A stretch of DNA of 64,000 nucleotides, taken from Terriglobia bacterium (GTDB lineage Bacteria > Acidobacteriota > UBA6911). Each line of letters starts with the position of its first letter. Within the stretch, counting starts at the first letter, position 1. A model generated the notes under the pieces. It saw only the letters and a list, made by a program, of their open reading frames with translations, was not told the origin of the DNA and ran no database searches. Below are positions 1 to 64,000 of the stretch, piece by piece. Both the position numbers and the translations under genes were made by a program. Location of the stretch: assembly GCA_020072565.1 (NCBI GenBank), contig JAIQGI010000028.1:1-64000 (forward strand). The letters are read 5' to 3'.

Positions 1-241
<241 letters not shown>

Positions 242-294
242 TCACTCCTTTTCTTTCGTCCTTGGGTTTCAATTCCTGTGATCCCTTGCTGCGG

Positions 295-591
295 TTATTT
301 CTCTTTTCTCAATACCGCCAGGATCTCTTCCTCGCGCATGATGACGTACTCTTCATCATCGATCTTGATTTCAGTCCCGGCATATTTGCCGAACAGAACG
401 CGATCGCCCGCTTTGACATCCAGAGGAGACCGCTTGCCGTCATCCAGCATTTTCCCCGGTCCCACTGCGATCACCTCGCCTTCCATCGGCTTTTCCTTGG
501 CCGTGTCAGGAATAATGATCCCTCCTTTAACCACTTCCTTCTCCTCAAAGCGCTTTAAGAGTACTCGATCGTGCAAAGGCCTTACTTTCAT
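295..591 (-). CDS. groS: Co-chaperonin GroES (10 kDa)
   Basis: This 98-residue protein has the normal GroES length. It begins [14 protein letters not shown], carries the mobile-loop region [17 protein letters not shown] (about residues 19-35), and contains the family motif [10 protein letters not shown] (about 38-47). It caps the GroEL ring in the cytosol. It is first in the groES-groEL operon, and the spacing to groEL allows co-transcription. A sigma70-like promoter and a perfect CIRCE inverted repeat lie directly upstream, so HrcA repression and heat induction are expected. Confidence 0.98.
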
Positions 592-642
592 AGTGTTAGA
601 TCTCCTTTTCTATCAAGAGCCTCATGTTTCGGCACAACCCGT

Positions 643-669
643 TTAGCACTCGACCGAAACGAGTGCTAA
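643..669 (-). promoter_or_regulatory. CIRCE operator (HrcA binding site)
   Basis: This is a perfect inverted repeat TTAGCACTC-N9-GAGTGCTAA, identical to the CIRCE consensus. It sits between the -10 box of the groES promoter and the groES start, where bound HrcA would block transcription initiation. hrcA itself is not in the window. Confidence 0.96.
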
Positions 670-670
670 T

Positions 671-698
671 AATATAAGCAAAAAAGAAGAATTGTCAA
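671..698 (-). promoter_or_regulatory. sigma70-type promoter of groES-groEL
   Basis: On the minus strand TTGACA (698-693) is followed by a 16-base spacer and TATATT (676-671). The CIRCE element begins immediately downstream of the -10 box, the usual arrangement for HrcA-controlled chaperonin operons. Confidence 0.8.
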
Positions 699-753
699 AC
701 CGGTCGTGAGCACGCGGCGGGAGGCAAAACCGGTGTCGAAGCCGACGCACAGT

Positions 754-1839
754 TCAAGGATGAACGAATTGCTGTGCCCGGGGCACGAGATGGAAATAGA
801 CGGCCTCCGGGATATTGGTCTGCCAGACGCCGGCTGCTTTGGCAACGATGACAACACCGAGAAAGATGGCAGCGATGCCGGCGGCGAGCGCCCATGGCGG
901 GAGGGTGCGCCGGCCGGGAAGCGACATCTCGAGCGCTCCCTGGGCCGGGCAGACAGCAACGCATTCCATGCACGCTGTGCACTCGGCCGACCTGACCGTG
1001 ATTACTTTGTCGACGGCAAGGAGCGCCGGACAGGCCAGGGCGCACTTGGAGCAATCGATGCAGCGGTCCGGATTGCGGCGGATCCGGGTCGGGCTGAGCA
1101 ATGATGCCAGCCCCATCAGGGCGCCGTAAGGGCAGAGGTATCGGCACCAGAAGTTCTTTATGAGCACAGAAAGCACGACCAGCGCCATCAGTGTGATGGC
1201 TGTGGTGGATCCCATATAGCGGAAAAAGTTCAGCATCTTCACATCGGAGACCTCGCCGTACGGGCTCTCGAGAAACGCCCGGATCGCGGAGGCCGACATC
1301 CCCGCCACTGCAATAACAAAAAGCCCTAACAGAATGTATTTCAGGCTGCGCAGCGGGAAGTCCACCCAACGCGGCAAGCGCCAGTTCATCTTCAGATATT
1401 TCCTGCCCAGTTTCCACAGGCCCTCGGAGAGGGTTCCGACCGGGCAGAGCCAGCCGCAAAAAGCCTTCCGGAAAAGGATGGAGATGATCAGGAATGCCAG
1501 CAGCAGCACCATGGCGGCCGGGTGCACGCGCGGGAAGGTCCAGGTCGCCAGGAAATACTTGAGATTCATCATGCCGCCGATCGGCAGCCAGCCATCCACT
1601 CCTGCCGGGCGCGTCACGCGCGCGGAAAGTCCCCCCGACTCAAAATAACGGGCGAAACGATAGAACTGGAAGCCTATGGCGGCATTCAGGAGAGCGAAAA
1701 GCGCCTGCACGGCAAAGCGCAGCGCCTGCGAGCGGTCCCCGGCAAGCCGACGCACCAGCTTTTTGCGTGGCACAGCCCGGAGCCGCGCCGGCAGGGGGAC
1801 TTTCTGTTCGGCTTCATTCAGCGTGGGCACGGTCGCCAT
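754..1839 (-). CDS. NapH/NosR-type membrane polyferredoxin
   Basis: This 361-residue membrane protein has two CxxxCP elements next to transmembrane helices, CGWLCPVG (about residue 128) and CRYLCPYG (about 230). It also has two ferredoxin [4Fe-4S] motifs, CIDCSKCALACP and CTACMECVAVCP (about 258-300). Several hydrophobic helices precede the clusters and one follows them. The family includes NapH, NosR-like, CcoG and YccM proteins, which move electrons between the quinone pool and periplasmic or cytoplasmic redox enzymes. The actual partner cannot be told from sequence. It follows the hemerythrin gene by 8 bases, so the two form an operon. A role in nitrogen-oxide or oxygen-related redox chemistry is inferred from that pairing only. 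Confidence 0.82.
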   Translation of the reverse strand: MATVPTLNEAEQKVPLPARLRAVPRKKLVRRLAGDRSQALRFAVQALFALLNAAIGFQFYRFARYFESGGLSARVTRPAGVDGWLPIGGMMNLKYFLATWTFPRVHPAAMVLLLAFLIISILFRKAFCGWLCPVGTLSEGLWKLGRKYLKMNWRLPRWVDFPLRSLKYILLGLFVIAVAGMSASAIRAFLESPYGEVSDVKMLNFFRYMGSTTAITLMALVVLSVLIKNFWCRYLCPYGALMGLASLLSPTRIRRNPDRCIDCSKCALACPALLAVDKVITVRSAECTACMECVAVCPAQGALEMSLPGRRTLPPWALAAGIAAIFLGVVIVAKAAGVWQTNIPEAVYFHLVPRAQQFVHP

Positions 1840-1847
1840 GAGTCTTC

Positions 1848-2423
1848 CTACCGGGCGGCATGGACTGGGGCGAAGATCTCCGCGCGCAGCTCCTTCATCG
1901 AGCCGTGCAGGCGTTCGTGAGTGCCGGCACCAATCTTTTCGGCCTCGAGTTTCTCGAACGCCTCCGCCAGTTCGGCCTGCTCTGCTTCCGAAAGGAGGCG
2001 CTCCGCCATCATAAACAGGATGTTGTTTTCCTTGTTGATGTGCGCGCGCAACAGGGCGGAGTATGCGCGCGCGGCTTCAGCCCAGATCCTGCACGCACCG
2101 GCATTTCCGGCTGTAAGTTCCTCCAGGGCCGCTGTCATCCGGCGCATGAGCGCCCTTCCCTGCTCGTGCTCGACGAGCATGACCCCGACCGGTCCGCCGT
2201 TGCGGGGCATCCCTTTGCGTTCGAGAAGTGGAAAGAGCAACTCCTCCTCTTTCCCATGATGGCATCGGTCGGCAAATACCTTGAAGAATTCAAGCAGGCC
2301 GGCGAGCGTGCCTGCAGACACGGGCTCGCCCAGTTCCGCGCGCCGGGCAGCCTCCTCGGTCGCCTCCAGCATGCTGAGGATAGCCTCATGTTCCGTGCGT
2401 AGTGTGGATGTTGCGGTTTTCAT
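1848..2423 (-). CDS. Hemerythrin HHE-domain protein
   Basis: This 191-residue all-alpha cytosolic protein has the di-iron ligand pattern of the hemerythrin/HHE family: His in LRTEHEAIL (about 9-17), HHGKEEELLFP (about 55-65), VEHEQG (about 84-89) and AHINKENNILF (about 127-137). Such proteins bind O2 or NO, or repair iron centres (the YtfE/RIC group). No extra domain is visible. A clear Shine-Dalgarno (AAGGAGA) precedes the ATG at 2423. It leads an operon with the NapH-like gene, and an inverted repeat overlaps its promoter, suggesting redox- or NO-responsive repression. Confidence 0.85.
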   Translation of the reverse strand: MKTATSTLRTEHEAILSMLEATEEAARRAELGEPVSAGTLAGLLEFFKVFADRCHHGKEEELLFPLLERKGMPRNGGPVGVMLVEHEQGRALMRRMTAALEELTAGNAGACRIWAEAARAYSALLRAHINKENNILFMMAERLLSEAEQAELAEAFEKLEAEKIGAGTHERLHGSMKELRAEIFAPVHAAR

Positions 2424-2463
2424 AAGCCAGATCTCCTTTCCGGTTCACAGTTCTTCAAGCCAC

Positions 2464-2497
2464 AATATAAGATATGTGGACCTTAATGTCCATATCT
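2464..2497 (-). promoter_or_regulatory. Hemerythrin promoter overlapped by an inverted-repeat operator
   Basis: On the minus strand TGGACA (2492-2487), a 17-base spacer and TATATT (2469-2464) make a good sigma70-type promoter. An inverted repeat spans 2470-2497, with arms AGATATGGAC and GTCCACATATCT (two extra bases in one arm) around ATTAAG. It covers the -35 box and spacer, the typical place for a repressor site. The regulator is not identified; Rrf2-family proteins such as NsrR are one possibility. Confidence 0.6.
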
Positions 2498-2989
2498 ATG
2501 TGAAAAAAACTTTCCTGCGAAAATGGGCGGACTCTTCAAGCGTGGATCCGCGCGGGAATGAAACCCTGGGTCCGCAAGGGCCTCTGCCCAATCTGAGTTC
2601 TCTATTGAGACGTCCACGAATCTGATTGTCAAATACAGCCAAAAATCGGGCGCCAACCGTATCCGGGGCCTCATGGGGAGCAGGCAGGTCCCGCGCAACT
2701 TCAAGGAAGTGGGAACCGGGCAATTTTAACGGTGTCTAAGCAACTTGGATTGGCAGGTCTTTGCTATTGACAACCTCGAGGAACTCGAGGCCCGGCCGAA
2801 ACTTCGGCACATTTGGGGCATCATAAAAGGGGAATCAACTGGAAATGCAATTTTATCTCAGGGCGAGGGATCCCGTTGGCTCAGGCAATAAATGCATCTC
2901 TGCTCAAAACCTGGAAATATCTAGTTGATTTGGTTTTTTGAATTCCTTTAGAATGCGCGAGGTCGCTGATAACGAAGGGGGTATCATCC
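2498..2989. other. Gene-free stretch between divergent genes, possible small gene remnant
   Basis: No convincing gene is visible. A 48-codon frame at 2745-2891 (plus strand, TTG start) reads in a protein-like way (QVFAIDNLEELEARPKLRHI), but it has no good start site or recognised family and may be a decayed gene. Two perfect short hairpins occur: CCTCGAG-GAA-CTCGAGG at 2774-2790 and GCCGAA-AC-TTCGGC at 2796-2809. The last 60 bases should hold the promoter of the TPR gene; TTGATT at 2925-2930 is the best but weak -35 candidate. Confidence 0.4.
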
Positions 2990-4066
2990 ATGAAACGATA
3001 CTTGAAGGGCGCGCTGCTAGCTCTCCTGGCAGGTGCAATCATGTTGTTCGCGGAACTCATCTGGGCTCAAACCACAGGCCAAGCCCAGAATCCGCCCCCG
3101 CAGAAAAAGGTTGTTGAACAGAAACAGGTTCAGCAGACAGACCAGGAGCCCACGGAAGAAGAGTTCAACGCATGGGAAGCAGCAAGAGACGAAAAGGATC
3201 CGGTCAAGCAGGCAGCAATGGTACTTGCTTTCATGGAGAAATACCCGAAATCACCACTAAAGGCCAACATCACGAATCTCTACGAGATGTTGTTGTACAA
3301 CCTGCACCACGCCGGCGACTACAAGACCCTGGAACCACTGGCTGAGCAATGGCTCAAACTGAATCCGAACGATATGAAGACCCAGGCATACCTCATGGAT
3401 GCCGCCGTGGCGCTCGGAAAGAGCCAGTTGGTTGTCGAGTACGGGGAAAAGCTTTACGCCCAGACTCCAAGCGCCGCCCTAGCTTTGCCGATCTACCAGG
3501 CTTACGTAAAACTGGGGAACAAAGAAAAAAAGACTGAATGGGCGCAGAAGCTGCTCCAGTATCCCGAATACTCCAATGATCTTCAAATCAGGGTACAGCT
3601 CATGGTTGAGTGTGCCGAGAAAAATGACCTTGCGAAAGCTGCCGAATATGCCCAACAAACCATCAAGGCACTCCCTGGTGCGCAGAAACCAGCCTCCATG
3701 TCGGAGGCGGAATGGAGCAAAGCCGTCCCCTCCGTCAAGAAGAGCTGCTATGACATTCTTGGTATGCATTACTATGGACAAAAGAAATATGCCGATGCCA
3801 TGCAGGCGCTTGACAAAGCGCTCCAAATCGAAGATTACGATGCCGCCTACTATTACATTGGTCAAATCCAATGGACGCAAAACGATGTGGACAATGCCAT
3901 CGATTCCTATGTCAGGGCATATCTGCTCCATGGCAAATTTGAAGTGCAGGCCAAGGCTCATGCAGAGGAACTCTACAAGTCACAACATGCCGGCACTCTG
4001 GTTGGTTTCGACAAAGTGATTAAAAGAAACCAAATTTATCTGGATAACAGGAAAAAACCGCAGTAG
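2990..4066 (+). CDS. Secreted TPR-repeat protein
   Basis: This 358-residue protein begins with a signal peptide (MKRYLKGALLALLAGAIMLF, cleavage near AELIWAQ-TT). A Gln/Pro/Lys-rich low-complexity linker follows (about 28-55), then repeated helical pairs typical of tetratricopeptide repeats, for example the YYGQKKYADAMQALDKALQI unit around residues 258-277 and AAYYYIGQIQWTQNDVDNAI after it. TPR proteins serve as periplasmic scaffolds; no enzymatic motif is present and the partner is unknown. AAGGGGGT precedes the ATG as ribosome-binding site. It is a single-gene unit closed by a strong hairpin terminator. Its base composition looks less GC-rich than the ATP synthase genes next to it. Confidence 0.72.
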   Translation: MKRYLKGALLALLAGAIMLFAELIWAQTTGQAQNPPPQKKVVEQKQVQQTDQEPTEEEFNAWEAARDEKDPVKQAAMVLAFMEKYPKSPLKANITNLYEMLLYNLHHAGDYKTLEPLAEQWLKLNPNDMKTQAYLMDAAVALGKSQLVVEYGEKLYAQTPSAALALPIYQAYVKLGNKEKKTEWAQKLLQYPEYSNDLQIRVQLMVECAEKNDLAKAAEYAQQTIKALPGAQKPASMSEAEWSKAVPSVKKSCYDILGMHYYGQKKYADAMQALDKALQIEDYDAAYYYIGQIQWTQNDVDNAIDSYVRAYLLHGKFEVQAKAHAEELYKSQHAGTLVGFDKVIKRNQIYLDNRKKPQ

Positions 4067-4079
4067 TGTCGCCTGACGA

Positions 4080-4150
4080 GGGGACGTTCCGAATTTCGCG
4101 TGTGAGCCCCGAGCTGCGAGTCTCGCGGAAATTCGGAACGTCCCCTTTTT
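4080..4150 (+). terminator. Hairpin terminator / REP-like palindrome after the TPR gene
   Basis: Left arm GGGGACGTTCCGAATTT (4080-4096) pairs perfectly over 17 bases with AAATTCGGAACGTCCCC (4129-4145), with additional CGCG pairing inside and a run TTTTTTATTT directly after. It therefore has the form of a Rho-independent terminator. The long, perfectly conserved GGGGACGTTCCG arms also resemble REP-type dispersed palindromes; a related, degenerate copy lies at 16950-17025. Confidence 0.75.
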
Positions 4151-4236
4151 TATTTGAGGATCCAATAAATCTCAAAACCAAATGGCAAGCGATCCTCATC
4201 GAGGGCGCGGTTACGGGCCTCGCTCCTCTCAGGCAG

Positions 4237-4674
4237 CTAGCGGCCGGGGCTTCTGTGCGTACGCAGATGCTGTTTGGCGGCATCCAGGCGTGAGATCGCC
4301 CTGAGCAGTGCCAGCTCGGCGCGGGCGAAATCCAGGTTGGGGTCCTTTGAACTGAGGCGTTTCTGCGCCCTTGATTTTGCCTGTTCGGCGCGGTTGAAGT
4401 CGATTTCTGAGGCCGCTTCAGCAGCCTGCGCGAGAAGCACCACACGATCCGGCAGGACTTCGGCAAATCCCCAGGAGCAGAAAAACAACTCCGACTGATC
4501 CCCGATCTGGTAACTGATGTTGCCGACGCCGAGCTCTGCCAGGAGCGGTGCGTGTCCGGGCAGGATTCCCAGATATCCCTGGCTGGATGGGATGCTGACC
4601 TGATCAACCAGCCCGTTGAAGAGCTGTTTCTCCGGCGTGACAATAACCAGACGGATTTTTTCGGGAAGGGCCAT
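4237..4674 (-). CDS. atpC: F1Fo ATP synthase subunit epsilon
   Basis: At 145 residues this has the full length of an epsilon subunit. The beta-sandwich N-terminal domain (about 1-88) has the signature SIPSSQGYLGILPGHAPLL, followed by a helical C-terminal hairpin (about 89-140) that in the family can inhibit ATP hydrolysis. It is the last gene of the minus-strand operon, 142 bases after atpD; that gap contains an inverted GGAGTCA repeat, which is unusual inside an atp operon. The protein acts on the rotor stalk at the inner face of the membrane. Confidence 0.95.
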   Translation of the reverse strand: MALPEKIRLVIVTPEKQLFNGLVDQVSIPSSQGYLGILPGHAPLLAELGVGNISYQIGDQSELFFCSWGFAEVLPDRVVLLAQAAEAASEIDFNRAEQAKSRAQKRLSSKDPNLDFARAELALLRAISRLDAAKQHLRTHRSPGR

Positions 4675-4680
4675 AGGAAA

Positions 4681-4812
4681 CTCGGGAGTCAGGAGTCAGG
4701 AGTCAGAATGGAGACGGTGCGATTCCGCCTTCATTTCTCACTACTGATCCGGCGCTCCGCACTCCGGTCGAATATCTGTTAACTCAGCAGTCCTCCTGAC
4801 TCCTGACTTTGG
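4681..4812. repeat. Inverted GGAGTCA repeat between atpD and atpC
   Basis: Three tandem GGAGTCA units at 4684-4706 (plus strand) face TCCTGACTCCTGACT at 4793-4807. The flanks can fold into a long hairpin inside the atp operon. A degenerate direct copy, GAGGAGTCGGGAGTCCG, lies near 30943-30960. It looks like a dispersed intergenic repeat; there is no coding potential. Confidence 0.6.
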
Positions 4813-4816
4813 CTTC

Positions 4817-7172
<2,356 letters not shown>

Positions 7173-7187
7173 AGTCCCGTCCGACGC

Positions 7188-8732
7188 CTAGCCGGCAGCT
7201 TTCCTTTCTGCGGCGCCCCCTCGCTCGGCAACATATTTTTCCTTGAACTCCTTCAGGGCAGCCAGAAGTTGAGCGCGCAAATCCTCGTTCAGCACCTTCT
7301 CCTCGGCAACTTTCCGCACCAGTGCGCCTTTCACGGTCTCCATGAACTGGTACAGCTGCTTTTCGAAAGCCCGGATCTCGCCAACCTGCAGATCATCGAC
7401 AAAACCCTGGGTGCCGGCAAAAATGATCATCACCTGGCGCACGACGTCGAGAGGCTGGTACTGATCCTGCTTCAGGATCTCCGTGAGGCGGTCGCCGCGC
7501 GCCAGCTGAGCCTGAGTGGCTTTATCCAGGTCCGAACCAAACTGGGCGAAGGCGGCCAGCTCGCGGTACTGCGCCAAGTCGAGTCGCAGCGTGCCCGCGA
7601 CCTGCTTCATCGCTTTGATCTGGGCGTTGCCGCCGACGCGGCTCACGGAATTCCCGACATTGACAGCCGGCCGGATGCCGGCATGGAACAGATCCCCCTC
7701 CAGGAAGATCTGGCCGTCGGTGATCGAGATGACATTCGTCGGGATGTAGGCGGATATGTCTCCCGCCTGAGTCTCGATGACGGGGAGCGCCGTGAGCGAG
7801 CCGCCGAGGTTCTCCTCGTTCAGCTTCGCGGCGCGTTCGAGCAGCCTGGAGTGCAGATAGAAGACGTCGCCCGGATACGCCTCGCGCCCGGGGGGTCGGC
7901 GGAGCAACAGCGAGATCTCACGGTAGGCAGCCGCATGCTTGGACAGGTCGTCATAGATCACCAGCGCGTGCTTGCCCCGGTCGCGGAAGTATTCGCCCAT
8001 GGCACAGCCGCAATAGGGCGCGATGTACTGCATGGTCGCAGGGTCGGATGCGGAAGCGGAGACCACGATTGTCCGGTCCATGACCTCGTAGTCTGTCAGG
8101 GTCTTCACCACCTGCGCGACCGTGGAGCGCTTCTGCCCGACAGCGACATAAATCGAGATCACATCGGTGTTTTTCTGATTGATGATAGTGTCGATGGCGA
8201 TCGCGGTCTTGCCGGTCTGGCGATCCCCGATGATGAGTTCACGCTGGCCGCGCCCGATCGGGATCATGGCGTCGATCGCTTTGAGCCCGGTCTGCAAAGG
8301 CTCCTTGACCGGCTGGCGGTCGACGACACCGGGAGCCAGGCGCTCTATCGGCGCGAACGCATCGCTGATGATCGGACCTCGATCATCCAGCGGTTCTCCC
8401 AGAGCGTTCACCACCCTGCCGATGAGGCTTTCTCCGACGGGCACGCTCATGATGCGGTTGGTGCGCTGGACCGTGTCGCCTTCGCCGATCATGGTGTATT
8501 CGCCGAAGAGGACCGCACCCACGTTGTCCTCTTCCAGATTGAGCGCGATTCCCTTGACTCCATGGGGAAAATCCAGGAGCTCTCCGGCCATCACTTTTTC
8601 GAGGCCGTGGATGCGCGCGATGCCGTCCCCCACCGATATCACGGTGCCCACTTCGCTGACGACCACGCTGGACTCGTAGTCCTTGATTTGCTCGCGCAGA
8701 ATCTTGGTTATCTCGTCGGCATTGATCTGCAT
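7188..8732 (-). CDS. atpA: F1Fo ATP synthase subunit alpha
   Basis: 514 residues with all family landmarks: N-terminal [20 protein letters not shown], Walker [14 protein letters not shown] (about 169-181), the segment [20 protein letters not shown] (about 262-281), and the signature [14 protein letters not shown] near residue 360. It carries the non-catalytic nucleotide sites of F1. Gene order delta-alpha-gamma-beta-epsilon is the standard bacterial F1 order. Nothing unusual. Confidence 0.98.
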
Positions 8733-8854
8733 GTCTGGTCCCTCATTGCCTTGGGGTGCGGCAGCAGGCTGCCGCCTGGTTTGTCATGGCTGGCAGCCCG
8801 GAGGTCGCCGTACCCCGAGGATTTCGTCGCATATTCGTTGCCATATTTTCTTGT

Positions 8855-9397
8855 TCACTCACGCGTCAGACGCCGCCGCATTTCCTCGAGCTGCGCCCGA
8901 ATCGATCCGTCATAGACTGTGCTGCCGATCTGGACAATCAGTCCCGCCAGCAGGCCCGGATCCGTGTCTGCCGAAAGGGTCACCTGGTTTCCCGTCACCC
9001 GCATCAGGCTGTCGCGCAGGGCAGACAGCTCTTGCGCACCTAAAGGACCGGCCGAAGTCACACGTGCCGCGACGATTCCCTTCCGCTCGTTGACAGTCTT
9101 GACATAACAATCGCAAATCGCCGCGAAGTAGAGGATGCGGTGATGGTCGAGCAGGATGTGCAGGAAATTGCGTACCGTCTGACTCACGGGGTAACGCGCC
9201 AGCAGGCCGGAGAGCACCTTTCCCTTGGCCTCGTGCTGGACCGCCGGGCTGTCAAGGGCTTCCAACAGCGCCGGGACCTGCCGGAAGATCTCCCGATAGG
9301 TGTCGAGATCGCGCCGCACCTCCGCTTCCTCGCCGTTTGCCAGCGCCACATCCGCCAGGGCACGCGCATAGCGTGCAAAAACCGCTGAGGGTATCAC
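8855..9397 (-). CDS. atpH: F1Fo ATP synthase subunit delta
   Basis: 180 residues. The N-terminal helical domain begins SAVFARYARALADVAL, and the C-terminal part carries the OSCP/delta signature region DPGLLAGLIVQIGSTVYDGS (about 145-164). It links F1 to the b/b' peripheral stalk. Its start overlaps the end of atpF by 4 bases, indicating translational coupling, and it is separated from atpA by 122 bases. Confidence 0.95.
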   Translation of the reverse strand: MIPSAVFARYARALADVALANGEEAEVRRDLDTYREIFRQVPALLEALDSPAVQHEAKGKVLSGLLARYPVSQTVRNFLHILLDHHRILYFAAICDCYVKTVNERKGIVAARVTSAGPLGAQELSALRDSLMRVTGNQVTLSADTDPGLLAGLIVQIGSTVYDGSIRAQLEEMRRRLTRE

Positions 9398-9978
9398 TCG
9401 CGGCCTCCCACCCTGGCGACAAAGCGCGCGAACAGCCGTTTGCGATCATCTTCCGTCATTTCATCCTGGATCTTTTGCTGCGCCAGCTGAACAGAAAGCT
9501 CGGCAACATGCTCCTTCAGTTCGAGCTGGGCTGCGCGCGTCATGCCGTCGATTTCACGTCTTGCCCGCTCGACGACTTTCTCGGCATCCCGTTCCGTAAC
9601 AGCGACCAGGCGCTGATACTCCTCCTGAGCCTCCCGCTCTGCGGCTTCTCTGATCGTCCTGAGTTCATCGTCGAGGGAGCTCATGGACGATTCTATCTGC
9701 GCCAGCCGCGCCTCGGCTTCCAGACGCGCCTTCCGGGCCTCTTCGAGCTGATCCCGAATGGCCTGCGACCGGCCGGCAAAGAAATTTGCCAAGGGCTTGC
9801 GCGCCACCCACACCAGAACGGCGATCACCAGCACCAGATTGGTCAGCTTGCCGAGCATGAGCCACCATTCGGATCGGCCTCCCTCGTTCTCCGCGGCCCA
9901 GGCGCCTCCGGGGATGGTGAGACACACCAACGCCCCGAGAAGCAAAGCCATCCGCAATCCACCTGACTGAAGTCTCAT
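9394..9978 (-). CDS. atpF: F1Fo ATP synthase subunit b
   Basis: 194 residues. An N-terminal signal-like hydrophobic segment (MALLLGALVCLTIPGGAWA) precedes the membrane anchor WWLMLGKLTNLVLVIAVLVW (about 38-57). A long charged coiled coil follows (about 65-185, rich in Ala, Glu and Arg) and forms the peripheral stalk. The extra N-terminal hydrophobic stretch makes it longer than the E. coli b subunit. It is paired with a second b-type gene immediately upstream, so the stalk is likely a b/b' heterodimer as in cyanobacteria. Confidence 0.92.
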   Translation of the reverse strand: MRLQSGGLRMALLLGALVCLTIPGGAWAAENEGGRSEWWLMLGKLTNLVLVIAVLVWVARKPLANFFAGRSQAIRDQLEEARKARLEAEARLAQIESSMSSLDDELRTIREAAEREAQEEYQRLVAVTERDAEKVVERARREIDGMTRAAQLELKEHVAELSVQLAQQKIQDEMTEDDRKRLFARFVARVGGRE

Positions 9979-10044
9979 TGAGTTCTCGCTGATGCAGCTC
10001 CAGGGTGCCTGACTGCCGGACTCCCGGCGGCGCGGAAAGGAATC

Positions 10045-10470
10045 TCACGCCGACCGCTGCAGAATGGCCGAAGCGATGCGGCGCGCCATTTCCTGGGCTT
10101 CGTACTCCAGCCTCACTTTCGCCGCCAGCACCTGGCTTTGGATCGAATCACGAGCCTCCCGGATCAGTTGCTCGGCGTCGTTTCGGCCGCTTTCCAGCGT
10201 ACTGCTTCGATAGAGCAAAGCCTCAGAACGTGCCTTCTCTATCAGCCGATACCCTTCCATGCGGGCGTTTTTGATAGTCGCTTGATACTGGTCGAACAAC
10301 TGCAGGTGGTGATCAAGATCCCGTCGGGTCTGCGTCATCAGCCCGGTGGTTCTCTTTTCCCTCTCTGCCTGAACCCTGAGCACGGGGCGAAAAAGGAGAT
10401 AATTGAGAGCCAGGATCGTGAGGACGAATATGATGATCGCCGGTACTATCGACCAATCTAAGCTGATCAT
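10045..10470 (-). CDS. F1Fo ATP synthase subunit b' (second b-type subunit)
   Basis: 141 residues. A single membrane anchor (SIVPAIIIFVLTILALNYLL, about 6-25) is followed directly by a coiled coil with heptad-like Ala/Glu/Arg/Gln spacing. The architecture and position before atpF identify it as the divergent b' subunit. It is the first gene of the operon; no a- or c-subunit genes lie beside it. The ATG is at 10470. Confidence 0.88.
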   Translation of the reverse strand: MISLDWSIVPAIIIFVLTILALNYLLFRPVLRVQAEREKRTTGLMTQTRRDLDHHLQLFDQYQATIKNARMEGYRLIEKARSEALLYRSSTLESGRNDAEQLIREARDSIQSQVLAAKVRLEYEAQEMARRIASAILQRSA

Positions 10471-10555
10471 AAGGGCAGCACGGGCTCAGGAATGCCGTTT
10501 CTTCGTCAGGACCTCAGCGCTCTCCAATACTAATGGAGTCACTTAGAAACTGCAG

Positions 10556-10584
10556 AAAGTATCATAGGGTCATACGATCGTCAA
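10556..10584 (-). promoter_or_regulatory. Candidate promoter of the ATP synthase operon
   Basis: On the minus strand TTGACG (10584-10579), a 17-base spacer and TACTTT (10561-10556) lie about 85 bases upstream of the b' start, in the divergent gap shared with the glycosyltransferase gene. The -10 match is modest. Confidence 0.4.
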
Positions 10585-10623
10585 GGAGTTTCCCCCGACA
10601 GCCAGCGGTGATATATTGTCAGG

Positions 10624-11940
10624 GTGCTCAATCACTTAGCTCGCATTTTCCTGCTCGGCGGCATCATGGAAACGCTCTGGGTCTTGAGCTACAAATTGAT
10701 CCCATTGCGCTCCCATAGCGGCCTCTTCGTCTCATTGATGCTGGCAATTTTCGGCGTCTGCATCTGGAGTTTCTTCCGTTGCCCTGTCAAAGGCCGCAGC
10801 GGCGTGATGTGCGTGCTGGGCTTTGCACTTCTATTCCGCCTGAGCGTGCTCCCTGCGGCACCGGGCGAGAGCGAAGATGTCTATCGATACTTGTGGGATG
10901 GAAGACTGGCTTCCCTCGGCATCGATCCTTACCGGTACCCGCCGGACGCCCCGGAACTGGAGCAATTCCGCGATCAGCGTATTTATCCGATGGTGAATTC
11001 CAAGCCCTACATAACGGTCTACCCGCCTCTGTCGCAGGCTCTGTTTCGCCTCTCGTATCAACTGTTCGGCGCTGCCGTCGTTCCCATGAAGGCGTTCTTC
11101 AGCCTGCTGGAGTTCGCTTCCTTGCTGCTGATGTGGAGGCTACTGGTCGCTTTTGAGGCCGGCCTGCAGCCGTTGCTGCTGATGGCGTGGAATCCATTTT
11201 TCATTTTTGAATTTTCGTACTCCGGCCATTCCGACAGCGGCATGATGTTTCTCATTCTGTTGTCGGTCTACCTGATCCACCGATCCGGAAGGTTCCGGGC
11301 AATGGCGAGCTTCGCGGGCGCGATCCTCGCCAAACTGCATCCTGCCCTCTGGCTGCCGTTGTTGGTGCGCCGGATCGGGTGGAAGGCAGGTGCGATCTGC
11401 CTCTCGTTTGCCGGCGCCGGAGTGCTCCTGTACCTGTCGCCGGGAAGATGGATCCCATATCTGCAATCGCTCAGGCTTTACTACCGGCTCTTCGAGTTTA
11501 ACGCCGGTATTCACTATCTGCTTCGCCATCTGGGACACGTGTTTTATGGTCAGGCATGGGACAAGCTCACAGGGCCGTATCTCGCGGCTGTCCTTGTCTT
11601 GATCAGTGTATGGATTGCCTGGCGATTTCCAGTGCGCAACGCGCGCGACCTGTTGCACGCAGGGTTCTGGATCATGACTGCGGATCTGTGCCTCGCCACA
11701 ACGGTTCATCCCTGGTATATCTCGTGGGCCGCGCTGGCACTACCATTTTTCCCTTACGCGTTCATGGTCTACTGGACAGGAGCCTGCTTCCTCTCCTATC
11801 TCGCATACGCATATCACCCGGTCTATGAGCCGGCCTGGGTATTGCTGGTCGAGTATGTGCCCATGTATGTATTGATGGTTTGCGAGATCTATCGAGGCGT
11901 CCCGTTGCTGCAGGCTGGGCGCGCGGGCAGCTCGCGATGA
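10624..11940 (+). CDS. Multi-pass membrane glycosyltransferase, GT87/GT-C type
   Basis: A 438-residue, strongly hydrophobic protein with about ten membrane helices. An early loop after the second helix pair carries acidic residues (PGESEDVYRYLWDG, about 79-92) and a DPYRYPPDAPELEQF segment, the arrangement seen in GT-C enzymes that use polyprenyl-phosphate sugars (GT87/DUF2029, MptB-like). The likely role is transferring a hexose to a lipid or cell-envelope glycan at the outer face of the inner membrane; donor and acceptor are unknown. The frame opens with GTG at 10624; ATG at 10666 is an alternative start. It is a lone gene, divergent from the atp operon. Confidence 0.62.
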   Translation: MLNHLARIFLLGGIMETLWVLSYKLIPLRSHSGLFVSLMLAIFGVCIWSFFRCPVKGRSGVMCVLGFALLFRLSVLPAAPGESEDVYRYLWDGRLASLGIDPYRYPPDAPELEQFRDQRIYPMVNSKPYITVYPPLSQALFRLSYQLFGAAVVPMKAFFSLLEFASLLLMWRLLVAFEAGLQPLLLMAWNPFFIFEFSYSGHSDSGMMFLILLSVYLIHRSGRFRAMASFAGAILAKLHPALWLPLLVRRIGWKAGAICLSFAGAGVLLYLSPGRWIPYLQSLRLYYRLFEFNAGIHYLLRHLGHVFYGQAWDKLTGPYLAAVLVLISVWIAWRFPVRNARDLLHAGFWIMTADLCLATTVHPWYISWAALALPFFPYAFMVYWTGACFLSYLAYAYHPVYEPAWVLLVEYVPMYVLMVCEIYRGVPLLQAGRAGSSR

Positions 11941-11993
11941 GCAGGCCGGCGCGGCTACACGAAACCTGAAACAACGACACCAGGTTCGAAAAG

Positions 11994-12020
11994 GCCTTTC
12001 GTGTCTTTTGTGTATCGCGG
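11994..12020. repeat. TTTCGTG-type intergenic repeat
   Basis: The sequence TTTCGTGTC-TTTTGTGTA-TCGCGG consists of near-9-base units and lies between the convergent ends of the glycosyltransferase and folE. Related copies occur at 16077-16115 and 52043-52091. Confidence 0.5.
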
Positions 12021-12026
12021 CTTCAA

Positions 12027-12581
12027 TCAATCGTGCTGCGTTTTATGGATCAGATTGAGGAACTCCATCCTCGTCTCATGAAGCGTGCGGAAGGTCCCAA
12101 GCATCGAACTGGTGATGGCGCGACTGTTCTGCTTCTCGACGCCCCGCATCTGCATGCACATGTGCTGGGCTTCGATCACCACGGCAACCCCGTGGGGCAT
12201 GAGCTTCTGGTTGATGGTCTCAGCGATTTGGGTCGTCAAACGCTCCTGAACCTGCAGCCGGCGGCTGAAGACCTCGACCAGGCGCACCATCTTGCTGATG
12301 CCGACAACCTTCTTGTTGGGCAGATAAGCGATGTGTACCTTGCCGAAGAAAGGAAGGAGATGATGCTCGCACAGACTGAAAAAATCAATGTCTGAAACGA
12401 TGACCATCTCGTCATACTTGACATCGAACAAGGCGTTGTTCAGCACCTTATCCACATCCTGAGAATACCCACTGGTGAGAAAACGCAGGGCCTTGTCGAC
12501 GCGGTCGGGTGTCCCTTTCAAGCCGTCACGTTCCGGATCTTCACCTATTTCAAGCAGGAGTTCACGAACAAGCTTCTTCAT
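12027..12581 (-). CDS. folE: GTP cyclohydrolase I
   Basis: 184 residues, typical of the short bacterial FolE. It contains the zinc ligands in [20 protein letters not shown] (Cys and His, about 69-88) and the later [13 protein letters not shown] (Cys about 140), plus the substrate-loop region [21 protein letters not shown]. It converts GTP to 7,8-dihydroneopterin triphosphate, the first step to tetrahydrofolate, and in many bacteria also feeds queuosine synthesis. queA lies 1.2 kb away, so a dual role is possible but unproven. It is transcribed alone, divergent from the YihY gene. Confidence 0.96.
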
Positions 12582-12671
12582 GGATCACTCGCTTGGCCTG
12601 ATGCGCGGGCCGAAAAAACGGCTAATCCTAACCCATAGATAAATCACAACTTAATCAATGAGAGCCAACGC

Positions 12672-13778
12672 TTGAACGATAATGGTAGGCTTCCGGCACC
12701 CCGGTTGTCAAAGTCAAACCCGGAGTCAAAGATCCTCCGATACTTATTCCAGACCATAGGCTTGTCTTATGTCGACCTCTTCGGCTCCACACCCGCCGGC
12801 GTAGACTATTTACAGAATGCCACAAAATCACTAGACTTAATGATTATGTCCAAAACAAAATCCGGGCTCCAGCGTGTGGGCACAGCCTTTGTCGACGCAG
12901 CCCGAGCCATGTGGACTCATGAGGTTCCAAAGGACGCCGGGGCCATCTCCTATTTCAGTCTTTTCGTCCTGTTCCCCGCCATCCTCGTGCTGTTTCACAT
13001 CACCTTTTTTATTCTCGGAATGTGGGAACTACACCTGCCTGTAGTGCAGAGGATCGTCGAACTCTTTCCGGGCTCAAAAGGCTTCCTGGAAAATAACCTG
13101 CTGGAGTTGATGGATCCATCCCCGCTCCTGTTTCTGGCGTGCTTTATCGTCGTGATCTGGGGATCCACCTGGATATTTACCTTCCTCGAAAATGCGTTGA
13201 ATCGCGCCTGGGAAGTCCCCAGGCGCAGGACGTTCTGGGAAAGCCGGCTGCGCAACATAGCGCTCCTGGTACTGGGCGGCACGATGCTGCTGGCATCGGC
13301 AGGAATTACCCTGGTAGTGAACGCTCAGCATGCCCTGGCCGACAAGCGCGTACCTGCATTTGCCAAAGACCAGCTCATCAATACCATCTGGGCATGGATC
13401 ATTCTGGCAGCCGGATTCGTGATGGCGATTGCGGTCTTCTTTTGCATCTACAAGTTGATGCCCGATCGCAAGGTTCTCTGGTTTGAAGCGCTTTCGGGGG
13501 CGATCGTCGCGACCTCGCTCTGGGAAGCCGACTGGAAAATATTCTCGAAGCTGGTGCCGACATTTGATTCTCAGAAAGTCTATGGAACGACGGGCTTCAT
13601 CATCGCCCTGCTGACCTGGGTTTATACCTCGAGCCTAATCACCCTTTATGGCGCGAATTTCTCGGCCAAATTGCACCGGCCGGAACAGCAACTCAAAGGG
13701 GCGAGTCCGGAATCCGCCCCCGCGGACAACCGCCCGCGGGAGAGGAATGTCCGGAATTTCCCGCGTTCCAGGCGTTGA
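12672..13778 (+). CDS. YihY/virulence factor BrkB family membrane protein
   Basis: A 368-residue protein with about six membrane helices and the YihY/BrkB pattern: WTHEVPKDAGAISYFSLFVL in the first helix, VIWGSTWIFTFLENALNRAW in the middle, and YGTTGFIIALLTWVYTSSLI near the end. The family was once annotated as RNase BN, but that activity belongs to another protein; function is unknown. The start is uncertain: TTG at 12672 gives a non-conserved N-terminus of about 56 residues, while ATG at 12840 or 12846 gives the usual family length. It is followed 8 bases later by queA. Confidence 0.8.
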   Translation: MNDNGRLPAPRLSKSNPESKILRYLFQTIGLSYVDLFGSTPAGVDYLQNATKSLDLMIMSKTKSGLQRVGTAFVDAARAMWTHEVPKDAGAISYFSLFVLFPAILVLFHITFFILGMWELHLPVVQRIVELFPGSKGFLENNLLELMDPSPLLFLACFIVVIWGSTWIFTFLENALNRAWEVPRRRTFWESRLRNIALLVLGGTMLLASAGITLVVNAQHALADKRVPAFAKDQLINTIWAWIILAAGFVMAIAVFFCIYKLMPDRKVLWFEALSGAIVATSLWEADWKIFSKLVPTFDSQKVYGTTGFIIALLTWVYTSSLITLYGANFSAKLHRPEQQLKGASPESAPADNRPRERNVRNFPRSRR

Positions 13779-13785
13779 TGCGCAC

Positions 13786-14823
13786 GTGAAACTCTCCTCC
13801 TTTGATTACCCGCTCCCGGACCACCTGATTGCTCAACATCCGCTTCCGGAGCGCGATCGCTCACGACTGATGGTGGTGTGGCGAGAGACGGGAACAGTGG
13901 AACACCGGATTTTTCGCGATCTTCCTGAGATTCTAGGCCCCGACTATTTTCTGGTCATAAACACCACACGAGTCTTCCCCGCGCGACTGTGGGCGCAGCG
14001 GCCCGGCAGACAAGAGCGGATTGAGGTTCTGCTGGTGCGGGAAGAGGCGCCCGCCTCCTGGCTCGCCTTGGTGCGACCCGCGCGGAAAGTTAATCCCGGC
14101 CAGGAGTTGCGGATAGGCGACCTGGAGGCACGGGCTCGCGAGATCCGGGCCGATGGCAGCCGCCTCATTGATTTCACTCAGGTCGTGGATTTGTGGGAGA
14201 GCCTCGAAAGACTGGGCGAACCCCCGCTGCCGCCTTACATCCGGAGAGAAGCAGGAGAGGATCTCGCGCAGGACCGTGAGCGTTATCAGACAGTCTTTGC
14301 CAGGCAATCGGGATCGGTCGCAGCTCCGACGGCGGCACTGCACTTTACTCCCGAGGTGCTACGCCGTCTGACGGAGAGGGGAGTCCCGCTGTGCGAGATT
14401 CTGCTGCACGTGGGTTACGGAACATTCCAGCCGGTACGGTGCGAGGAAATCGAGGAGCACCGGCTGGAGCCTGAGTACTATGAGGTGACCGATGCCGCTG
14501 CGGCCGCCATCAGAAAACATCGGTCCGACGGCCGGCTCCTAGTCGCTACAGGCACTACCACAACCCGCGTGCTGGAGCATTTGGCGCGGCGCGAGAATTA
14601 TCTCGAACGCGGGTCCTCCGGATTCTGTGACCTGTTCATCTATCCCGGGTTCCAGTTCCGCGCACTCGGCGGCCTACTCACGAATTTTCACCTGCCCCGC
14701 TCGAGCCTTTTCATGCTCGTATGTGCCTTCGCAGGACGAGAATTCATGCTCGACTGTTATCGCCAGGCAGTCGCGGCAGAATATCGGTTCTTCAGCTATG
14801 GCGATTGCATGCTCATCCTCTAG
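13786..14823 (+). CDS. queA: S-adenosylmethionine:tRNA ribosyltransferase-isomerase
   Basis: 345 residues from the GTG at 13786, giving the usual QueA N-terminus (KLSSFDYPLPDHLIAQHPLP). An in-frame ATG at 13747 would overlap the YihY gene and adds residues not found in the family. Conserved blocks include LGPDYFLVINTTRVFPARL, GEPPLPPYIRRE, SVAAPTAALHFTPE and the C-terminal LTNFHLPRSSLFMLVCAFAG. It transfers the ribosyl moiety of SAM to preQ1 in tRNA, giving epoxyqueuosine. Convergent with nothing; a 271-base gap follows. Confidence 0.96.
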   Translation: MKLSSFDYPLPDHLIAQHPLPERDRSRLMVVWRETGTVEHRIFRDLPEILGPDYFLVINTTRVFPARLWAQRPGRQERIEVLLVREEAPASWLALVRPARKVNPGQELRIGDLEARAREIRADGSRLIDFTQVVDLWESLERLGEPPLPPYIRREAGEDLAQDRERYQTVFARQSGSVAAPTAALHFTPEVLRRLTERGVPLCEILLHVGYGTFQPVRCEEIEEHRLEPEYYEVTDAAAAAIRKHRSDGRLLVATGTTTTRVLEHLARRENYLERGSSGFCDLFIYPGFQFRALGGLLTNFHLPRSSLFMLVCAFAGREFMLDCYRQAVAAEYRFFSYGDCMLIL

Positions 14824-15094
14824 CCGGTGCGGCGGGATTCGCTCGCCGAGGTGCCTGGCTGGAAAGGGGAAAGGATGCAAAATATTGATTACAAATTGGT
14901 TATTGGCTTGCATTGACCTCAGCATTTTGGTGGTTGCTCGCCCGTGGCAGAGTTTCAACCCTTGTCTCCCGGCACCAGAAGGAGATTGAGGTAGCGCGGC
15001 AAGGGAGTTGCGGATAAAATCGAAGGTCAAGAAATGAAATATCTTGCCCGATATGGCGTAGTAGCAAGTGATGAGGCAAAGTGGGGACCCGCAG

Positions 15095-15586
15095 ATGAAA
15101 TGCAGCACCGTTCGGAGCTGGCTGTTCCGGCTGATGGATGATGAGCTTCCGCCGCAGGAGCGCGAGCAGCTTCACGCGCATCTGACCGGCTGCCTCTCAT
15201 GCACCAGAGAATGGAAGCTGCTGACGCTCCCCCGGCGCATTGGCAGATCGATTCCGGCACTGGAACCCTCGCCTTTCTTTTATGCACGGCTGAAGGCTCG
15301 CCTGGAGAGGGAGGAGCAAGCCATCACCATCTGGCAGATCATACTGGGTCTGTCGAGGCAGATCGTTCCGGCCATGGCCACGGTCACACTGGTAATCATC
15401 TCTCTTTTTGCTTATCTCGAGTTTCGTGGTCCGAGAATGGATCTTTACCAGGCATATGACAGCATATTCATAGCGTCAGATCGCACCAGCCGGATGGTAA
15501 TCGCAGAGGACATCACCGACGAGAGCGTGCTTCACGCTCTGGCGGAAAAACCATCGGGCCCCAGCCTCAGCGCACCCAAAAAGTAA
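15095..15586 (+). CDS. Zinc-finger (zf-HC2) membrane protein, anti-sigma-factor-like
   Basis: 163 residues from ATG 15095, which gives the usual MKCS... start of this family; GTG 15068 and ATG 15071 are alternatives. The N-terminal HAHLTGCLSC (His-x3-Cys-x2-Cys) is the zinc-binding anti-sigma motif, followed by one membrane helix (about 98-118, VPAMATVTLVIISLFAYLEF) and a short extracytoplasmic tail. Such proteins usually hold an ECF sigma factor at the membrane, but no sigma gene is adjacent. The next gene, 21 bases on, is Spy/CpxP-like, which fits an envelope-stress or metal-sensing role. Confidence 0.7.
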   Translation: MKCSTVRSWLFRLMDDELPPQEREQLHAHLTGCLSCTREWKLLTLPRRIGRSIPALEPSPFFYARLKARLEREEQAITIWQIILGLSRQIVPAMATVTLVIISLFAYLEFRGPRMDLYQAYDSIFIASDRTSRMVIAEDITDESVLHALAEKPSGPSLSAPKK

Positions 15587-15607
15587 ACACGCCGAGGATT
15601 GCAAGCA

Positions 15608-16030
15608 ATGAAATCAAAGACGAGCGCAGCTCTCCTGCTGGTGTCCATTTTTCTGCTGGGGGGCGTGGCGGGTGGCGTAACGCACTACATCTATCAGAAC
15701 CATTTCGTCTCTTCCGCGCCTCAAAGGCCGCGGATGCCTAACCGGCATGACATCGTCGAAGAGATGGCGCAGAGCCTGAATCTTGACGCCCGCCAGAAGG
15801 AACAGCTGAGGGTCATTTGGCAGCAAAGCAGGGAACGGTTCAATGCCCTGTCCGTGCAATATCGACCCCAGTACGAAAAGCTACGCGCCGAAACGAACGA
15901 GGCGATCCGCGCAATCCTGCGTCCTGACCAGCGGCAGCATTTTGACGACACACTCGAAAAAATGGACAGCCGGCATCGGGATCATACGCACGACCCCACG
16001 CCCCCCCAACAGTCCAATCCCTCCAAGTAA
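15608..16030 (+). CDS. Periplasmic Spy/CpxP-like (heavy-metal sensor type) protein
   Basis: 140 residues from the ATG at 15608. An N-terminal membrane helix or signal anchor (SAALLLVSIFLLGGVAGGVT) is followed by a helical domain with the pattern MAQSLNLDARQKEQLRVIWQ and AIRAILRPDQRQHFDDTLEK. These resemble the paired LTxxQ-type repeats of Spy/CpxP and the heavy-metal sensor family. The C-terminus is His/Asp/Pro-rich (DSRHRDHTHDPTPP), a possible metal-binding tail. Close coupling with the upstream zinc-finger protein suggests a two-gene envelope stress unit. Confidence 0.65.
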   Translation: MKSKTSAALLLVSIFLLGGVAGGVTHYIYQNHFVSSAPQRPRMPNRHDIVEEMAQSLNLDARQKEQLRVIWQQSRERFNALSVQYRPQYEKLRAETNEAIRAILRPDQRQHFDDTLEKMDSRHRDHTHDPTPPQQSNPSK

Positions 16031-16076
16031 CGCGCACACGGCTTCGGACTCATAGGCCGCGCGGGAGAGCGGCCGA

Positions 16077-16115
16077 GAAACGCACGAAAACTCTTTTCGT
16101 GCGTTTCGTGAATTT
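16077..16115. repeat. Perfect 14-bp hairpin, TTTCGTG family
   Basis: GAAACGCACGAAAA (16077-16090), a 3-base loop, and TTTTCGTGCGTTTC (16094-16107) form a perfect palindrome, followed by GTGAATTTCGTGG. It lies in the convergent gap between the Spy-like gene and comF. No T-run follows, so it is better called a dispersed palindrome than a classical terminator, although it may still stop transcription. Confidence 0.6.
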
Positions 16116-16148
16116 CGTGGTGCCGTTGCCTGCGTTTGATGATTGCTG

Positions 16149-16946
16149 CTATTCAGATCCGGCAACCGCACGGGCCACGGTGAGGACCGAGACCCGCAGC
16201 GCACCTCCCGACAGCAGAGCCTCACTGGCACTTGCGACCGTTGAGCCGGTTGTCATGACGTCGTCGACCAGCAGCACTCGCTTCCCTTTGATCGCAGCCG
16301 GATGGGCGCAGCGGAAGGCCTGCTCGACGTTTTGGCTGCGTTCAGAATCGCTCAATCCGACCTGGGGCAGAGTGCTGCGCACCCGCAGCAAGGCGTCGTC
16401 GCAGAACGGCAGTCCGACGAGGCGGGCCAGCGACCGGCCCAGAAGAGCAGCCTGATTGTAACCGCGCTCCCGTCTGCGTTTGGGATGAAGGGGAATCGGC
16501 ACGATAAGGTCGATCTCCTGCGGCGACCATGACTCCAGAAACGTCGATGCCAGCAGCGGCGCAAGCAGCTTTGCCAGGTTCCGGCGGCCGTCAAACTTGA
16601 GGGCCTGGATGACACGACTCAGTTCAGAACTGTAGCAGCCGAAGGCGCGGGCGCCCGAGTAGGGGGGCAGACGCAGGGTACATTTGCCGCACAAATGCGC
16701 CGGTTCGCTTCCAAAATTTCGATAAGGGAGTCCGCACAGGGGGCACGCTGCACCAGTTATGCGCAGCCGAAGAGCCTTTTCCCAACATATCGGGCAAATG
16801 CCGCAGTCCTGGGCACGGGAGATGGGGGTGGAGCAGACGAGGCACGATTCCGGGTAGAAAAGGTTGAGGACGCCGTCGGCAATGCGACGGATCGGGGAGG
16901 ACGGGAGATCCCGGCTCGTCGGCAGAAGTAGTCTCGTATCGACCAT
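16149..16946 (-). CDS. comF: ComF family phosphoribosyltransferase-like protein
   Basis: 265 residues. The N-terminal zinc-ribbon region has CxxC pairs (CLVCSTP, CPICW, CPLCG, CGKC, about 35-92). The C-terminal phosphoribosyltransferase domain has KRRRERGYNQAALLGRSLA and the PRPP-binding loop VLLVDDVMTTGSTV (about 224-237). ComF proteins support DNA uptake by natural competence, and some members contribute to nucleotide metabolism; no other competence gene is nearby. The stop is convergent with the Spy-like gene. Confidence 0.9.
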   Translation of the reverse strand: MVDTRLLLPTSRDLPSSPIRRIADGVLNLFYPESCLVCSTPISRAQDCGICPICWEKALRLRITGAACPLCGLPYRNFGSEPAHLCGKCTLRLPPYSGARAFGCYSSELSRVIQALKFDGRRNLAKLLAPLLASTFLESWSPQEIDLIVPIPLHPKRRRERGYNQAALLGRSLARLVGLPFCDDALLRVRSTLPQVGLSDSERSQNVEQAFRCAHPAAIKGKRVLLVDDVMTTGSTVASASEALLSGGALRVSVLTVARAVAGSE

Positions 16947-16949
16947 GTG

Positions 16950-17025
16950 AAAAAGGGGACATTCCGACCTTCGAGAATCCCCGCACTATGCTGAGGGCGA
17001 CAACTGGAGTAGCGGAATGCCCCCC
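16950..17025. repeat. REP-like element related to the 4080-4150 palindrome
   Basis: AAAAAGGGGACATTCCG (16950-16966) faces CGGAATGCCCCCC (17013-17025). The arms match those of the hairpin at 4080-4145 (GGGGACGTTCCG) with one substitution, and the loop is longer. The element sits in the gap between the DksA-like gene and comF. Confidence 0.5.
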
Positions 17026-17043
17026 TGGTAACGCAATCCAGAT

Positions 17044-17400
17044 TCACTCCCTCAGCAGGCCTTTTTCCTGCAAGCCCTGACAACGGATGCAGAACAGAGC
17101 CCACGGCACCGCCTCCAACCGTTTCGGCAGAATCGGATCACCGCAGTGCACACAGGTCCCATACGACTTGTCCTCAATACGTTCCAGGGCCTCATTGATC
17201 TTCGCCAGCGTAGCCCGGTCGCCTGAGCTCTTGCCGAACATGAACTCTTTCGTGTAGGATTCGACGGCCATATCGGCAACATCCTGAATGGCTGGCTCTT
17301 TCTCGCGCCCGTAGCCTTCGGTGCGCATGACCATGTTAGTGAGCGAGAGTTTTTTCTGCACCAACTTCCCCCTGAAATGTTCCAACTTCTTTTCATCCAT
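17044..17400 (-). CDS. DksA/TraR-type zinc-finger protein
   Basis: 118 residues with an N-terminal coiled-coil region and a C4 zinc finger, CVHCGDPILPKRLEAVPWAL ending in FCIRC (Cys-x2-Cys-x17-Cys-x2-Cys, about 85-108), preceded by ALERIEDKSYGTC, the family signature. DksA/TraR proteins enter the RNA polymerase secondary channel and modulate rRNA and stress promoters, often with ppGpp. At this length it is one of the shorter DksA-like proteins. It follows rlmH by 3 bases and is thus part of the obgE-nadD-rsfS-rlmH unit. Confidence 0.88.
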   Translation of the reverse strand: MDEKKLEHFRGKLVQKKLSLTNMVMRTEGYGREKEPAIQDVADMAVESYTKEFMFGKSSGDRATLAKINEALERIEDKSYGTCVHCGDPILPKRLEAVPWALFCIRCQGLQEKGLLRE

Positions 17401-17403
17401 GAA

Positions 17404-17892
17404 TCACCTTCTCCCGCTCGCCTGTTTATGATACGGAATATTCCGCAGGATGCTGAGCGCACGATAAATCTGTTCCAGCAGCAGCACCCGGGCCATCTCG
17501 TGGGTCCAGGTCATTTTCCCCAGGGACAACCTGAGGTGAGCCTGCTCCAGCAGAGCGCCGTCCACACCATCAGGCCCGCCGATGATGAAGGCGATTTCCT
17601 TGGTCCCACGGACCTGCGCCGCCTCAAGCCAGCGGGCAAATTCCGGGGAGCTGAACTGCGTTCCGCGCTCATCGAGCACAACCTTGCGGCAGTCAGGCGT
17701 GAGAGCACGGGCGAATTCCTCTCCTTCCGCAGCCAGAAGAGGAGCGCCTCTGAGGCTCCGTCGCTTGGAGAGGTCGGGCACCTCGACAGTTTCAATCGGA
17801 ACCAGGTGGCTTAATCTCCCCAGGTAATCCGACACCAAAGACTTTATCGGCGCATTCTGCGTTTTGCCCACCCAACAGACCCTTATCCGCAT
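17404..17892 (-). CDS. rlmH: 23S rRNA pseudouridine-1915 N3-methyltransferase
   Basis: 162 residues from ATG 17892 (GTG 17901 is an in-frame alternative three codons earlier). The start MRIRVCWVGKTQ, the SAM-site loop FIIGGPDGVDGALL (about 108-121) and the C-terminal LGKMTWTHEMARVLLLEQIYRA segment identify RlmH of the SPOUT class. It methylates pseudouridine 1915 in helix 69 of 23S rRNA. It is located in the conserved order rsfS-rlmH. Confidence 0.95.
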   Translation of the reverse strand: MRIRVCWVGKTQNAPIKSLVSDYLGRLSHLVPIETVEVPDLSKRRSLRGAPLLAAEGEEFARALTPDCRKVVLDERGTQFSSPEFARWLEAAQVRGTKEIAFIIGGPDGVDGALLEQAHLRLSLGKMTWTHEMARVLLLEQIYRALSILRNIPYHKQASGRR

Positions 17893-18002
17893 AGGCCTCA
17901 CGAGGCGCCGAATTTTACCGGAAGCCCCACGCTAATTCAACCGGTTGCCGAACCACGAGAGCGTGACATTCGTGGCATGGCTTTGGAGCACTAATCGAAT
18001 TT

Positions 18003-18404
18003 TCAGGACCGGCGCCTTCGGGGCCGCCGGACCGGCACGACCTCCGGCTCACCCTGCTCGAGCAGCTTGGCAACGTCGATCGTCTTGGCGTCCCGCCACA
18101 AACGTTCGAGATCGTAATAGGCGCGGGCCTCTTTGGAGAAAATGTGGACCACCAGATCGAGATAGTCCATCAGAATCCATTCCGCGTTGCTGTAACCTTC
18201 CACGTGGGCAGGACGGTGCCCGTTGGCCGCCAGCTTCTCCTCCACTTCGTTGGCAATCGCCTGAATCTGGCGGGATGAATCGCCGGAGCAAAGCAAAAAA
18301 CAGTCGGCAAACGTGGCCACGGCAGAGATGTCCAGAGCCACGATGTCGATCCCCTTCTTGTCGTCCACGGCCTTGATGGCAATCTTCAAAGCTTCGTTCA
18401 TCAT
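18003..18404 (-). CDS. rsfS: Ribosomal silencing factor RsfS
   Basis: 133 residues. Conserved blocks KKGIDIVALDISAVATFADC (about 17-36), CSGDSSRQIQAIANEV and GYSNAEWILMDYLDLVVHIF (about 70-89) are those of RsfS/Iojap. It binds ribosomal protein L14 and blocks joining of the subunits during starvation. The C-terminus is a basic RRPRRRRS tail. The start codon overlaps the nadD stop (ATGATGA), so the two are translationally coupled. Confidence 0.95.
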   Translation of the reverse strand: MMNEALKIAIKAVDDKKGIDIVALDISAVATFADCFLLCSGDSSRQIQAIANEVEEKLAANGHRPAHVEGYSNAEWILMDYLDLVVHIFSKEARAYYDLERLWRDAKTIDVAKLLEQGEPEVVPVRRPRRRRS

Positions 18405-19087
18405 TCACCATAGAGATGAAGTTTAAGGATATATTCGTGTACGGAAGCCGGCACTAGGTGGCCGATGCTCTGCCCCAGGGAAGCCAGCTTGCGTATCTGC
18501 GAAGCGGCGATATCAGGCGCGCCGGCATCAACCAGAAAGATGCGGCACTCGGGAGTCGCCAACTCCGCGGCAACCCGGCGCCGCATGCTCCCGGAGTCGA
18601 GCCCCCTGCAATCAACCACGTGCGGAGCTGCAGCCTGCGGCAGAGCGGCTCGCAGGTCCGGCGCATTCACGCCGGGACGCATGACGAAAACAAAATTGTT
18701 CGACATCAGAAGAGTTTCGCTATTGTGCCATCCCGCCACATCCAGAAGCGAATCCCCCCCGGCCAGGAAATAGAGGTCCTTGCCGGACGTCCCAAACCGC
18801 CGCGCCAGCTTGGCCAGTGTTGATATCGAATACGGGCTGGCAGGCGGCTCGAGCTCAACCATGGAGGGGACGAGGTACTCGAGACCGGAGGTCGCCAGGG
18901 CCACCATCGCGTAGCGGTGCGTGAACGGGATCAAGTCCTGAGGCGGCTTGTGCGGCGGCACGGAAGCCACGGCAAAGAGGACCTGGGAAAGTCCGAAGAT
19001 CTCACGGCTGAGCTGTGCAAGGTGAAGGTGTCCCAGATGCACGGGATTGAAGCTTCCGCCCAGGACGCCGATCCTGTTTGCCGTCAA
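18401..19087 (-). CDS. nadD: Nicotinate-nucleotide adenylyltransferase
   Basis: 228 residues from a TTG at 19087, chosen because GGAGAGGAGG stands 7 bases before it and because the family N-terminus (NRIGVLGGSFNPVHLGHLHL) follows at once; the in-frame extension to 19240 would run into obgE. The HxGH-type motif PVHLGH and the C-terminal IAASQIRKL (ISxTxIR-like) are the nucleotidyltransferase signatures. It makes nicotinate adenine dinucleotide in NAD synthesis. The gene lies 41 bases after obgE. Confidence 0.94.
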   Translation of the reverse strand: MTANRIGVLGGSFNPVHLGHLHLAQLSREIFGLSQVLFAVASVPPHKPPQDLIPFTHRYAMVALATSGLEYLVPSMVELEPPASPYSISTLAKLARRFGTSGKDLYFLAGGDSLLDVAGWHNSETLLMSNNFVFVMRPGVNAPDLRAALPQAAAPHVVDCRGLDSGSMRRRVAAELATPECRIFLVDAGAPDIAASQIRKLASLGQSIGHLVPASVHEYILKLHLYGE

Positions 19088-19128
19088 ATCGAACCTCCTC
19101 TCCGTCCGCGCCGGACCGGCTTGCGGGA

Positions 19129-20136
19129 TTATACGCCGGCGGCGGAAGCCAACAGACTGTCCAAGAGCCGGATCAACTCCGGAATACCCTCCCCGGTGAC
19201 GGAAGAAATGCGCTGAAAGGGTATCCGGCGTCGTGTGCACATCGACCGCAGCCGTGTAAGCTTGCGCGCATCGGCCAGCGCATCCGCCTTCGACGCCACC
19301 ACCACCTGTTTGCGTGCCGCCAGTTCTTCGTTGAAAAGCATCAACTCGCGCATGATGGTCTTGTAATCCGTGACCGGATCCCGCTCGGGCTGACTGACAT
19401 CAACAAGGTGCACCAGAATCTTGGTGCGCTCCACGTGCTTCAGAAACTGGTCACCCAAGCCGTGCCCTTCGTGCGCCCCTTCGATAAGTCCCGGTATGTC
19501 CGCAACCACAAAGGTGTGAAAATCGTCGAGGGCTACCACTCCGAGATGGGGCACCAGGGTGGTAAAGGGATAATCGGCGATCTTGGGCCGCGCTGAGCTG
19601 ATGCGCGAAATCAGTGTCGATTTCCCGACGTTGGGGAATCCTACCAGGCCGACATCGGCGATGAGCTTCAGATTGAGCGCCAGCTCCTGCACCTCGCCCG
19701 GACGCCCCGGATCCGCACGGCGCGGGGCTTGATGGGTCGGGGTGGCGAACTGCGCATTGCCCCTGCCGCCTTTGCCTCCTTCGGCGACCCGTAACCGTTC
19801 GCCGGGCCTGGCGAAGTCCTTGAGCAGAATATGCTCGGGTTCCTTGAAGAGCTGCGTCCCTGGAGGCACCAGAATGGTAATGTCCTCACCGTCCCTGCCG
19901 TGGCGGCGGGAGCCCTCCCCATGCCGGCCCCGCCCGGCCCTGAATACCCTCTTATACTGGAAATGCAGGAGCGTATTGACGCGCTCGGAGCATTCGAAAT
20001 AAACGTCTCCCCCCTTGCCTCCGTCGCCGCCGCTCGGCCCGCCGCGCGGCACGAACTTTTCGCGCCGGAAGGCCATGCAGCCGTTGCCGCCGTTACCGGC
20101 ATATACGGTAATCTTGGCGCGATCGATAAACATCAT
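19129..20136 (-). CDS. obgE: Obg family GTPase
   Basis: 335 residues. The glycine-rich Obg fold (about 1-158) includes [20 protein letters not shown] and [16 protein letters not shown]. The G domain follows with [13 protein letters not shown] (G1), [13 protein letters not shown] (G3) and [11 protein letters not shown] (G4). In G4 the usual Asn of NKxD is Ser. No C-terminal OCT domain is present, so it is a short Obg. The protein acts in 50S ribosome maturation and stress control. ATG at 20136 and 20133 are both possible. A terminator separates it from rpmA. Confidence 0.95.
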
Positions 20137-20180
20137 GAAACCTGGTGCTTGTTCGTCCGGGTCCCAGACGACATAGAAAC

Positions 20181-20210
20181 AAAAAGGACCCCACTGGGGG
20201 GTCCTGTTTT
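20181..20210 (-). terminator. Hairpin terminator between rpmA and obgE
   Basis: AGGACCCC (20185-20192) pairs with GGGGTCCT (20198-20205) around a 5-base loop. On the minus strand the stem is followed by a T-run, so it should stop rplU-rpmA transcripts; TTTT on the other side makes it possibly bidirectional. obgE would then need its own promoter or partial read-through. Confidence 0.7.
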
Positions 20211-20242
20211 AATAATCACTTGTTACCGCGAGATCCTGGTGG

Positions 20243-20500
20243 TTATGACTCCGCCTCGATATGGACAAAACGACCCAAACGTCCCCGGTTCTGGAACCTG
20301 ACAATTCCCGAAATCTTAGCGTACAGGGTATCATCACGGCCGATCCCGACATTGAGCCCCGGTTTCAATTTCGACCCTCGCTGCCGCACGATGATGGTCC
20401 CGCCGCTCACCGATTGACCTGCAAAACGCTTCACTCCCAGCCGTGGGGACTGGCTGTCACGACCGTTTCTGGAACTACCCACGCCCTTCTTGTGTGCCAT
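20243..20500 (-). CDS. rpmA: 50S ribosomal protein L27
   Basis: 85 residues beginning [20 protein letters not shown], with the conserved block [20 protein letters not shown] (about 21-40), the usual L27 layout. The N-terminus reaches the peptidyl-transferase centre in the ribosome. It follows rplU by 15 bases, the standard pair. Confidence 0.98.
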
Positions 20501-20515
20501 GCTACCCTCTGCCGA

Positions 20516-20839
20516 TTACGCCGTTTTCGCTGCGACGCTGATTTTGTCGATGTGCACCTTCGCAAACGGTTGCCGGTGCCCGCGGGTGCGGCGATATTGC
20601 TTCTTCGCCTTGTATTTGAAAACCAGGACTTTGTCCTCCAGCCCCTCTCCCTCGACCGTGCCGGTGACGGTCGCTCCTGCCACCAGTGGTTGACCGATTA
20701 GAGTCTGCTCGCCGGTGTTCACCAGCAGCACATCTTTGAACTCCACGGAGCCCGATTCAACCTCGAGCTTCTCCAGGCGAACCACCTCACCCTCAGCAAC
20801 CCGATACTGCTTGCCGCCACTTCTGATGACTGCGTACAC
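20516..20839 (-). CDS. rplU: 50S ribosomal protein L21
   Basis: 107 residues from a GTG at 20839, supported by AGGAGG eight bases upstream and by the family start (YAVIRSGGKQYRVAEGE). The upstream in-frame extension to 20968 covers the promoter and was not used. The C-terminal signature KYKAKKQYRRTRGHRQPF is clear. It is the first gene of the rplU-rpmA operon. Confidence 0.97.
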   Translation of the reverse strand: MYAVIRSGGKQYRVAEGEVVRLEKLEVESGSVEFKDVLLVNTGEQTLIGQPLVAGATVTGTVEGEGLEDKVLVFKYKAKKQYRRTRGHRQPFAKVHIDKISVAAKTA

Positions 20840-20862
20840 GGTCCCGACCTCCTGTGACAAAA

Positions 20863-20890
20863 CATATACTATACGTCGAGCCTGAGTCAA
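20863..20890 (-). promoter_or_regulatory. Candidate promoter of rplU-rpmA
   Basis: On the minus strand TTGACT (20890-20885) and TATATG (20868-20863) are separated by 16 bases, about 25 bases before the rplU start codon. The position and AT-rich context support it. Confidence 0.45.
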
Positions 20891-21151
20891 AATACAACAC
20901 AAACCGGTAAGGCTCAAGGGGGCAAAAGGCAGCCTCGAAGCATGCCAATCGGGTTTGGATGAGCGCATTATCGCCTTTCGGCGATTCTGCCTTCTATTCG
21001 TGCTCTCCGAACACCAGCCATTATAGCCTTGCGCCGCGGGCAGGAATCTCGGATGTTCCGCGGTCTCTGCGATCTCAGGAGCTCTGCGCTGAGATTATTG
21101 GGGTGCGGCAATGCCCGCACTGTCATTCGTGCCCGGCCCTTATGCCAATCG

Positions 21152-22621
21152 CTAAAGTGTGGGGCTCTGCGTTATGTGGCTTGTCTTCGTCGTTCTGGCC
21201 GCAACACTTTTGAACCCGGCCGGCAGCAGAGGAAGCTCGACGATGAAATCGGCTCCCTGGTCGGGTTCGCTGGATACCTGAACCTGCCCGTTGTGGGCCT
21301 CAACCACCCATTTGACTAACGCCAGACCCAGTCCTGAACCGCCGCTGTTGCGGTTGCGCGCCGGATCAGTCCGGAACAGGCGATCAAAAATGTACGGCAG
21401 ATCCTGCTTGGCTATACCGATGCCGTCGTCGCGAATACTGATATGCACCTTGGCCTTGTCGCTGGTCATGGAGACGAGAATTCTCCCCCCGTCCCTGGAG
21501 TACTTGATGGCATTGTCGAGCAGGTTGAGCACGGCGCGGCGCATCCACAGGTCATCCGCCTCCACCATGGCATCCGGAAGATCCTGAACATCGATCTTGA
21601 TGTTGCGCTCCATGGCCAGCAGCTGCATCTGGTCCGCCAGGTCGCCGATCAGGGGTTTCAGATTGACAGGTCTTTTCTCCAGTACCTGTGCGCCTGCCTC
21701 GGCTTCCGAGAGCGTCAGAATATCGTTTACGATCCGGGTCAGGCGCCCGAGCTCCTCCAGATTGCTGATCAGGACGGAGCGGATGTCCTCCGTAATTGAT
21801 CCCGACCTCAGCGCGATTTCGCTCTCACCCTGCAGAATCGCCAGGGGCGTACGCAGCTCGTGCGCGACGTTGGCATTGAACTTGCGCATCTGCTCGAACG
21901 ACTGGCTCAGGCGCGCCACCATCGAGTTGAACGACTGCACCAGCCTCTGAACCTCCTCCTCCTTGCGCGCGTTCACGATCTGGGTGTTCAATTTCTCCAA
22001 GGTGATCTGCTCTGCCGTCTTCGCCACCTCCTCAAAAGGTTTGAGTGCGTGCACGGCAAGAAACCAGCCGACCCCGCCGGCAACGATAAGGACGAGAGGC
22101 ACCGACCACAAATAGATCCGCATGTACTCGTCCAGCAGTTCGGTCAGTTGATCCAGCGGTCTTCCGAGGTGCAGGACCACGGTCTGCCCGTTTTCCGAAG
22201 GCATGATCTTGTTGATGAAACGGAAGCGCCGGCCATCGTTACCTGCGGCGTCGCTGAAGCCGGATTGGCAGTGCAGGACGTGTTCGAGGTCCTTCCCCGT
22301 CAACATGGTTTTGATGTACCAGCCGTAGATCTCCTCACGCAGCACGTGTCCGCTGAGATCCGTCAGGACAAAGAAGGGACGGATCGTGTCCAGCGCCAGC
22401 ACGTCGGCCGGAGCCACGCTTGTCTTCCAGTCAAACCCATCGGGCGTGGCGCGGATGTTTTTGGCAAAGAAGTCCGCCTGGTGCCCCATGCTCCGTTCGA
22501 AACTGCGCTCGGCGCGATAGGCGAAGGTCTGGTAGCGCACGTACCCGAAGAGTACAAAAAAGATGGAGATGAAGAGGCCGTTCGTCAAGCTGAGCTTGAA
22601 ACGAAGAGTCCTTACATTCAC
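21152..22621 (-). CDS. Sensor histidine kinase (HAMP, HisKA, HATPase; CusS-like)
   Basis: 489 residues from a GTG that overlaps the regulator stop (GTGA). A first membrane helix (about 11-30), a periplasmic sensing region of roughly 130 residues, and a second helix (about 170-190) lead into a HAMP linker. Then come the H box NVAHELRTPLAILQGE (phospho-His about 263), the N box LNLLDNAIKYS, the G1 box DDGIGIAK and the G2 box GGSGLGLALVKW. The layout resembles heavy-metal sensor kinases such as CusS; the stimulus is not deducible. The gene lies downstream of the TamA/TamB-type cluster, so envelope sensing is one possibility. Confidence 0.92.
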   Translation of the reverse strand: MNVRTLRFKLSLTNGLFISIFFVLFGYVRYQTFAYRAERSFERSMGHQADFFAKNIRATPDGFDWKTSVAPADVLALDTIRPFFVLTDLSGHVLREEIYGWYIKTMLTGKDLEHVLHCQSGFSDAAGNDGRRFRFINKIMPSENGQTVVLHLGRPLDQLTELLDEYMRIYLWSVPLVLIVAGGVGWFLAVHALKPFEEVAKTAEQITLEKLNTQIVNARKEEEVQRLVQSFNSMVARLSQSFEQMRKFNANVAHELRTPLAILQGESEIALRSGSITEDIRSVLISNLEELGRLTRIVNDILTLSEAEAGAQVLEKRPVNLKPLIGDLADQMQLLAMERNIKIDVQDLPDAMVEADDLWMRRAVLNLLDNAIKYSRDGGRILVSMTSDKAKVHISIRDDGIGIAKQDLPYIFDRLFRTDPARNRNSGGSGLGLALVKWVVEAHNGQVQVSSEPDQGADFIVELPLLPAGFKSVAARTTKTSHITQSPTL

Positions 22622-23295
22622 GATGCAGAGCTCCGGAGGGTGTAGCCGACACCACGAACGGTCTGGATGAGTTGCTGGTCGAAGCCGCGGTCCACCTTGT
22701 TGCGCAGGTAATTAATGTAGACGTCTACGACGTTGGTGAAGTTGTCGAAGCTGGAATCCCAGACATTTTCCACAATCATGTTGCGGGTCACGATCTCGTC
22801 TTTGTTGCGCAGCAGATACTCCAGAAGGGCAAACTCCTTGTTGGAGAGATCGATGGTCTTGCCCGCTCGCGTGACCTTGCGTTTGAGGGGATCGAGCACG
22901 AGGTCTGCGGCGCGCAGTTCCGCGGTTCCCAAAGTGATGCCGCGCCGGAGCTGCACTTGGATGCGCGCAAGCAACTCGGCGAAGGAGAAAGGCTTGACCA
23001 GGTAATCGTCACAGCCCAGGTTGAGACCCTGGACACGATCTTCCACTGCCGTCTTCGCAGTGACGGCCAGAATCGGGAGCGTGGGTTTGCGTTTGCGGAG
23101 CAGCGGGATCAGCTCCCACCCGGTGATCTTCGGCAGCATGAGATCAAGAAGGACGAGATCATAGTCAATTGCACGGAACTTGTCGAAGCCCTCTTCGCCG
23201 TCGGCTGCCACGTCCACTTCGTAACCGGATTGCTCCAGCCCTTTTTTCACAAAATTGGCAACCTTACTTTCATCCTCGATAACGAGAATTCTCAT
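22618..23295 (-). CDS. OmpR/PhoB-family response regulator
   Basis: 225 residues. The receiver domain (about 1-115) has acidic residues ED near position 8, the phosphorylation site DLVLLDLMLPKITGWELI (Asp about 52) and LAVTAKTAVEDRVQGLNLGC, with Lys in YLVKPFSFAELLARIQ. The C-terminal winged helix (about 128-222) includes LSNKEFALLEYLLRNKDEIV and VVDVYINYLRNKVDRGF. It pairs with the overlapping kinase gene. It starts 81 bases after the tamB-like gene, so it may share its transcript. Confidence 0.95.
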   Translation of the reverse strand: MRILVIEDESKVANFVKKGLEQSGYEVDVAADGEEGFDKFRAIDYDLVLLDLMLPKITGWELIPLLRKRKPTLPILAVTAKTAVEDRVQGLNLGCDDYLVKPFSFAELLARIQVQLRRGITLGTAELRAADLVLDPLKRKVTRAGKTIDLSNKEFALLEYLLRNKDEIVTRNMIVENVWDSSFDNFTNVVDVYINYLRNKVDRGFDQQLIQTVRGVGYTLRSSAS

Positions 23296-23376
23296 AAATC
23301 AAACCTCATTGTTGGCAGCCGCTCATACGGCCGAACCCTCCATTTTACTCGGTAGATTGGAAAAATGTAATAGCTT

Positions 23377-26300
23377 TCACCGAAGGCGCTTGCGGAGCCG
23401 GAAGTCTATGCCATATTTTCCGCTCTCATCGCGGGTCGCTACAATCGTCAGGTTCCTGCCGACATCGTACTCGACCACCACGATCTGTTCCTGGTTGGTG
23501 GAGAGATTGCGCGAGAATGTGACCGCAAGGTCCTTGGACAGGCGCTTGCTCGTTGTCACGCGGGCTGTAGGATCGTTCTCCGCACCCGCCAGGAAGGGAT
23601 CAACCCGGAACGTGCTGAGCCCGAAGATGCGCTCCACCCGCTTGCCCACTACTGAAGTCATCTGTTCCGAGAGAATGCTGGCCGCGCTCAGGCCGGTCAT
23701 TTCCGACTGGCGCCGCGGATTTTCGGTCGTCGTTGTCAGCGTATCGTCCGACTTGCCCGTGGTGAGGAGCGCGACAATGTCGACCTCCGACAAAGGCGGA
23801 TCCGAGGATACGGTCAGGCCGCTCTTGCCCAGGTGCTCCAGATCGCCGTTGACGTCGAGGCGGATTCTGTAACTGCGGACGTCCGCCTCCGCTCTGATAT
23901 CGAGCACGGGATTGATCCGGTTGCGGTCCACGAAATCGACCGAACCCCGCACGATGTCAAAGCGATTCCCGCGGAAAAAGATGGCCCCTTCAGTGGCTTC
24001 CACGCGGCCCGTCAGGGAAGGATACGCGAAGGTGCCGCGCAGCGTCAGCGCCATGTTCCCCTGTACCCGCGCAAGCTCGTTGTCGATGTACAGCCCGCCC
24101 TGGGAATGAACCGAAATGAACAAGCGGGTGCCGGCAAACGGGGAATCTTTGACCTGGGGCCCCGGCGGTCCCGCCGGCAGGCTAATGAACTGTTCGAACA
24201 GGCTGAAATCGCGCAGGTATTCTGCGCGCAGGACCGTCACATCGCCAGCCAGCACCTGGGCTTCCGGCGGCCCCTTCATGTTCAGATCGGCGTCGATGGT
24301 AGCCACAAGGTCCTTCGAGTAACGCAGGCGCGCCTTGCGCACGGAGGCCTGGAGATTGATGCCCTGCAACCTGGCATTCTGATGTTCGACGGATCCGGTG
24401 ATCTGGATGGTGCCGGTAGCGATCGCCCCGGTCACATTCTCGAGCCTGATCATGTCCCGCGAAAAGATGATGTTTCCGCGCAGCCCAGAAAACTTGTATG
24501 GCAGATCCTCATAATCGACACGAGCGTCCTCGAGCGTAGCCCTGCCGATCACATCGGGAGCGCGCCAGGGTCCTGTGATGCTGACATCAAGAGCCGCGTA
24601 GCCGGAAACTCCGATCTGGGCGGCCAGGCGATCCAGAAACACAAGATTGAGCTTGCCCGTGAGGTGCAGATTGAGCGCCGCATGATCCGAGTCGAACGGA
24701 ATCACTCCGTTCTTCTCGAGTGCCAGACTGCTCCCTTCCCCCATCAGGCGAGCCTCCTCCACCACCACCTTCGCAGCGTCACCCGAAAAGCGCATCATGC
24801 CGTCGTTGTGGAGCTCATAGCCGTGGACCTTGAAACGGGCACCATCCATCTCCCCGCGGTAGTGCAGCTTGGAGTAGTCGGCAAAAGGCCCTTCGATCAC
24901 GAGAGTGCCGTGCAGCGCGGTGTTCAGATCGCTGAAAAGCGCAGGGGCATTTTCCGCGAGGATCTTCTTTACGTTCCAGTCGCTGAAGCTCAGCGTTGCC
25001 GTGCCCGGGTATCCTGGATCGGTCCTGATGCTGATGTTGCCTCGGAAGTTGCCGAGTTCGGATTGAACGTCGATATCCTTCACCGTCAGGATCCGGTTGT
25101 GCAACTCCACGGTCGCTCTCCCCTTCCCCAGCTCCCAACCCGCAAGGCGCAGGCCCTGGACACGAACATCGCCCCCCCTGACCTCGGGCTGATCCAGTGT
25201 TCCGAGGATCTCGCCTGAAGCCGTTACGCGGCCGTCCACAGCCACCCCGCTGGCCTTGACTTCCGGAATCGCCAGCAGCGGCAGCTCTTCCAGCCGGGTT
25301 ACGAGGTTCACCTGCCGCGTTTCCAGGTTGACCCTGCCATGCGCGCTCATCACAGCCGCTCCACGATGGACCTGGCCGTCCGTAATACTGATTTCCTGGC
25401 CTTTGACTTGCACCCGCGCGCGCAGCGAATCAAATGACTGCCCGCTTAAACTGCCGCTTTCGACCTGGAGCTGTCCGTCTCCCTGAATCGTGCCCCGCTG
25501 GTAGGAGATCGAGCCCTGGTAGCTCAAGGCGCCCGTGATCTGTGCCTGGAGATCGATCCCGAATTCGCCGAGCGCGGCGAGTGAGATCTGGTGGAGTTTC
25601 CCGTTGAAAGCCAGCTCAGGACCGGCGTTTCCTTGCGGCAGATCGATCCGGATTTCGCCCTCGGCCGATTGTTTCCCTTTCAGCAGATTCATCGAGCGCA
25701 GCCGGAGCCTCGACCCGTCCCAGGAAGCCGTGCCGCTCAGGCTGTCGAGGCTGTAAGTACGCCAGCGCCCTTTGGTGACCGATGCCTGCCCCTCATAACC
25801 CATCGGCTCAGTCGGGCGCAGGAGGACGTCGCCATCAAGATGGTAGCTGCCGGAGATTTCCATCAAATCAGGCCTGCCGGCAAACAGATCTTCCAGGGAT
25901 TGGGAAAAACCGCGGAGAATACGGAAGACCTCCGCGGGTTGTTCCGTATCCAGTTGAACGCGGGCTCGTTCGGGATCCAGGCCCGCAATCTCCATGCGGC
26001 GCGTGCCTGGGGAGGAAAGGCTCGCCCTTTTCACATACCAGGCCTGGTCACGGAATGAGAACTCGGCAGTCCCCTGCAGCGCCGTCCTGGTTTCAGATCC
26101 GGGAGCTGCATCCGGCAGCCCATGCAGGTTAACGGATCCCTCCGCGGTAAGGTCCCGCTGACCGAGGCGCCATTCGAGCACAACTTCGGCATCGACGCTG
26201 TTTTCCAGAGCCAGGGTGCGCAAGTCCAGGATTCCGGAGGCGTCACGGATCACGATGTCGTGCGCGGAGATTCTGATATGGTGCGGCGCGGGAATCGAGG

Positions 26301-27300
26301 GTTTGAGCTGCACGGCGCCTTCGACCCGGAAGCTGCCGTCGCCCACCCGGCCGCGCACCTCCCGAAGCATGAGTACATCGTCCTTGACCTCGAACAATCC
26401 CGTGAGCGAGCGGGCGACAGACTGCCGGTAGCTGGTGGCATCCCCCTGGAACCGTCCCGCCATGTGAAATCCGCGGGCATCCCAGCGAATATTGCTGTCA
26501 ACGTTCACAATGCCGCGGGCGTCCTTGATGTCGGGAGAAAGGAGATAGGCGTCTTCCCCAGCCAGGGTCCCCACCGCATGCGCTTCCAATGCCGGGGAAT
26601 TCCAGTTCCGGAGAGTGCCGCTGCCGCTGAAACGGCTCTTGTCTTCACGGACTTGATACTCGACGATGTCGAGGCCGGTAGGCAAAAGGTTCAGGTGCGC
26701 GTCCAGGTCGTAGACGAACTTTCGGCCGGACCAGAGGAGCGGACTGTTCTTATAGGCGACCCGCACCGCATAGCTCTGCGGGCTGGGCTGATACTGTATC
26801 GTGCATTCCAGCGCATCCAGTGCAAGATCCAGTGGTATGCGCCGGTTGTCGTACTCCACCCAGCCATCCTGGATCGTAGCTTTGCGGGCCGCGACTTCGA
26901 GCGATCTGCGGACTACCGGTTCCATGCTCCAGGGGGGCCCGCCCGGCTGCGGCACGATCGACATGTGGGGCCGTATCAAAATGAGCTCATCCAGATCGAT
27001 CTTGGGCCGCCACAAGGCGGCCAGACGAAGCGAACCTGAGACCTCGTCGACAGTAAGACCGAAGCTCTTCCGGGATCCCAACTCGAGCCGGGTTACCGAG
27101 AACCTGCCACGCAAAATATTCAAGGAAAACTGGTCCATCCCCACATGCAGGCCGGTCGCCTGCTCGATACGGGTGATGATCTCGGCGCGCGCGCGCTGCT
27201 GGAAGCGCGCGGAGCGCAGATAGATAACTTCGGCAGCCCCGAGGCCGAGCAGGATCAGGGCGGCAGCCGCGATCATCATCGTGCGGGGCCTTACTCTCAT
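23377..27300 (-). CDS. TamB-like translocation and assembly module protein (AsmA/DUF490)
   Basis: A 1307-residue inner-membrane-anchored protein. The N-terminal helix (about 8-27, MMIAAAALILLGLGAAEVIY) is followed by a very long, repetitive beta-rich region typical of AsmA-like lipid-transfer proteins. The C-terminal TamB/DUF490 block has GSVDFVDRNRINPVLDIRAE and VSSDPPLSEVDIVALLTTGK, and the end LVVVEYDVGRNLTIVATRDE-like strands with KYGIDFRLRKRLR. TamB proteins bridge the periplasm and work with an Omp85 partner or in phospholipid transport. The gene overlaps the SurA-like gene by 4 bases (ATGA), and the Omp85 gene lies just before that. Confidence 0.9.
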   Translation of the reverse strand: MRVRPRTMMIAAAALILLGLGAAEVIYLRSARFQQRARAEIITRIEQATGLHVGMDQFSLNILRGRFSVTRLELGSRKSFGLTVDEVSGSLRLAALWRPKIDLDELILIRPHMSIVPQPGGPPWSMEPVVRRSLEVAARKATIQDGWVEYDNRRIPLDLALDALECTIQYQPSPQSYAVRVAYKNSPLLWSGRKFVYDLDAHLNLLPTGLDIVEYQVREDKSRFSGSGTLRNWNSPALEAHAVGTLAGEDAYLLSPDIKDARGIVNVDSNIRWDARGFHMAGRFQGDATSYRQSVARSLTGLFEVKDDVLMLREVRGRVGDGSFRVEGAVQLKPSIPAPHHIRISAHDIVIRDASGILDLRTLALENSVDAEVVLEWRLGQRDLTAEGSVNLHGLPDAAPGSETRTALQGTAEFSFRDQAWYVKRASLSSPGTRRMEIAGLDPERARVQLDTEQPAEVFRILRGFSQSLEDLFAGRPDLMEISGSYHLDGDVLLRPTEPMGYEGQASVTKGRWRTYSLDSLSGTASWDGSRLRLRSMNLLKGKQSAEGEIRIDLPQGNAGPELAFNGKLHQISLAALGEFGIDLQAQITGALSYQGSISYQRGTIQGDGQLQVESGSLSGQSFDSLRARVQVKGQEISITDGQVHRGAAVMSAHGRVNLETRQVNLVTRLEELPLLAIPEVKASGVAVDGRVTASGEILGTLDQPEVRGGDVRVQGLRLAGWELGKGRATVELHNRILTVKDIDVQSELGNFRGNISIRTDPGYPGTATLSFSDWNVKKILAENAPALFSDLNTALHGTLVIEGPFADYSKLHYRGEMDGARFKVHGYELHNDGMMRFSGDAAKVVVEEARLMGEGSSLALEKNGVIPFDSDHAALNLHLTGKLNLVFLDRLAAQIGVSGYAALDVSITGPWRAPDVIGRATLEDARVDYEDLPYKFSGLRGNIIFSRDMIRLENVTGAIATGTIQITGSVEHQNARLQGINLQASVRKARLRYSKDLVATIDADLNMKGPPEAQVLAGDVTVLRAEYLRDFSLFEQFISLPAGPPGPQVKDSPFAGTRLFISVHSQGGLYIDNELARVQGNMALTLRGTFAYPSLTGRVEATEGAIFFRGNRFDIVRGSVDFVDRNRINPVLDIRAEADVRSYRIRLDVNGDLEHLGKSGLTVSSDPPLSEVDIVALLTTGKSDDTLTTTTENPRRQSEMTGLSAASILSEQMTSVVGKRVERIFGLSTFRVDPFLAGAENDPTARVTTSKRLSKDLAVTFSRNLSTNQEQIVVVEYDVGRNLTIVATRDESGKYGIDFRLRKRLR

Positions 27301-27998
27301 GACCGTTCTTTCTCCGGTAGGCGCGGGGCATTGCCGAAGATCTCAATGTGCGAGTGGTTTCTGATGTTTTCAATCCACTGGTCCATAGCGGAGCTGATTT
27401 TCTCCTGTTTCACAGTGTCGGTGATGGTCGCCGCCACTTCGGCCATCGGAGGCGGGGCGAGGCCGGACTTCTTCAGCACCGGCAACAGCTTCTCGCCATA
27501 ATAGGCCTCCACTTCGGCGTCGGAGACGGTTACAAAGGGGCCGAAGCGCAGGTTGCTGAACTTCTCGGTGAGTGCGATCAAGTCGATATAGGAGACCAGC
27601 TCATCCTCCTGCAGACCGAGTTGCCGCAGCAGCGCGGGCAGCCCTCCGATTTCCGCATAGGCATTCTTCAGACCCGTCATCTTGTCCTGAATCTCCACCT
27701 GGAGATTGTTCCGGTCTGCCTGCCCGATCGGGAAGTTCTCCATCTCCTGGCGGATGAGCTCCTGATTGATGAGCCGATCCAGTTCCTTCTGTCGTGACTG
27801 CGGCGCGACATTCCGGCCCAATTCGAGAATGGCGTTGAGCGTGCGCGCAAGTCTGAGGTCCCATTCCGTGATCACCCTTCCATTCACGGCAGCCAGCAAC
27901 CGGTCGATTTCCTGGGCCGAGGCGCGCACCTCGCGCGCTTGGGGGCTGGCTGCGACTAACCAGCCGGCTGCCACGGCAATGATGCAGAGCTTCTTCAT
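27297..27998 (-). CDS. Periplasmic SurA N-domain-like protein without PPIase domain
   Basis: 233 residues with a signal peptide (MKKLCIIAVAAGWLVAASPQ) and a SurA-type N-terminal domain: EIDRLLAAVNGRVITEWDLR (about 30-49), then RQKELDRLINQELIRQEMEN. The rest is helical, and no parvulin PPIase motif is visible, so it is a chaperone-like protein rather than an isomerase. Placed between the Omp85 and TamB genes with tight spacing (9 bases and a 4-base overlap), it is likely a periplasmic chaperone for outer-membrane cargo. Confidence 0.75.
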   Translation of the reverse strand: MKKLCIIAVAAGWLVAASPQAREVRASAQEIDRLLAAVNGRVITEWDLRLARTLNAILELGRNVAPQSRQKELDRLINQELIRQEMENFPIGQADRNNLQVEIQDKMTGLKNAYAEIGGLPALLRQLGLQEDELVSYIDLIALTEKFSNLRFGPFVTVSDAEVEAYYGEKLLPVLKKSGLAPPPMAEVAATITDTVKQEKISSAMDQWIENIRNHSHIEIFGNAPRLPEKERS

Positions 27999-28007
27999 AT
28001 CCGTTCC

Positions 28008-30872
28008 TCAGAAAGGCGGCCCGATGGTCAGGAAAAAATGTCCCTGTTTATATCCGAGTGATCGGAGAGTCGCGGACAGGTTGAGGTTTACGCCGTAGTC
28101 GATGCGTATGGGACCCAAAGGCGTTTTCACTCTCAGCCCGACTCCGACCGTATGGCTGACCTCGGAAAGCCGGATCGCGCTCATACTCGAAAAGACGTTG
28201 CCGCCGTCATAGAAGACCGCGAGCTCCAACGGGTTCACCATGGGAGCACGCAACTCCAGGTTGCCAATCAGTAGGGCGTTGCCGCCGATGGGCTCATGGT
28301 TCAGACCCAAGGGGCCGGCCAGGTCGGTCGAGAAACCGCGCAGGCTCGCGCTGCCGCCGGCGAAGAACCTTTCACTGATGGGAATCCTCTCACCCACGGG
28401 AACACTGGTATCCCCGGCGATCGGGAACAGCAGGCCCATGCGGAAGGATGAGGCCATCAGAAGAGGTCCTTTGAGTTTCCGGTAGTAGCTGTTCTGGGTG
28501 TAGAGGGATGCGTAATAACCATGGCCGCCATGATTCAAGGTGAAACCGAGATCGGTCGAGGTAAAGAAACCTTTTATGGGGTCCAGGTAATTGTCGCGTG
28601 TGTCGTTGACATAGAATGCCGAGATGGTCGAGAGATTTCGCGGTGTCTCCTCACGCAGAAGATCCGGCGTCACTTGGGACACGCGCACGTTGGTAAAACT
28701 ATAGCGCAGCATGTTCCAGGTGTGATTGCTGATCGCGTGACTGTACTGGTAGGACAGATCCAGGCGCCTCTCGTCAAAGCTGATCTGCTGCTTTTTTGAG
28801 CCGGAGAAGGTCATGTAGGAATCGACCGGCAGAAAGCGCACCTGCGGCTGCTTGAAGCTGAGGATCCCGGCCTGCTCGATGGCGCTCCCCCGCAAACTGA
28901 GGTCGACGCTCTGCCCCAGGCCGAAGATGTTGAGGTCGCTCACTTCCAGAATCCCGCGCACCTTTTCCCTTTCCTGGTAGCCGAAACCGTAGCGCAATGT
29001 GAGCGGCCTGGCCTCCTGCACGCGTACGATGACGTTCTGGTACGGGGCGGCGCTTTCAGGATTCTGAGGATTCACCCGTACCAGGTCGAAAACACCTGTA
29101 CTGTAAAGGGCCTGCTGCGTTTCCAGCATCTTACCCAGGCTGAGAGGCCCGTCCTGCTTCAGTTTGATTCGCTTTGCGATGACCGATTCCCTCGTCCGTT
29201 CTTTCCCGAGGACCACGATCTTGTCGACAAAAGACTGCTCCCCCTCCGTGATCTGGAAGGTGACGGCGTACTTGTCGCTGTTGTCGGAATCGTCGATCCG
29301 GTAGCTTACGGCCGGCTGCAGAAATCCCGCGTCATTGTATGCCGCCAGGATAGCCTGGCGATCGTATTCCGCCAGGTTGGGGGAGTAAGGTCCCCCTTCC
29401 TTCAAGCGCATCTTGACCGCGAGCGCGGGGGCAGGCAGGTGCTGGTTTGCCGCGCTCGTGACCGCGAGCGCCGTCACTGACAGGCTATGGCCCGCTGTGA
29501 ATGTAGCCGCGAGCGTTGCGGCCTGCAGGCTTTCGCTGCTCACAATCGTTACCGACCTGGCGCGTGCCTGGACGCCCTCGTTGCATTCGAAGGTAATCCG
29601 GAGTTTCTCTCCATCCTTCAGCAGCTCGACGAGGGGCACGACCGTCGCTTCGAGATAGCCGGCGGTACGGTACAGCGATTGCAGGGCTTCCACGTCGGAG
29701 TCGAGCTTCGCGACGCTGTAGGCGGATTTGCGCAGCAAGTGAGATGGCTGGATCTGGATGGCTTTGACAAGGTCCGCATCTGTGCGCGCCCGGTTGTTGC
29801 GGAACCTGACCTCGCTCACGATGATGCTTCGGCCCCGATCGATGACATAACGGAGCAGCCGCACTCCGGCGTGATCCCGGCTCTCCTGGATTTCCACCGT
29901 CGCTTCCGGGTACCCTCGTTCCTCGAGATACTCCTGCAGGTTGGCCTTCCCTTCCTCGAGCAACTCGGGGCGCAACCCTTCGCCCGACAAGGCAGGGAGC
30001 AAGCGGCGCTGCTCGTCTTTCGGGATCTTGAAGCCCTCCACCGCGATGCGCACCTGCCCGAAGTTGGCAATCGTCAGGTCGAGAGCAATCGAGTTGTCGC
30101 CGGGCTCGTAGGACTCCTTGAGTGTGGGTTCGGCTTCGAGAAAACCTCGGCCAACAAGATACTTCTTCAAGCCATCGAGGCGCTTGAGGAAGCGATCCCG
30201 GCGGTACGGCTGCCCTTCCTTCAATCCCAATCGCTTGCGGATCGCGATGCGCTCCTGCTCGGGCTCGACCTGAACCACCAGGGATCGGACCGTAGCCAGC
30301 TCACCAGGTCGGACATCGAAGGTGGTGTCCACCAGTTCGCTGTCTCCGTCCGGCGGCGCGGGCGGCGTCACCTCCGCCTGGTAGTATCCTTTCTCGCGCA
30401 TGAAGGTCAGCACCGCCTGCGTGGCTTGCTGCAGCTTCTGCGCCGAAAAACGCTCCCCGACCGGGAGCCCCATGGCCTCCGCCGGGGACCGGCCTCCCAG
30501 GTCAATGCCCTTCGGGACAAAAAAACGGTTGAAGTACCTGCTCAGGCGAAGGCGGAACTGGAGCTTGACCCCCTCTCCTTCGGGGACTGCGATAGCGGCG
30601 ATGTCCGAAAAGCTTCCGGTGTCGTAAAGGGCCTGAATCGCATCCTTCAATTCAGTCCGCGTCAGCGGCCGGCTCTCCCTCAAGGGGATGATGCGATCGT
30701 AGTGAGCATGCTCCAGAGGCCGGTCTGAGTCGGCATTCAGATACTCGATCTTCAGGATGATTTTGCCGAACAGCTCGGCGTCAGTCGCAAGATCGAAAGC
30801 TGCCGCCCAAGGCGCAGTCAGAACGACTGCGAGACATATGAGGGCGCCGATGAGGGGTTCGGAGTCGCGCAT
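28008..30872 (-). CDS. Omp85-family outer-membrane assembly protein (BamA/TamA type) with about seven POTRA domains
   Basis: 954 residues from ATG 30872; a GTG at 30890 adds six residues and is an alternative start. A signal peptide (IGALICLAVVLTAPWAAA) precedes about seven POTRA-like units of 70-90 residues, each with a beta-alpha-alpha-beta-beta pattern and a (Y/L)xxxG(Y/F) turn (for example FMREKGYYQAEV, YLVGRGFLEAEP, YLEERGYPEATV, LYRTAGYLEATV, AYNDAGFLQPAV, LYSTGVFDLVRV). The C-terminal barrel (about 580-954) has RFFAGGSASLRGF and ends in Phe, the outer-membrane insertion signature. The TamB neighbour suggests the TamA role; BamA is the alternative. E. coli TamA has three POTRA domains and BamA five. 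Confidence 0.88.
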   Translation of the reverse strand: MRDSEPLIGALICLAVVLTAPWAAAFDLATDAELFGKIILKIEYLNADSDRPLEHAHYDRIIPLRESRPLTRTELKDAIQALYDTGSFSDIAAIAVPEGEGVKLQFRLRLSRYFNRFFVPKGIDLGGRSPAEAMGLPVGERFSAQKLQQATQAVLTFMREKGYYQAEVTPPAPPDGDSELVDTTFDVRPGELATVRSLVVQVEPEQERIAIRKRLGLKEGQPYRRDRFLKRLDGLKKYLVGRGFLEAEPTLKESYEPGDNSIALDLTIANFGQVRIAVEGFKIPKDEQRRLLPALSGEGLRPELLEEGKANLQEYLEERGYPEATVEIQESRDHAGVRLLRYVIDRGRSIIVSEVRFRNNRARTDADLVKAIQIQPSHLLRKSAYSVAKLDSDVEALQSLYRTAGYLEATVVPLVELLKDGEKLRITFECNEGVQARARSVTIVSSESLQAATLAATFTAGHSLSVTALAVTSAANQHLPAPALAVKMRLKEGGPYSPNLAEYDRQAILAAYNDAGFLQPAVSYRIDDSDNSDKYAVTFQITEGEQSFVDKIVVLGKERTRESVIAKRIKLKQDGPLSLGKMLETQQALYSTGVFDLVRVNPQNPESAAPYQNVIVRVQEARPLTLRYGFGYQEREKVRGILEVSDLNIFGLGQSVDLSLRGSAIEQAGILSFKQPQVRFLPVDSYMTFSGSKKQQISFDERRLDLSYQYSHAISNHTWNMLRYSFTNVRVSQVTPDLLREETPRNLSTISAFYVNDTRDNYLDPIKGFFTSTDLGFTLNHGGHGYYASLYTQNSYYRKLKGPLLMASSFRMGLLFPIAGDTSVPVGERIPISERFFAGGSASLRGFSTDLAGPLGLNHEPIGGNALLIGNLELRAPMVNPLELAVFYDGGNVFSSMSAIRLSEVSHTVGVGLRVKTPLGPIRIDYGVNLNLSATLRSLGYKQGHFFLTIGPPF

Positions 30873-31066
30873 GACATTTGTGGATCCCACGGAGGCTCGG
30901 TTCCATGGCGGATCAAAACTAGCATATCACATCGGGCTGAAGTGAGGAGTCGGGAGTCCGCATACAGGCAACCGGCCGCAGACGGTGATCACTGCGGGGT
31001 GGGACCTGCCCGCGGTCGTTTGTCTCCGGACATCGGATTCCAACTCTTAACCTCCTCCCTTCCCAC

Positions 31067-32170
31067 TCACACGTTGAAGCGGAACAGAATCACATCACAT
31101 TCCCGGACCAGATAGTCTTTCCCCTCCAGGCGAAGCACACCCTTGTTTCTCGCCGCCGCGAAGGAGCCCAGCTGGATCATGTCGTCGTAGGCGACGACTT
31201 CCGCCTTGATGAAGCCCCGCTCAAAGTCACTGTGAATGACCCCGGCAGCCTGCAGCGCCGACGTGTTGCGCGGGATGGTCCAGGCCCGGACTTCCGGATC
31301 TCCGGCCGTATAAAAGGAAATCAATCCGAGCAGCGCATAAGACTCCTGAATGATCCGGGCCAGACCGCTTGCCGGAAGCCCGAGATCCTCCATAAAGAGG
31401 CGTGCATCCTCCTCAGCCAGAGCCGAAATCTCCGCCTCGATCTTTCCGCACACCGCAGTGATGCCGATGCCCCTCTGCGCCGCCTGCCTCTGCAATCCAA
31501 ACTCCTGAATCACATGCGGTATCCTGGCAATGTCCTGATCGCCGAGATTGGGGACGAGCAGCATGGGCTTCGCCGACAGGAAGGTAAAACCTCTGACTCT
31601 CTTGTGCTCCTCCTCGGTCAATGCCTGATCGCGCAGGGGCCGTTCCTGCTCCAGAGCTGCCTTGAAGCGTTCGAGCACTGCGTTCTCCAGCTCGAGTTCG
31701 GGTGTTTTCGCTTTTTTCAGATCCTTGGAAAGGCGTTCGAGCCGCTTCTCGATAATCGCCAGATCGGAAAAAATCATCTCCAGCTCGAAGAGCGCGATGT
31801 CACGCAGCGGGTCGATGCTCCCTTCCGGATGCGGGATGTTCTCATCCGCGAAGGCACGCACCACCTGCACCAGCGCGTCGACATTCTTGAGGCTGTTGAG
31901 GTAGGTGCTCATCTCGCGCGACTCTACCGCCTTACTTTCTCCGCGGGCCAGGCCCGGCAGATCGACATATTCGACCGTGGCGTGAGTGATTTTTTTCGGA
32001 CGGAAGATCTCTCCCAGCCGCACCAGTTTTGGGTCCGGCACCTGGGCCACGCCGATGTGGGCCTCGCCTTTGCCGCCGCCCCACGATGACGTGTCGACAT
32101 GCCCGTGCGTCAACAAATTGAAAATGGTGCTCTTTCCTACCAACGGTAGCCCGACGATGCCGACTCTCAC
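31067..32170 (-). CDS. ychF: Redox-regulated ATPase/GTPase YchF (OLA1 family)
   Basis: 367 residues. The P-loop MRVGIVGLPLVGKSTIFNLL (about 1-20), the switch segment VEYVDLPGLARGESK, the coiled-coil insertion with IIEKRLERLSKDLKKAKTPE (about 140-160) and the C-terminal TGS domain (AWTIPRNTSALQAAGVIHSD through GKDYLVRECDVILFRFNV) are all YchF features. The family prefers ATP and associates with ribosomes. It is divergent from the dcw cluster. Confidence 0.96.
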   Translation of the reverse strand: MRVGIVGLPLVGKSTIFNLLTHGHVDTSSWGGGKGEAHIGVAQVPDPKLVRLGEIFRPKKITHATVEYVDLPGLARGESKAVESREMSTYLNSLKNVDALVQVVRAFADENIPHPEGSIDPLRDIALFELEMIFSDLAIIEKRLERLSKDLKKAKTPELELENAVLERFKAALEQERPLRDQALTEEEHKRVRGFTFLSAKPMLLVPNLGDQDIARIPHVIQEFGLQRQAAQRGIGITAVCGKIEAEISALAEEDARLFMEDLGLPASGLARIIQESYALLGLISFYTAGDPEVRAWTIPRNTSALQAAGVIHSDFERGFIKAEVVAYDDMIQLGSFAAARNKGVLRLEGKDYLVRECDVILFRFNV

Positions 32171-32358
32171 TCGCTTTCCTCCCCACGGAAACGGCGGATT
32201 ATCTTAACACGAAAGAAATGCGGCGACAGGAATACGCGTTTTCTCATTTTCCGGGTGGATTCACGGCCGGCGGGTAGTTGCCAAGATTAAAAAAATCGAC
32301 ATTCCTTCGCCAAGAGGCCCCAAAATGCTTTAAAAGTGTAAATAATCGAAAGATTTGC

Positions 32359-32387
32359 TTGACATATTCCGAGGGGAGCTTTATTTT
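32359..32387 (+). promoter_or_regulatory. Promoter of the dcw (mraZ) operon
   Basis: TTGACA (32359-32364), a 17-base spacer and TATTTT (32382-32387) are followed within 7 bases by the MraZ boxes and about 110 bases later by the mraZ start. This matches the position of the Pmra promoter in other bacteria. The rest of the 327-base gap (32171-32497) holds no gene. Confidence 0.75.
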
Positions 32388-32393
32388 CTCACC

Positions 32394-32423
32394 GTGGTCC
32401 AAAGTGGTCCGATGTGGTTGACA
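32394..32423 (+). promoter_or_regulatory. MraZ binding boxes, three GTGGT repeats in 10-bp register
   Basis: GTGGTCCAAA, GTGGTCCGAT and GTGGTTGACA follow each other directly. The repeated (G)TGGT core has the exact 10-base spacing known for MraZ operators (TGGG-type direct repeats). They lie between the promoter and mraZ, so autoregulation of the cluster by MraZ is expected. Confidence 0.8.
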
Positions 32424-32497
32424 GGGGTCGCTTGGATCTACTTTCCCCGTTAGCAACGTTCTTTCCAGAAGTTCAACATTGCTGTTGTTGAGGGCCC

Positions 32498-32938
32498 ATG
32501 CTCTGGGGAAGCTGTCCCGCTAAAATCGACGACAAATTCCGCCTGAAGATCCCGGCCAAGTTCCGTCGCGATCTGCCTGAGACGGAGGACAACACCTACT
32601 TTGTCACGAGCACCAACGGCAAGTGCGCCCAGATCTATCCGATTCCCGTCTGGGAGCAGATCGCGCAGAAACTTCAGGCACCTCCACGCATGGATCAGGC
32701 GAAGCAGAAGCTGCTCGAAATCACGAGCTATTACGGCATTCTCGCGCAGATGGACCCGCAGGGACGCATTCTCATTCCCCAGGATCTGCGGGAAGATGCC
32801 CAGATCTTCGGTGACGTCAGAGTGGTGGCGCAGAACGATCATTTAGAGGTGTGGAACAACGAGGTCATTCGCGGGAAAGTCAAATCAGAGCCTCTCAGCG
32901 ACTCGGAGTGGGAGAGGCTGGCGGAGCTGGGCATCTGA
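32498..32938 (+). CDS. mraZ: Transcriptional regulator MraZ
   Basis: 146 residues with two SpoVT/AbrB-like halves. The first has WGSCPAKIDDKFRLKIPAKF (about 3-22) and the second AQMDPQGRILIPQDLREDAQ (about 82-101), each containing the DxxGR-like DNA-binding signature. MraZ binds repeats in its own promoter and controls the division operon; suitable repeats are present 75-105 bases upstream. GAGGG precedes the ATG. First gene of the cluster. Confidence 0.96.
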   Translation: MLWGSCPAKIDDKFRLKIPAKFRRDLPETEDNTYFVTSTNGKCAQIYPIPVWEQIAQKLQAPPRMDQAKQKLLEITSYYGILAQMDPQGRILIPQDLREDAQIFGDVRVVAQNDHLEVWNNEVIRGKVKSEPLSDSEWERLAELGI

Positions 32939-32956
32939 CGCAGGGGGCTGGGAGGC

Positions 32957-33940
32957 ATGGTGAGAGCGATCTGGCAGGCCGGTATGGCATGCAACTCATC
33001 GAACGGCATAGCACCTGAGCATTTGCCCGTGATGCGGGAGGCGGTGCTCGAACTCCTCCAGTGCGGGCCGGGGGGTGTCTTCGTCGATGCGACTTTGGGT
33101 CTGGGAGGCCATGCCTGGGCAATCCTCGAGAAGATCCAGCCGGGAGGGATGTTGATCGGGCTTGATCGCGACGAGGAATCCCTGGAGAAGGCCCGGCTTC
33201 ACCTTCAGCCCTACTCGGACGGCACCCGCCTGCTGCATGAAAACTTCAAAAACCTCCCCCTGGTTCTAAACAACCTGGGGATCCGGCCGATCGACGGCAT
33301 CCTGGTGGACCTCGGTGTCTCTTCCTACCAGCTTCTGCTGCCCGAGCGCGGGTTCAGTTTCCAGAGCGAAGACCTGCTGGACATGCGCATGGATCGCACC
33401 CAGCGGCTCACGGCGGCCGATCTGGTGAATGATCTGCCTGAGGAGCAGCTCGCCGATCTCATCTACCGCTATGGAGAGGAGCGGTTCTCGCGCCGGATCG
33501 CCGCTGCGATCGCTGCGGCCCGTGAGGGAGCGCGCATCACGCGGTGTTCTCACCTGGCTGAGATTGTAAGCCGTGCCGTCAGGAGCCGGGGCGCACGCAG
33601 GGTTCATCCCGCGACGCGGACCTTCCAGGCATTGCGCATTGCAGTCAACCAGGAACTTGAAGGCCTGGAGGACTTCTTTTCCAATATCCTCTCCTTCCTT
33701 AAGCCTGGCGGCAGGCTGGTGGTGATTTCGTTTCATTCTCTGGAAGACCGCATCGTGAAAAGGTCTTTCCGCATGCTGTCTGGCAACTGCGTCTGCGAGC
33801 GCCCTCCGGCTCTGTGCACTTGTCCCCTGCAGGAGCGCGCTCGAGTCATCACTTCCCGCCCCCTCACCCCGAGCGACGCCGAGCTGGCAACCAATCCGCG
33901 TGCCCGGAGCGCAAAACTGAGGGCGCTCGAGCGCAGTTGA
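32957..33940 (+). CDS. rsmH: 16S rRNA (cytosine-1402 N4)-methyltransferase
   Basis: 327 residues. It contains the MraW signatures HLPVMREAVLELL, VDATLGLGGHAWAIL (SAM loop, about 43-57), GLDRDEESLEKA, VDLGVSSYQLLLPERGFSFQ and the C-terminal VVISFHSLEDRIVKRSFR (about 255-272). The ATG at 32957 has GGGAGG too close to it; ATG 32984 is a possible true start and would still keep every motif. Confidence 0.96.
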   Translation: MVRAIWQAGMACNSSNGIAPEHLPVMREAVLELLQCGPGGVFVDATLGLGGHAWAILEKIQPGGMLIGLDRDEESLEKARLHLQPYSDGTRLLHENFKNLPLVLNNLGIRPIDGILVDLGVSSYQLLLPERGFSFQSEDLLDMRMDRTQRLTAADLVNDLPEEQLADLIYRYGEERFSRRIAAAIAAAREGARITRCSHLAEIVSRAVRSRGARRVHPATRTFQALRIAVNQELEGLEDFFSNILSFLKPGGRLVVISFHSLEDRIVKRSFRMLSGNCVCERPPALCTCPLQERARVITSRPLTPSDAELATNPRARSAKLRALERS

Positions 33941-34001
33941 TAGTGGGTAGCACCGGTTCTTTTCAGGCTAACCGCCCCTCCAACCCGAGGAGGCTGTAAA
34001 C

Positions 34002-34427
34002 ATGATGACTGATTGGTCCGCTGGAGCAGAGACGCGAAACTACAGGATCCCGCACAGGCCCGACACTCGCAGTCTGGTGGATCTCCTGGCAAGCATGCTC
34101 TGCATTCTTATGGTCGCGGGGGCGCTTGTCGGCTACGTTTGGATCCGGAGCCGGATTGTCGCCCTGGGCTATGCGGTGCAGAATCTCAAGGTAACCGAGG
34201 AGTCACTGACGCGCACGCAGATCAGCCTGATTCTCGAAGAAGAGACGCTCAAGAACCCCGAGCGCATCGACCTCATTGCCCGCAATGAGCTGGCAATGCA
34301 GCCCCTCGGGCCCTATCAGCGGATCGTATCGAGATTTCGGGAGCTTGACGCGCGGCCTGCGGCTCTGGCCTTGGTCAATGCGCAACCGACAGGTGTCCAA
34401 CCGAGGAGATCTTCTGCGAACAACTGA
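34002..34427 (+). CDS. ftsL: FtsL-like cell-division protein
   Basis: 141 residues: a short cytoplasmic N-terminus, one membrane helix (about 30-48, LLASMLCILMVAGALVGYVW), then a coiled-coil periplasmic part (QNLKVTEESLTRTQISLILE) and a NPERIDLIARNELAM block typical of FtsL/DivIC-type proteins. It would join FtsQ and FtsB in the divisome. The assignment rests on topology and position between rsmH and ftsI; primary sequence conservation in this family is low. GAGGAGG supports the ATG at 34002. Confidence 0.82.
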   Translation: MMTDWSAGAETRNYRIPHRPDTRSLVDLLASMLCILMVAGALVGYVWIRSRIVALGYAVQNLKVTEESLTRTQISLILEEETLKNPERIDLIARNELAMQPLGPYQRIVSRFRELDARPAALALVNAQPTGVQPRRSSANN

Positions 34428-36532
34428 TGATGGCCGAACCAAGGAAGCGCTCCAATCCGGTTAGGGTGGCTCTAGTCATCGGCGGCATCTTCCTATGGTG
34501 CGGGCTCATCGGTGCCCGCCTGGTACAGCTCCAAGTCTTTCGTCACGAGGAGTTTACACAGCAGGCGGCGCTGCTGCAGCAGGTGACCCGTTTCATCAAA
34601 GCGCCCCGCGGCGTCATCTATGATTGCCACATGGATGAATTCGCCAGCAGTGTCACAGTTAGTACGGTCGTAGCTGCACCACGCAGCATCCACGACATCC
34701 CGGCGGCCGCAAAAAGCCTGGCCTCGATCCTGAACATGGATGCCGGGGAGCTGCAAGCGAGGATGAGGAATCCTGCGCGCAAGAATTTCATGTTCGTGAA
34801 ACACAGGATCGATCCAAAGGACGAGGGGCGGGTCGAGGCGCTCGGTATTGATGGCATCTATCTGGTGGAAGAGAGCATGCGCGTCTACCCCAACCGCGAG
34901 CTCGCGAGTCATGTAGTGGGTTTCGCAAATCTGAACGGCGATGGCGGCGCCGGGGTCGAGCTGCAATACGACCATGAGCTCAAGGGAACCGAGGGGCAGA
35001 TCTCCTTCGATGTGGATGCACGCCGGCGTTCCTTCCGGGGCCGGGTCGAGAAACCGCCGGTCCAGGGGAACTCCCTCGTCCTCAGCATCGACAAGTCGAT
35101 CCAATACATTGCCGAGCGCGAGCTGGCGGCAGGAGTCGAAGATGCGAACGCCCGTGCCGGAGTGGCCATTGTGATGGATTCCGACCGGGGTCGAATCCTG
35201 GCACTTGCAGGCTATCCAGGTTTCAACTGTAACGCGTATAATGAATATGCGCCCGATTTCTGGCGTAACCGCGCGGTTTCGGATTTCTTCGAGCCTGGAT
35301 CCACCTTCAAGGTAGTGGTTGCCACCGCCGCCCTGGAAGCTGGGCTGACGTGGCCGGACAAGCCAATTGATTGCCAGATGGGTTCGATGACCATCGGCGG
35401 GCACGTCTTCCACGATCACCAGCCCTATGGCATCTTGACCTTCAACGAAGTCCTCGAACACTCGTCCAATATCGGGGCAGCAAAACTGGGACTGCTTCTC
35501 GGTGAGCAGCGGCTTTATGAGGCCCTCCGTACTTTCGGGTTCGGCTCAAGGACGGGGATCGATTTGCCGGGCGAGAGCGTGGGTCTGGTCCGGGATATGA
35601 GCCAGTGGTCTGCCCTGTCCGTGGCGGCGATCTCGTTTGGCCAGGAAGTTGGTGTCACCTCGATGCAGATTTTGACCGCTATCAACGCCATCGCCAACGG
35701 CGGCTATCTGGTCCGCCCGTCGGTCGTGGACCGCGTGATCGATTCCAATGGCGATCTGGTGAGAGTTCACGAGCCGGAGAGCACGCGCATCATGCGGCTT
35801 GAAACAGCTGCGGCGGTGCGTGATGCCTTTGAAGGGGTGGTGTTGCGCGGCACCGGCAGGGCCGCGGCCCTGGAAGGTTATCGAGCCGCCGGAAAAACAG
35901 GCACTGCCCAGAAGATCATCGACGGCCGTTATTCCAACAGCAAGTATCTTGCTTCCTTCATCGGCTTTGCTCCCCTGCCCCGGCCCAGGATCACGGTGCT
36001 CGTCCAGATCGACGAGCCCAAGGGCGGCTATTACGGGGGAGCCGTCGCAGCTCCGGTCTTCCGCGCGATCGCTCAGGGGGCACTGCTTCAGCTTGGCGTT
36101 CCTCCCGACCAGACGGTACCCGTGAAAATGCCGAAGTTCGACCCGTCCATTGTCGTCGACGCGGAGGATTTCCGCCCGAACGCCACGCCTGTTCTTCCCC
36201 TTACGGCTCCCGCGGGAACCAAGGATGGAACAGAGCAGGACGGTGTCATCACGGTACGAGTGGCCTCTGCCAGTGTCGCGGTGCCGGACTTCAGCGGCAT
36301 GTCGAAACGCACCGTCGTCGAGCGCTGCCAGGAGCTGGGCCTCAAGGTCCAGACCTCCGGCACAGGCACCGCGGTCTTCCAACTGCCGCCTGCGGGTACG
36401 CTGGTCCCCGCAGGAGACACGTGCAGCGTAACTTTCGCGCGCGCCAAATCCACTCCTCCCCACCAGCCTTCCGCCGCCACAGGCGGGACGGCTACCGGGG
36501 CAAGACAGCGGGTTGAGGCCGGCAGGCGCTGA
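34427..36532 (+). CDS. ftsI: Peptidoglycan transpeptidase FtsI (PBP3) with C-terminal PASTA domain
   Basis: 701 residues. A membrane anchor (about 13-31) is followed by the PBP dimerisation domain and a transpeptidase domain with the three active-site motifs: STFK (catalytic Ser292, Lys295), SSN (346-348) and KTG (490-492). The C-terminus has one PASTA domain (about 615-672, VAVPDFSGMSKRTVVERCQE), absent from E. coli FtsI but common in other phyla. A low-complexity Pro/Thr/Ala tail ends the protein. The start overlaps the ftsL stop (TGATG). It cross-links septal peptidoglycan with FtsW. Confidence 0.96.
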   Translation: MMAEPRKRSNPVRVALVIGGIFLWCGLIGARLVQLQVFRHEEFTQQAALLQQVTRFIKAPRGVIYDCHMDEFASSVTVSTVVAAPRSIHDIPAAAKSLASILNMDAGELQARMRNPARKNFMFVKHRIDPKDEGRVEALGIDGIYLVEESMRVYPNRELASHVVGFANLNGDGGAGVELQYDHELKGTEGQISFDVDARRRSFRGRVEKPPVQGNSLVLSIDKSIQYIAERELAAGVEDANARAGVAIVMDSDRGRILALAGYPGFNCNAYNEYAPDFWRNRAVSDFFEPGSTFKVVVATAALEAGLTWPDKPIDCQMGSMTIGGHVFHDHQPYGILTFNEVLEHSSNIGAAKLGLLLGEQRLYEALRTFGFGSRTGIDLPGESVGLVRDMSQWSALSVAAISFGQEVGVTSMQILTAINAIANGGYLVRPSVVDRVIDSNGDLVRVHEPESTRIMRLETAAAVRDAFEGVVLRGTGRAAALEGYRAAGKTGTAQKIIDGRYSNSKYLASFIGFAPLPRPRITVLVQIDEPKGGYYGGAVAAPVFRAIAQGALLQLGVPPDQTVPVKMPKFDPSIVVDAEDFRPNATPVLPLTAPAGTKDGTEQDGVITVRVASASVAVPDFSGMSKRTVVERCQELGLKVQTSGTGTAVFQLPPAGTLVPAGDTCSVTFARAKSTPPHQPSAATGGTATGARQRVEAGRR

Positions 36533-36543
36533 GGTGTTGGAAA

Positions 36544-38013
36544 ATGCTGTTACAGGAACTGGTCGACACGATTGCCGGAGTCAGCGGGGAGGGCGATCTT
36601 CGCGTGCAGGTCCTCGGCATCTCTTACGATTCCCGCCAGGTCAAGGCAGGAGACCTCTTTGTCGCGCTCAAAGGGGAAAAAACCGATGGGGCTCTGTTCA
36701 TCGAAGAGGCGCTTGCCAGGGGCGCAGTCGCGCTGGCGTCGGATCACAAGCTCGCATCCAAACCAGGGATTCCGATCCTGAAGATGACAGATTCCCGGAG
36801 GTTTCTGGCGGAAGCCTCACGCGCGCTCTTCCGAAACCCGGCCTCGCAACTCGAGCTGGTCGCGATCACGGGCACAAACGGCAAAACTACAACCGCCTGT
36901 CTGGTGGATGCCATCTTTCGCCAGGCTGGTCTGCGCTGCTGCCTGATCGGCACGCTGGGGATGAGGATCGGAGACCGGCCGTTCCCCAGCGTACACACGA
37001 CGCCGGAGGCCAGCGATCTGGCGGCATTTCTGCAGCAGGCCCGGCAGGCCGGTTGCACGCACGGCGCCCTGGAGGTCTCTTCCCACGCCCTGATGCTGAA
37101 GCGCGTCTACGGCACCAGCTTCGCTGTCGGCGTGTTCTCCAATCTGACGCCTGAGCACCTGGACTTCCATCACGACATGGAGTCCTACTACGAGGCCAAG
37201 CGACTTCTGTTCATGCCCGAAGGTGGGAACGGCATCAAAACGGCGGTCATAAACAGCGACGACCCTTACGGGCGACGGCTTGCCGCCGAGGTGGGCGCCC
37301 CGGTCCTGCGCTACGGGTTCGGCGCTGACGCCGAGCTCCGTGTCCTCGCGAGCAGGACCGGTATCGACGGCACCGACCTGCGTCTCGCGACGCCTCGTGG
37401 CGAGCTGGCCATCAACGCCCGTCTGGTGGGCCGCCCCAACATTTACAACATCATGGCTGCTGCAGGCGCGGCCTTCAGCCTGGGCATCGACCCGCGCAGC
37501 ATCCGGCAGGGGATCGAATCATTGAGTGGTGTGCCCGGGCGCCTGCAACCGGTCCAGGGCGGCCAGGAATTCAGCGTAATCGTGGATTATGCCCACTCGC
37601 CGGATGCGCTGGAGAAACTCCTGGAAACGGTGAGGCAACTCACCCATGGCCGCATGATTACCGTCTTTGGCTGCGGCGGCGATCGGGATCGCAAGAAGCG
37701 CCCCTTGATGGGAGAGATTGCAGCACGGTTGAGCGATGTCGTCTTCGCCACGTCCGACAACCCACGGTCGGAAGATCCTTTGCAGATACTGGCGGAGATC
37801 GAACCCGGCCTGAAGCGTGGCCGGGCGCCCTTTCAGCTGCAGCCGGACCGCCGTGAGGCCATCCGGTCCGCGCTGGCCCTGGCGCGCGAGGGCGACGTCG
37901 TCATCATCGCCGGCAAGGGCCATGAAGATTATCAAATAATCGGGACGAACGTATTTCCTTTCGATGATCGAGCCGTCGCACAAGAGCTCATTCACCAGTT
38001 GATGAACGTATAA
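36544..38013 (+). CDS. murE: UDP-MurNAc-L-Ala-D-Glu:meso-diaminopimelate ligase
   Basis: 489 residues. ATP-binding GTNGKTTTACL (about 110-120), the central-domain THGALEVSSHALMLKRVYGT, the C-terminal VDYAHSPDALEKLLETVRQL and, most informative, TSDNPRSEDP: the DNPR motif marks enzymes that add meso-diaminopimelate rather than lysine. It is the third amino-acid ligase of peptidoglycan precursor synthesis. Eleven bases separate it from ftsI. Confidence 0.97.
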   Translation: MLLQELVDTIAGVSGEGDLRVQVLGISYDSRQVKAGDLFVALKGEKTDGALFIEEALARGAVALASDHKLASKPGIPILKMTDSRRFLAEASRALFRNPASQLELVAITGTNGKTTTACLVDAIFRQAGLRCCLIGTLGMRIGDRPFPSVHTTPEASDLAAFLQQARQAGCTHGALEVSSHALMLKRVYGTSFAVGVFSNLTPEHLDFHHDMESYYEAKRLLFMPEGGNGIKTAVINSDDPYGRRLAAEVGAPVLRYGFGADAELRVLASRTGIDGTDLRLATPRGELAINARLVGRPNIYNIMAAAGAAFSLGIDPRSIRQGIESLSGVPGRLQPVQGGQEFSVIVDYAHSPDALEKLLETVRQLTHGRMITVFGCGGDRDRKKRPLMGEIAARLSDVVFATSDNPRSEDPLQILAEIEPGLKRGRAPFQLQPDRREAIRSALALAREGDVVIIAGKGHEDYQIIGTNVFPFDDRAVAQELIHQLMNV

Positions 38014-38026
38014 GGAGACTGAGACC

Positions 38027-39523
38027 GTGGCGAGCTATATCAACAACCTGACCGTGCATGACCGGAAGTACGGCGGCATTCGGCCCTCAACCGCAATCTT
38101 GATGGATTTGGTTATGGCTCACATGACTGTGGCACAGGTGGAAACCGCCACCGGGGGAGTGCTGGTATCGGGATCGAAAGGCGCCGCACTGGCGGGCATT
38201 TCGATCGATACGCGCACGCTGCGCCCGTCCGACCTCTTTTTCGCCATTCGCGGCACCCGCAATGACGGTCACGATCATATCGACACCGCGCTCCAGAAAG
38301 GAGCCTCCGGCGCTGTCGTCGACTTCGGATATGAGATTCCCGAAGGATTCCCCGCCAATAAGATCCTGCTGCGGGTGCAGGACACGCATGAGGCTCTGAT
38401 AGACCTTGCTGCCGACGTGCGCCGCCAATGGCGCGGCAGCCTGGTCGGCATCACCGGGAGCATGGGCAAGACCACCACGAAGGAGTTCATGGCCCAGGTC
38501 CTGCAGACGGAGTTCAGCGTCTACCGCTCGCCCGGAAATTACAACAATCTTTTCGGTCTGCCGCTTGCCATCTTCGGTCTCAGTCCCGAGGACCACATCG
38601 GCATATTTGAAATGGGGATGAGCGCACCGGGCGAGATCACGGAGATGTGCCGGATCGCTATGCCCGATGCAGGCGTCATCACGAATGTAGCTCCCGTACA
38701 TCTCGAGTTCTTCGATTCCATTGAGGCCATCGCCCGGGCAAAGAGCGAGCTGGCTGAGGGGCTGGCCGCCGGCGGGACCTTGATTTACAACGCCGACGAC
38801 CCGCTGGTGCGCGGCATTGCCGATCGCTTTTCCGGTGACAAAGTCTCCTTCGGGATCGCTTCTTCCGCCGACGTGCGCGCGGAAGACATCGAGATCACGA
38901 GCCTGATGGAAACCCGCTTCCGTCTGGTCTGCGAGGGCGCGGGCCGGCGGGCGATCCTGCCTCTGTGCGGTGCCCATTATGTGATGAACGCACTCCCCGC
39001 AGTTGCCCTCGCCCGCCGCTACACGATCGACATCGAGCAGATCGTGGAAAGCCTGAGACATCTGCGCCAGGCTCATATGCGGGGACAGATCTTGATCTTC
39101 CGGGAAGGGTTCACCGTGATGGATGACTCCTACAATTCGAATCCGCGCGCGCTGATGCAGATGATCGAAACCCTTTCCCGGATCCCCCGCTATCGCCGGC
39201 GCATCCTGGTTGCCGGAGAAATGCTGGAATTGGGCAGGGAATCGGAGGCGCTGCACCGCGAGTGTGGCGCACGTGCCGCCGCAAGCGGTGTCGACATCAT
39301 CGTGAGCGTGCAAGGTGCTGCCCGCGAAATCGCGCGTGGTGCGGTGGCGGCGGGGATGCCCGATACCCAGGTTCACTTCTTTACCGAGATCAATCCGGCC
39401 ATCGACTTCATCTACCGCAAGGTGCAGCCGGGAGACCTGGTGCTCATTAAAGGATCGCGCGGCGTCCACCTCGAAAAGATGGTTCAGGCTCTGCGCACCG
39501 GATATACGGAGATGGTCGGCTGA
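38027..39523 (+). CDS. murF: UDP-MurNAc-tripeptide:D-Ala-D-Ala ligase
   Basis: 498 residues from GTG 38027, which has AAGGAG nine bases upstream. It carries about 30 residues before the usual MurF start ([18 protein letters not shown] 38123), so the N-terminal extension is either real or a mis-start. Motifs: [16 protein letters not shown], the P-loop [14 protein letters not shown], and [19 protein letters not shown]. It finishes the UDP-MurNAc-pentapeptide. The stop overlaps the mraY start (TGATG). Confidence 0.95.
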
Positions 39524-40632
39524 TGCTCTATTATCTGCTCCCCGCACTGCGGCAGGTCATACCGGGATTTGGCGTCTTCCGGTACGTCACTTTCCGGACC
39601 GCTGCCGCAAGCCTGACGGCGCTGTTGATGTGCCTCCTGCTCGGCCCGTGGCTGATTGCACGGCTGCGGAAATTCCATCTGGGCCAGCAGATTCGCACGG
39701 ATGGGCCCTCCTCTCATCAGAACAAGGCCGGCACCCCCACCATGGGCGGGATCCTGATTCTCGTGGGAACTCTGGTGCCGACGCTCCTGTGGGCCAGCCT
39801 GGAAAACCTCTATGTCTGGATCGTCGTGATCGCGATGCTGCTGTTCGGGATCGTGGGATTCACCGACGACTATCTCAAGATCGTGCGCAAGCGCTCGCTT
39901 GGCCTCACCGGCAGGAAGAAGCTCATTTACCAGACACTGATCGGCCTGGGCGTGTGCGTTGCCTTGAACTATCTCGCCGGCGTGGGATTATACAGCACCA
40001 AGCTGAGCGTCCCCTTTTTCAAGAACTTCACGCCCGAGATGAACATCTGGTATTTCGGGCCGTTCCTGCTGCCGCTGACCTTCTTTGTGCTGCTCATCAT
40101 CGTGGGTTCTTCCAACGCGGTCAATCTGACCGATGGCCTCGACGGCCTCGCGTCCGGCTGCGTGATCGTTGCTGCTGCAGCACTCACCGTGTTGTGCTAC
40201 GTGAGCGGCCACGCACGCTTTGCGGAGTATCTGGACCTGATCAAGAACCCGTACGCCGCCGAGTTGACGATCTTCTGCGGGGCCATGGTCGGGGCCACCC
40301 TGGGATTTCTCTGGTACAACGCCCATCCGGCCCAGATCTTCATGGGTGACGTCGGATCCCTTTCTCTGGGGGGAGCGATCGGCACCGTGGCGGTTCTCAT
40401 CAAGCAGGAGCTGTTGCTGCCCATGATCGGCGGAGTGTTCGTCTTGGAGGCGCTGTCCGTCATCCTGCAAGTCGCTTCCTTCAGATTCACGGGAAAACGC
40501 ATCTTCCGGATGGCGCCGCTACACCATCACTTCGAACTGGCCGGCTGGTGCGAGAGTCAGGTGGTGATCCGGTTCTGGATTGCGGCCATTGTTTTTGCGC
40601 TGTTCAGCCTCAGCACGCTCAAGCTGCGCTGA
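39523..40632 (+). CDS. mraY: Phospho-MurNAc-pentapeptide translocase
   Basis: 369 residues with about ten membrane helices. Conserved loops: [37 protein letters not shown] (DD motif), the [12 protein letters not shown] motif, [20 protein letters not shown] and [20 protein letters not shown] (HHH). It makes lipid I on undecaprenyl phosphate at the inner leaflet of the membrane. Confidence 0.98.
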
Positions 40633-40651
40633 GGTGCAAGGATGTTGTGAA

Positions 40652-42040
40652 ATGAGTGGGGAGATGGACAAACCCTATCTTGGGCAGAAGGTCCTGGTGG
40701 TGGGCGCTGCGCGCAGCGGCGTCGCCTCGGCCGAGTTTCTGCTCTCCCGCGGCGCGCACGTCGTGCTTACCGACGCGAAAAGCGAAGAAGCGCTTACAAT
40801 CCCGCTTGCTCCCCTGCGGAAGCTCGCCCAAAACTCCGGCGAGCTGGTGCTCGAGCTGGGGGGGCACAAACCCGGGAGCTTCACCCACTGTGATTTCGCA
40901 GTCATCAGCCCGGGGGTGCCGCTGGCGCATCCGCTCTTCGAGGAGACTCGCAAGGCCGGGATTCCTGTGCTGGCGGAAGTCGAACTTGCTTCACGGCATC
41001 TCAAGGGAACCATTCTGGGCATCACCGGATCCAACGGCAAGACCACGACAACCACGCTCGTGGCGGAACTGCTGCGCGGAGCCGGGCTCCGGGGCTTTGT
41101 TGCCGGAAACATCGGCAATCCGCTCATCGGCCTGGTCTCGGCATCGACGCCGGCTGACATTTACGTCGTGGAACTTTCCAGTTTCCAGCTGGAGAGTATC
41201 CAGGCGTTTCGCCCTTTCGTGGGCGCCATTCTTAACCTGACCCCGGACCACCTGGATCGCTACCGCGATTTCGCCGGCTATATCGGCGCCAAGCAGCGCA
41301 TTTTCATGAATCAGACCGTCTCGGATTTCGCAGTGCTGAACGATGACGACACGCGCACGGCGGCGATGGCAGCCCAGGTTTCTTCGACACCCGTGCTGTT
41401 CAGCCGTCGCCACGAGGTCGCACGAGGCGCCTTCGTAAGAAGCGGACGTCTGGTCTACCGCGATGGCCACCACGACACAGACCTGTTCCCTGCCCAGGAA
41501 ATCCGTCTCAAAGGCGGCCACAATCTCGAGAATGTCCTGGCAGCCTGCGCCATCGCTTTGCTTGCAGGAGCGGCGCCGGGCGGCCTGGCCGGGGTGGTCC
41601 GTGCCTTTGCGGGAGTCGAACACCGCCTGGAGTTTGTCGGGGAGTTCGACGGGGTTCAGTACTTCAACGATTCGAAGGCGACCAACGTCGACGCCACCAT
41701 CAAGTCCCTGGAGGCCTTTCCGCGCAATATTGTGCTGATTGCAGGCGGACGGGACAAGGGCGGTGATTTCCTGCCGCTCCGCCCCCTGGTTGCCGAGCGC
41801 GTGAAACATCTGATTGTAATTGGAGAAGCTGCCGGCAAGATCCGGGCGGCGCTGTCGGACGCCGTGGAAACCAGCGAAGCGGAGAGCCTTCCCGATGCCG
41901 TGCAGTTCGCCTGCCGGAGGGCGTCCCCGGGAGATATTGTCCTGCTCGCGCCTGCCTGCGCCAGCTTCGACATGTTCAAGAACTATGAGCACCGCGGCCG
42001 AGTCTTCAAGGAAGCAGTGCTCCGTCTGGTCCGGAAATAA
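40652..42040 (+). CDS. murD: UDP-MurNAc-L-alanine:D-glutamate ligase
   Basis: 462 residues from ATG 40652 (AAGGA nine bases before it). A longer in-frame opening overlaps mraY and was rejected. The N-terminal Rossmann-like QKVLVVGAARSGVASAEFLL, the P-loop LGITGSNGKTTTTTLVAELL (about 124-143), LNLTPDHLDRYRDFAGYIGA and the C-terminal FNDSKATNVDATIKSLEAFP with IAGGRDKGGDF are MurD signatures. Twelve bases precede ftsW. Confidence 0.97.
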   Translation: MSGEMDKPYLGQKVLVVGAARSGVASAEFLLSRGAHVVLTDAKSEEALTIPLAPLRKLAQNSGELVLELGGHKPGSFTHCDFAVISPGVPLAHPLFEETRKAGIPVLAEVELASRHLKGTILGITGSNGKTTTTTLVAELLRGAGLRGFVAGNIGNPLIGLVSASTPADIYVVELSSFQLESIQAFRPFVGAILNLTPDHLDRYRDFAGYIGAKQRIFMNQTVSDFAVLNDDDTRTAAMAAQVSSTPVLFSRRHEVARGAFVRSGRLVYRDGHHDTDLFPAQEIRLKGGHNLENVLAACAIALLAGAAPGGLAGVVRAFAGVEHRLEFVGEFDGVQYFNDSKATNVDATIKSLEAFPRNIVLIAGGRDKGGDFLPLRPLVAERVKHLIVIGEAAGKIRAALSDAVETSEAESLPDAVQFACRRASPGDIVLLAPACASFDMFKNYEHRGRVFKEAVLRLVRK

Positions 42041-42052
42041 GCGGGGAAAATT

Positions 42053-43156
42053 ATGGCATACAAAGCGAACAGCGACCGGCCCCTGTTCATCACCGCTACC
42101 GTGCTCGCCATTTTCGGGCTGCTGATGGTGTATAGCGCCTCTTCTGTGCCGGCCTCCACCCAGCATGACGGCATGTCCGCATATTTTTTCTTGCGGCAGC
42201 TGGTCTGGGCCGCGGTGGGATACGTGATGATGGTCCTGCTCATGAACGTGGACTATCATGTCTGGCAGAAGAGGAAACTCATTACAGCCCTCCTGATTGT
42301 GAGCGCCGCAAGCCTGCTGTTTGTTCTGACTCAGCCCGCTGTTAACGGCGCGCAGCGCTGGCTGCGCTACGGCATGATTTCATTCCAGCCTTCCGAGATC
42401 GCCAAGCTGGTGCTTCTGGTTTTTGTGTCCGCTTTCCTGCACCGGTACGAACCTGAGATCAACCGCCTCAGGGAGAGGCTGCTCCCCTGCCTGTCAGTTG
42501 TGCTCTTTTTCAGCGCCTTGATCGCGGTTGAGCCCGATCTGGGCCAGGCCCTGTGCGTCATCTTCATGGTCTCGGTGCTGCTGTTCACCGCAGGACTCGG
42601 ATGGAAGTACATTGGGGCGGCCGCCGTTATCGGATTGCCCGTGCTCTATCTGGTCGTGATGCTATTCCCATCATACCGTTTCCAGAGGATAGCGGCATTC
42701 CTGAATGCTTCGCACGACCCGCATGGTTCCGGCTGGCAGATTTCCCAGTCGCTGACCGCCGTCGGCAGCGGCGGCCTTTGGGGCCTGGGTCTGGGCGCGG
42801 GAAAGCAGAAGCTGTTTTTCCTGCCGGAGCCTCACAACGATTTCATTTTCGCCGTCATCGGCGAGGAGCTCGGGCTGATCGGCACCACCCTGCTCTGTCT
42901 GGCGTTCCTCTATTTCTTTTATCGAGGCGTCAAGATTGCGCTCAAGGCTCCGGATCTGTTCGGCTTTTATCTCGGGCTGGGAATCACGCTCATGGTGGTG
43001 CTGCAGGCATTCATCAACATCTCGATGGTGTTGGAGCTCATGCCGACCAAGGGGATCGCCCTGCCCTTCATCAGTCAGGGTGGCTCTTCCCTGCTGTTGA
43101 ACTTCATGGCAACGGGGATCTTGCTGAATATATCGAACTACGTGGAGAAAGGCTGA
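42053..43156 (+). CDS. ftsW: Lipid II polymerase FtsW (SEDS family)
   Basis: 367 residues with about ten membrane helices. SEDS landmarks: MVYSASSVPASTQ, VNGAQRWLRYGMISFQPSEI, AVEPDLGQAL (catalytic-type Asp), LPEPHNDFIFAVIGEELGLI and LPFISQGGSSLLLNFMATGI near the end. It polymerises septal glycan with FtsI. After it, 43157-43408 holds no supportable gene. Confidence 0.96.
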   Translation: MAYKANSDRPLFITATVLAIFGLLMVYSASSVPASTQHDGMSAYFFLRQLVWAAVGYVMMVLLMNVDYHVWQKRKLITALLIVSAASLLFVLTQPAVNGAQRWLRYGMISFQPSEIAKLVLLVFVSAFLHRYEPEINRLRERLLPCLSVVLFFSALIAVEPDLGQALCVIFMVSVLLFTAGLGWKYIGAAAVIGLPVLYLVVMLFPSYRFQRIAAFLNASHDPHGSGWQISQSLTAVGSGGLWGLGLGAGKQKLFFLPEPHNDFIFAVIGEELGLIGTTLLCLAFLYFFYRGVKIALKAPDLFGFYLGLGITLMVVLQAFINISMVLELMPTKGIALPFISQGGSSLLLNFMATGILLNISNYVEKG

Positions 43157-43408
43157 GTCGCAGCCATGAACGAGACCAGACCGCCCTTGAACGAAGATGC
43201 CCGCAGGTATTTGCTGGCGGCTATCTGTGTTCAATGGCGTTTTCGTCGCATTTCGCCGCCGTCGGGGCTTTTGTGCGCCTGCCCTTCCAGGGCTCGGTCC
43301 GGTAACAGTGCGGAGGCTGGCGGCGCGCAGGAGCAGAACCGTTTCAGGTCCGACCGCCGGAAGCGGTGACCTGATCGCGGCAGCAAACAGCTTGATGTGG
43401 TGTCTGTG

Positions 43409-44584
43409 ATGTCTTTGAATCCGAGGTCCGAAATTCAAAATGCCGGATCGGGCAGGTTTATGATCGCCGGAGGCGGGACCGGGGGGCACGTATATCTCGG
43501 CGTCGCGCTGGCGCGGGAGCTGCAGCGGCGCAACTCCGCCAGCGACTTCCTTTTCGTCGGCACGCGACGCGGGCTTGAGGCCCGCATCGTGCCTCAGGAG
43601 AGCTTTCGCGTCGAGTTTATCGAATCCGCCGGGCTCAAGAGAGTGGGCCGTCTGGAGTCAGTGCGCAACTTTCTCCTCATCCCCCAAAGCCTTTTGCAGG
43701 CGCGGCGTCTGATCCGCAGGTTCGCACCTGATATCGTCGTGGGCGTGGGCGGCTATTCGTCGGGTCCCGTAGTGCTCGCAGCCTGGTGGCTAGGCAAGCC
43801 CACCCTGATTGTGGAGCCCAACGCTTACCCGGGACTGGCGAATCGACTGCTTGCCCCGTTTATCGATTGTGCTGCGCTGGCCCTTCCGGATGCGGGCAGA
43901 TTCTTCGGCAAGAAAGCCGAGGTGACAGGCATTCCGGTGCGGGAGGAGTTCCTGCGCCTGCCGCAGCGCGTGCGGCACGCGGGGGAGCTCTGCCTGCTGA
44001 TTTACGGCGGCAGCCAGGGGAGCCGGGCGCTCAATTCGATTGTCTGCGCGGCTCTGTTCGACCTCAAGCAGCTCGGCCCGGGCTTGCACCTGATTCACCA
44101 GACGGGCGAAAAGGCACTCGAAGAGGTGCGGCGGGCGTATCACGAGGCAGGGGTAGAGGGCGAGGTGCAGGCTTTTTTCCCGCGCATTTTTCAGCAGTTC
44201 GGGGAGGCCGACCTGCTCCTCGCGCGCGCCGGGGCGAGTACGGTAGCAGAGGTGACCGCCGCCGGCAAGGCAGCTATCCTCGTGCCCTTTCCCGGCGCGA
44301 CCGACGATCACCAGACCAGGAATGCGCGCGCACTCGAACAGCACGGAGCTGCCAAAGTGATTCCCGAGAGTCAATGGCAGCCGGGCCTGCTGGCACGGGA
44401 ACTCCGGTATTACATGGAGCGGGCCGGCGAGGTCGAACGGATGCAGGAAGCGGCTCGGCGGCTGGCCAAGCCGGAGGCCACACGCCGGATCGCGGACCTG
44501 ATAGAGCAATTGGCAGCAGGCAACAGGCAGCCTGCAGTGCGCAGAGGGCAGATGGCGGGGGGCAGCAGGGAAAGTCATGTTTAA
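43409..44584 (+). CDS. murG: UDP-GlcNAc:lipid I GlcNAc transferase
   Basis: About 391 residues. The N-terminal [40 protein letters not shown], the lipid-I side loop, [13 protein letters not shown], and the C-terminal [20 protein letters not shown] with [20 protein letters not shown] are MurG motifs. The start is uncertain: GTG 43397, ATG 43409 and ATG 43460 are in frame, the last closest to the family length. It completes lipid II. The end overlaps murC by 8 bases. Confidence 0.95.
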
Positions 44585-45947
44585 GAAGATACAGCGTATC
44601 CATTTCGTGGGCATTGGCGGCATCGGCATGAGTGGCATCGCCGAGCTGTTGCTCAATCTCGGATACCAGGTCTCCGGCTCCGACATCAAGCCCAGCCCCA
44701 TTACTCAGCGACTGTCGGCTCTGGGCGGGAAGATCTTCGCGGCCCACGCCGCCGAGAACGTGCGCGACGCCAACGTGGTCGTCACTTCCTCAGCGGTGCG
44801 GCCGGAAAACGTCGAGGTCGTGGAGGCCAAGAAACTCCAGATTCCTGTGATTCCGCGGGCGGAGATGCTGGCCGAGCTCATGCGGCTGAAATACGGAGTG
44901 GCAATCGCCGGGTCCCATGGAAAGACCAGCACGACCTCGATGATCGCGACTGTGCTGGTGCGCGGGGGCTACGATCCCACAGTGGTTATTGGCGGCAGGC
45001 TCAACGCGCTCGGCAGCAACGCCAAGCTGGGCAAGGGCGAGTTTCTGGTCGCCGAGGCCGACGAAAGCGACGGGTCCTTCCTCAAGCTCAGCCCCACGCT
45101 GGCCGTGGTGACCAACATCGACCGCGAGCACCTGGACCACTACGCCGGCCTGGCGGAAATCGAGGCTGCTTTCACGGCGTTCGTCAACAAGGTCCCCTTC
45201 TATGGCGCCGCCGTGCTGTGCCTCGACGACCCGAACGTGCAGGCGATCATCCCTCGCGTCGAGAGGCGCATTCTCACATACGGTACCAGCAAGCAGGCCG
45301 ACCTGGTCGCCTCACACATCGAATTCCGGAGTTTCGGCTGTTGCTATCAAGTGCAGTTCCACGGCAATTCGCTCGGCGCCGTGTCGCTAAAGGTGCCCGG
45401 GCAGCACAGCGTGCTCAACTCGCTCGCTGCCATTGCGATCGGCCTGGAGCTCGATATCCCTGTGGAGAAGGTCAAGGCGGCCTTGCGCGATTTCCAGAAT
45501 GCCGATCGTCGTTTCCAGATCAAGGGCGAAGCCCGAGGGGTCCTGATCGTGGACGACTACGGGCACCATCCGACAGAAATCAAGGCAACGCTGAGTGCCG
45601 CGCGCAGCGCATCCGACCGGCGTATCGTAGCCGTGTTCCAGCCCCACCGCTATACGCGCACATGCGCACTGGAAGAGGAGTTTGCACGCGCCTTCTACCA
45701 CGCCGACGTGGTCATCGTGCTGCCGATCTACGCGGCCGGTGAGGATGTCATCGCAGGGGTGACCGCCGAGAAGCTGGCGGGATTGATCAAAGACCACGGC
45801 CATCGCGACGTGACTTACGCGTCTGACTTCTCCGCTGCGCTACAGGTGCTGCGGGAAAAGCTCCAGCAGGGGGATCTCCTGCTCACTTTGGGCGCCGGTG
45901 ACGTATGGAAGATTGGAGAAGAGTGGCTTGCAGCAAGCATTGCCTAG
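44577..45947 (+). CDS. murC: UDP-MurNAc:L-alanine ligase
   Basis: 456 residues. It begins [20 protein letters not shown], has the P-loop [20 protein letters not shown] (about 110-129), [40 protein letters not shown] and [20 protein letters not shown]. It adds the first amino acid of the stem peptide. In many bacteria murB and ddl come next; here ftsQ follows 15 bases later. Confidence 0.97.
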
Positions 45948-45965
45948 GGGACGGAGGGACGTGTG

Positions 45966-46907
45966 ATGGAAATCAAAACCGGCAAGGCGCACGGTGAGAG
46001 CGACAGCCCCGCAGTCGTCGTTCCCCCCGACAGAGGCCGCCCTGCGCGCAAAATGACGGCTCAAAAACTCCCGCGCGGCAGGAACGTGGTCGCCCGTCTC
46101 CTTGCTGTATTCAAAGTGCTGGCAGCAGTGAGCATCGTGGCTCTGGCGATCGTGGCCGGATTTGCGACCTATCGCTATATTGACACCGCGAACATGTTCA
46201 GGCTCCGCAATATCCGCGTCGACGGCTGCCTGCACTCCGACCCGGGAGCGATTGAGGCAATTGTGCGGCAGAGCTTCCCGGCCAGCACCAATATCCTCCG
46301 TATCGACTTGAACCACCTGCGCTCGCATCTGGAGCAGCAGCCCTGGATTCGCAGTGTGGAAATCCGCCGGATTCTGCCGTCGGGCCTGAATATCTACGTG
46401 CGGGAGCGTGTTCCCTCGGTGATCGCCGATATCGGCGGCGAGCTTCAGTTACTCGACAGCGAGGGGGTGCTGCTCGATCACTACGATCCCGCGTATGGCA
46501 AGCTCGACATCCCCGTTTTCAGCGGCCTTCGGGGCGACGATGTCGAGGCCTATAAGGTACTCCAGGAGGAGAACTCGTCCCGTGTGCGCATCGGTGTCGA
46601 GGTGCTGACCGAACTTGCGGCCGGCTCGCCTGACTTCACGCGCGCCATTTCCGAGATCGATCTCTCGGATCCCTCGAACGTAAAGGTTCTGCTCGTGGAC
46701 GATACCGCGGAAGTATTCCTGGGCGACCGCGACTTTTTCAAACGTTTCCAGATGTTCATGTCCAATCTTTCGGATTATCAGGATCTGAAAGCCCAGGGCA
46801 AGGAAGTCGCGACCGTGGATCTGCGCTTCGACAGTCAGATCGTATATCGTCTGAAACACCCGGCAGATGAGCAGGGGGACGCAAAGGCAAAGATGATCCG
46901 GAATTAA
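45966..46907 (+). CDS. ftsQ: Cell-division protein FtsQ/DivIB
   Basis: 313 residues from ATG 45966 with GGAGGG seven bases upstream. A basic, disordered cytoplasmic N-terminus (about 1-42) is followed by one membrane helix (about 46-68), a POTRA domain (MFRLRNIRVDGCLHSDPGAI, about 76-95, then LEQQPWIRSVEIRRILPSGL) and the FtsQ beta domain. It connects early and late divisome proteins at the inner membrane. Confidence 0.92.
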   Translation: MEIKTGKAHGESDSPAVVVPPDRGRPARKMTAQKLPRGRNVVARLLAVFKVLAAVSIVALAIVAGFATYRYIDTANMFRLRNIRVDGCLHSDPGAIEAIVRQSFPASTNILRIDLNHLRSHLEQQPWIRSVEIRRILPSGLNIYVRERVPSVIADIGGELQLLDSEGVLLDHYDPAYGKLDIPVFSGLRGDDVEAYKVLQEENSSRVRIGVEVLTELAAGSPDFTRAISEIDLSDPSNVKVLLVDDTAEVFLGDRDFFKRFQMFMSNLSDYQDLKAQGKEVATVDLRFDSQIVYRLKHPADEQGDAKAKMIRN

Positions 46908-46927
46908 CCGGGTCCAGGGAGTTTGAC

Positions 46928-48163
46928 GTGGCTGTGAGCAAAAAAGACCGAATTGTCTGCGGTTTGGATGTCGGGACCGACAAGGTCTGCTGCCTGATCG
47001 CCCGCGTCCGGCAGGACGACTGTCTGGAAGTGTTGGGCATTGGATACGCGCAATCGGCCGGCTTGAAGAAGGGCGTGGTCGTGAACCTGGAGGAGGCGGC
47101 CTCCGCTATCCGCAGGGCCGCCCAGGAAGCGGAGCTGAAATCATCCCACTCAGTGGATTGGGTCATAGTCGGGGTTTCCGGGGATCACATTCAGAGCTTC
47201 AATTGCCACGGCGCCGTATCCATCAACGGGAAGCATCATGAAGTGACCGCCGACGATGTCGCTCAGGTCATCCGGGCAGCCCAGACGGTTCCCATTACGC
47301 CCGAACGCGAGGTCATCCACGTGCTGCCGCAGGAATTCTTTCTGGACAACCGGGGCGACATCCGCAATGCCGTCGGACTCACCGGGCTGCGGCTGGATGT
47401 GGATGTCCACGTGGTCACGTGCGACAACTCGCTGACCCAGAACCTGATCAATGCCGTGAACAAGGCGCAAATGCGCGTCAGGAAGGTCGTCCTGCCGCAG
47501 CTCGCCAGCGCCCAGGCGGTCCTGACACCCGACGAAAAGGAGTTGGGAACGGCTCTGATCGACATCGGCGCGGGCACGACCGACATCGCGCTGATCACCC
47601 GCGATGCCATCCGCTACAGCTATGTGCTGCCGGTCGGAGGCCTGCATTTTACCTGGGACCTGGCTGTGGGCCTGAGAACTCCGATCGAGGAGGCCGAGCG
47701 TATCAAAAAGGAGTTCGGCTGCGTTCTGGTCGAACAGATCGCCGACGACGAGGTAATCGAGTTTGCCGGGCTCGCCACGCGCGCGATCCGCGACCTCCCG
47801 CGCCGCACCGTCTGCGCTATCCTGCAAGCACGTGCCGTCGAGGTGCTGGAGCTTATCAAGGACCGGATCGGACATTCCGGATTCGGCGACCAGCTTGTGT
47901 CCGGTGTCGTGCTCACAGGCGGGGGCAGCATGCTCGACGGGATGATTCCGCTGGCGGAGAAGATTCTCGAAATGCCCGTGCGGCAAGGCATGCCCCACAA
48001 CCTCCCCGGATTGGCGGAAGAATTGGTTCACCCGGTATTCGCTACCGCCGTAGGGCTCGCCATGTTCGCGATCCCGGCCGGCGGGGAGCGCAGAACTCAC
48101 CCCGGCAAGGCAAGCACCACACCCTGGTTTGTAAGCAGATTCCTGTCATGGGTAGGCAGTTAG
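46928..48163 (+). CDS. ftsA: Cell-division protein FtsA
   Basis: 411 residues from GTG 46928, preceded by AGGGAG. An actin-like ATPase fold is shown by [20 protein letters not shown] (phosphate 1), [20 protein letters not shown] (phosphate 2) and [20 protein letters not shown] (adenosine site). The C-terminus [15 protein letters not shown] could be the amphipathic membrane-targeting helix. It anchors FtsZ to the membrane. Confidence 0.96.
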
Positions 48164-48186
48164 CATTTCCAGTCAAAGGAGAGAAG

Positions 48187-49359
48187 ATGCAAGTGGAGAA
48201 GCTGCGGTTTGACGAAACGGCACCAAAATTCAGTTTTGACACGGACAGGCAGCCCCCAGCCAAGATCAAGGTGATCGGCATCGGCGGCGCCGGCGGTAAC
48301 GCGGTAAACCGCATGATCCAGGCGAGAATCGAGGGGGTGGATTTCATCGCCGCGAACACCGACCTCCAGGCGCTGCGTAACTCGATCGCTCCCATCAAGC
48401 TCCAGATCGGAGCGAAGCTCACCAGCGGCCTCGGCTGCGGCGCGATCCCTGAGCGCGGGCGCCAGGCTGCGCTCGAAGATACCGAACGCATCATCGAGGT
48501 GCTCGACGGCGCCGACATGGTTTTCATCACCGGCGGCATGGGAGGCGGCACCGGCACCGGCGCAGCGCCCGTCATCGCCAGCCTGGCGACCGAGCTGAGC
48601 GCCCTCACGGTCGGCGTGGTCACCAAGCCGTTCAACTTTGAAGGCAAGAAGCGGATGGCCCATGCGGACCAGGGCATCAGTGAGCTGAAAGAGGTCGTAG
48701 ACACCCTGATCACCATCCCGAACGAGCGGCTCCTGTACGCGATGGGCGCCGACGCTCTGCTTGAGGATTCCTTCCGCTACGCCGACGATGTCCTCTGCCA
48801 GGCGGTCCAGGGAATCTCCGACATCATCACCATGCCCGGCGTGGTCAACGTCGACTTCGCAGACGTCCGCACGGTCATGGCCGGCAGGGGCATGGCACTG
48901 ATGGGGACGGGCATCGCCGAAGGCGAGAACCGCGCCGTGGAAGCGGCTCAGCGCGCGATCGCCAGTCCGCTCCTGGAGGAAACCTCAATCCGGGGCGCCA
49001 AGGGCGTTCTCATCAACATAACGGCGACGCGCAACTCCCTCCGGCTGCAGGAAGTCGATGCCGCCGCCAAGATCATCGAGGAGGCCGCCAATGCCGAGGA
49101 TACGATATTCGGGGCGGTCTATGACGAGACCATGGGGGATCGGATCAAGATCACCGTCATCGCCACGGGATTCAACGTCAGAGCCGCAAGCGAGGCGCTG
49201 CGGACTTCCAACGTCATCCCGCTGAGCTCCTCTGGCGACGGGATCGCGCGCGCGCTCGAACATCATGCGGCCTCGGAGAAATCGATCGATTATCGACTGG
49301 CATCGATCAAAAACGACCTCGACGAACCGGCCTTCCTGCGCCGGCGCGCTGAGAAGTAG
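48187..49359 (+). CDS. ftsZ: Cell-division GTPase FtsZ
   Basis: 390 residues from ATG 48187 (AAAGGAG just upstream); a longer opening that runs back through ftsA in another frame was rejected. The tubulin signature [16 protein letters not shown] (about 116-131), [14 protein letters not shown] at the N-terminus and the conserved C-terminal peptide [12 protein letters not shown], which binds FtsA, are all present. The linker between core and tail is short (about 40 residues). Last gene of the cluster. Confidence 0.98.
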
Positions 49360-49363
49360 ATCA

Positions 49364-49532
49364 GAATGACGATTGACGGGCCTTTTACGGCATCAGGACC
49401 AAACGTCAATCGTCATTCGTCCGTTTTCGTTCGGCCATTCTGCACGAAAATCGCCGGCGCAGGCAAAACGCCCGCATAAGGCCGGGATCATGATCGGGAG
49501 CAGTTGAGACCTGCCCTATCGATCCCGATCAT
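49364..49532. repeat. Two inverted repeats between convergent ftsZ and rhomboid genes
   Basis: GAATGACGATTGACG (49364-49378) pairs perfectly with CGTCAATCGTCATTC (49404-49418). A second pair, ATGATCGGGA (49490-49499) and TCCCGATCAT (49523-49532), follows. Another GGTCAATCGTCAATG copy lies at 49546-49560. They may act as terminators for the two converging genes; no T-run is present. Confidence 0.55.
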
Positions 49533-49554
49533 TTCAGTCGTCATCGGTCAATCG

Positions 49555-50298
49555 TCAATGAATAGTGGTTTTGTTCTTGTCGTCGATCTTGCGCCTGACC
49601 TCGCCATAGTAAACTTCGAATTGTCGCTTCAGTTCCTCCCGTTTCCGATGGGCGTGGTAAAGCTGGAATCGCTGGATCCACGCGCCTCCCTTGAGGAACA
49701 CGAGGCCGACCAGGATGCCGCCGAGGTGCGCGATATTTGACACTCCCTGTTCACTTCCGGTGACCGAAAACAGAAATGCAAGGCCGCCCATGAAGAGCAC
49801 GAACCATTTGACCTTTATGGGGAAAAGAAAGTAGAGGTAGACGAGCCGGTTCGGATAAAGCAGCCCATACGCGAGCAGCAGGCCGTAGATCGCGCCGGAT
49901 GCCCCTATGGTGGCGGTGGGGCTGTTAACGCCCAAGAGAAACGAGCAAAAACCGGCACCGATTCCCGTAACGAAATAATAGGTGAGAAAGCGCTTCGAGC
50001 CCCATGCCCGTTCCAGATCATTCCCGAACATGTACAGGGTGAGCATGTTGATGAAGATGTGCATCAACTGGTGCGTGTCATGGAGAAACATGTAGCTGAC
50101 GAACTGCCAGATCATGAATTCGTGGGTAATGCGCCAGGGAATCAGTCCGAAATATGCTTCGATAAAACTGCTGCCCGCCGCCCGGGTCAACCACTGCAGG
50201 ACAAATACCAGGACGTTGATCGCAATCAGCGTTCTGATGCTCTTGGTTATGGGGCCACCAAAGGAAACCGAAGGCGAATTGTAAGAATAATAAGGCAT
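49555..50298 (-). CDS. Rhomboid family intramembrane serine protease
   Basis: 247 residues from ATG 50298 (TTG 50304 is in frame but not favoured). Six membrane helices, with the WRITHEFMIWQFVSYMFLHD segment (the WR loop), HIFINMLTLYMFGNDLE (HxxxN), the catalytic GASGAIYGLLLAYG (Ser) and AHLGGILVGLVF (His), give a complete Ser-His dyad. The C-terminus is a basic cytoplasmic tail of about 40 residues. Substrate unknown. Confidence 0.92.
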   Translation of the reverse strand: MPYYSYNSPSVSFGGPITKSIRTLIAINVLVFVLQWLTRAAGSSFIEAYFGLIPWRITHEFMIWQFVSYMFLHDTHQLMHIFINMLTLYMFGNDLERAWGSKRFLTYYFVTGIGAGFCSFLLGVNSPTATIGASGAIYGLLLAYGLLYPNRLVYLYFLFPIKVKWFVLFMGGLAFLFSVTGSEQGVSNIAHLGGILVGLVFLKGGAWIQRFQLYHAHRKREELKRQFEVYYGEVRRKIDDKNKTTIH

Positions 50299-50510
50299 GA
50301 CCAAATATTAGGGGAACCTGGGGGGGAATTCAATCGGCGATCTCCGCCCCTGCGACAGGTCTCGGGTCAAAAATAGCAAAGAAATTCAGCGAGATGCGGC
50401 CACGATCCGCGGGACTTGAATCCCCGTGGCCCCATTTTCGGATGGTCGATGTCCGCGCAGGAGATGATAGAATGTACGCCTTTGACGATTAGACGTAAGG
50501 CGGACAATAC

Positions 50511-51260
50511 ATGAGAATTGACGGGCGAAACCCCGACGCGATGCGGGAAGTGCGGATCGAGCTGGATTATACCAAGCACGCCGAAGGGTCGGTGCTGATC
50601 AGCCTTGGTGACACCAGGGTATTATGCACCTGCAGCATCGAAGACAAGGTGCCCCCCTTCCTCTATAAATCAAACCAGGGTTGGGTGACTGCGGAGTACG
50701 GGATGGTTCCCCGCTCGACCAACACGCGCTCACCCCGTGAGGCGGCGCGCGGCAAACAGTCGGGCCGCACGGTCGAGATTCAGCGCCTTATCGGCCGCTC
50801 GCTGCGCAGCGTGGTCAATCTTCCGCTCCTGGGGACCCGCAGCCTGCTGGTCGATTGCGACGTGATTCAGGCCGACGGCGGAACCCGCACTGCATCCATC
50901 ACCGGCGGGTTTCTGGCGCTCGCTATCGCGATCAACAGACTTCTGGAACGGAAGCTGCTGGAATACTCGCCTATTGTGGATTTCATCGCCGCCACCAGCG
51001 TTGGCATGATCGACGAGGTCCCGTGCCTGGACCTGAACTACGAGGAGGATTCCAGCGCCGCCGTGGACATGAACCTGGTCATGACCGGAAGCGGCCGCTT
51101 CGTCGAAATCCAGGGGACGGCCGAGAAACAGCCGTTTACGGCAGATCAGTTGCAGACTTTGATCGCGCTGGGTTCCCTGGGAATCGGGCGGTTGATCCGG
51201 GCACAAAGGTCGGCCCTGGAGGCGCGTGGCATCGACCTCCGCCGCCTCTGCGGGTCGTGA
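50511..51260 (+). CDS. rph: Ribonuclease PH
   Basis: 249 residues. It has [60 protein letters not shown] and [20 protein letters not shown], the RNase PH signatures. It trims tRNA 3' ends by phosphorolysis. A tRNA gene lies 1 kb downstream. It is followed by rdgB, a frequent partner. Confidence 0.97.
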
Positions 51261-51403
51261 GTCTTTTTCAAGACTCCGGAGGTATCGAGGGAGTTCCGGC
51301 AGATTCCCTGGAGTGCTCAAGCCCGTTTGCGCCTTGTTTTTCCCCCGATCGCAAGGCGGCGAGCCTTGGTAATTCGCCTCGAGAGTTTTTTTCTGCAGTC
51401 AGA

Positions 51404-52018
51404 ATGAAAAGAGTGAAAAATCAGAGCCTGACTCCGACCATCGTCCTGGCCACGCATAACCCAGGGAAGCTCCGCGAGTTCCGGGCTCTCATGGAGCCGG
51501 CGGGATGGGAGATCATCGGATTGTCGGATCTTTCCATCAAGACAGATGTGGAGGAAACCGGGGGCTCGTTTGCTGAGAACGCGCGCCTGAAAGCGCTCAG
51601 TTACTCTCGAGACACGGATCTTCCCGTCCTTGCCGATGATTCGGGGCTCGAAGTCTTTTCTCTCGGCGGCAGGCCTGGAGTCGGTTCCGCGCGCTACGCG
51701 GGCCCCGGCGCCTCGGATGCGGATCGCGTGCGCAAGCTTCTGGCGGAGCTGGAACATACTCCGGGATCGCGGTCAGCCCGATTCGTCTGCGCCCTGGCGC
51801 TGGCACAATGGGGAGTCCTTCTGCTCGAAACGGAAGGTGAGTGCCGTGGTGAAATCACGGCGGAGCCGCGGGGCAGTCAAGGCTTCGGCTACGATCCTGT
51901 CTTTTGGGTACCCGAGCTGGGGAGAACTTACGCTGAGCTGGACAAAGAGGAGAAGAATCTGCACAGCCACCGCGCGCACGCGGCCAGGGCGCTCCTGGAT
52001 AAGCTCGGGCGACGATGA
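51404..52018 (+). CDS. rdgB: dITP/XTP pyrophosphatase (RdgB/HAM1)
   Basis: 204 residues from ATG 51404; the upstream in-frame extension lies in rph in another frame. Motifs: TIVLATHNPGKLREFRALME, GGSFAENARLKALSYS, LADDSGLEVFSLGGRPGVGS, GFGYDPVFWVPELGRTYAEL and SHRAHAARALLDKL. It removes non-canonical purine nucleotides such as dITP and XTP from the pool. The 143-base gap to rph allows co-transcription. Confidence 0.96.
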   Translation: MKRVKNQSLTPTIVLATHNPGKLREFRALMEPAGWEIIGLSDLSIKTDVEETGGSFAENARLKALSYSRDTDLPVLADDSGLEVFSLGGRPGVGSARYAGPGASDADRVRKLLAELEHTPGSRSARFVCALALAQWGVLLLETEGECRGEITAEPRGSQGFGYDPVFWVPELGRTYAELDKEEKNLHSHRAHAARALLDKLGRR

Positions 52019-52042
52019 GATGACAGTCGCAGCCAAATAAGC

Positions 52043-52091
52043 CACCACGAGATGCACGAAAAGGGTCACTCGTGTTCCGTGTCTTTCGTGG
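52043..52091. repeat. TTTCGTG-family palindromic repeat
   Basis: CCACGAGATGCACGAAAA on the left is answered by TCGTGTTCCGTGTCTTTCGTGG on the right, an imperfect palindrome of TTTCGTG-like units. It belongs to the same family as those at 11994 and 16077. It lies between rdgB and the tRNA gene. Confidence 0.5.
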
Positions 52092-52263
52092 TCCGATCCA
52101 GCGACTCAGCGGATTGTGTTCCCAAAGCCCGAGTCCGCATTTTCCCTTTGCAGTGAACACCGTGAGCCACGCAACACAAGCAGGAAGAGGGTCCCGCGAG
52201 ACGTCTTCAGCTCCGGTGGCGCAAAGACTTGAACTGAGATAGAATGAAAACTTCTCCTCAGGT

Positions 52264-52340
52264 CGGGGCATAGCGCAGCCTGGTAGCGCGCCTGCCTTGG
52301 GCGCAGGAGGTCTCCAGTTCAAATCTGGATGCCCCGACCA
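52264..52340 (+). tRNA. tRNA-Pro (anticodon TGG)
   Basis: 77 bases with all arms: acceptor CGGGGCA/TGCCCCG, D-arm GCGC...GCGC with the AGCCTGGTA loop, anticodon stem CCTGC/GCAGG with loop CTTGGGC (TGG anticodon), T-arm with GTTCAAATC, discriminator A and an encoded CCA end. No intron. Confidence 0.97.
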
Positions 52341-52686
52341 CTCCTCCATGTCAGCACTGAATCCACCGCTGCCCGGGCCGCGCGCGATACCGCAAACGCT
52401 GTAAGAGCCCCTACAGGCTGCCTGGCGTCGGCCCCATCAGAACCTTTGGCCTCTCGCCGTCTCCGACCCGAATTATTCGTGAAGCAGAACCAAACGCCGG
52501 TGAAAGGCAACAAAATTGGACTCGGATAAACGCTGGCAGGAGCTTTTGCACGCCGACCAAAACCGAATGGTCAGCGTCTTTCCGCGTCGAAAATTTCTTT
52601 TGATCGCATATTCACGAATAATCCGGGCTAAGCGCCCACCGGATCGAATCTGATTCCTGTTGATTTGGCCCCGCCATCTGTCGATC
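52341..52686. other. Gene-free stretch after tRNA-Pro
   Basis: About 350 bases with no supportable gene, terminator or clear promoter. A frame overlapping the tRNA 3' end (52329-52529) was judged spurious. Confidence 0.5.
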
Positions 52687-52818
52687 ATGAACAGATTAAC
52701 AATAGGTTTCGGTCCCGTGGCCCAATCGCAGCTTGTGCCTGATGGTGGAGTGAGTCCGCATTTTTCAGGGCTTTTACGCGTACCTCGCGAGGGCGAAATT
52801 CAGACACTCAGGGAGTGA
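52687..52818 (+). CDS. Possible small protein or peptide (43 residues)
   Basis: A short ATG frame starts MNRLTIGFGPVAQSQ and ends seven bases before the asparagine-synthetase-like gene, so translation could be coupled. It has no signal peptide, membrane helix or recognised leader motif, and there is no clear ribosome-binding site at its ATG. It lacks the lasso-peptide features of an Asp or Glu at ring position 7-9 and the conserved leader Tyr-Pro block. It may be a genuine small gene, a peptide substrate of the neighbour, or chance. Confidence 0.3.
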   Translation: MNRLTIGFGPVAQSQLVPDGGVSPHFSGLLRVPREGEIQTLRE

Positions 52819-52825
52819 GGCAGGA

Positions 52826-54670
52826 ATGATCGGCGGATATATCTACAGCCATTGCGACAGGGACATGGAAGGACGCCTGGCACACAAATTGGGTCCCTCG
52901 CAGAAAAGGATCCAGGCATGGGACAACGGCTACCTGTTTTATGACGAGCCCTTTCGAAGCGAGCAGACATCGTGCCTGGCCGCAGATCAGGTAATCCTGT
53001 TAAGCGAGGACATATTGGTGACCTCGGCTGCCGACGGCAAGTATCGTCGGCTCCGCCTCGAAAAAGACTTCTGCGAGACCGTTGCAAAATCGGAAACCGA
53101 GGCTTTCAATGCCATCCAGAGCGACTGTCGGATGGCGGTTCTATGCAAGAAGGATTCCGACAAGTTCCTCTATCTGGTCTCCAACAGGGCGGGGTCGGGG
53201 AGGATCTATTATCACAAGGTGAAGTCGGGCGTCATCTTTTCCTCCGATTTGCGATTCCTTTTGTCACTCGTTCCTTTCGATGTAAGCTATCTGGGCATCT
53301 ACTCCCTGCTGAAGTACGGGGCGATCCCCGAACCTCTTACCATCAACGAAAGCATCGCTGCGGTGCCGCCGGCCCACTACCTCAAGTATGACGTGAACAC
53401 CGGTCAGCAGGCGGCCCTTCCCTTTTTCAGGTTTCAATTCGCCTTCGAACATGACGGTGATCTTACCGGAGTCGCCGAGGTGAATCTCGACCCGGTCAAG
53501 AATGCGCTTCGGAAGTCCGCAAGATTTCTGGGAGAGAATCAGCCCGCCATGTTGCTGAGTGGGGGCATTGACTCAAGTTTATACGGCTGCTACTTGAGCC
53601 AGGCAAGCAATGACCGCCTCCGGGCGTTTTATTGCGCGTTTGGACCGGAGGATCCGGAGCTGCAATTCGCCAAAGCAATCGCCGAGCGCATCGGGACCAC
53701 ACTGCAGGTTGCAGTAATGCAGAAATCCGATGCTCTGAACATCCTGGACGATGTGGTCCGCCTGACGGATCACCCCTTTTCTGATTTTTCGAGTCTGCCG
53801 ACGGCCTTCGTTTTGAAATACATAAGGGAACATCTGACCGGCCAGGATATCGTGGTCGAGTGTAATGGCGGTGATGATTGTTTCGGATTTCCTGACCTGC
53901 AAAATGAAACGAAATATGCGCTTAAGCACCGTTTCCCGAGATCCCTCAAGAAGGTGATCTCTGCGCTGCTCAGGCATTCACCCCATTGGAAGTGGGAATC
54001 CAGGGAGGGAGCACTGGCGAGAGTTGCGGCCATCTCGGATGTTCATGAATTGACGCCGCTGAACTACTTCCTGGTCCTGGCGCCGGTAAACTATTTGAAC
54101 CTGGAAACACCCGGGGAATGGGACGAAACGCTGGGGGATGTGATGGAGAGCGTATTTGCCGACTGCGACGGAGGGCAAGCAAAGCTCGGCTATCATGCGA
54201 GAATAACCGTCAGGCAGTTGCTCCATGTGAACAGCCGCAGGTGGGCGGCAAAGGCGTTATCGACCGGTCAGAGCCTGGGTCTCAGGATTGTATACCCTTA
54301 CATATGGCAGGACATTCTGGTGGAACAGGGGAAATTGCCCTGGAATGCCAAGGTTCACAACGGCGTTGTTAAATGGCCCTTGAAGAAACTCCTCGAAGAA
54401 TACATGCCGCAAACGTTCATCTACAGAAAAAAGAGCGGATTTGTGCCTCCTTTTGCCCGTTGGCTGACCGACAGGGATTTCAATCAGAAAGTGCGCGACA
54501 TTGTGCTGAACAGAAACGGCTTTGTGACCAGGATCGTTCCCGCGCGCGTGTTGGAAGAGTTGCTCTCGGATGCCTCGAATGGAAAGAAGTTGAGGTTTCC
54601 CATCCTGAACTTTCTCTGGGGGGCGATATTTGCAGAGTCCTGGATCCAGGAGCAGAAACGCCGGGATTGA
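52826..54670 (+). CDS. Asparagine-synthetase-like protein lacking the glutaminase cysteine
   Basis: 614 residues. The N-terminal region (about 1-200) has the position of a class II glutamine amidotransferase domain but begins MIGGYIYS, with Ile where functional enzymes have Cys2, so ammonia release from glutamine is not expected. The AsnB C-terminal domain keeps the ATP pyrophosphatase motif LLSGGIDSS (243-251) but has CNGGDDCFG (346-354) where AsnB has a GEGADE-type loop. Cys-less relatives include beta-lactam synthetase and lasso-peptide cyclases, which form amide bonds without free ammonia. Product unknown. The gene is isolated, convergent with the aor cluster, and looks less GC-rich than the dcw genes. 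Confidence 0.75.
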   Translation: MIGGYIYSHCDRDMEGRLAHKLGPSQKRIQAWDNGYLFYDEPFRSEQTSCLAADQVILLSEDILVTSAADGKYRRLRLEKDFCETVAKSETEAFNAIQSDCRMAVLCKKDSDKFLYLVSNRAGSGRIYYHKVKSGVIFSSDLRFLLSLVPFDVSYLGIYSLLKYGAIPEPLTINESIAAVPPAHYLKYDVNTGQQAALPFFRFQFAFEHDGDLTGVAEVNLDPVKNALRKSARFLGENQPAMLLSGGIDSSLYGCYLSQASNDRLRAFYCAFGPEDPELQFAKAIAERIGTTLQVAVMQKSDALNILDDVVRLTDHPFSDFSSLPTAFVLKYIREHLTGQDIVVECNGGDDCFGFPDLQNETKYALKHRFPRSLKKVISALLRHSPHWKWESREGALARVAAISDVHELTPLNYFLVLAPVNYLNLETPGEWDETLGDVMESVFADCDGGQAKLGYHARITVRQLLHVNSRRWAAKALSTGQSLGLRIVYPYIWQDILVEQGKLPWNAKVHNGVVKWPLKKLLEEYMPQTFIYRKKSGFVPPFARWLTDRDFNQKVRDIVLNRNGFVTRIVPARVLEELLSDASNGKKLRFPILNFLWGAIFAESWIQEQKRRD

Positions 54671-54791
54671 AAGGGAGATGGCAGTCCCCTCCCATGCCGG
54701 CCGGCTGGTTTCAGCAATTCATGCGTCACCCGAAAGCGCGCCCGACACGAGTTCGGAAAGAACAGGGGCCAACAAATTCGAACTGAGTTGT

Positions 54792-55070
54792 CTACCCGCC
54801 CGCAACCGGAGGGAAAATGGCAATGATATCCCCCTCCGCCAGTCTGGTTTCGAGATCGTCGAGAAATCTGACATTCCTGCCGTTTTCCAGGATGTTGACG
54901 TAAGGTCTCAGCTGCCCGTCGTCTTCCAGAATCCCGGGCAAGAACGCCGCGTGCCGCTTTCCCAGGACCTGCAACAACTCGCGCACAGTCTGCCCGTCCG
55001 GCAGGGAAATCACCAGCTCCTTCCCCAGAAGCTCGCGGAAGTCAGCGAACGTTCTCACGGTCACGTTCAT
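54792..55070 (-). CDS. MoaD/ThiS-like sulfur-carrier protein of the aor cluster
   Basis: 92 residues from ATG 55070 (a longer opening to 55154 lies inside the ThiF gene). The ubiquitin-like fold is indicated by VRTFADFRELLGKELVISLP, LEDDGQLRPYVNILENGRNV and the ending DIIAIFPPVAGG. The C-terminal Gly-Gly is the adenylation/thiocarboxylation site. It would carry sulfur for molybdopterin dithiolene synthesis, as needed for the tungsten cofactor of the aldehyde oxidoreductase two genes away. It overlaps the ThiF-like gene by 29 bases and is the last gene of the cluster. Confidence 0.9.
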   Translation of the reverse strand: MNVTVRTFADFRELLGKELVISLPDGQTVRELLQVLGKRHAAFLPGILEDDGQLRPYVNILENGRNVRFLDDLETRLAEGDIIAIFPPVAGG

Positions 55071-55797
55071 GGCGCCTGCTCCCGCAGTCCGGACAGGCCG
55101 GATTCCTCTCCAGCTGAAAAATATCCACTTCGATCCGCAGACCGTCCCAGACAAACAGGCGATTGAAAAGATTCTCCCCTTTCCCTGTCAGGACCTTGAC
55201 GGCTTCCGTTGCCTGAACGGAGCCGATCACGCCGCAAGTAGCGCCGAGAATGGGAGTGGCCGCTGCCGAAGGATAGTCGCCCCAAATGCATGACAGACAT
55301 GGGGTCTGGTATGGGACGATGGTAGTTACCTGTCCGTAGAACTCCCGCACCGCACCATGAACCAGAGGAATGCCCAGGCGCAGCGCAACCCTGTTCAAGA
55401 CGTGCCGGCTCGGGAAATTGTCCAAGGCATCCAGCAATAACGAAGCATCGCCCACTAACTGCTCCGCATTGGCATCGTCCAGTTTGGTGATAAGGGCATG
55501 CACCTGTATATGGGGATTCAGCGAAATGAGGCGTTCCTGCAGAACCGTGGCCTTGGTTTTCCCTACGTCACAGCCACGGTAGAATATTTGCCGATTCAGG
55601 TTGCTGATATCTACACTGTCGGGATCCGCGATGCGGATACAACCGACCCCGGCCGCTGCAAGGTAGCCGCATATGGCTGCGCTCAAACCGCCGGCGCCGG
55701 CAACAAAAATCGAGGCCTTTCGGAGCCTTTCCTGTCCCTCCTCGCCCAGCACGGGAATTTGGCGGCTGTAGTGGTCCAGTTCGGACACGGTCAGCAT
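55042..55797 (-). CDS. ThiF/MoeB/HesA-type adenylyltransferase
   Basis: 251 residues. The nucleotide loop SIFVAGAGGLSAAICGYLAA (about 29-48), the DPDSVDISNLNRQIFY segment with GKTKA (Arg/Lys of the ATP site), ALDNFPSRHVLNR and the zinc Cys pairs CLSC (about 168-171) and CPDCG near the C-terminus are the E1/MoeB features. It should adenylate the C-terminal glycine of the MoaD-like protein encoded next. No rhodanese domain is present. Twelve bases separate it from the FAD oxidoreductase gene. Confidence 0.92.
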   Translation of the reverse strand: MLTVSELDHYSRQIPVLGEEGQERLRKASIFVAGAGGLSAAICGYLAAAGVGCIRIADPDSVDISNLNRQIFYRGCDVGKTKATVLQERLISLNPHIQVHALITKLDDANAEQLVGDASLLLDALDNFPSRHVLNRVALRLGIPLVHGAVREFYGQVTTIVPYQTPCLSCIWGDYPSAAATPILGATCGVIGSVQATEAVKVLTGKGENLFNRLFVWDGLRIEVDIFQLERNPACPDCGSRRHERDRENVR

Positions 55798-55809
55798 AGC
55801 TGTGTTTCC

Positions 55810-57021
55810 CTAGGATCTCGTGCACTTCCTCATAGCCTGGGAATAATCATAACTCCCATGCAGGAGGGACCCGGCGCAATGAGTGACGTCAACCTTCCGG
55901 CGGAGCAGGCTGTTATAGAGTCCCTCGTTCCTGACTTCGCCCACAAAGATGAATCCTTTGAGAATTCCGTGATCCAGCACAATCTTGTGATGAAAGCCCG
56001 GGCCTCCTTCACTGCGCACCTCCGGTGCCTCGGCCCTTGCCATGCCGGCCGTGCAAATGGAAGTATCGAACACCCGCAGAACGTTACGGGAATAGCTGCC
56101 TTCATAGGCAAGTGGCCGGGAGGCCATGTTGTATGCCGCCACCATCCCTTGTTCAAAAGCCAGGGGCCAGAGCGCGTTGACCCGGGATTCCCCGTATACG
56201 ATATCCCTGGTCTCGGCCACATCACCCGCAGCATAGATGCCCGGGATATTGGTTTCCATGTGCTCATCCACCGGAACACCATGGCGGATATTGATGCCGC
56301 TCCCGGTCAGGAAGTTCAAAGTGGGAGTGACCCCTTTGCCGAAGATGATCGCATCACACAATCTTCTCTCCCCGGAACTCAGGAAGACTTCACCGGACGG
56401 GCAGATGCTCACGATGTCCGTACGCTTGTGGATTTCCACGCCTCTTTCCGCGAGCTTTTTCTCCACCAATGCTGAGGACGGCTCATCCAGCATCGTGGAA
56501 AACACGCGGTCCGAGCTGATCACGAGGGTTATCCTGAACCCCAGCTTGCAGAGCGCATCGCTGAGTTCCAGTCCCACGGGGCCTGCGCCCGCAACTACGG
56601 CATGTCCGGTCTTTCTCACCTTCAGCAGTTCCTGGACTCCCCGCACATCCGGAATATCCCGAATCGTGAAAACGAAAGGCAGCCGGCTGCCGTCAACTTC
56701 TGGCCGGAGTGGCGCGGCACCCGCGGCGATGAGCAGTCTGTCGTAGCAGAGTTTCTTTCCCGAGGTGGTCCTCACTTCCAGCTTCTCAGGATTCACCTCA
56801 GCCGCTTCCTCGCCCAGAGCCATCTCCACTCCCGCGGGCACACGCAGAAACATCCGTTTCTCCTCCACCGCCCCGGTGAGGAGATAAGGAAGCGCAATCC
56901 TGGCATAGGGTGGAAATTTCTCTTTGGCCAGAATTGTCACCCGGCTCTTTTCCTCTATGCGTCGTAGAGTGGCCGCCGCACTAAGTCCGGCGGGCCCGCC
57001 GCCGATGATCAGATATCGCAA
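55810..57021 (-). CDS. aorC: FAD/NAD(P)-dependent oxidoreductase, AorC-like subunit
   Basis: 403 residues from TTG 57021, preceded by AGGGAG seven bases upstream. The N-terminal FAD loop RYLIIGGGPAGLSAAATLRR, the internal NAD(P) loop HAVVAGAGPVGLELSDALCK (about 141-160), and the second FAD motif IPGIYAAGDVAETRDIVYGE (about 263-282) define a pyridine nucleotide-disulfide-type reductase; no redox-active CxxxxC disulfide is visible. In Aromatoleum-type aldehyde oxidoreductases the FAD subunit passes electrons to or from NAD; the same is inferred here from the cluster. It could alternatively serve rubredoxin or ferredoxin. A 161-base gap precedes it. Confidence 0.82.
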   Translation of the reverse strand: MRYLIIGGGPAGLSAAATLRRIEEKSRVTILAKEKFPPYARIALPYLLTGAVEEKRMFLRVPAGVEMALGEEAAEVNPEKLEVRTTSGKKLCYDRLLIAAGAAPLRPEVDGSRLPFVFTIRDIPDVRGVQELLKVRKTGHAVVAGAGPVGLELSDALCKLGFRITLVISSDRVFSTMLDEPSSALVEKKLAERGVEIHKRTDIVSICPSGEVFLSSGERRLCDAIIFGKGVTPTLNFLTGSGINIRHGVPVDEHMETNIPGIYAAGDVAETRDIVYGESRVNALWPLAFEQGMVAAYNMASRPLAYEGSYSRNVLRVFDTSICTAGMARAEAPEVRSEGGPGFHHKIVLDHGILKGFIFVGEVRNEGLYNSLLRRKVDVTHCAGSLLHGSYDYSQAMRKCTRS

Positions 57022-57182
57022 GATCGTCTCCCTACCTCGACTCTCAAAAGCTCAACTCGGGGGGTGCGGAGGGTAGCAGAGGACGCAGGGCTCAGATGGC
57101 CTCAATCCCGAGCTCTCTGCATTCCACCGCACTTTCTGCGATGATCGTTTGCTTTTCATCAAAATAGTGGAAACAGCCTCTG

Positions 57183-58991
57183 TTACACCCTGAGCCCTAA
57201 TGCCTCCAGCTTTTGTTGAGTGGGTACTCCGGCAGGGTCCCAACCCCGAAGTGTGTAATATTCCGGCAACATCTTATCAAGGCGGTTTACGTATCCCTTG
57301 GTCGGCCCGCCGGGAATGGGATCATTCAACATTCTTGCCGGGAGCGTGTCATCTTTGGCGGTAAAACCGGCCTTCAGATTGTAAAGACGCTCGAGATTCC
57401 AGATGCGCTCGCCTGCCTGGAGGAACTCTTCAGTCGTGTACAGCGAGCCGGTCGCCGCGCTCACAAGTTCTGCCAGGTCATCACCGCCCAGGCCAAACGT
57501 GGTAAACAGGCACATGCCGGAAGAATCGATGGCAGCGGTGAGATTCTGGAAGATGATATCCCATTGCGCTTTGCCTTCTGTGGCGAGGTTGTCGAGCTTC
57601 ACCGGATTCCCCAGGATTTCCACGGCCGTCATATAGCCGCGCACATGGCAGCCGCCGCGGTTGCTGGTTGCGTAGCTGAGCCCCATGCCCTGGACCGCGC
57701 GCGGGTCGTAGGCCGGCATCTCCTGTTTTTTGACACTCATGGAGTACTCCGGATGACCATAGCTTTCTGCGAGCCGGTAGCTTCCCAGCCCGAGCTTTTT
57801 GCCAAAACCTTCGCCCACGGCCGTCTTGCGCACCATCTCGACCATGCCCTTGGCATTGCCGAAATTTAAAGCAATGCCGTCTGTGTCTGCGCTGGTGATA
57901 ATGCCGTGTTCAAAGAGATCCATGGCACAAGCCACCGTCGCGCCCAGGCTGATGGTATCGATGCCGTATTCGTTGCAAAGGTAGTTGGCCTTGGTGATGG
58001 CGTCGAGGTCGTCTACACCGCAATCGGGTCCCAATGCCCAGGCGGTTTCATACTCCGGCCCCTCCCCCTGCCCTGCGAACTCGGGATTCGTAACCCTGGT
58101 GGCACGACCGCAACTGATGGTGCAGGAAAAACATCCGCGCGGGCGGATAAGCAGCTCTTTGGCCAATGATTCGCCCCCGACCCTGTCGGCGGTCGCAAAA
58201 GCGGATTCGCGGAAGTTCCTGGTCGGAAGGCCGCCATTTTCATTGAGGATGTTGATGAGAACATCTGTGCCGTACAGGCGCAGTCCCGCCCCTCCGACGG
58301 GATGAGCCTTGAGCTTGTCTATGGCCTTCACCGTCACGCCGCGAAACGCCTTGGGATCCGGCACGCGGACCGCGCCGGTCCCCCGCACGGCGACGGCCTT
58401 AAGTTTCTTGGAACCCATCACTGCACCCACTCCAGACCGGCCGGCGGCACGGTTGCACTCGTTCATGATATTGGCCAACAGTGTCAGGTGTTCTCCCGCA
58501 GGGCCGATGCAAGATACGCTGGCCTCTTCATCCGTGAGCGCGCGGATTTTGTCGGTCGTCTCAGGAGTGGTCTTCCCCCACACCGGGGAGGCATCGCGGA
58601 TTTCCACCTGGTCGTCGTGGATCCAGATGTACACCGGCTTTTCCGCCCTGCCTTCGACAATAACTGCATCGTAACCGGCGTATTTGAGCATCGCGCCAAA
58701 CATCCCGCCCGAACTGGAAGCTGCGATCGTGCCTGTCAGGGGTCCCTTGGTGACAATGTTCCAGTGCGATGACGATGGCGCGTTGGTCCCGGAGAGAGGC
58801 CCGGCCGCAAAAATGAGTTTGTTGGCAGGACTGAGAGGATCGATAACAGGACTCACCTCCTGAGACATGATGCAGGTGCCCAGGCCGCGGCCGCCTATGA
58901 ACCGGCGAGCTACTGCCGGGTCCAGGGTCTCCTTGCCGATACTGCCTGTCGTGAGGTTGATTCTCAGGATACTCCCTATCCACCCGTACAT
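57183..58991 (-). CDS. aorB: Tungsten-containing aldehyde:ferredoxin oxidoreductase, catalytic subunit
   Basis: 602 residues from ATG 58991 (GGAGG nine bases upstream, inside the ferredoxin gene end); the longer opening to 59069 overlaps the ferredoxin gene. The N-terminus MYGWIGSILRINLTTG and RRFIGGRGLG are family signatures. The [4Fe-4S] ligands C287-x2-C290-x3-C294 and C494 fall at nearly the same positions as in the Pyrococcus furiosus enzyme. The family oxidises aldehydes to acids, or reduces acids, with a bis-molybdopterin tungsten centre. Which aldehyde is used is not shown by sequence. Part of a five-gene cluster. Confidence 0.93.
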   Translation of the reverse strand: MYGWIGSILRINLTTGSIGKETLDPAVARRFIGGRGLGTCIMSQEVSPVIDPLSPANKLIFAAGPLSGTNAPSSSHWNIVTKGPLTGTIAASSSGGMFGAMLKYAGYDAVIVEGRAEKPVYIWIHDDQVEIRDASPVWGKTTPETTDKIRALTDEEASVSCIGPAGEHLTLLANIMNECNRAAGRSGVGAVMGSKKLKAVAVRGTGAVRVPDPKAFRGVTVKAIDKLKAHPVGGAGLRLYGTDVLINILNENGGLPTRNFRESAFATADRVGGESLAKELLIRPRGCFSCTISCGRATRVTNPEFAGQGEGPEYETAWALGPDCGVDDLDAITKANYLCNEYGIDTISLGATVACAMDLFEHGIITSADTDGIALNFGNAKGMVEMVRKTAVGEGFGKKLGLGSYRLAESYGHPEYSMSVKKQEMPAYDPRAVQGMGLSYATSNRGGCHVRGYMTAVEILGNPVKLDNLATEGKAQWDIIFQNLTAAIDSSGMCLFTTFGLGGDDLAELVSAATGSLYTTEEFLQAGERIWNLERLYNLKAGFTAKDDTLPARMLNDPIPGGPTKGYVNRLDKMLPEYYTLRGWDPAGVPTQQKLEALGLRV

Positions 58992-58992
58992 G

Positions 58993-59472
58993 TTATTTCG
59001 CCTCCACAAATGTGTTCTTGAGCTCTCTTGCCACAACCTTCTGCCGTGCCCTGGCGGCATCCGTTTCATTCAGATACTCGAGCGCATTTACAGGGCAGAA
59101 AGTGACGCATTCAGGTGTACCATCACACAAATCACACTTCAGGATGCGGCGACGGGAAGTTTCATAGACAACTGCCCCAAATGGACAGGCCAGCGTGCAC
59201 ATGCGGCAGCCGATACACCGGGCTTCATCCCAAGCTATACGGTACCGGGCAGGATCGTTGTGCATCGCACTCGTAGGACAAACGGTCACACAGGGCGCAT
59301 CCTCGCATTGCTCGCATGTGGTCGGCACAGAGATCCCTTCCATTTCCCAGGAATGGACATGAATTCGGGAAGCAGGAAGCCGGAACTCCCCATCGTGAAA
59401 AAAGGAACATGCCAGCTCACAGTTATGGCACCCGGTGCACCGATCAGGGTAGATCATCAACATCTTTGCCAT
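58993..59472 (-). CDS. aorA: Polyferredoxin subunit with four [4Fe-4S] motifs, AorA-like
   Basis: 159 residues and 16 cysteines in four sets: CTGCHNCELAC, CEQCEDAPCVTVCP, CIGCRMCTLACP and CDLCDGTPECVTFCP. The architecture equals the electron-transfer subunits of DMSO-reductase-type and AOR-type enzymes, and its adjacency to the tungsten enzyme (1 base between stop and start) identifies it as the AorA-type partner. AGGAGGG five bases before the ATG gives strong translation. In characterised relatives several copies of this subunit chain together into a conducting filament; that cannot be judged from sequence alone. Confidence 0.88.
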   Translation of the reverse strand: MAKMLMIYPDRCTGCHNCELACSFFHDGEFRLPASRIHVHSWEMEGISVPTTCEQCEDAPCVTVCPTSAMHNDPARYRIAWDEARCIGCRMCTLACPFGAVVYETSRRRILKCDLCDGTPECVTFCPVNALEYLNETDAARARQKVVARELKNTFVEAK

Positions 59473-59890
59473 CTTAGCCCTCCTGAAACGAAAACAACCA
59501 TCCGAGCATGCGTGTAAGAATCGGCCGCTTTTCTTTGGGAAGCTAAAATCGAAGGGTCGATAGTCGGCCGAATGCCCCCCAGATCCGGGAGGACCTCATT
59601 CTATCCCAATTGCCAGCCCACCTGGCAGGCAATTCGCCAACAACCATGATGCAGCCTCTCATGCGCCGGGGCGCACCCTGCGATGCATGAAAATGTCTTG
59701 CCTGTACGGTCGGGAGTCGTCGATGTCGGGATCGGGATCGGGGTCGCAATCGCAGTCGCGGTCGCAATCGGTCTTTTCAGACTGTGAAGATCGATTGCGA
59801 CTGCGAAAGCGATCCCGATTCCGAGGTTTTTGGCGTTCTGGCACTATTTTCGATGCAGAGAGTAGTATTCGCAAACAGGGCAGGCTCTCC
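59473..59890. other. Upstream region of the aor cluster with a GATCGG/GTCGCAATCG palindromic repeat
   Basis: No gene is supported. At 59724-59770 the units ATCGGG, GTCGCAATC, GCAGTCGC and GGTCGCAATC repeat; at 59790-59823 the complementary CGATTGCGACTGCG and GCGATCCCGATTCCG follow, giving an imperfect hairpin of about 100 bases. The aor promoter must lie near 59475-59560 but no clear -35/-10 pair stands out. Confidence 0.5.
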
Positions 59891-60787
59891 CTACTTGCTG
59901 GAAATGATCCGATAACCTGCGGGTACCTGGAAAAGGTCCGGCGCCGGCTCATCGCGGCGAATGCCGGCAAGGCGAAAAATGGTTTCACCGGTCCGCGGAT
60001 CGTATTTCCGCGACATCACCTGCAGTTGGAGTTCCGGCGAGTACCAGTGCTCGGTGACGATCTCGATGGGCCGGTCGTTGCCGATGGCGGCGATCGGGAT
60101 TGTCTCCGTGATTCGCTTACCCTCAGCCACAATCCCTTCGATGATCTGCTTGCCCAGCTCCTGCCTGGCGACGTTAAGCTCTTTGGATTCCGGCTTCTCA
60201 GAAAGTGTGACAAGCTGTTGATCCCTGGCTCCCTGCATCTTAACGAAGGCGCGCTCCCCGGCTTCGCCGACCGACAGGGCCAGCGGCACGGTGCGGGCCA
60301 CTTGGTTCCGCACGTCGAGCACCCAGCACACATTTGCTACCGGATCAACGATCCAATCCTCGGTTCCGGACTCGCTTTCACGCCGCAGCCGGCCCTGGCT
60401 GTCACGATACATCTTGTAGCTACGGCTTTGCCGGATCTGCGTTCCGTCAGCCAGGATTTGTTTCGTTTCGGTTATGGCTTCCGCCGAGTAAGGGGCGTTT
60501 TTGACTACCGCGCCCATCAGTCCGAGCTGCGCGACCTTGCTCTGGATCAAGAGGTCAGCCTTGACTTTGTTCAGGGTAGCTTCAAGAACCTTTGCCTTGA
60601 TCACCTCAATCTGTGCGTTGATTATGTCATCAGCGACCTTGCTCTTTATCTGGATTTCAGCCTTGGCCTTGATCTGAGCTGCCTCCGTGGCAATCTTTGC
60701 CTTGATTTTGGCCGGGTCATTTCCCTGCGCGAATACGCAGGATGCCGCAATCGCGATCATTCCTATGGTCAGCAGTGCATTTTTCAT
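59891..60787 (-). CDS. Secreted protein of unknown function in an ECF sigma operon
   Basis: 298 residues from ATG 60787 (AAAGGA upstream), with a signal peptide (MKNALLTIGMIAIAASCVFA). A 60-residue Lys/Ile/Ala-rich helical stretch follows (about 27-87, for example IKAKIATEAAQIKAKAEIQI), and then a beta-rich domain with TQIRQSRSYKMYRDSQGRLR, VCWVLDVRNQVAR and the ending PDLFQVPAGYRI. The C-terminal layout recurs in secreted proteins encoded next to acidobacterial sigma/anti-sigma pairs; no function is known to me. Third gene after the sigma and anti-sigma genes, 43 bases on. Confidence 0.7.
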   Translation of the reverse strand: MKNALLTIGMIAIAASCVFAQGNDPAKIKAKIATEAAQIKAKAEIQIKSKVADDIINAQIEVIKAKVLEATLNKVKADLLIQSKVAQLGLMGAVVKNAPYSAEAITETKQILADGTQIRQSRSYKMYRDSQGRLRRESESGTEDWIVDPVANVCWVLDVRNQVARTVPLALSVGEAGERAFVKMQGARDQQLVTLSEKPESKELNVARQELGKQIIEGIVAEGKRITETIPIAAIGNDRPIEIVTEHWYSPELQLQVMSRKYDPRTGETIFRLAGIRRDEPAPDLFQVPAGYRIISSK

Positions 60788-60830
60788 GACTGTTCCTTTC
60801 AATAAAAACAATGCTCCCGGGTTGAATTAT

Positions 60831-61490
60831 CTATTTCAGGAAGCGAATGGCACGGGCCCGGCCACCTTCATCGATGATGACATCGGCCTGGATTTCTCCG
60901 GGGTCCCGCACAGGCTCCCAGGGAGACAGCACCGACGCGGGCAGGTTCATTCGCACTACGAAACCCATTTGAATGGGCTCGCCGTTGTCCAGCGCCAGGT
61001 AGTAGTCCACTTTGCCCGGTGCTGCTGACTTGGCCGGTGTCAGGGACGACGTCGCTTGCGGAACAGGCGACGCGGCCTGTAAAGGGTTTCCCACACCCGC
61101 TCCTGAAGCCTGTGCAACAGGCTGCTGCCCGACTGCCGGCTCAGAAGAAGCCGGGTGTCGACGGTTCGGAGTGACCACCAGCAACAGCAGAGCCACCATT
61201 CCCGCGGCGCCGAGCGCTGCCCAGCGCATAGGCCAGCCGCCACGCCGCATCGGAGCCCGGGAATGGATGCGAGCGAGAGCCGCCGCGTCACCCTGTTGAA
61301 ATTCGGCCATAGCAGGCTCCAGACAATCCATCAAAGCAGCGGTGTTTACGGCCCTGGCGCGCACCAGTTCGATATGGTTTCGGCAGCGCTCGCAGGAGAG
61401 CAGGTGCTGCGACGCGGTGCGCGCCGCGCCCGGCGGCAGTTCGCCGTCCAGACAGGCGCGCAGATCTCCATCGGTCAGGCATGCGGTCAT
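60831..61490 (-). CDS. Anti-sigma factor with zinc-finger (zf-HC2) domain
   Basis: 219 residues. The N-terminal zinc motif HLLSCERC (His-x3-Cys-x2-Cys, about 29-36) follows DGDLRACLDGELPPGAARTA; one membrane helix lies at about 92-107 (WAALGAAGMVALLLLVV); the extracytoplasmic part is Pro/Ala-rich and then a small domain. The start overlaps the sigma gene stop (ATGA), which couples their translation. It should sequester the sigma factor at the membrane until a signal releases it. Confidence 0.88.
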   Translation of the reverse strand: MTACLTDGDLRACLDGELPPGAARTASQHLLSCERCRNHIELVRARAVNTAALMDCLEPAMAEFQQGDAAALARIHSRAPMRRGGWPMRWAALGAAGMVALLLLVVTPNRRHPASSEPAVGQQPVAQASGAGVGNPLQAASPVPQATSSLTPAKSAAPGKVDYYLALDNGEPIQMGFVVRMNLPASVLSPWEPVRDPGEIQADVIIDEGGRARAIRFLK

Positions 61491-62062
61491 GGTTCGCCTC
61501 CGTATAATGCGCAGTATCTCTTTTCGAATTCGGCTTCAGCCCTTGCCAGGAGTGTGCCGATGGAGCCACGCTTGAGCTTCAGCAAGTCAGACAGCTCTCG
61601 ATAAGAGAGTCCGGTGTTGCGCAGGAGCAGCAGTTGCGCCTGCGCCGGCTTGAGGATGGCAAGGACCGTGCGCACCTGTTTTTTCTTCTCCTCGCGCAGG
61701 ATCGCGCCGAGCGCCTCCGCGCCGTGCAGGTGCGCGAACGCGGTCTCACCGGCCATCTGCTCCTTGCGCTTTCGCCGGGAATCGGCGCGCATCATGTCCA
61801 GACCGAGATTCACAGCCGTGCGATAGAGCCAGCCCGCAAGATTGGTCTCGGGCCTGAACAGGGCGGGGCGCGAAGATAACCTCCAAAAAGCCTCGGCTAC
61901 TAAATCCTCGGCTTGGCCCCGCTCTCCGACCAGGCGTGTGAGAATGCCGACCAGTCGGCCGTAATGCTCCCGGAAAACATCCTCCAACGTGGAGCGCGCA
62001 GTGGACCGCCCATCCAAGCTTGCCTGAAACAGATTCGGCGGGGCATCCTCTCCAAGATCCAT
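61487..62062 (-). CDS. ECF-type RNA polymerase sigma factor
   Basis: 191 residues. Region 2 includes LEDVFREHYGRLVGILTRLV, QAEDLVAEAFWRLSSRPALF and NLAGWLYRTAVNLGLDMMRA; region 4 has LLLLRNTGLSYRELSDLLKL and RGSIGTLLARAEAEFEKRY. It lacks regions 1 and 3, as ECF factors do. It probably drives its own operon and genes such as the secreted protein downstream; no promoter motif could be assigned with confidence. Confidence 0.93.
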   Translation of the reverse strand: MDLGEDAPPNLFQASLDGRSTARSTLEDVFREHYGRLVGILTRLVGERGQAEDLVAEAFWRLSSRPALFRPETNLAGWLYRTAVNLGLDMMRADSRRKRKEQMAGETAFAHLHGAEALGAILREEKKKQVRTVLAILKPAQAQLLLLRNTGLSYRELSDLLKLKRGSIGTLLARAEAEFEKRYCALYGGEP

Positions 62063-62332
62063 GCTCTATAAACGACAGCAGGTGCTGGAAAATGACAAAA
62101 AAGTTTTGCTCGAAGGTCCAGGCAGCGCCTCATGCGTGCTCCCGGTTGGGAAGCGCTGTCCCCAAAGGGATGGATCTATGCTGTTACTGCTTGAGCAATT
62201 GAGCCTTTGAGTCCTGGACGCTGTCCCATCTCCGGCTTCTTGAAATATTTCCGCGAGATTTTCTCCTCGCCCGATGGTAGTCTGCTCCCAATAAAGCAAG
62301 ACAAACCACTCACCATCGGAGGAGGAACACCC

Positions 62333-64000
62333 ATGCTGCGCTCGTCCCATCGCGTTATCGCCCCAGCTGTTTTCCTGGCTCTCGCGCTTACCGGCGCCTG
62401 GAGCCTCCGGTTGCATGCAGCCCGGCAGGCCGGCAGGGCTCAGACCGGCAGCGGCATCGACCCCATGATTCTCAACACGTTCCGCTGGCGCAGCATCGGC
62501 CCCGAGCGGGGTGGACGGTCCATCGCCATCTCAGGGGTGAAGGGGAGGCCCAAGGAAGGCTACTTCGGCGCCACAGGCGGCGGTTTGTGGAAAACCATTG
62601 ATGGCGGCGAAAACTGGACGCCGGTGACGGACGGCCAGATCCACAGTTCCTCCGTAGGTGCCGTGGCCGTATCGGACACGAATCCCGACCTTGTCTTCAT
62701 CGGCATGGGCGAGTCGTGCATCCGCGGCGATGTCATGGAAGGCGACGGCGTCTACAAGTCGACCGACGCCGGCAAGACGTGGACGCACGTGGCGTTCCCC
62801 GACGCCCGGGTGATCTCCAAAATCCGCATCCACCCGCTCAACCCGGACATCGTCTTCGTTGCGGCGTTCGGCCGCCTCAGCATTCCCAGCGAAGAACGCG
62901 GCGTCTACAAAAGCACGGATGGCGGCAAGACCTGGAGGCGCACACTCTTCAAAGACAATAAGACCGGGGCGGTCGACATCTCCATCGATCAGCGGAATCC
63001 GAAAGTCATGTTTGCAGCGCTCTGGGAAGCCTATCGCATGGAATACACGATGTCGAGCGGGGGTCCGGGCAGCGGTCTCTACAAGTCGACGGACGGAGGC
63101 GAGACCTGGACGGACATTACCCGCAATCCGGGCTTGCCCCAGGGCGTCGACGGCAAGATCGGCGTGTCTGTCTCCGGCGCCGATTCCAATCGCGTCTACG
63201 CCATCATCGAGAATGCTAACGGCGGCCTCTTCAGCTCAGACGACGCCGGTGCGACGTGGAAGTCGGTCAACGAGGGCCGCAACATCCGCCAGCGCGCTTT
63301 CTACTACACTCATGTGACGGCAGACCCGAAGAATCGCGACATCGTCTACGTCCAGAACGTCGGCACGTTCAAGTCTACCGATGGCGGGAAGACATTGCTG
63401 AACTTCGCCGGCGGCGATTCCCACGATCTGTGGATTGATCCTGACGACACCAACCACATCATGCACGCCAGTGACAGCGGCGGTGCCGTCACCTATGCCG
63501 GCGGCGGGCAGTGGAGCGCACGGGATTTCCCCACCGGACAGTTCTACCACGTCGTGACCACAAGGCACGTCCCATACCACGTGTGCGGTGCGCAGCAGGA
63601 CAGCAGCACGATCTGTGTGCCGAGCAACACGGGCCTTGGCGGGGGCGGCGGACGCGGCGGCGCCGGAGGGGGGCGTGGTGGACGCGGCTCCGGGGCTCCG
63701 GCCACGTACGGCGCGGGGGGCGCCGAGCCGGGTTATATTGCGCCCGATCCGAAAGATCCCGACGTCTTTTTTGCGGGCGGCAACAACGGCTCGTTCATGA
63801 CCAGGATCAACCGCAAGACGGGCGAAAACCGGGAGGTTGGAGTGTATCCGCGCATGTTCAGCGGCGCGCCGTCCAGTGCGCTGGTCGAGCGTGTGCAATG
63901 GACCTATCCGATCATCTTCTCGCCGGTTGATTCAAACATACTCTACTCCGCCACGCAACACGTGTGGAAGACCACCACGGGCGGGCAGACCTGGGAGAAA
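62333..64000 (+). CDS. Secreted BNR/VPS10-type beta-propeller (glycosyl-hydrolase-like) protein, N-terminal part
   Basis: The first 556 codons of a gene that runs past the window end. GGAGGAGG precedes the ATG, and a signal-peptide-like helix (VIAPAVFLALALTGAWSL) follows. BNR/Asp-box repeats recur: GLWKTIDGGENWTPV, GVYKSTDAGKTWTHV, GVYKSTDGGKTWRRT, GLYKSTDGGETWTDI, LFSSDDAGATWKSV, TFKSTDGGKTLLNF and HVWKTTTGGQTWEK. This marks a sortilin/VPS10-like or sialidase-like propeller. Between repeats a glycine/arginine-rich insertion (about residues 430-453) is present. Members are abundant and mostly uncharacterised secreted proteins in Acidobacteriota; an enzymatic role is not shown. Confidence 0.85.
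   Translation, partial: MLRSSHRVIAPAVFLALALTGAWSLRLHAARQAGRAQTGSGIDPMILNTFRWRSIGPERGGRSIAISGVKGRPKEGYFGATGGGLWKTIDGGENWTPVTDGQIHSSSVGAVAVSDTNPDLVFIGMGESCIRGDVMEGDGVYKSTDAGKTWTHVAFPDARVISKIRIHPLNPDIVFVAAFGRLSIPSEERGVYKSTDGGKTWRRTLFKDNKTGAVDISIDQRNPKVMFAALWEAYRMEYTMSSGGPGSGLYKSTDGGETWTDITRNPGLPQGVDGKIGVSVSGADSNRVYAIIENANGGLFSSDDAGATWKSVNEGRNIRQRAFYYTHVTADPKNRDIVYVQNVGTFKSTDGGKTLLNFAGGDSHDLWIDPDDTNHIMHASDSGGAVTYAGGGQWSARDFPTGQFYHVVTTRHVPYHVCGAQQDSSTICVPSNTGLGGGGGRGGAGGGRGGRGSGAPATYGAGGAEPGYIAPDPKDPDVFFAGGNNGSFMTRINRKTGENREVGVYPRMFSGAPSSALVERVQWTYPIIFSPVDSNILYSATQHVWKTTTGGQTWEK

Follow-up and report, generated by a model that had tools for sequence, protein, structure and literature searches.

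The window analysed here, a stretch of 64,000 nucleotides from the genome of a Terriglobia bacterium, contains a cluster of five co-directional genes on the minus strand at positions 54792-59472. All five open reading frames are intact. The cluster is composed of the following features, given in the order of transcription.

58993-59472, minus strand: WorS, an AorA-like polyferredoxin (159 aa; Fer4 families; four [4Fe-4S] motifs)
57183-58991, minus strand: WorL, an AorB-like tungstopterin subunit (602 aa; Pfam AFOR_N 4e-80 and AFOR_C 7e-154)
57022-57182, no strand: spacer between WorL and WorN (161 nt)
55810-57021, minus strand: WorN, an AorC-like FAD- and NAD-binding subunit (403 aa, TTG start; Pfam Pyr_redox_2, PF07992, 3e-54)
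55042-55797, minus strand: E1-like adenylyltransferase of the ThiF/MoeB family (251 aa; ThiF 3e-67)
54792-55070, minus strand: MoaD-like sulfur carrier (92 aa; ThiS 5e-18)

The open reading frame of WorL begins at 59069, which we regarded as too early, because an ATG at 58991 sits 1 nt past the stop codon of WorS. The MoaD-like gene, starting at 55070, overlaps the E1-like gene; a longer MoaD-like reading frame reaching 55154 was rejected as a gene. A promoter scan of the 161-nt spacer gave nothing above chance. When positions 50000-64000 of the window were scanned against Rfam, a tRNA was the sole match, and the Moco/tungsten riboswitch (RF01055) was found neither there nor in the genome.

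WorS contains 16 cysteines, arranged in four CxxC-type motifs of standard spacing. Both AFOR domains (PF02730 and PF01314) are present in WorL, whose cluster ligands are Cys287/290/294/494. WorN is not a ThiS/ThiF protein; its FAD and NAD GxGxxG motifs and Arg41 are kept, and the cysteine of the CoA-disulfide reductases is absent. In the E1-like protein both CxxC zinc pairs are kept, and among the NCBIfam models those for MoeB scored best, every one under its own cut-off. The MoaD-like protein ends in PPVAGG, thus with a Gly-Gly end, and scored above the NCBIfam cut-offs for SAMP1 and moaD_arch and below that for the bacterial moaD. Judged by these matches, the carrier is of the archaeal MoaD/SAMP1 type. 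An earlier, sequence-only reading of this DNA had described five co-directional genes of these identities, the 16 cysteines of the polyferredoxin, the four WorL ligands and the Gly-Gly end of the carrier. Reading frames and Pfam matches bore this out, and the gene order is shared with a Smithella locus.

Assignment to Class III

Putumbaka et al. 2026 (PMC13328260) set out five classes of tungsten oxidoreductases (WOR). Class III combines WorL and WorS with the FAD subunit WorN (WorLSN) and counts 179 members, spread over 9 of the 92 clades; AaAOR (AorABC) is its only characterised enzyme (PMC13328260). As early as 2006, AOR genes linked to those for MoaD, MoeB and a pyridine disulfide oxidoreductase had been described as a gene cluster that might be mobile (PMC1779556). 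In the window we found a WorL with both AFOR domains, a WorS with motifs for four [4Fe-4S] clusters and a WorN predicted as FAD-binding NAD(P) subunit, and by this composition the cluster is classed as a Class III WOR. The multisubunit, FAD/NAD-coupled tungsten AOR with its own MoaD/E1 pair that had been proposed earlier is thereby upheld, both by the domains and by AorC being the best solved match of WorN. Within positions 50000-64000 of the window and 60000-79630 of contig C28, no WorABC (NuoE/F/G-like) module of Class IV was seen, and no [NiFe]-hydrogenase or NuoL-like genes lie adjacent to WorSL. The encoded enzyme should work like AorABC; by descent it is not an AorABC of the Aromatoleum type, as set out below.

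Phylogenetic placement of the subunits

A single scan of 84,980 species genomes yielded 80 loci with their neighbourhoods, to which more were added from the window's own phylum. Among solved structures, WorL matched 9mqx_D best (779 bits); 9g7j ranked second, P. furiosus AOR (1aor, 699 bits) third, and AorB (8c0z_A) came only fourth with 619 bits. WorS likewise matched 9mqx_E best (142 bits), followed by AorA (8c0z_C, 124 bits). From its chain composition we take 9mqx to be the bifurcating AmWOR1 (Acetomicrobium mobile WOR1).

In the WorL tree (96 rows) the window sequence formed a clade with those of Smithella and Syntrophus (support 100), and this clade was joined with seven hydrogenase-linked WorLs, again with a support of 100. 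The Aromatoleum-type Class III enzymes formed another clade (99). AU tests rejected a single clade of all Class III WorLs (p=7e-6) and a clade of the window with the Aromatoleum WorLs (p=1.3e-5); these p values are somewhat optimistic, because the groups were picked after the first tree was seen. The comparison of the catalytic subunit with AorB, proposed earlier as a check, thus went against a grouping with Aromatoleum. Instead, WorL largely clusters with AORs that lack an FAD partner, the outcome which the sequence-only reading had named as speaking against it: the next WorLs are hydrogenase-linked, and the two orthologs from Smithella and Syntrophus are the exceptions. The window clade, which has three members in this sample (the Syntrophus one on a truncated contig), appears to be sister to, or nested within, the hydrogenase-linked WorL clade. 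The WorS tree agrees with this grouping, with 100/100 for the window clade and 97/98 for its union with the hydrogenase-linked sequences.

In the WorN tree, AorC and its relatives formed a clade of their own (100/99) from which the window WorN is excluded; the latter grouped with those of Smithella and Cryosericum (100/99). A wider group (94/94) holds this branch together with CODH-linked and other homologs, again without AorC, and the deep root of the tree is weakly supported (64/15). Since relatives of WorN also adjoin CooS/CooF-like genes, the WorN module looks like a reusable adapter.

Class III members occupy several positions on the WorL tree, and the Class III composition is polyphyletic on it. 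Therefore the filaments and kinetics of the Aromatoleum enzyme cannot be assumed for other members. The enzyme of the window cluster belongs to a separate, uncharacterised branch, which it shares with syntrophic bacteria.

Predicted structures and the WorS tail

The model of WorN (pLDDT 90) had AorC (8c0z_E) as its best PDB match, with a TM score of 0.91. The predicted structure of WorS is of low confidence (57) and contains a C-terminal helix at residues 138-157. The C-terminal helix of AorA that drives filament formation is reported to be conserved within the AaAOR subclade only (PMC10413684). The tail of the window WorS, NETDAARARQKVVARELKNTFVEAK, fits the pattern RKK..A.KFK..FEEV of hydrogenase-linked and bifurcating WorS proteins, and the Aromatoleum AorA tail signature DADWTGL.RM..WA was not found in the window WorS. 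The filament evidence from Aromatoleum does not carry over to this protein. Oligomers could nevertheless form, because WorSL of AmWOR1 also builds nanowire-like assemblies (PMC13328260).

Active-site residues of WorL

Position 76 of WorL is Arg in 101 of 105 sequences and Lys in one; the three with His are those of the window, Smithella and Syntrophus. The same position holds Arg75 in AaAOR and Arg76 in PfAOR, a residue that touches the phosphate of the pterin or links the cofactor to the cluster. Position 93 is Ser in place of Asn, as in several other WorLs. Of the positions at which solved AORs touch cofactor or substrate, WorL deviates at Arg76 and Asn93 and retains Thr242, Glu315, Tyr428, His449, Tyr453, Phe496 and Phe499. 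Both aromatic and aliphatic aldehydes are plausible substrates, because Glu315, His449, Tyr428, Thr242 and the pocket residues Tyr453, Phe496 and Phe499 are retained. Activity of WorL is not assured, since His76 and Ser93 alter two positions that touch the cofactor or its Mg2+. The clade-specific His76 offers a simple target for mutation, by which one could address what Arg76 does where it connects the tungsten cofactor with the iron-sulfur cluster.

Genomic setting and cofactor supply

The genome (7.46 Mb, 98% complete) contains four WorL genes. The cluster lies in a lineage-specific segment of 23.3 kb that extends from 52341 to about 75617 of contig C28 and includes an asparagine synthase-like gene and sigma-factor genes. 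Its left border is the following feature.

52264-52340, plus strand: tRNA-Pro(TGG)

In a congener (G322) the order is rhomboid, rph, rdgB, tRNA-Pro and then, within ~1 kb, a tatD-like gene. The tRNA-Pro is 100% identical over 80 bp between the two genomes, and in the window genome 23.3 kb separate it from the tatD-like gene. Because of this difference at the same site we regard the setting as specific to this lineage, and the housekeeping genes nearby, on which the sequence-only reading had built, are a misleading context. A close WorL was not found in the congener (92% complete), and a WorL of >66% identity was found in no other of the 396 sampled genomes of the phylum. A search for a terminal direct repeat at the tRNA end, as in an integrated element, gave none beyond chance 12-mers. 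Horizontal gain is the simplest reading; loss in the relatives is possible.

Of the cofactor and uptake genes expected from the earlier reading, those for molybdopterin synthesis are present: the genome encodes MoaA, MoaE, three MoeA and a second ThiF/MoeB-family gene. A dedicated importer for tungstate or molybdate was not found in the genome, with no TupA, WtpA or ModA-type proteins detected. Searches with PF12849, which we presume would catch TupA, and with PF13531 and TIGR03730 returned only two PstS, a sulfate-binding protein and a MoeA fusion. Transporters of the sulfate type may import tungstate or molybdate. That no dedicated importer was found in the genome counts against the function proposed below, but it does not decide between molybdenum and tungsten, the putative metal of WorL.

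Proposed function and alternatives

We consider it probable that the cluster encodes a WorLSN whose branch is separate from that of Aromatoleum AorABC, and which would oxidise aldehydes at a tungsten-bispterin with transfer of electrons to NAD+, and which would derive from a WorSL pair and an adapter and have spread by horizontal transfer. NAD+-coupled aldehyde oxidation is its most likely function. Aldehyde and water would be converted to the acid at the tungsten-bispterin in WorL, and the [4Fe-4S] cluster of WorL (FS0) would hand the electrons to the four clusters of WorS, from which they would reach the FAD of WorN and finally NAD+, which homology suggests as its partner. Sulfur for the pterin cofactor would come from the MoaD-like carrier and the E1-like protein. 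Of the two directions, oxidation is favoured, because the potential of the aldehyde/acid couple is ~ -500 mV and that of NAD ~ -280 mV (PMC13328260). The expected gain would be NADH and the removal of aldehyde. The sequence-only reading had spoken of an energy-saving conversion; NAD-coupled aldehyde oxidation is downhill, and energy conservation in that sense is unsupported because no coupling site is encoded in the cluster. The branch most probably arose when a general FAD/NAD adapter was combined with a WorSL pair akin to those of hydrogenase-linked and bifurcating WORs; horizontal transfer would then have brought it into the present genome. A more specific version can be put forward only tentatively, as a possibility clearly below even chances: the branch would be marked by the exchange of Arg76 for His at the contact of tungsten-bispterin and [4Fe-4S] cluster, a hydrogenase-linked WorSL ancestor would have swapped its membrane [NiFe]-hydrogenase module for the FAD/NAD adapter, the product would have spread between syntrophs and the present lineage, and His76 would retune the electron exit for NAD+.

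Were the enzyme a regular member of the Aromatoleum AorABC subfamily, with AorA filaments capped by AorC, its three types of subunit and its accessory genes would be those seen here, and AorC is indeed the nearest solved fold of WorN; the WorS tail is also similar in length, with its helix at 138-157 modelled at low confidence. We nevertheless regard this as very improbable in view of the trees of WorL, WorS and WorN and the AU tests, of a tail which lacks the AorA signature and is of the bifurcating and hydrogenase-linked type, and of His76. It is also improbable that the enzyme runs in reverse, with NADH or another donor driving the reduction of carboxylic acids to aldehydes. AOR enzymes are reversible, AaAOR reduces acids with H2 (PMC9295118), and the orthologs were found in Smithella and Syntrophus; however, NADH (~ -280 mV) cannot drive acid reduction (~ -500 mV) under normal conditions (PMC13328260), and the cluster has neither a bifurcation nor a membrane module.

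The composition could alternatively be ancestral, with WorN being present early and then lost, or replaced by hydrogenase or bifurcating modules, in the sister lineages. The several places of Class III members in the WorL tree and the poorly supported base of the WorN tree are consistent with this, but the WorN of the branch falls into the broad group (94/94) with CODH-linked homologs and not with AorC, and several losses would be needed, so that we find such a history rather unlikely. Finally, little credence is given to the view that the cluster was transferred and is now decaying or inactive, or that its protein uses another metal or none. The tungstate importer that was not found in the genome, the patchy distribution and the two changed cofactor-contact positions would agree with it; against it, all frames are open, and the FeS ligands and main catalytic residues are kept. 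His76 is not a sign of decay, because it is conserved in two other species (Smithella and Syntrophus). One WorSL core occurs with three electron-exit modules (bifurcating, hydrogenase and FAD/NAD), and modular exchange is therefore directly testable.

Comparison with known systems

The cluster resembles AorABC of Aromatoleum aromaticum (8c0z) in its three subunit types, the predicted fold of WorN (TM 0.91), the four FeS ligands of WorL, the aromatic pocket residues and the presence of MoaD-type accessory gene(s). The claim that its composition equals the Aromatoleum enzyme did not hold. WorL, WorS and WorN each fall into a separate clade, with union of the WorLs rejected by the AU test; the Aromatoleum-type AorA tail is replaced by another type, His76 stands for Arg75, and the accessory genes are an archaeal-type MoaD plus an E1. 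The bifurcating Class IV WOR, which 9mqx is taken to represent, has the closest solved WorL (58%, 779 bits) and WorS (142 bits) and a similar type of WorS tail, but in the window a single FAD/NAD subunit is found in place of the WorABC (NuoE/F/G-like) module. The hydrogenase-linked WorSL loci (L035-L039, L056, L058) form the sister or enclosing clade of both WorL (100) and WorS (97/98); unlike the window they have no WorN and carry their own [NiFe]-hydrogenase with NuoL/H/B/I-like membrane genes.

The locus of Smithella sp. on contig JAGPFC010000001.1 (L055) has the five genes in identical order (S-L-N-E-D) and shares His76 and Ser93, with identities to the window of 72% (S), 74% (L), 54% (N), 51% (E) and 51% (D); its spacer between WorL and WorN measures 13 nt versus 161 nt in the window. 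The Syntrophus contig (L057) contains WorS and WorL and then ends. The Moorella-type AOR (L122, M. stamsii) has a comparable gene set, WorS-WorL-MoaD-WorN, but keeps Arg76, and its WorL, WorS and WorN belong to separate clades.

Genomic setting of the tungsten oxidoreductase genes

The window's tungsten oxidoreductase (WOR) cluster lies in a segment that adjoins a tRNA-Pro gene and was not present at the corresponding site in the congener genome G322. The segment also contains an ECF-type sigma factor, a putative anti-sigma gene and an asparagine synthase-like gene, in which no match to a glutaminase domain was found. Beyond the cluster, three further genes for the catalytic subunit WorL were identified in the genome, four in total:

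52341-64000 of the window, continuing through contig C28 to 75617: 23.3-kb segment adjoining tRNA-Pro
L044, contig C8: MoaD-WorL
L045, contig C19: WorS-WorL
L046, contig C20: WorL alone

Despite these four WorL genes, no TupA-, WtpA- or ModA-type binding protein was detected in the whole genome.

Related loci in other genomes

At L150 (genome G120, 7267-10938) the gene order was WorN-WorL-WorS, different from that of the window cluster, and its WorL was distant (311 bits). This is apparently a further Class III arrangement. WorN-like FAD/NAD proteins were also found adjoining CooS- and CooF-like genes at L151, L154, L156 and L157, where the CooS label comes from reading the sequence and not from a profile search. 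This adjacency suggests that CO dehydrogenase and tungsten oxidoreductases share one type of FAD/NAD adapter.

WorSL genes linked to hydrogenase

At seven loci (L035-L039, L056 and L058) WorSL was followed, in the same direction, by a gene for a NuoL/HyfB-like protein of ~1000 aa, in a module with NuoB-, NuoH- and NuoI-like and [NiFe]-hydrogenase large-subunit genes. WorL identity was 64-66% for the loci in the window's phylum, 64% for Propionicimonas and 62% for Anaerolineaceae. Both NiFe motifs, RVCGICSNVH and DPCYSCT, were present in all six loci extending to the large-subunit gene; the contig of L058 stops before it. PMC13328260 divides WORs into five classes, none of which has this arrangement, and no description of it was found in the literature searched. 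From this gene content we predict that WorSL and the hydrogenase module would form a membrane-bound aldehyde:proton oxidoreductase, an analogue of formate hydrogenlyase.
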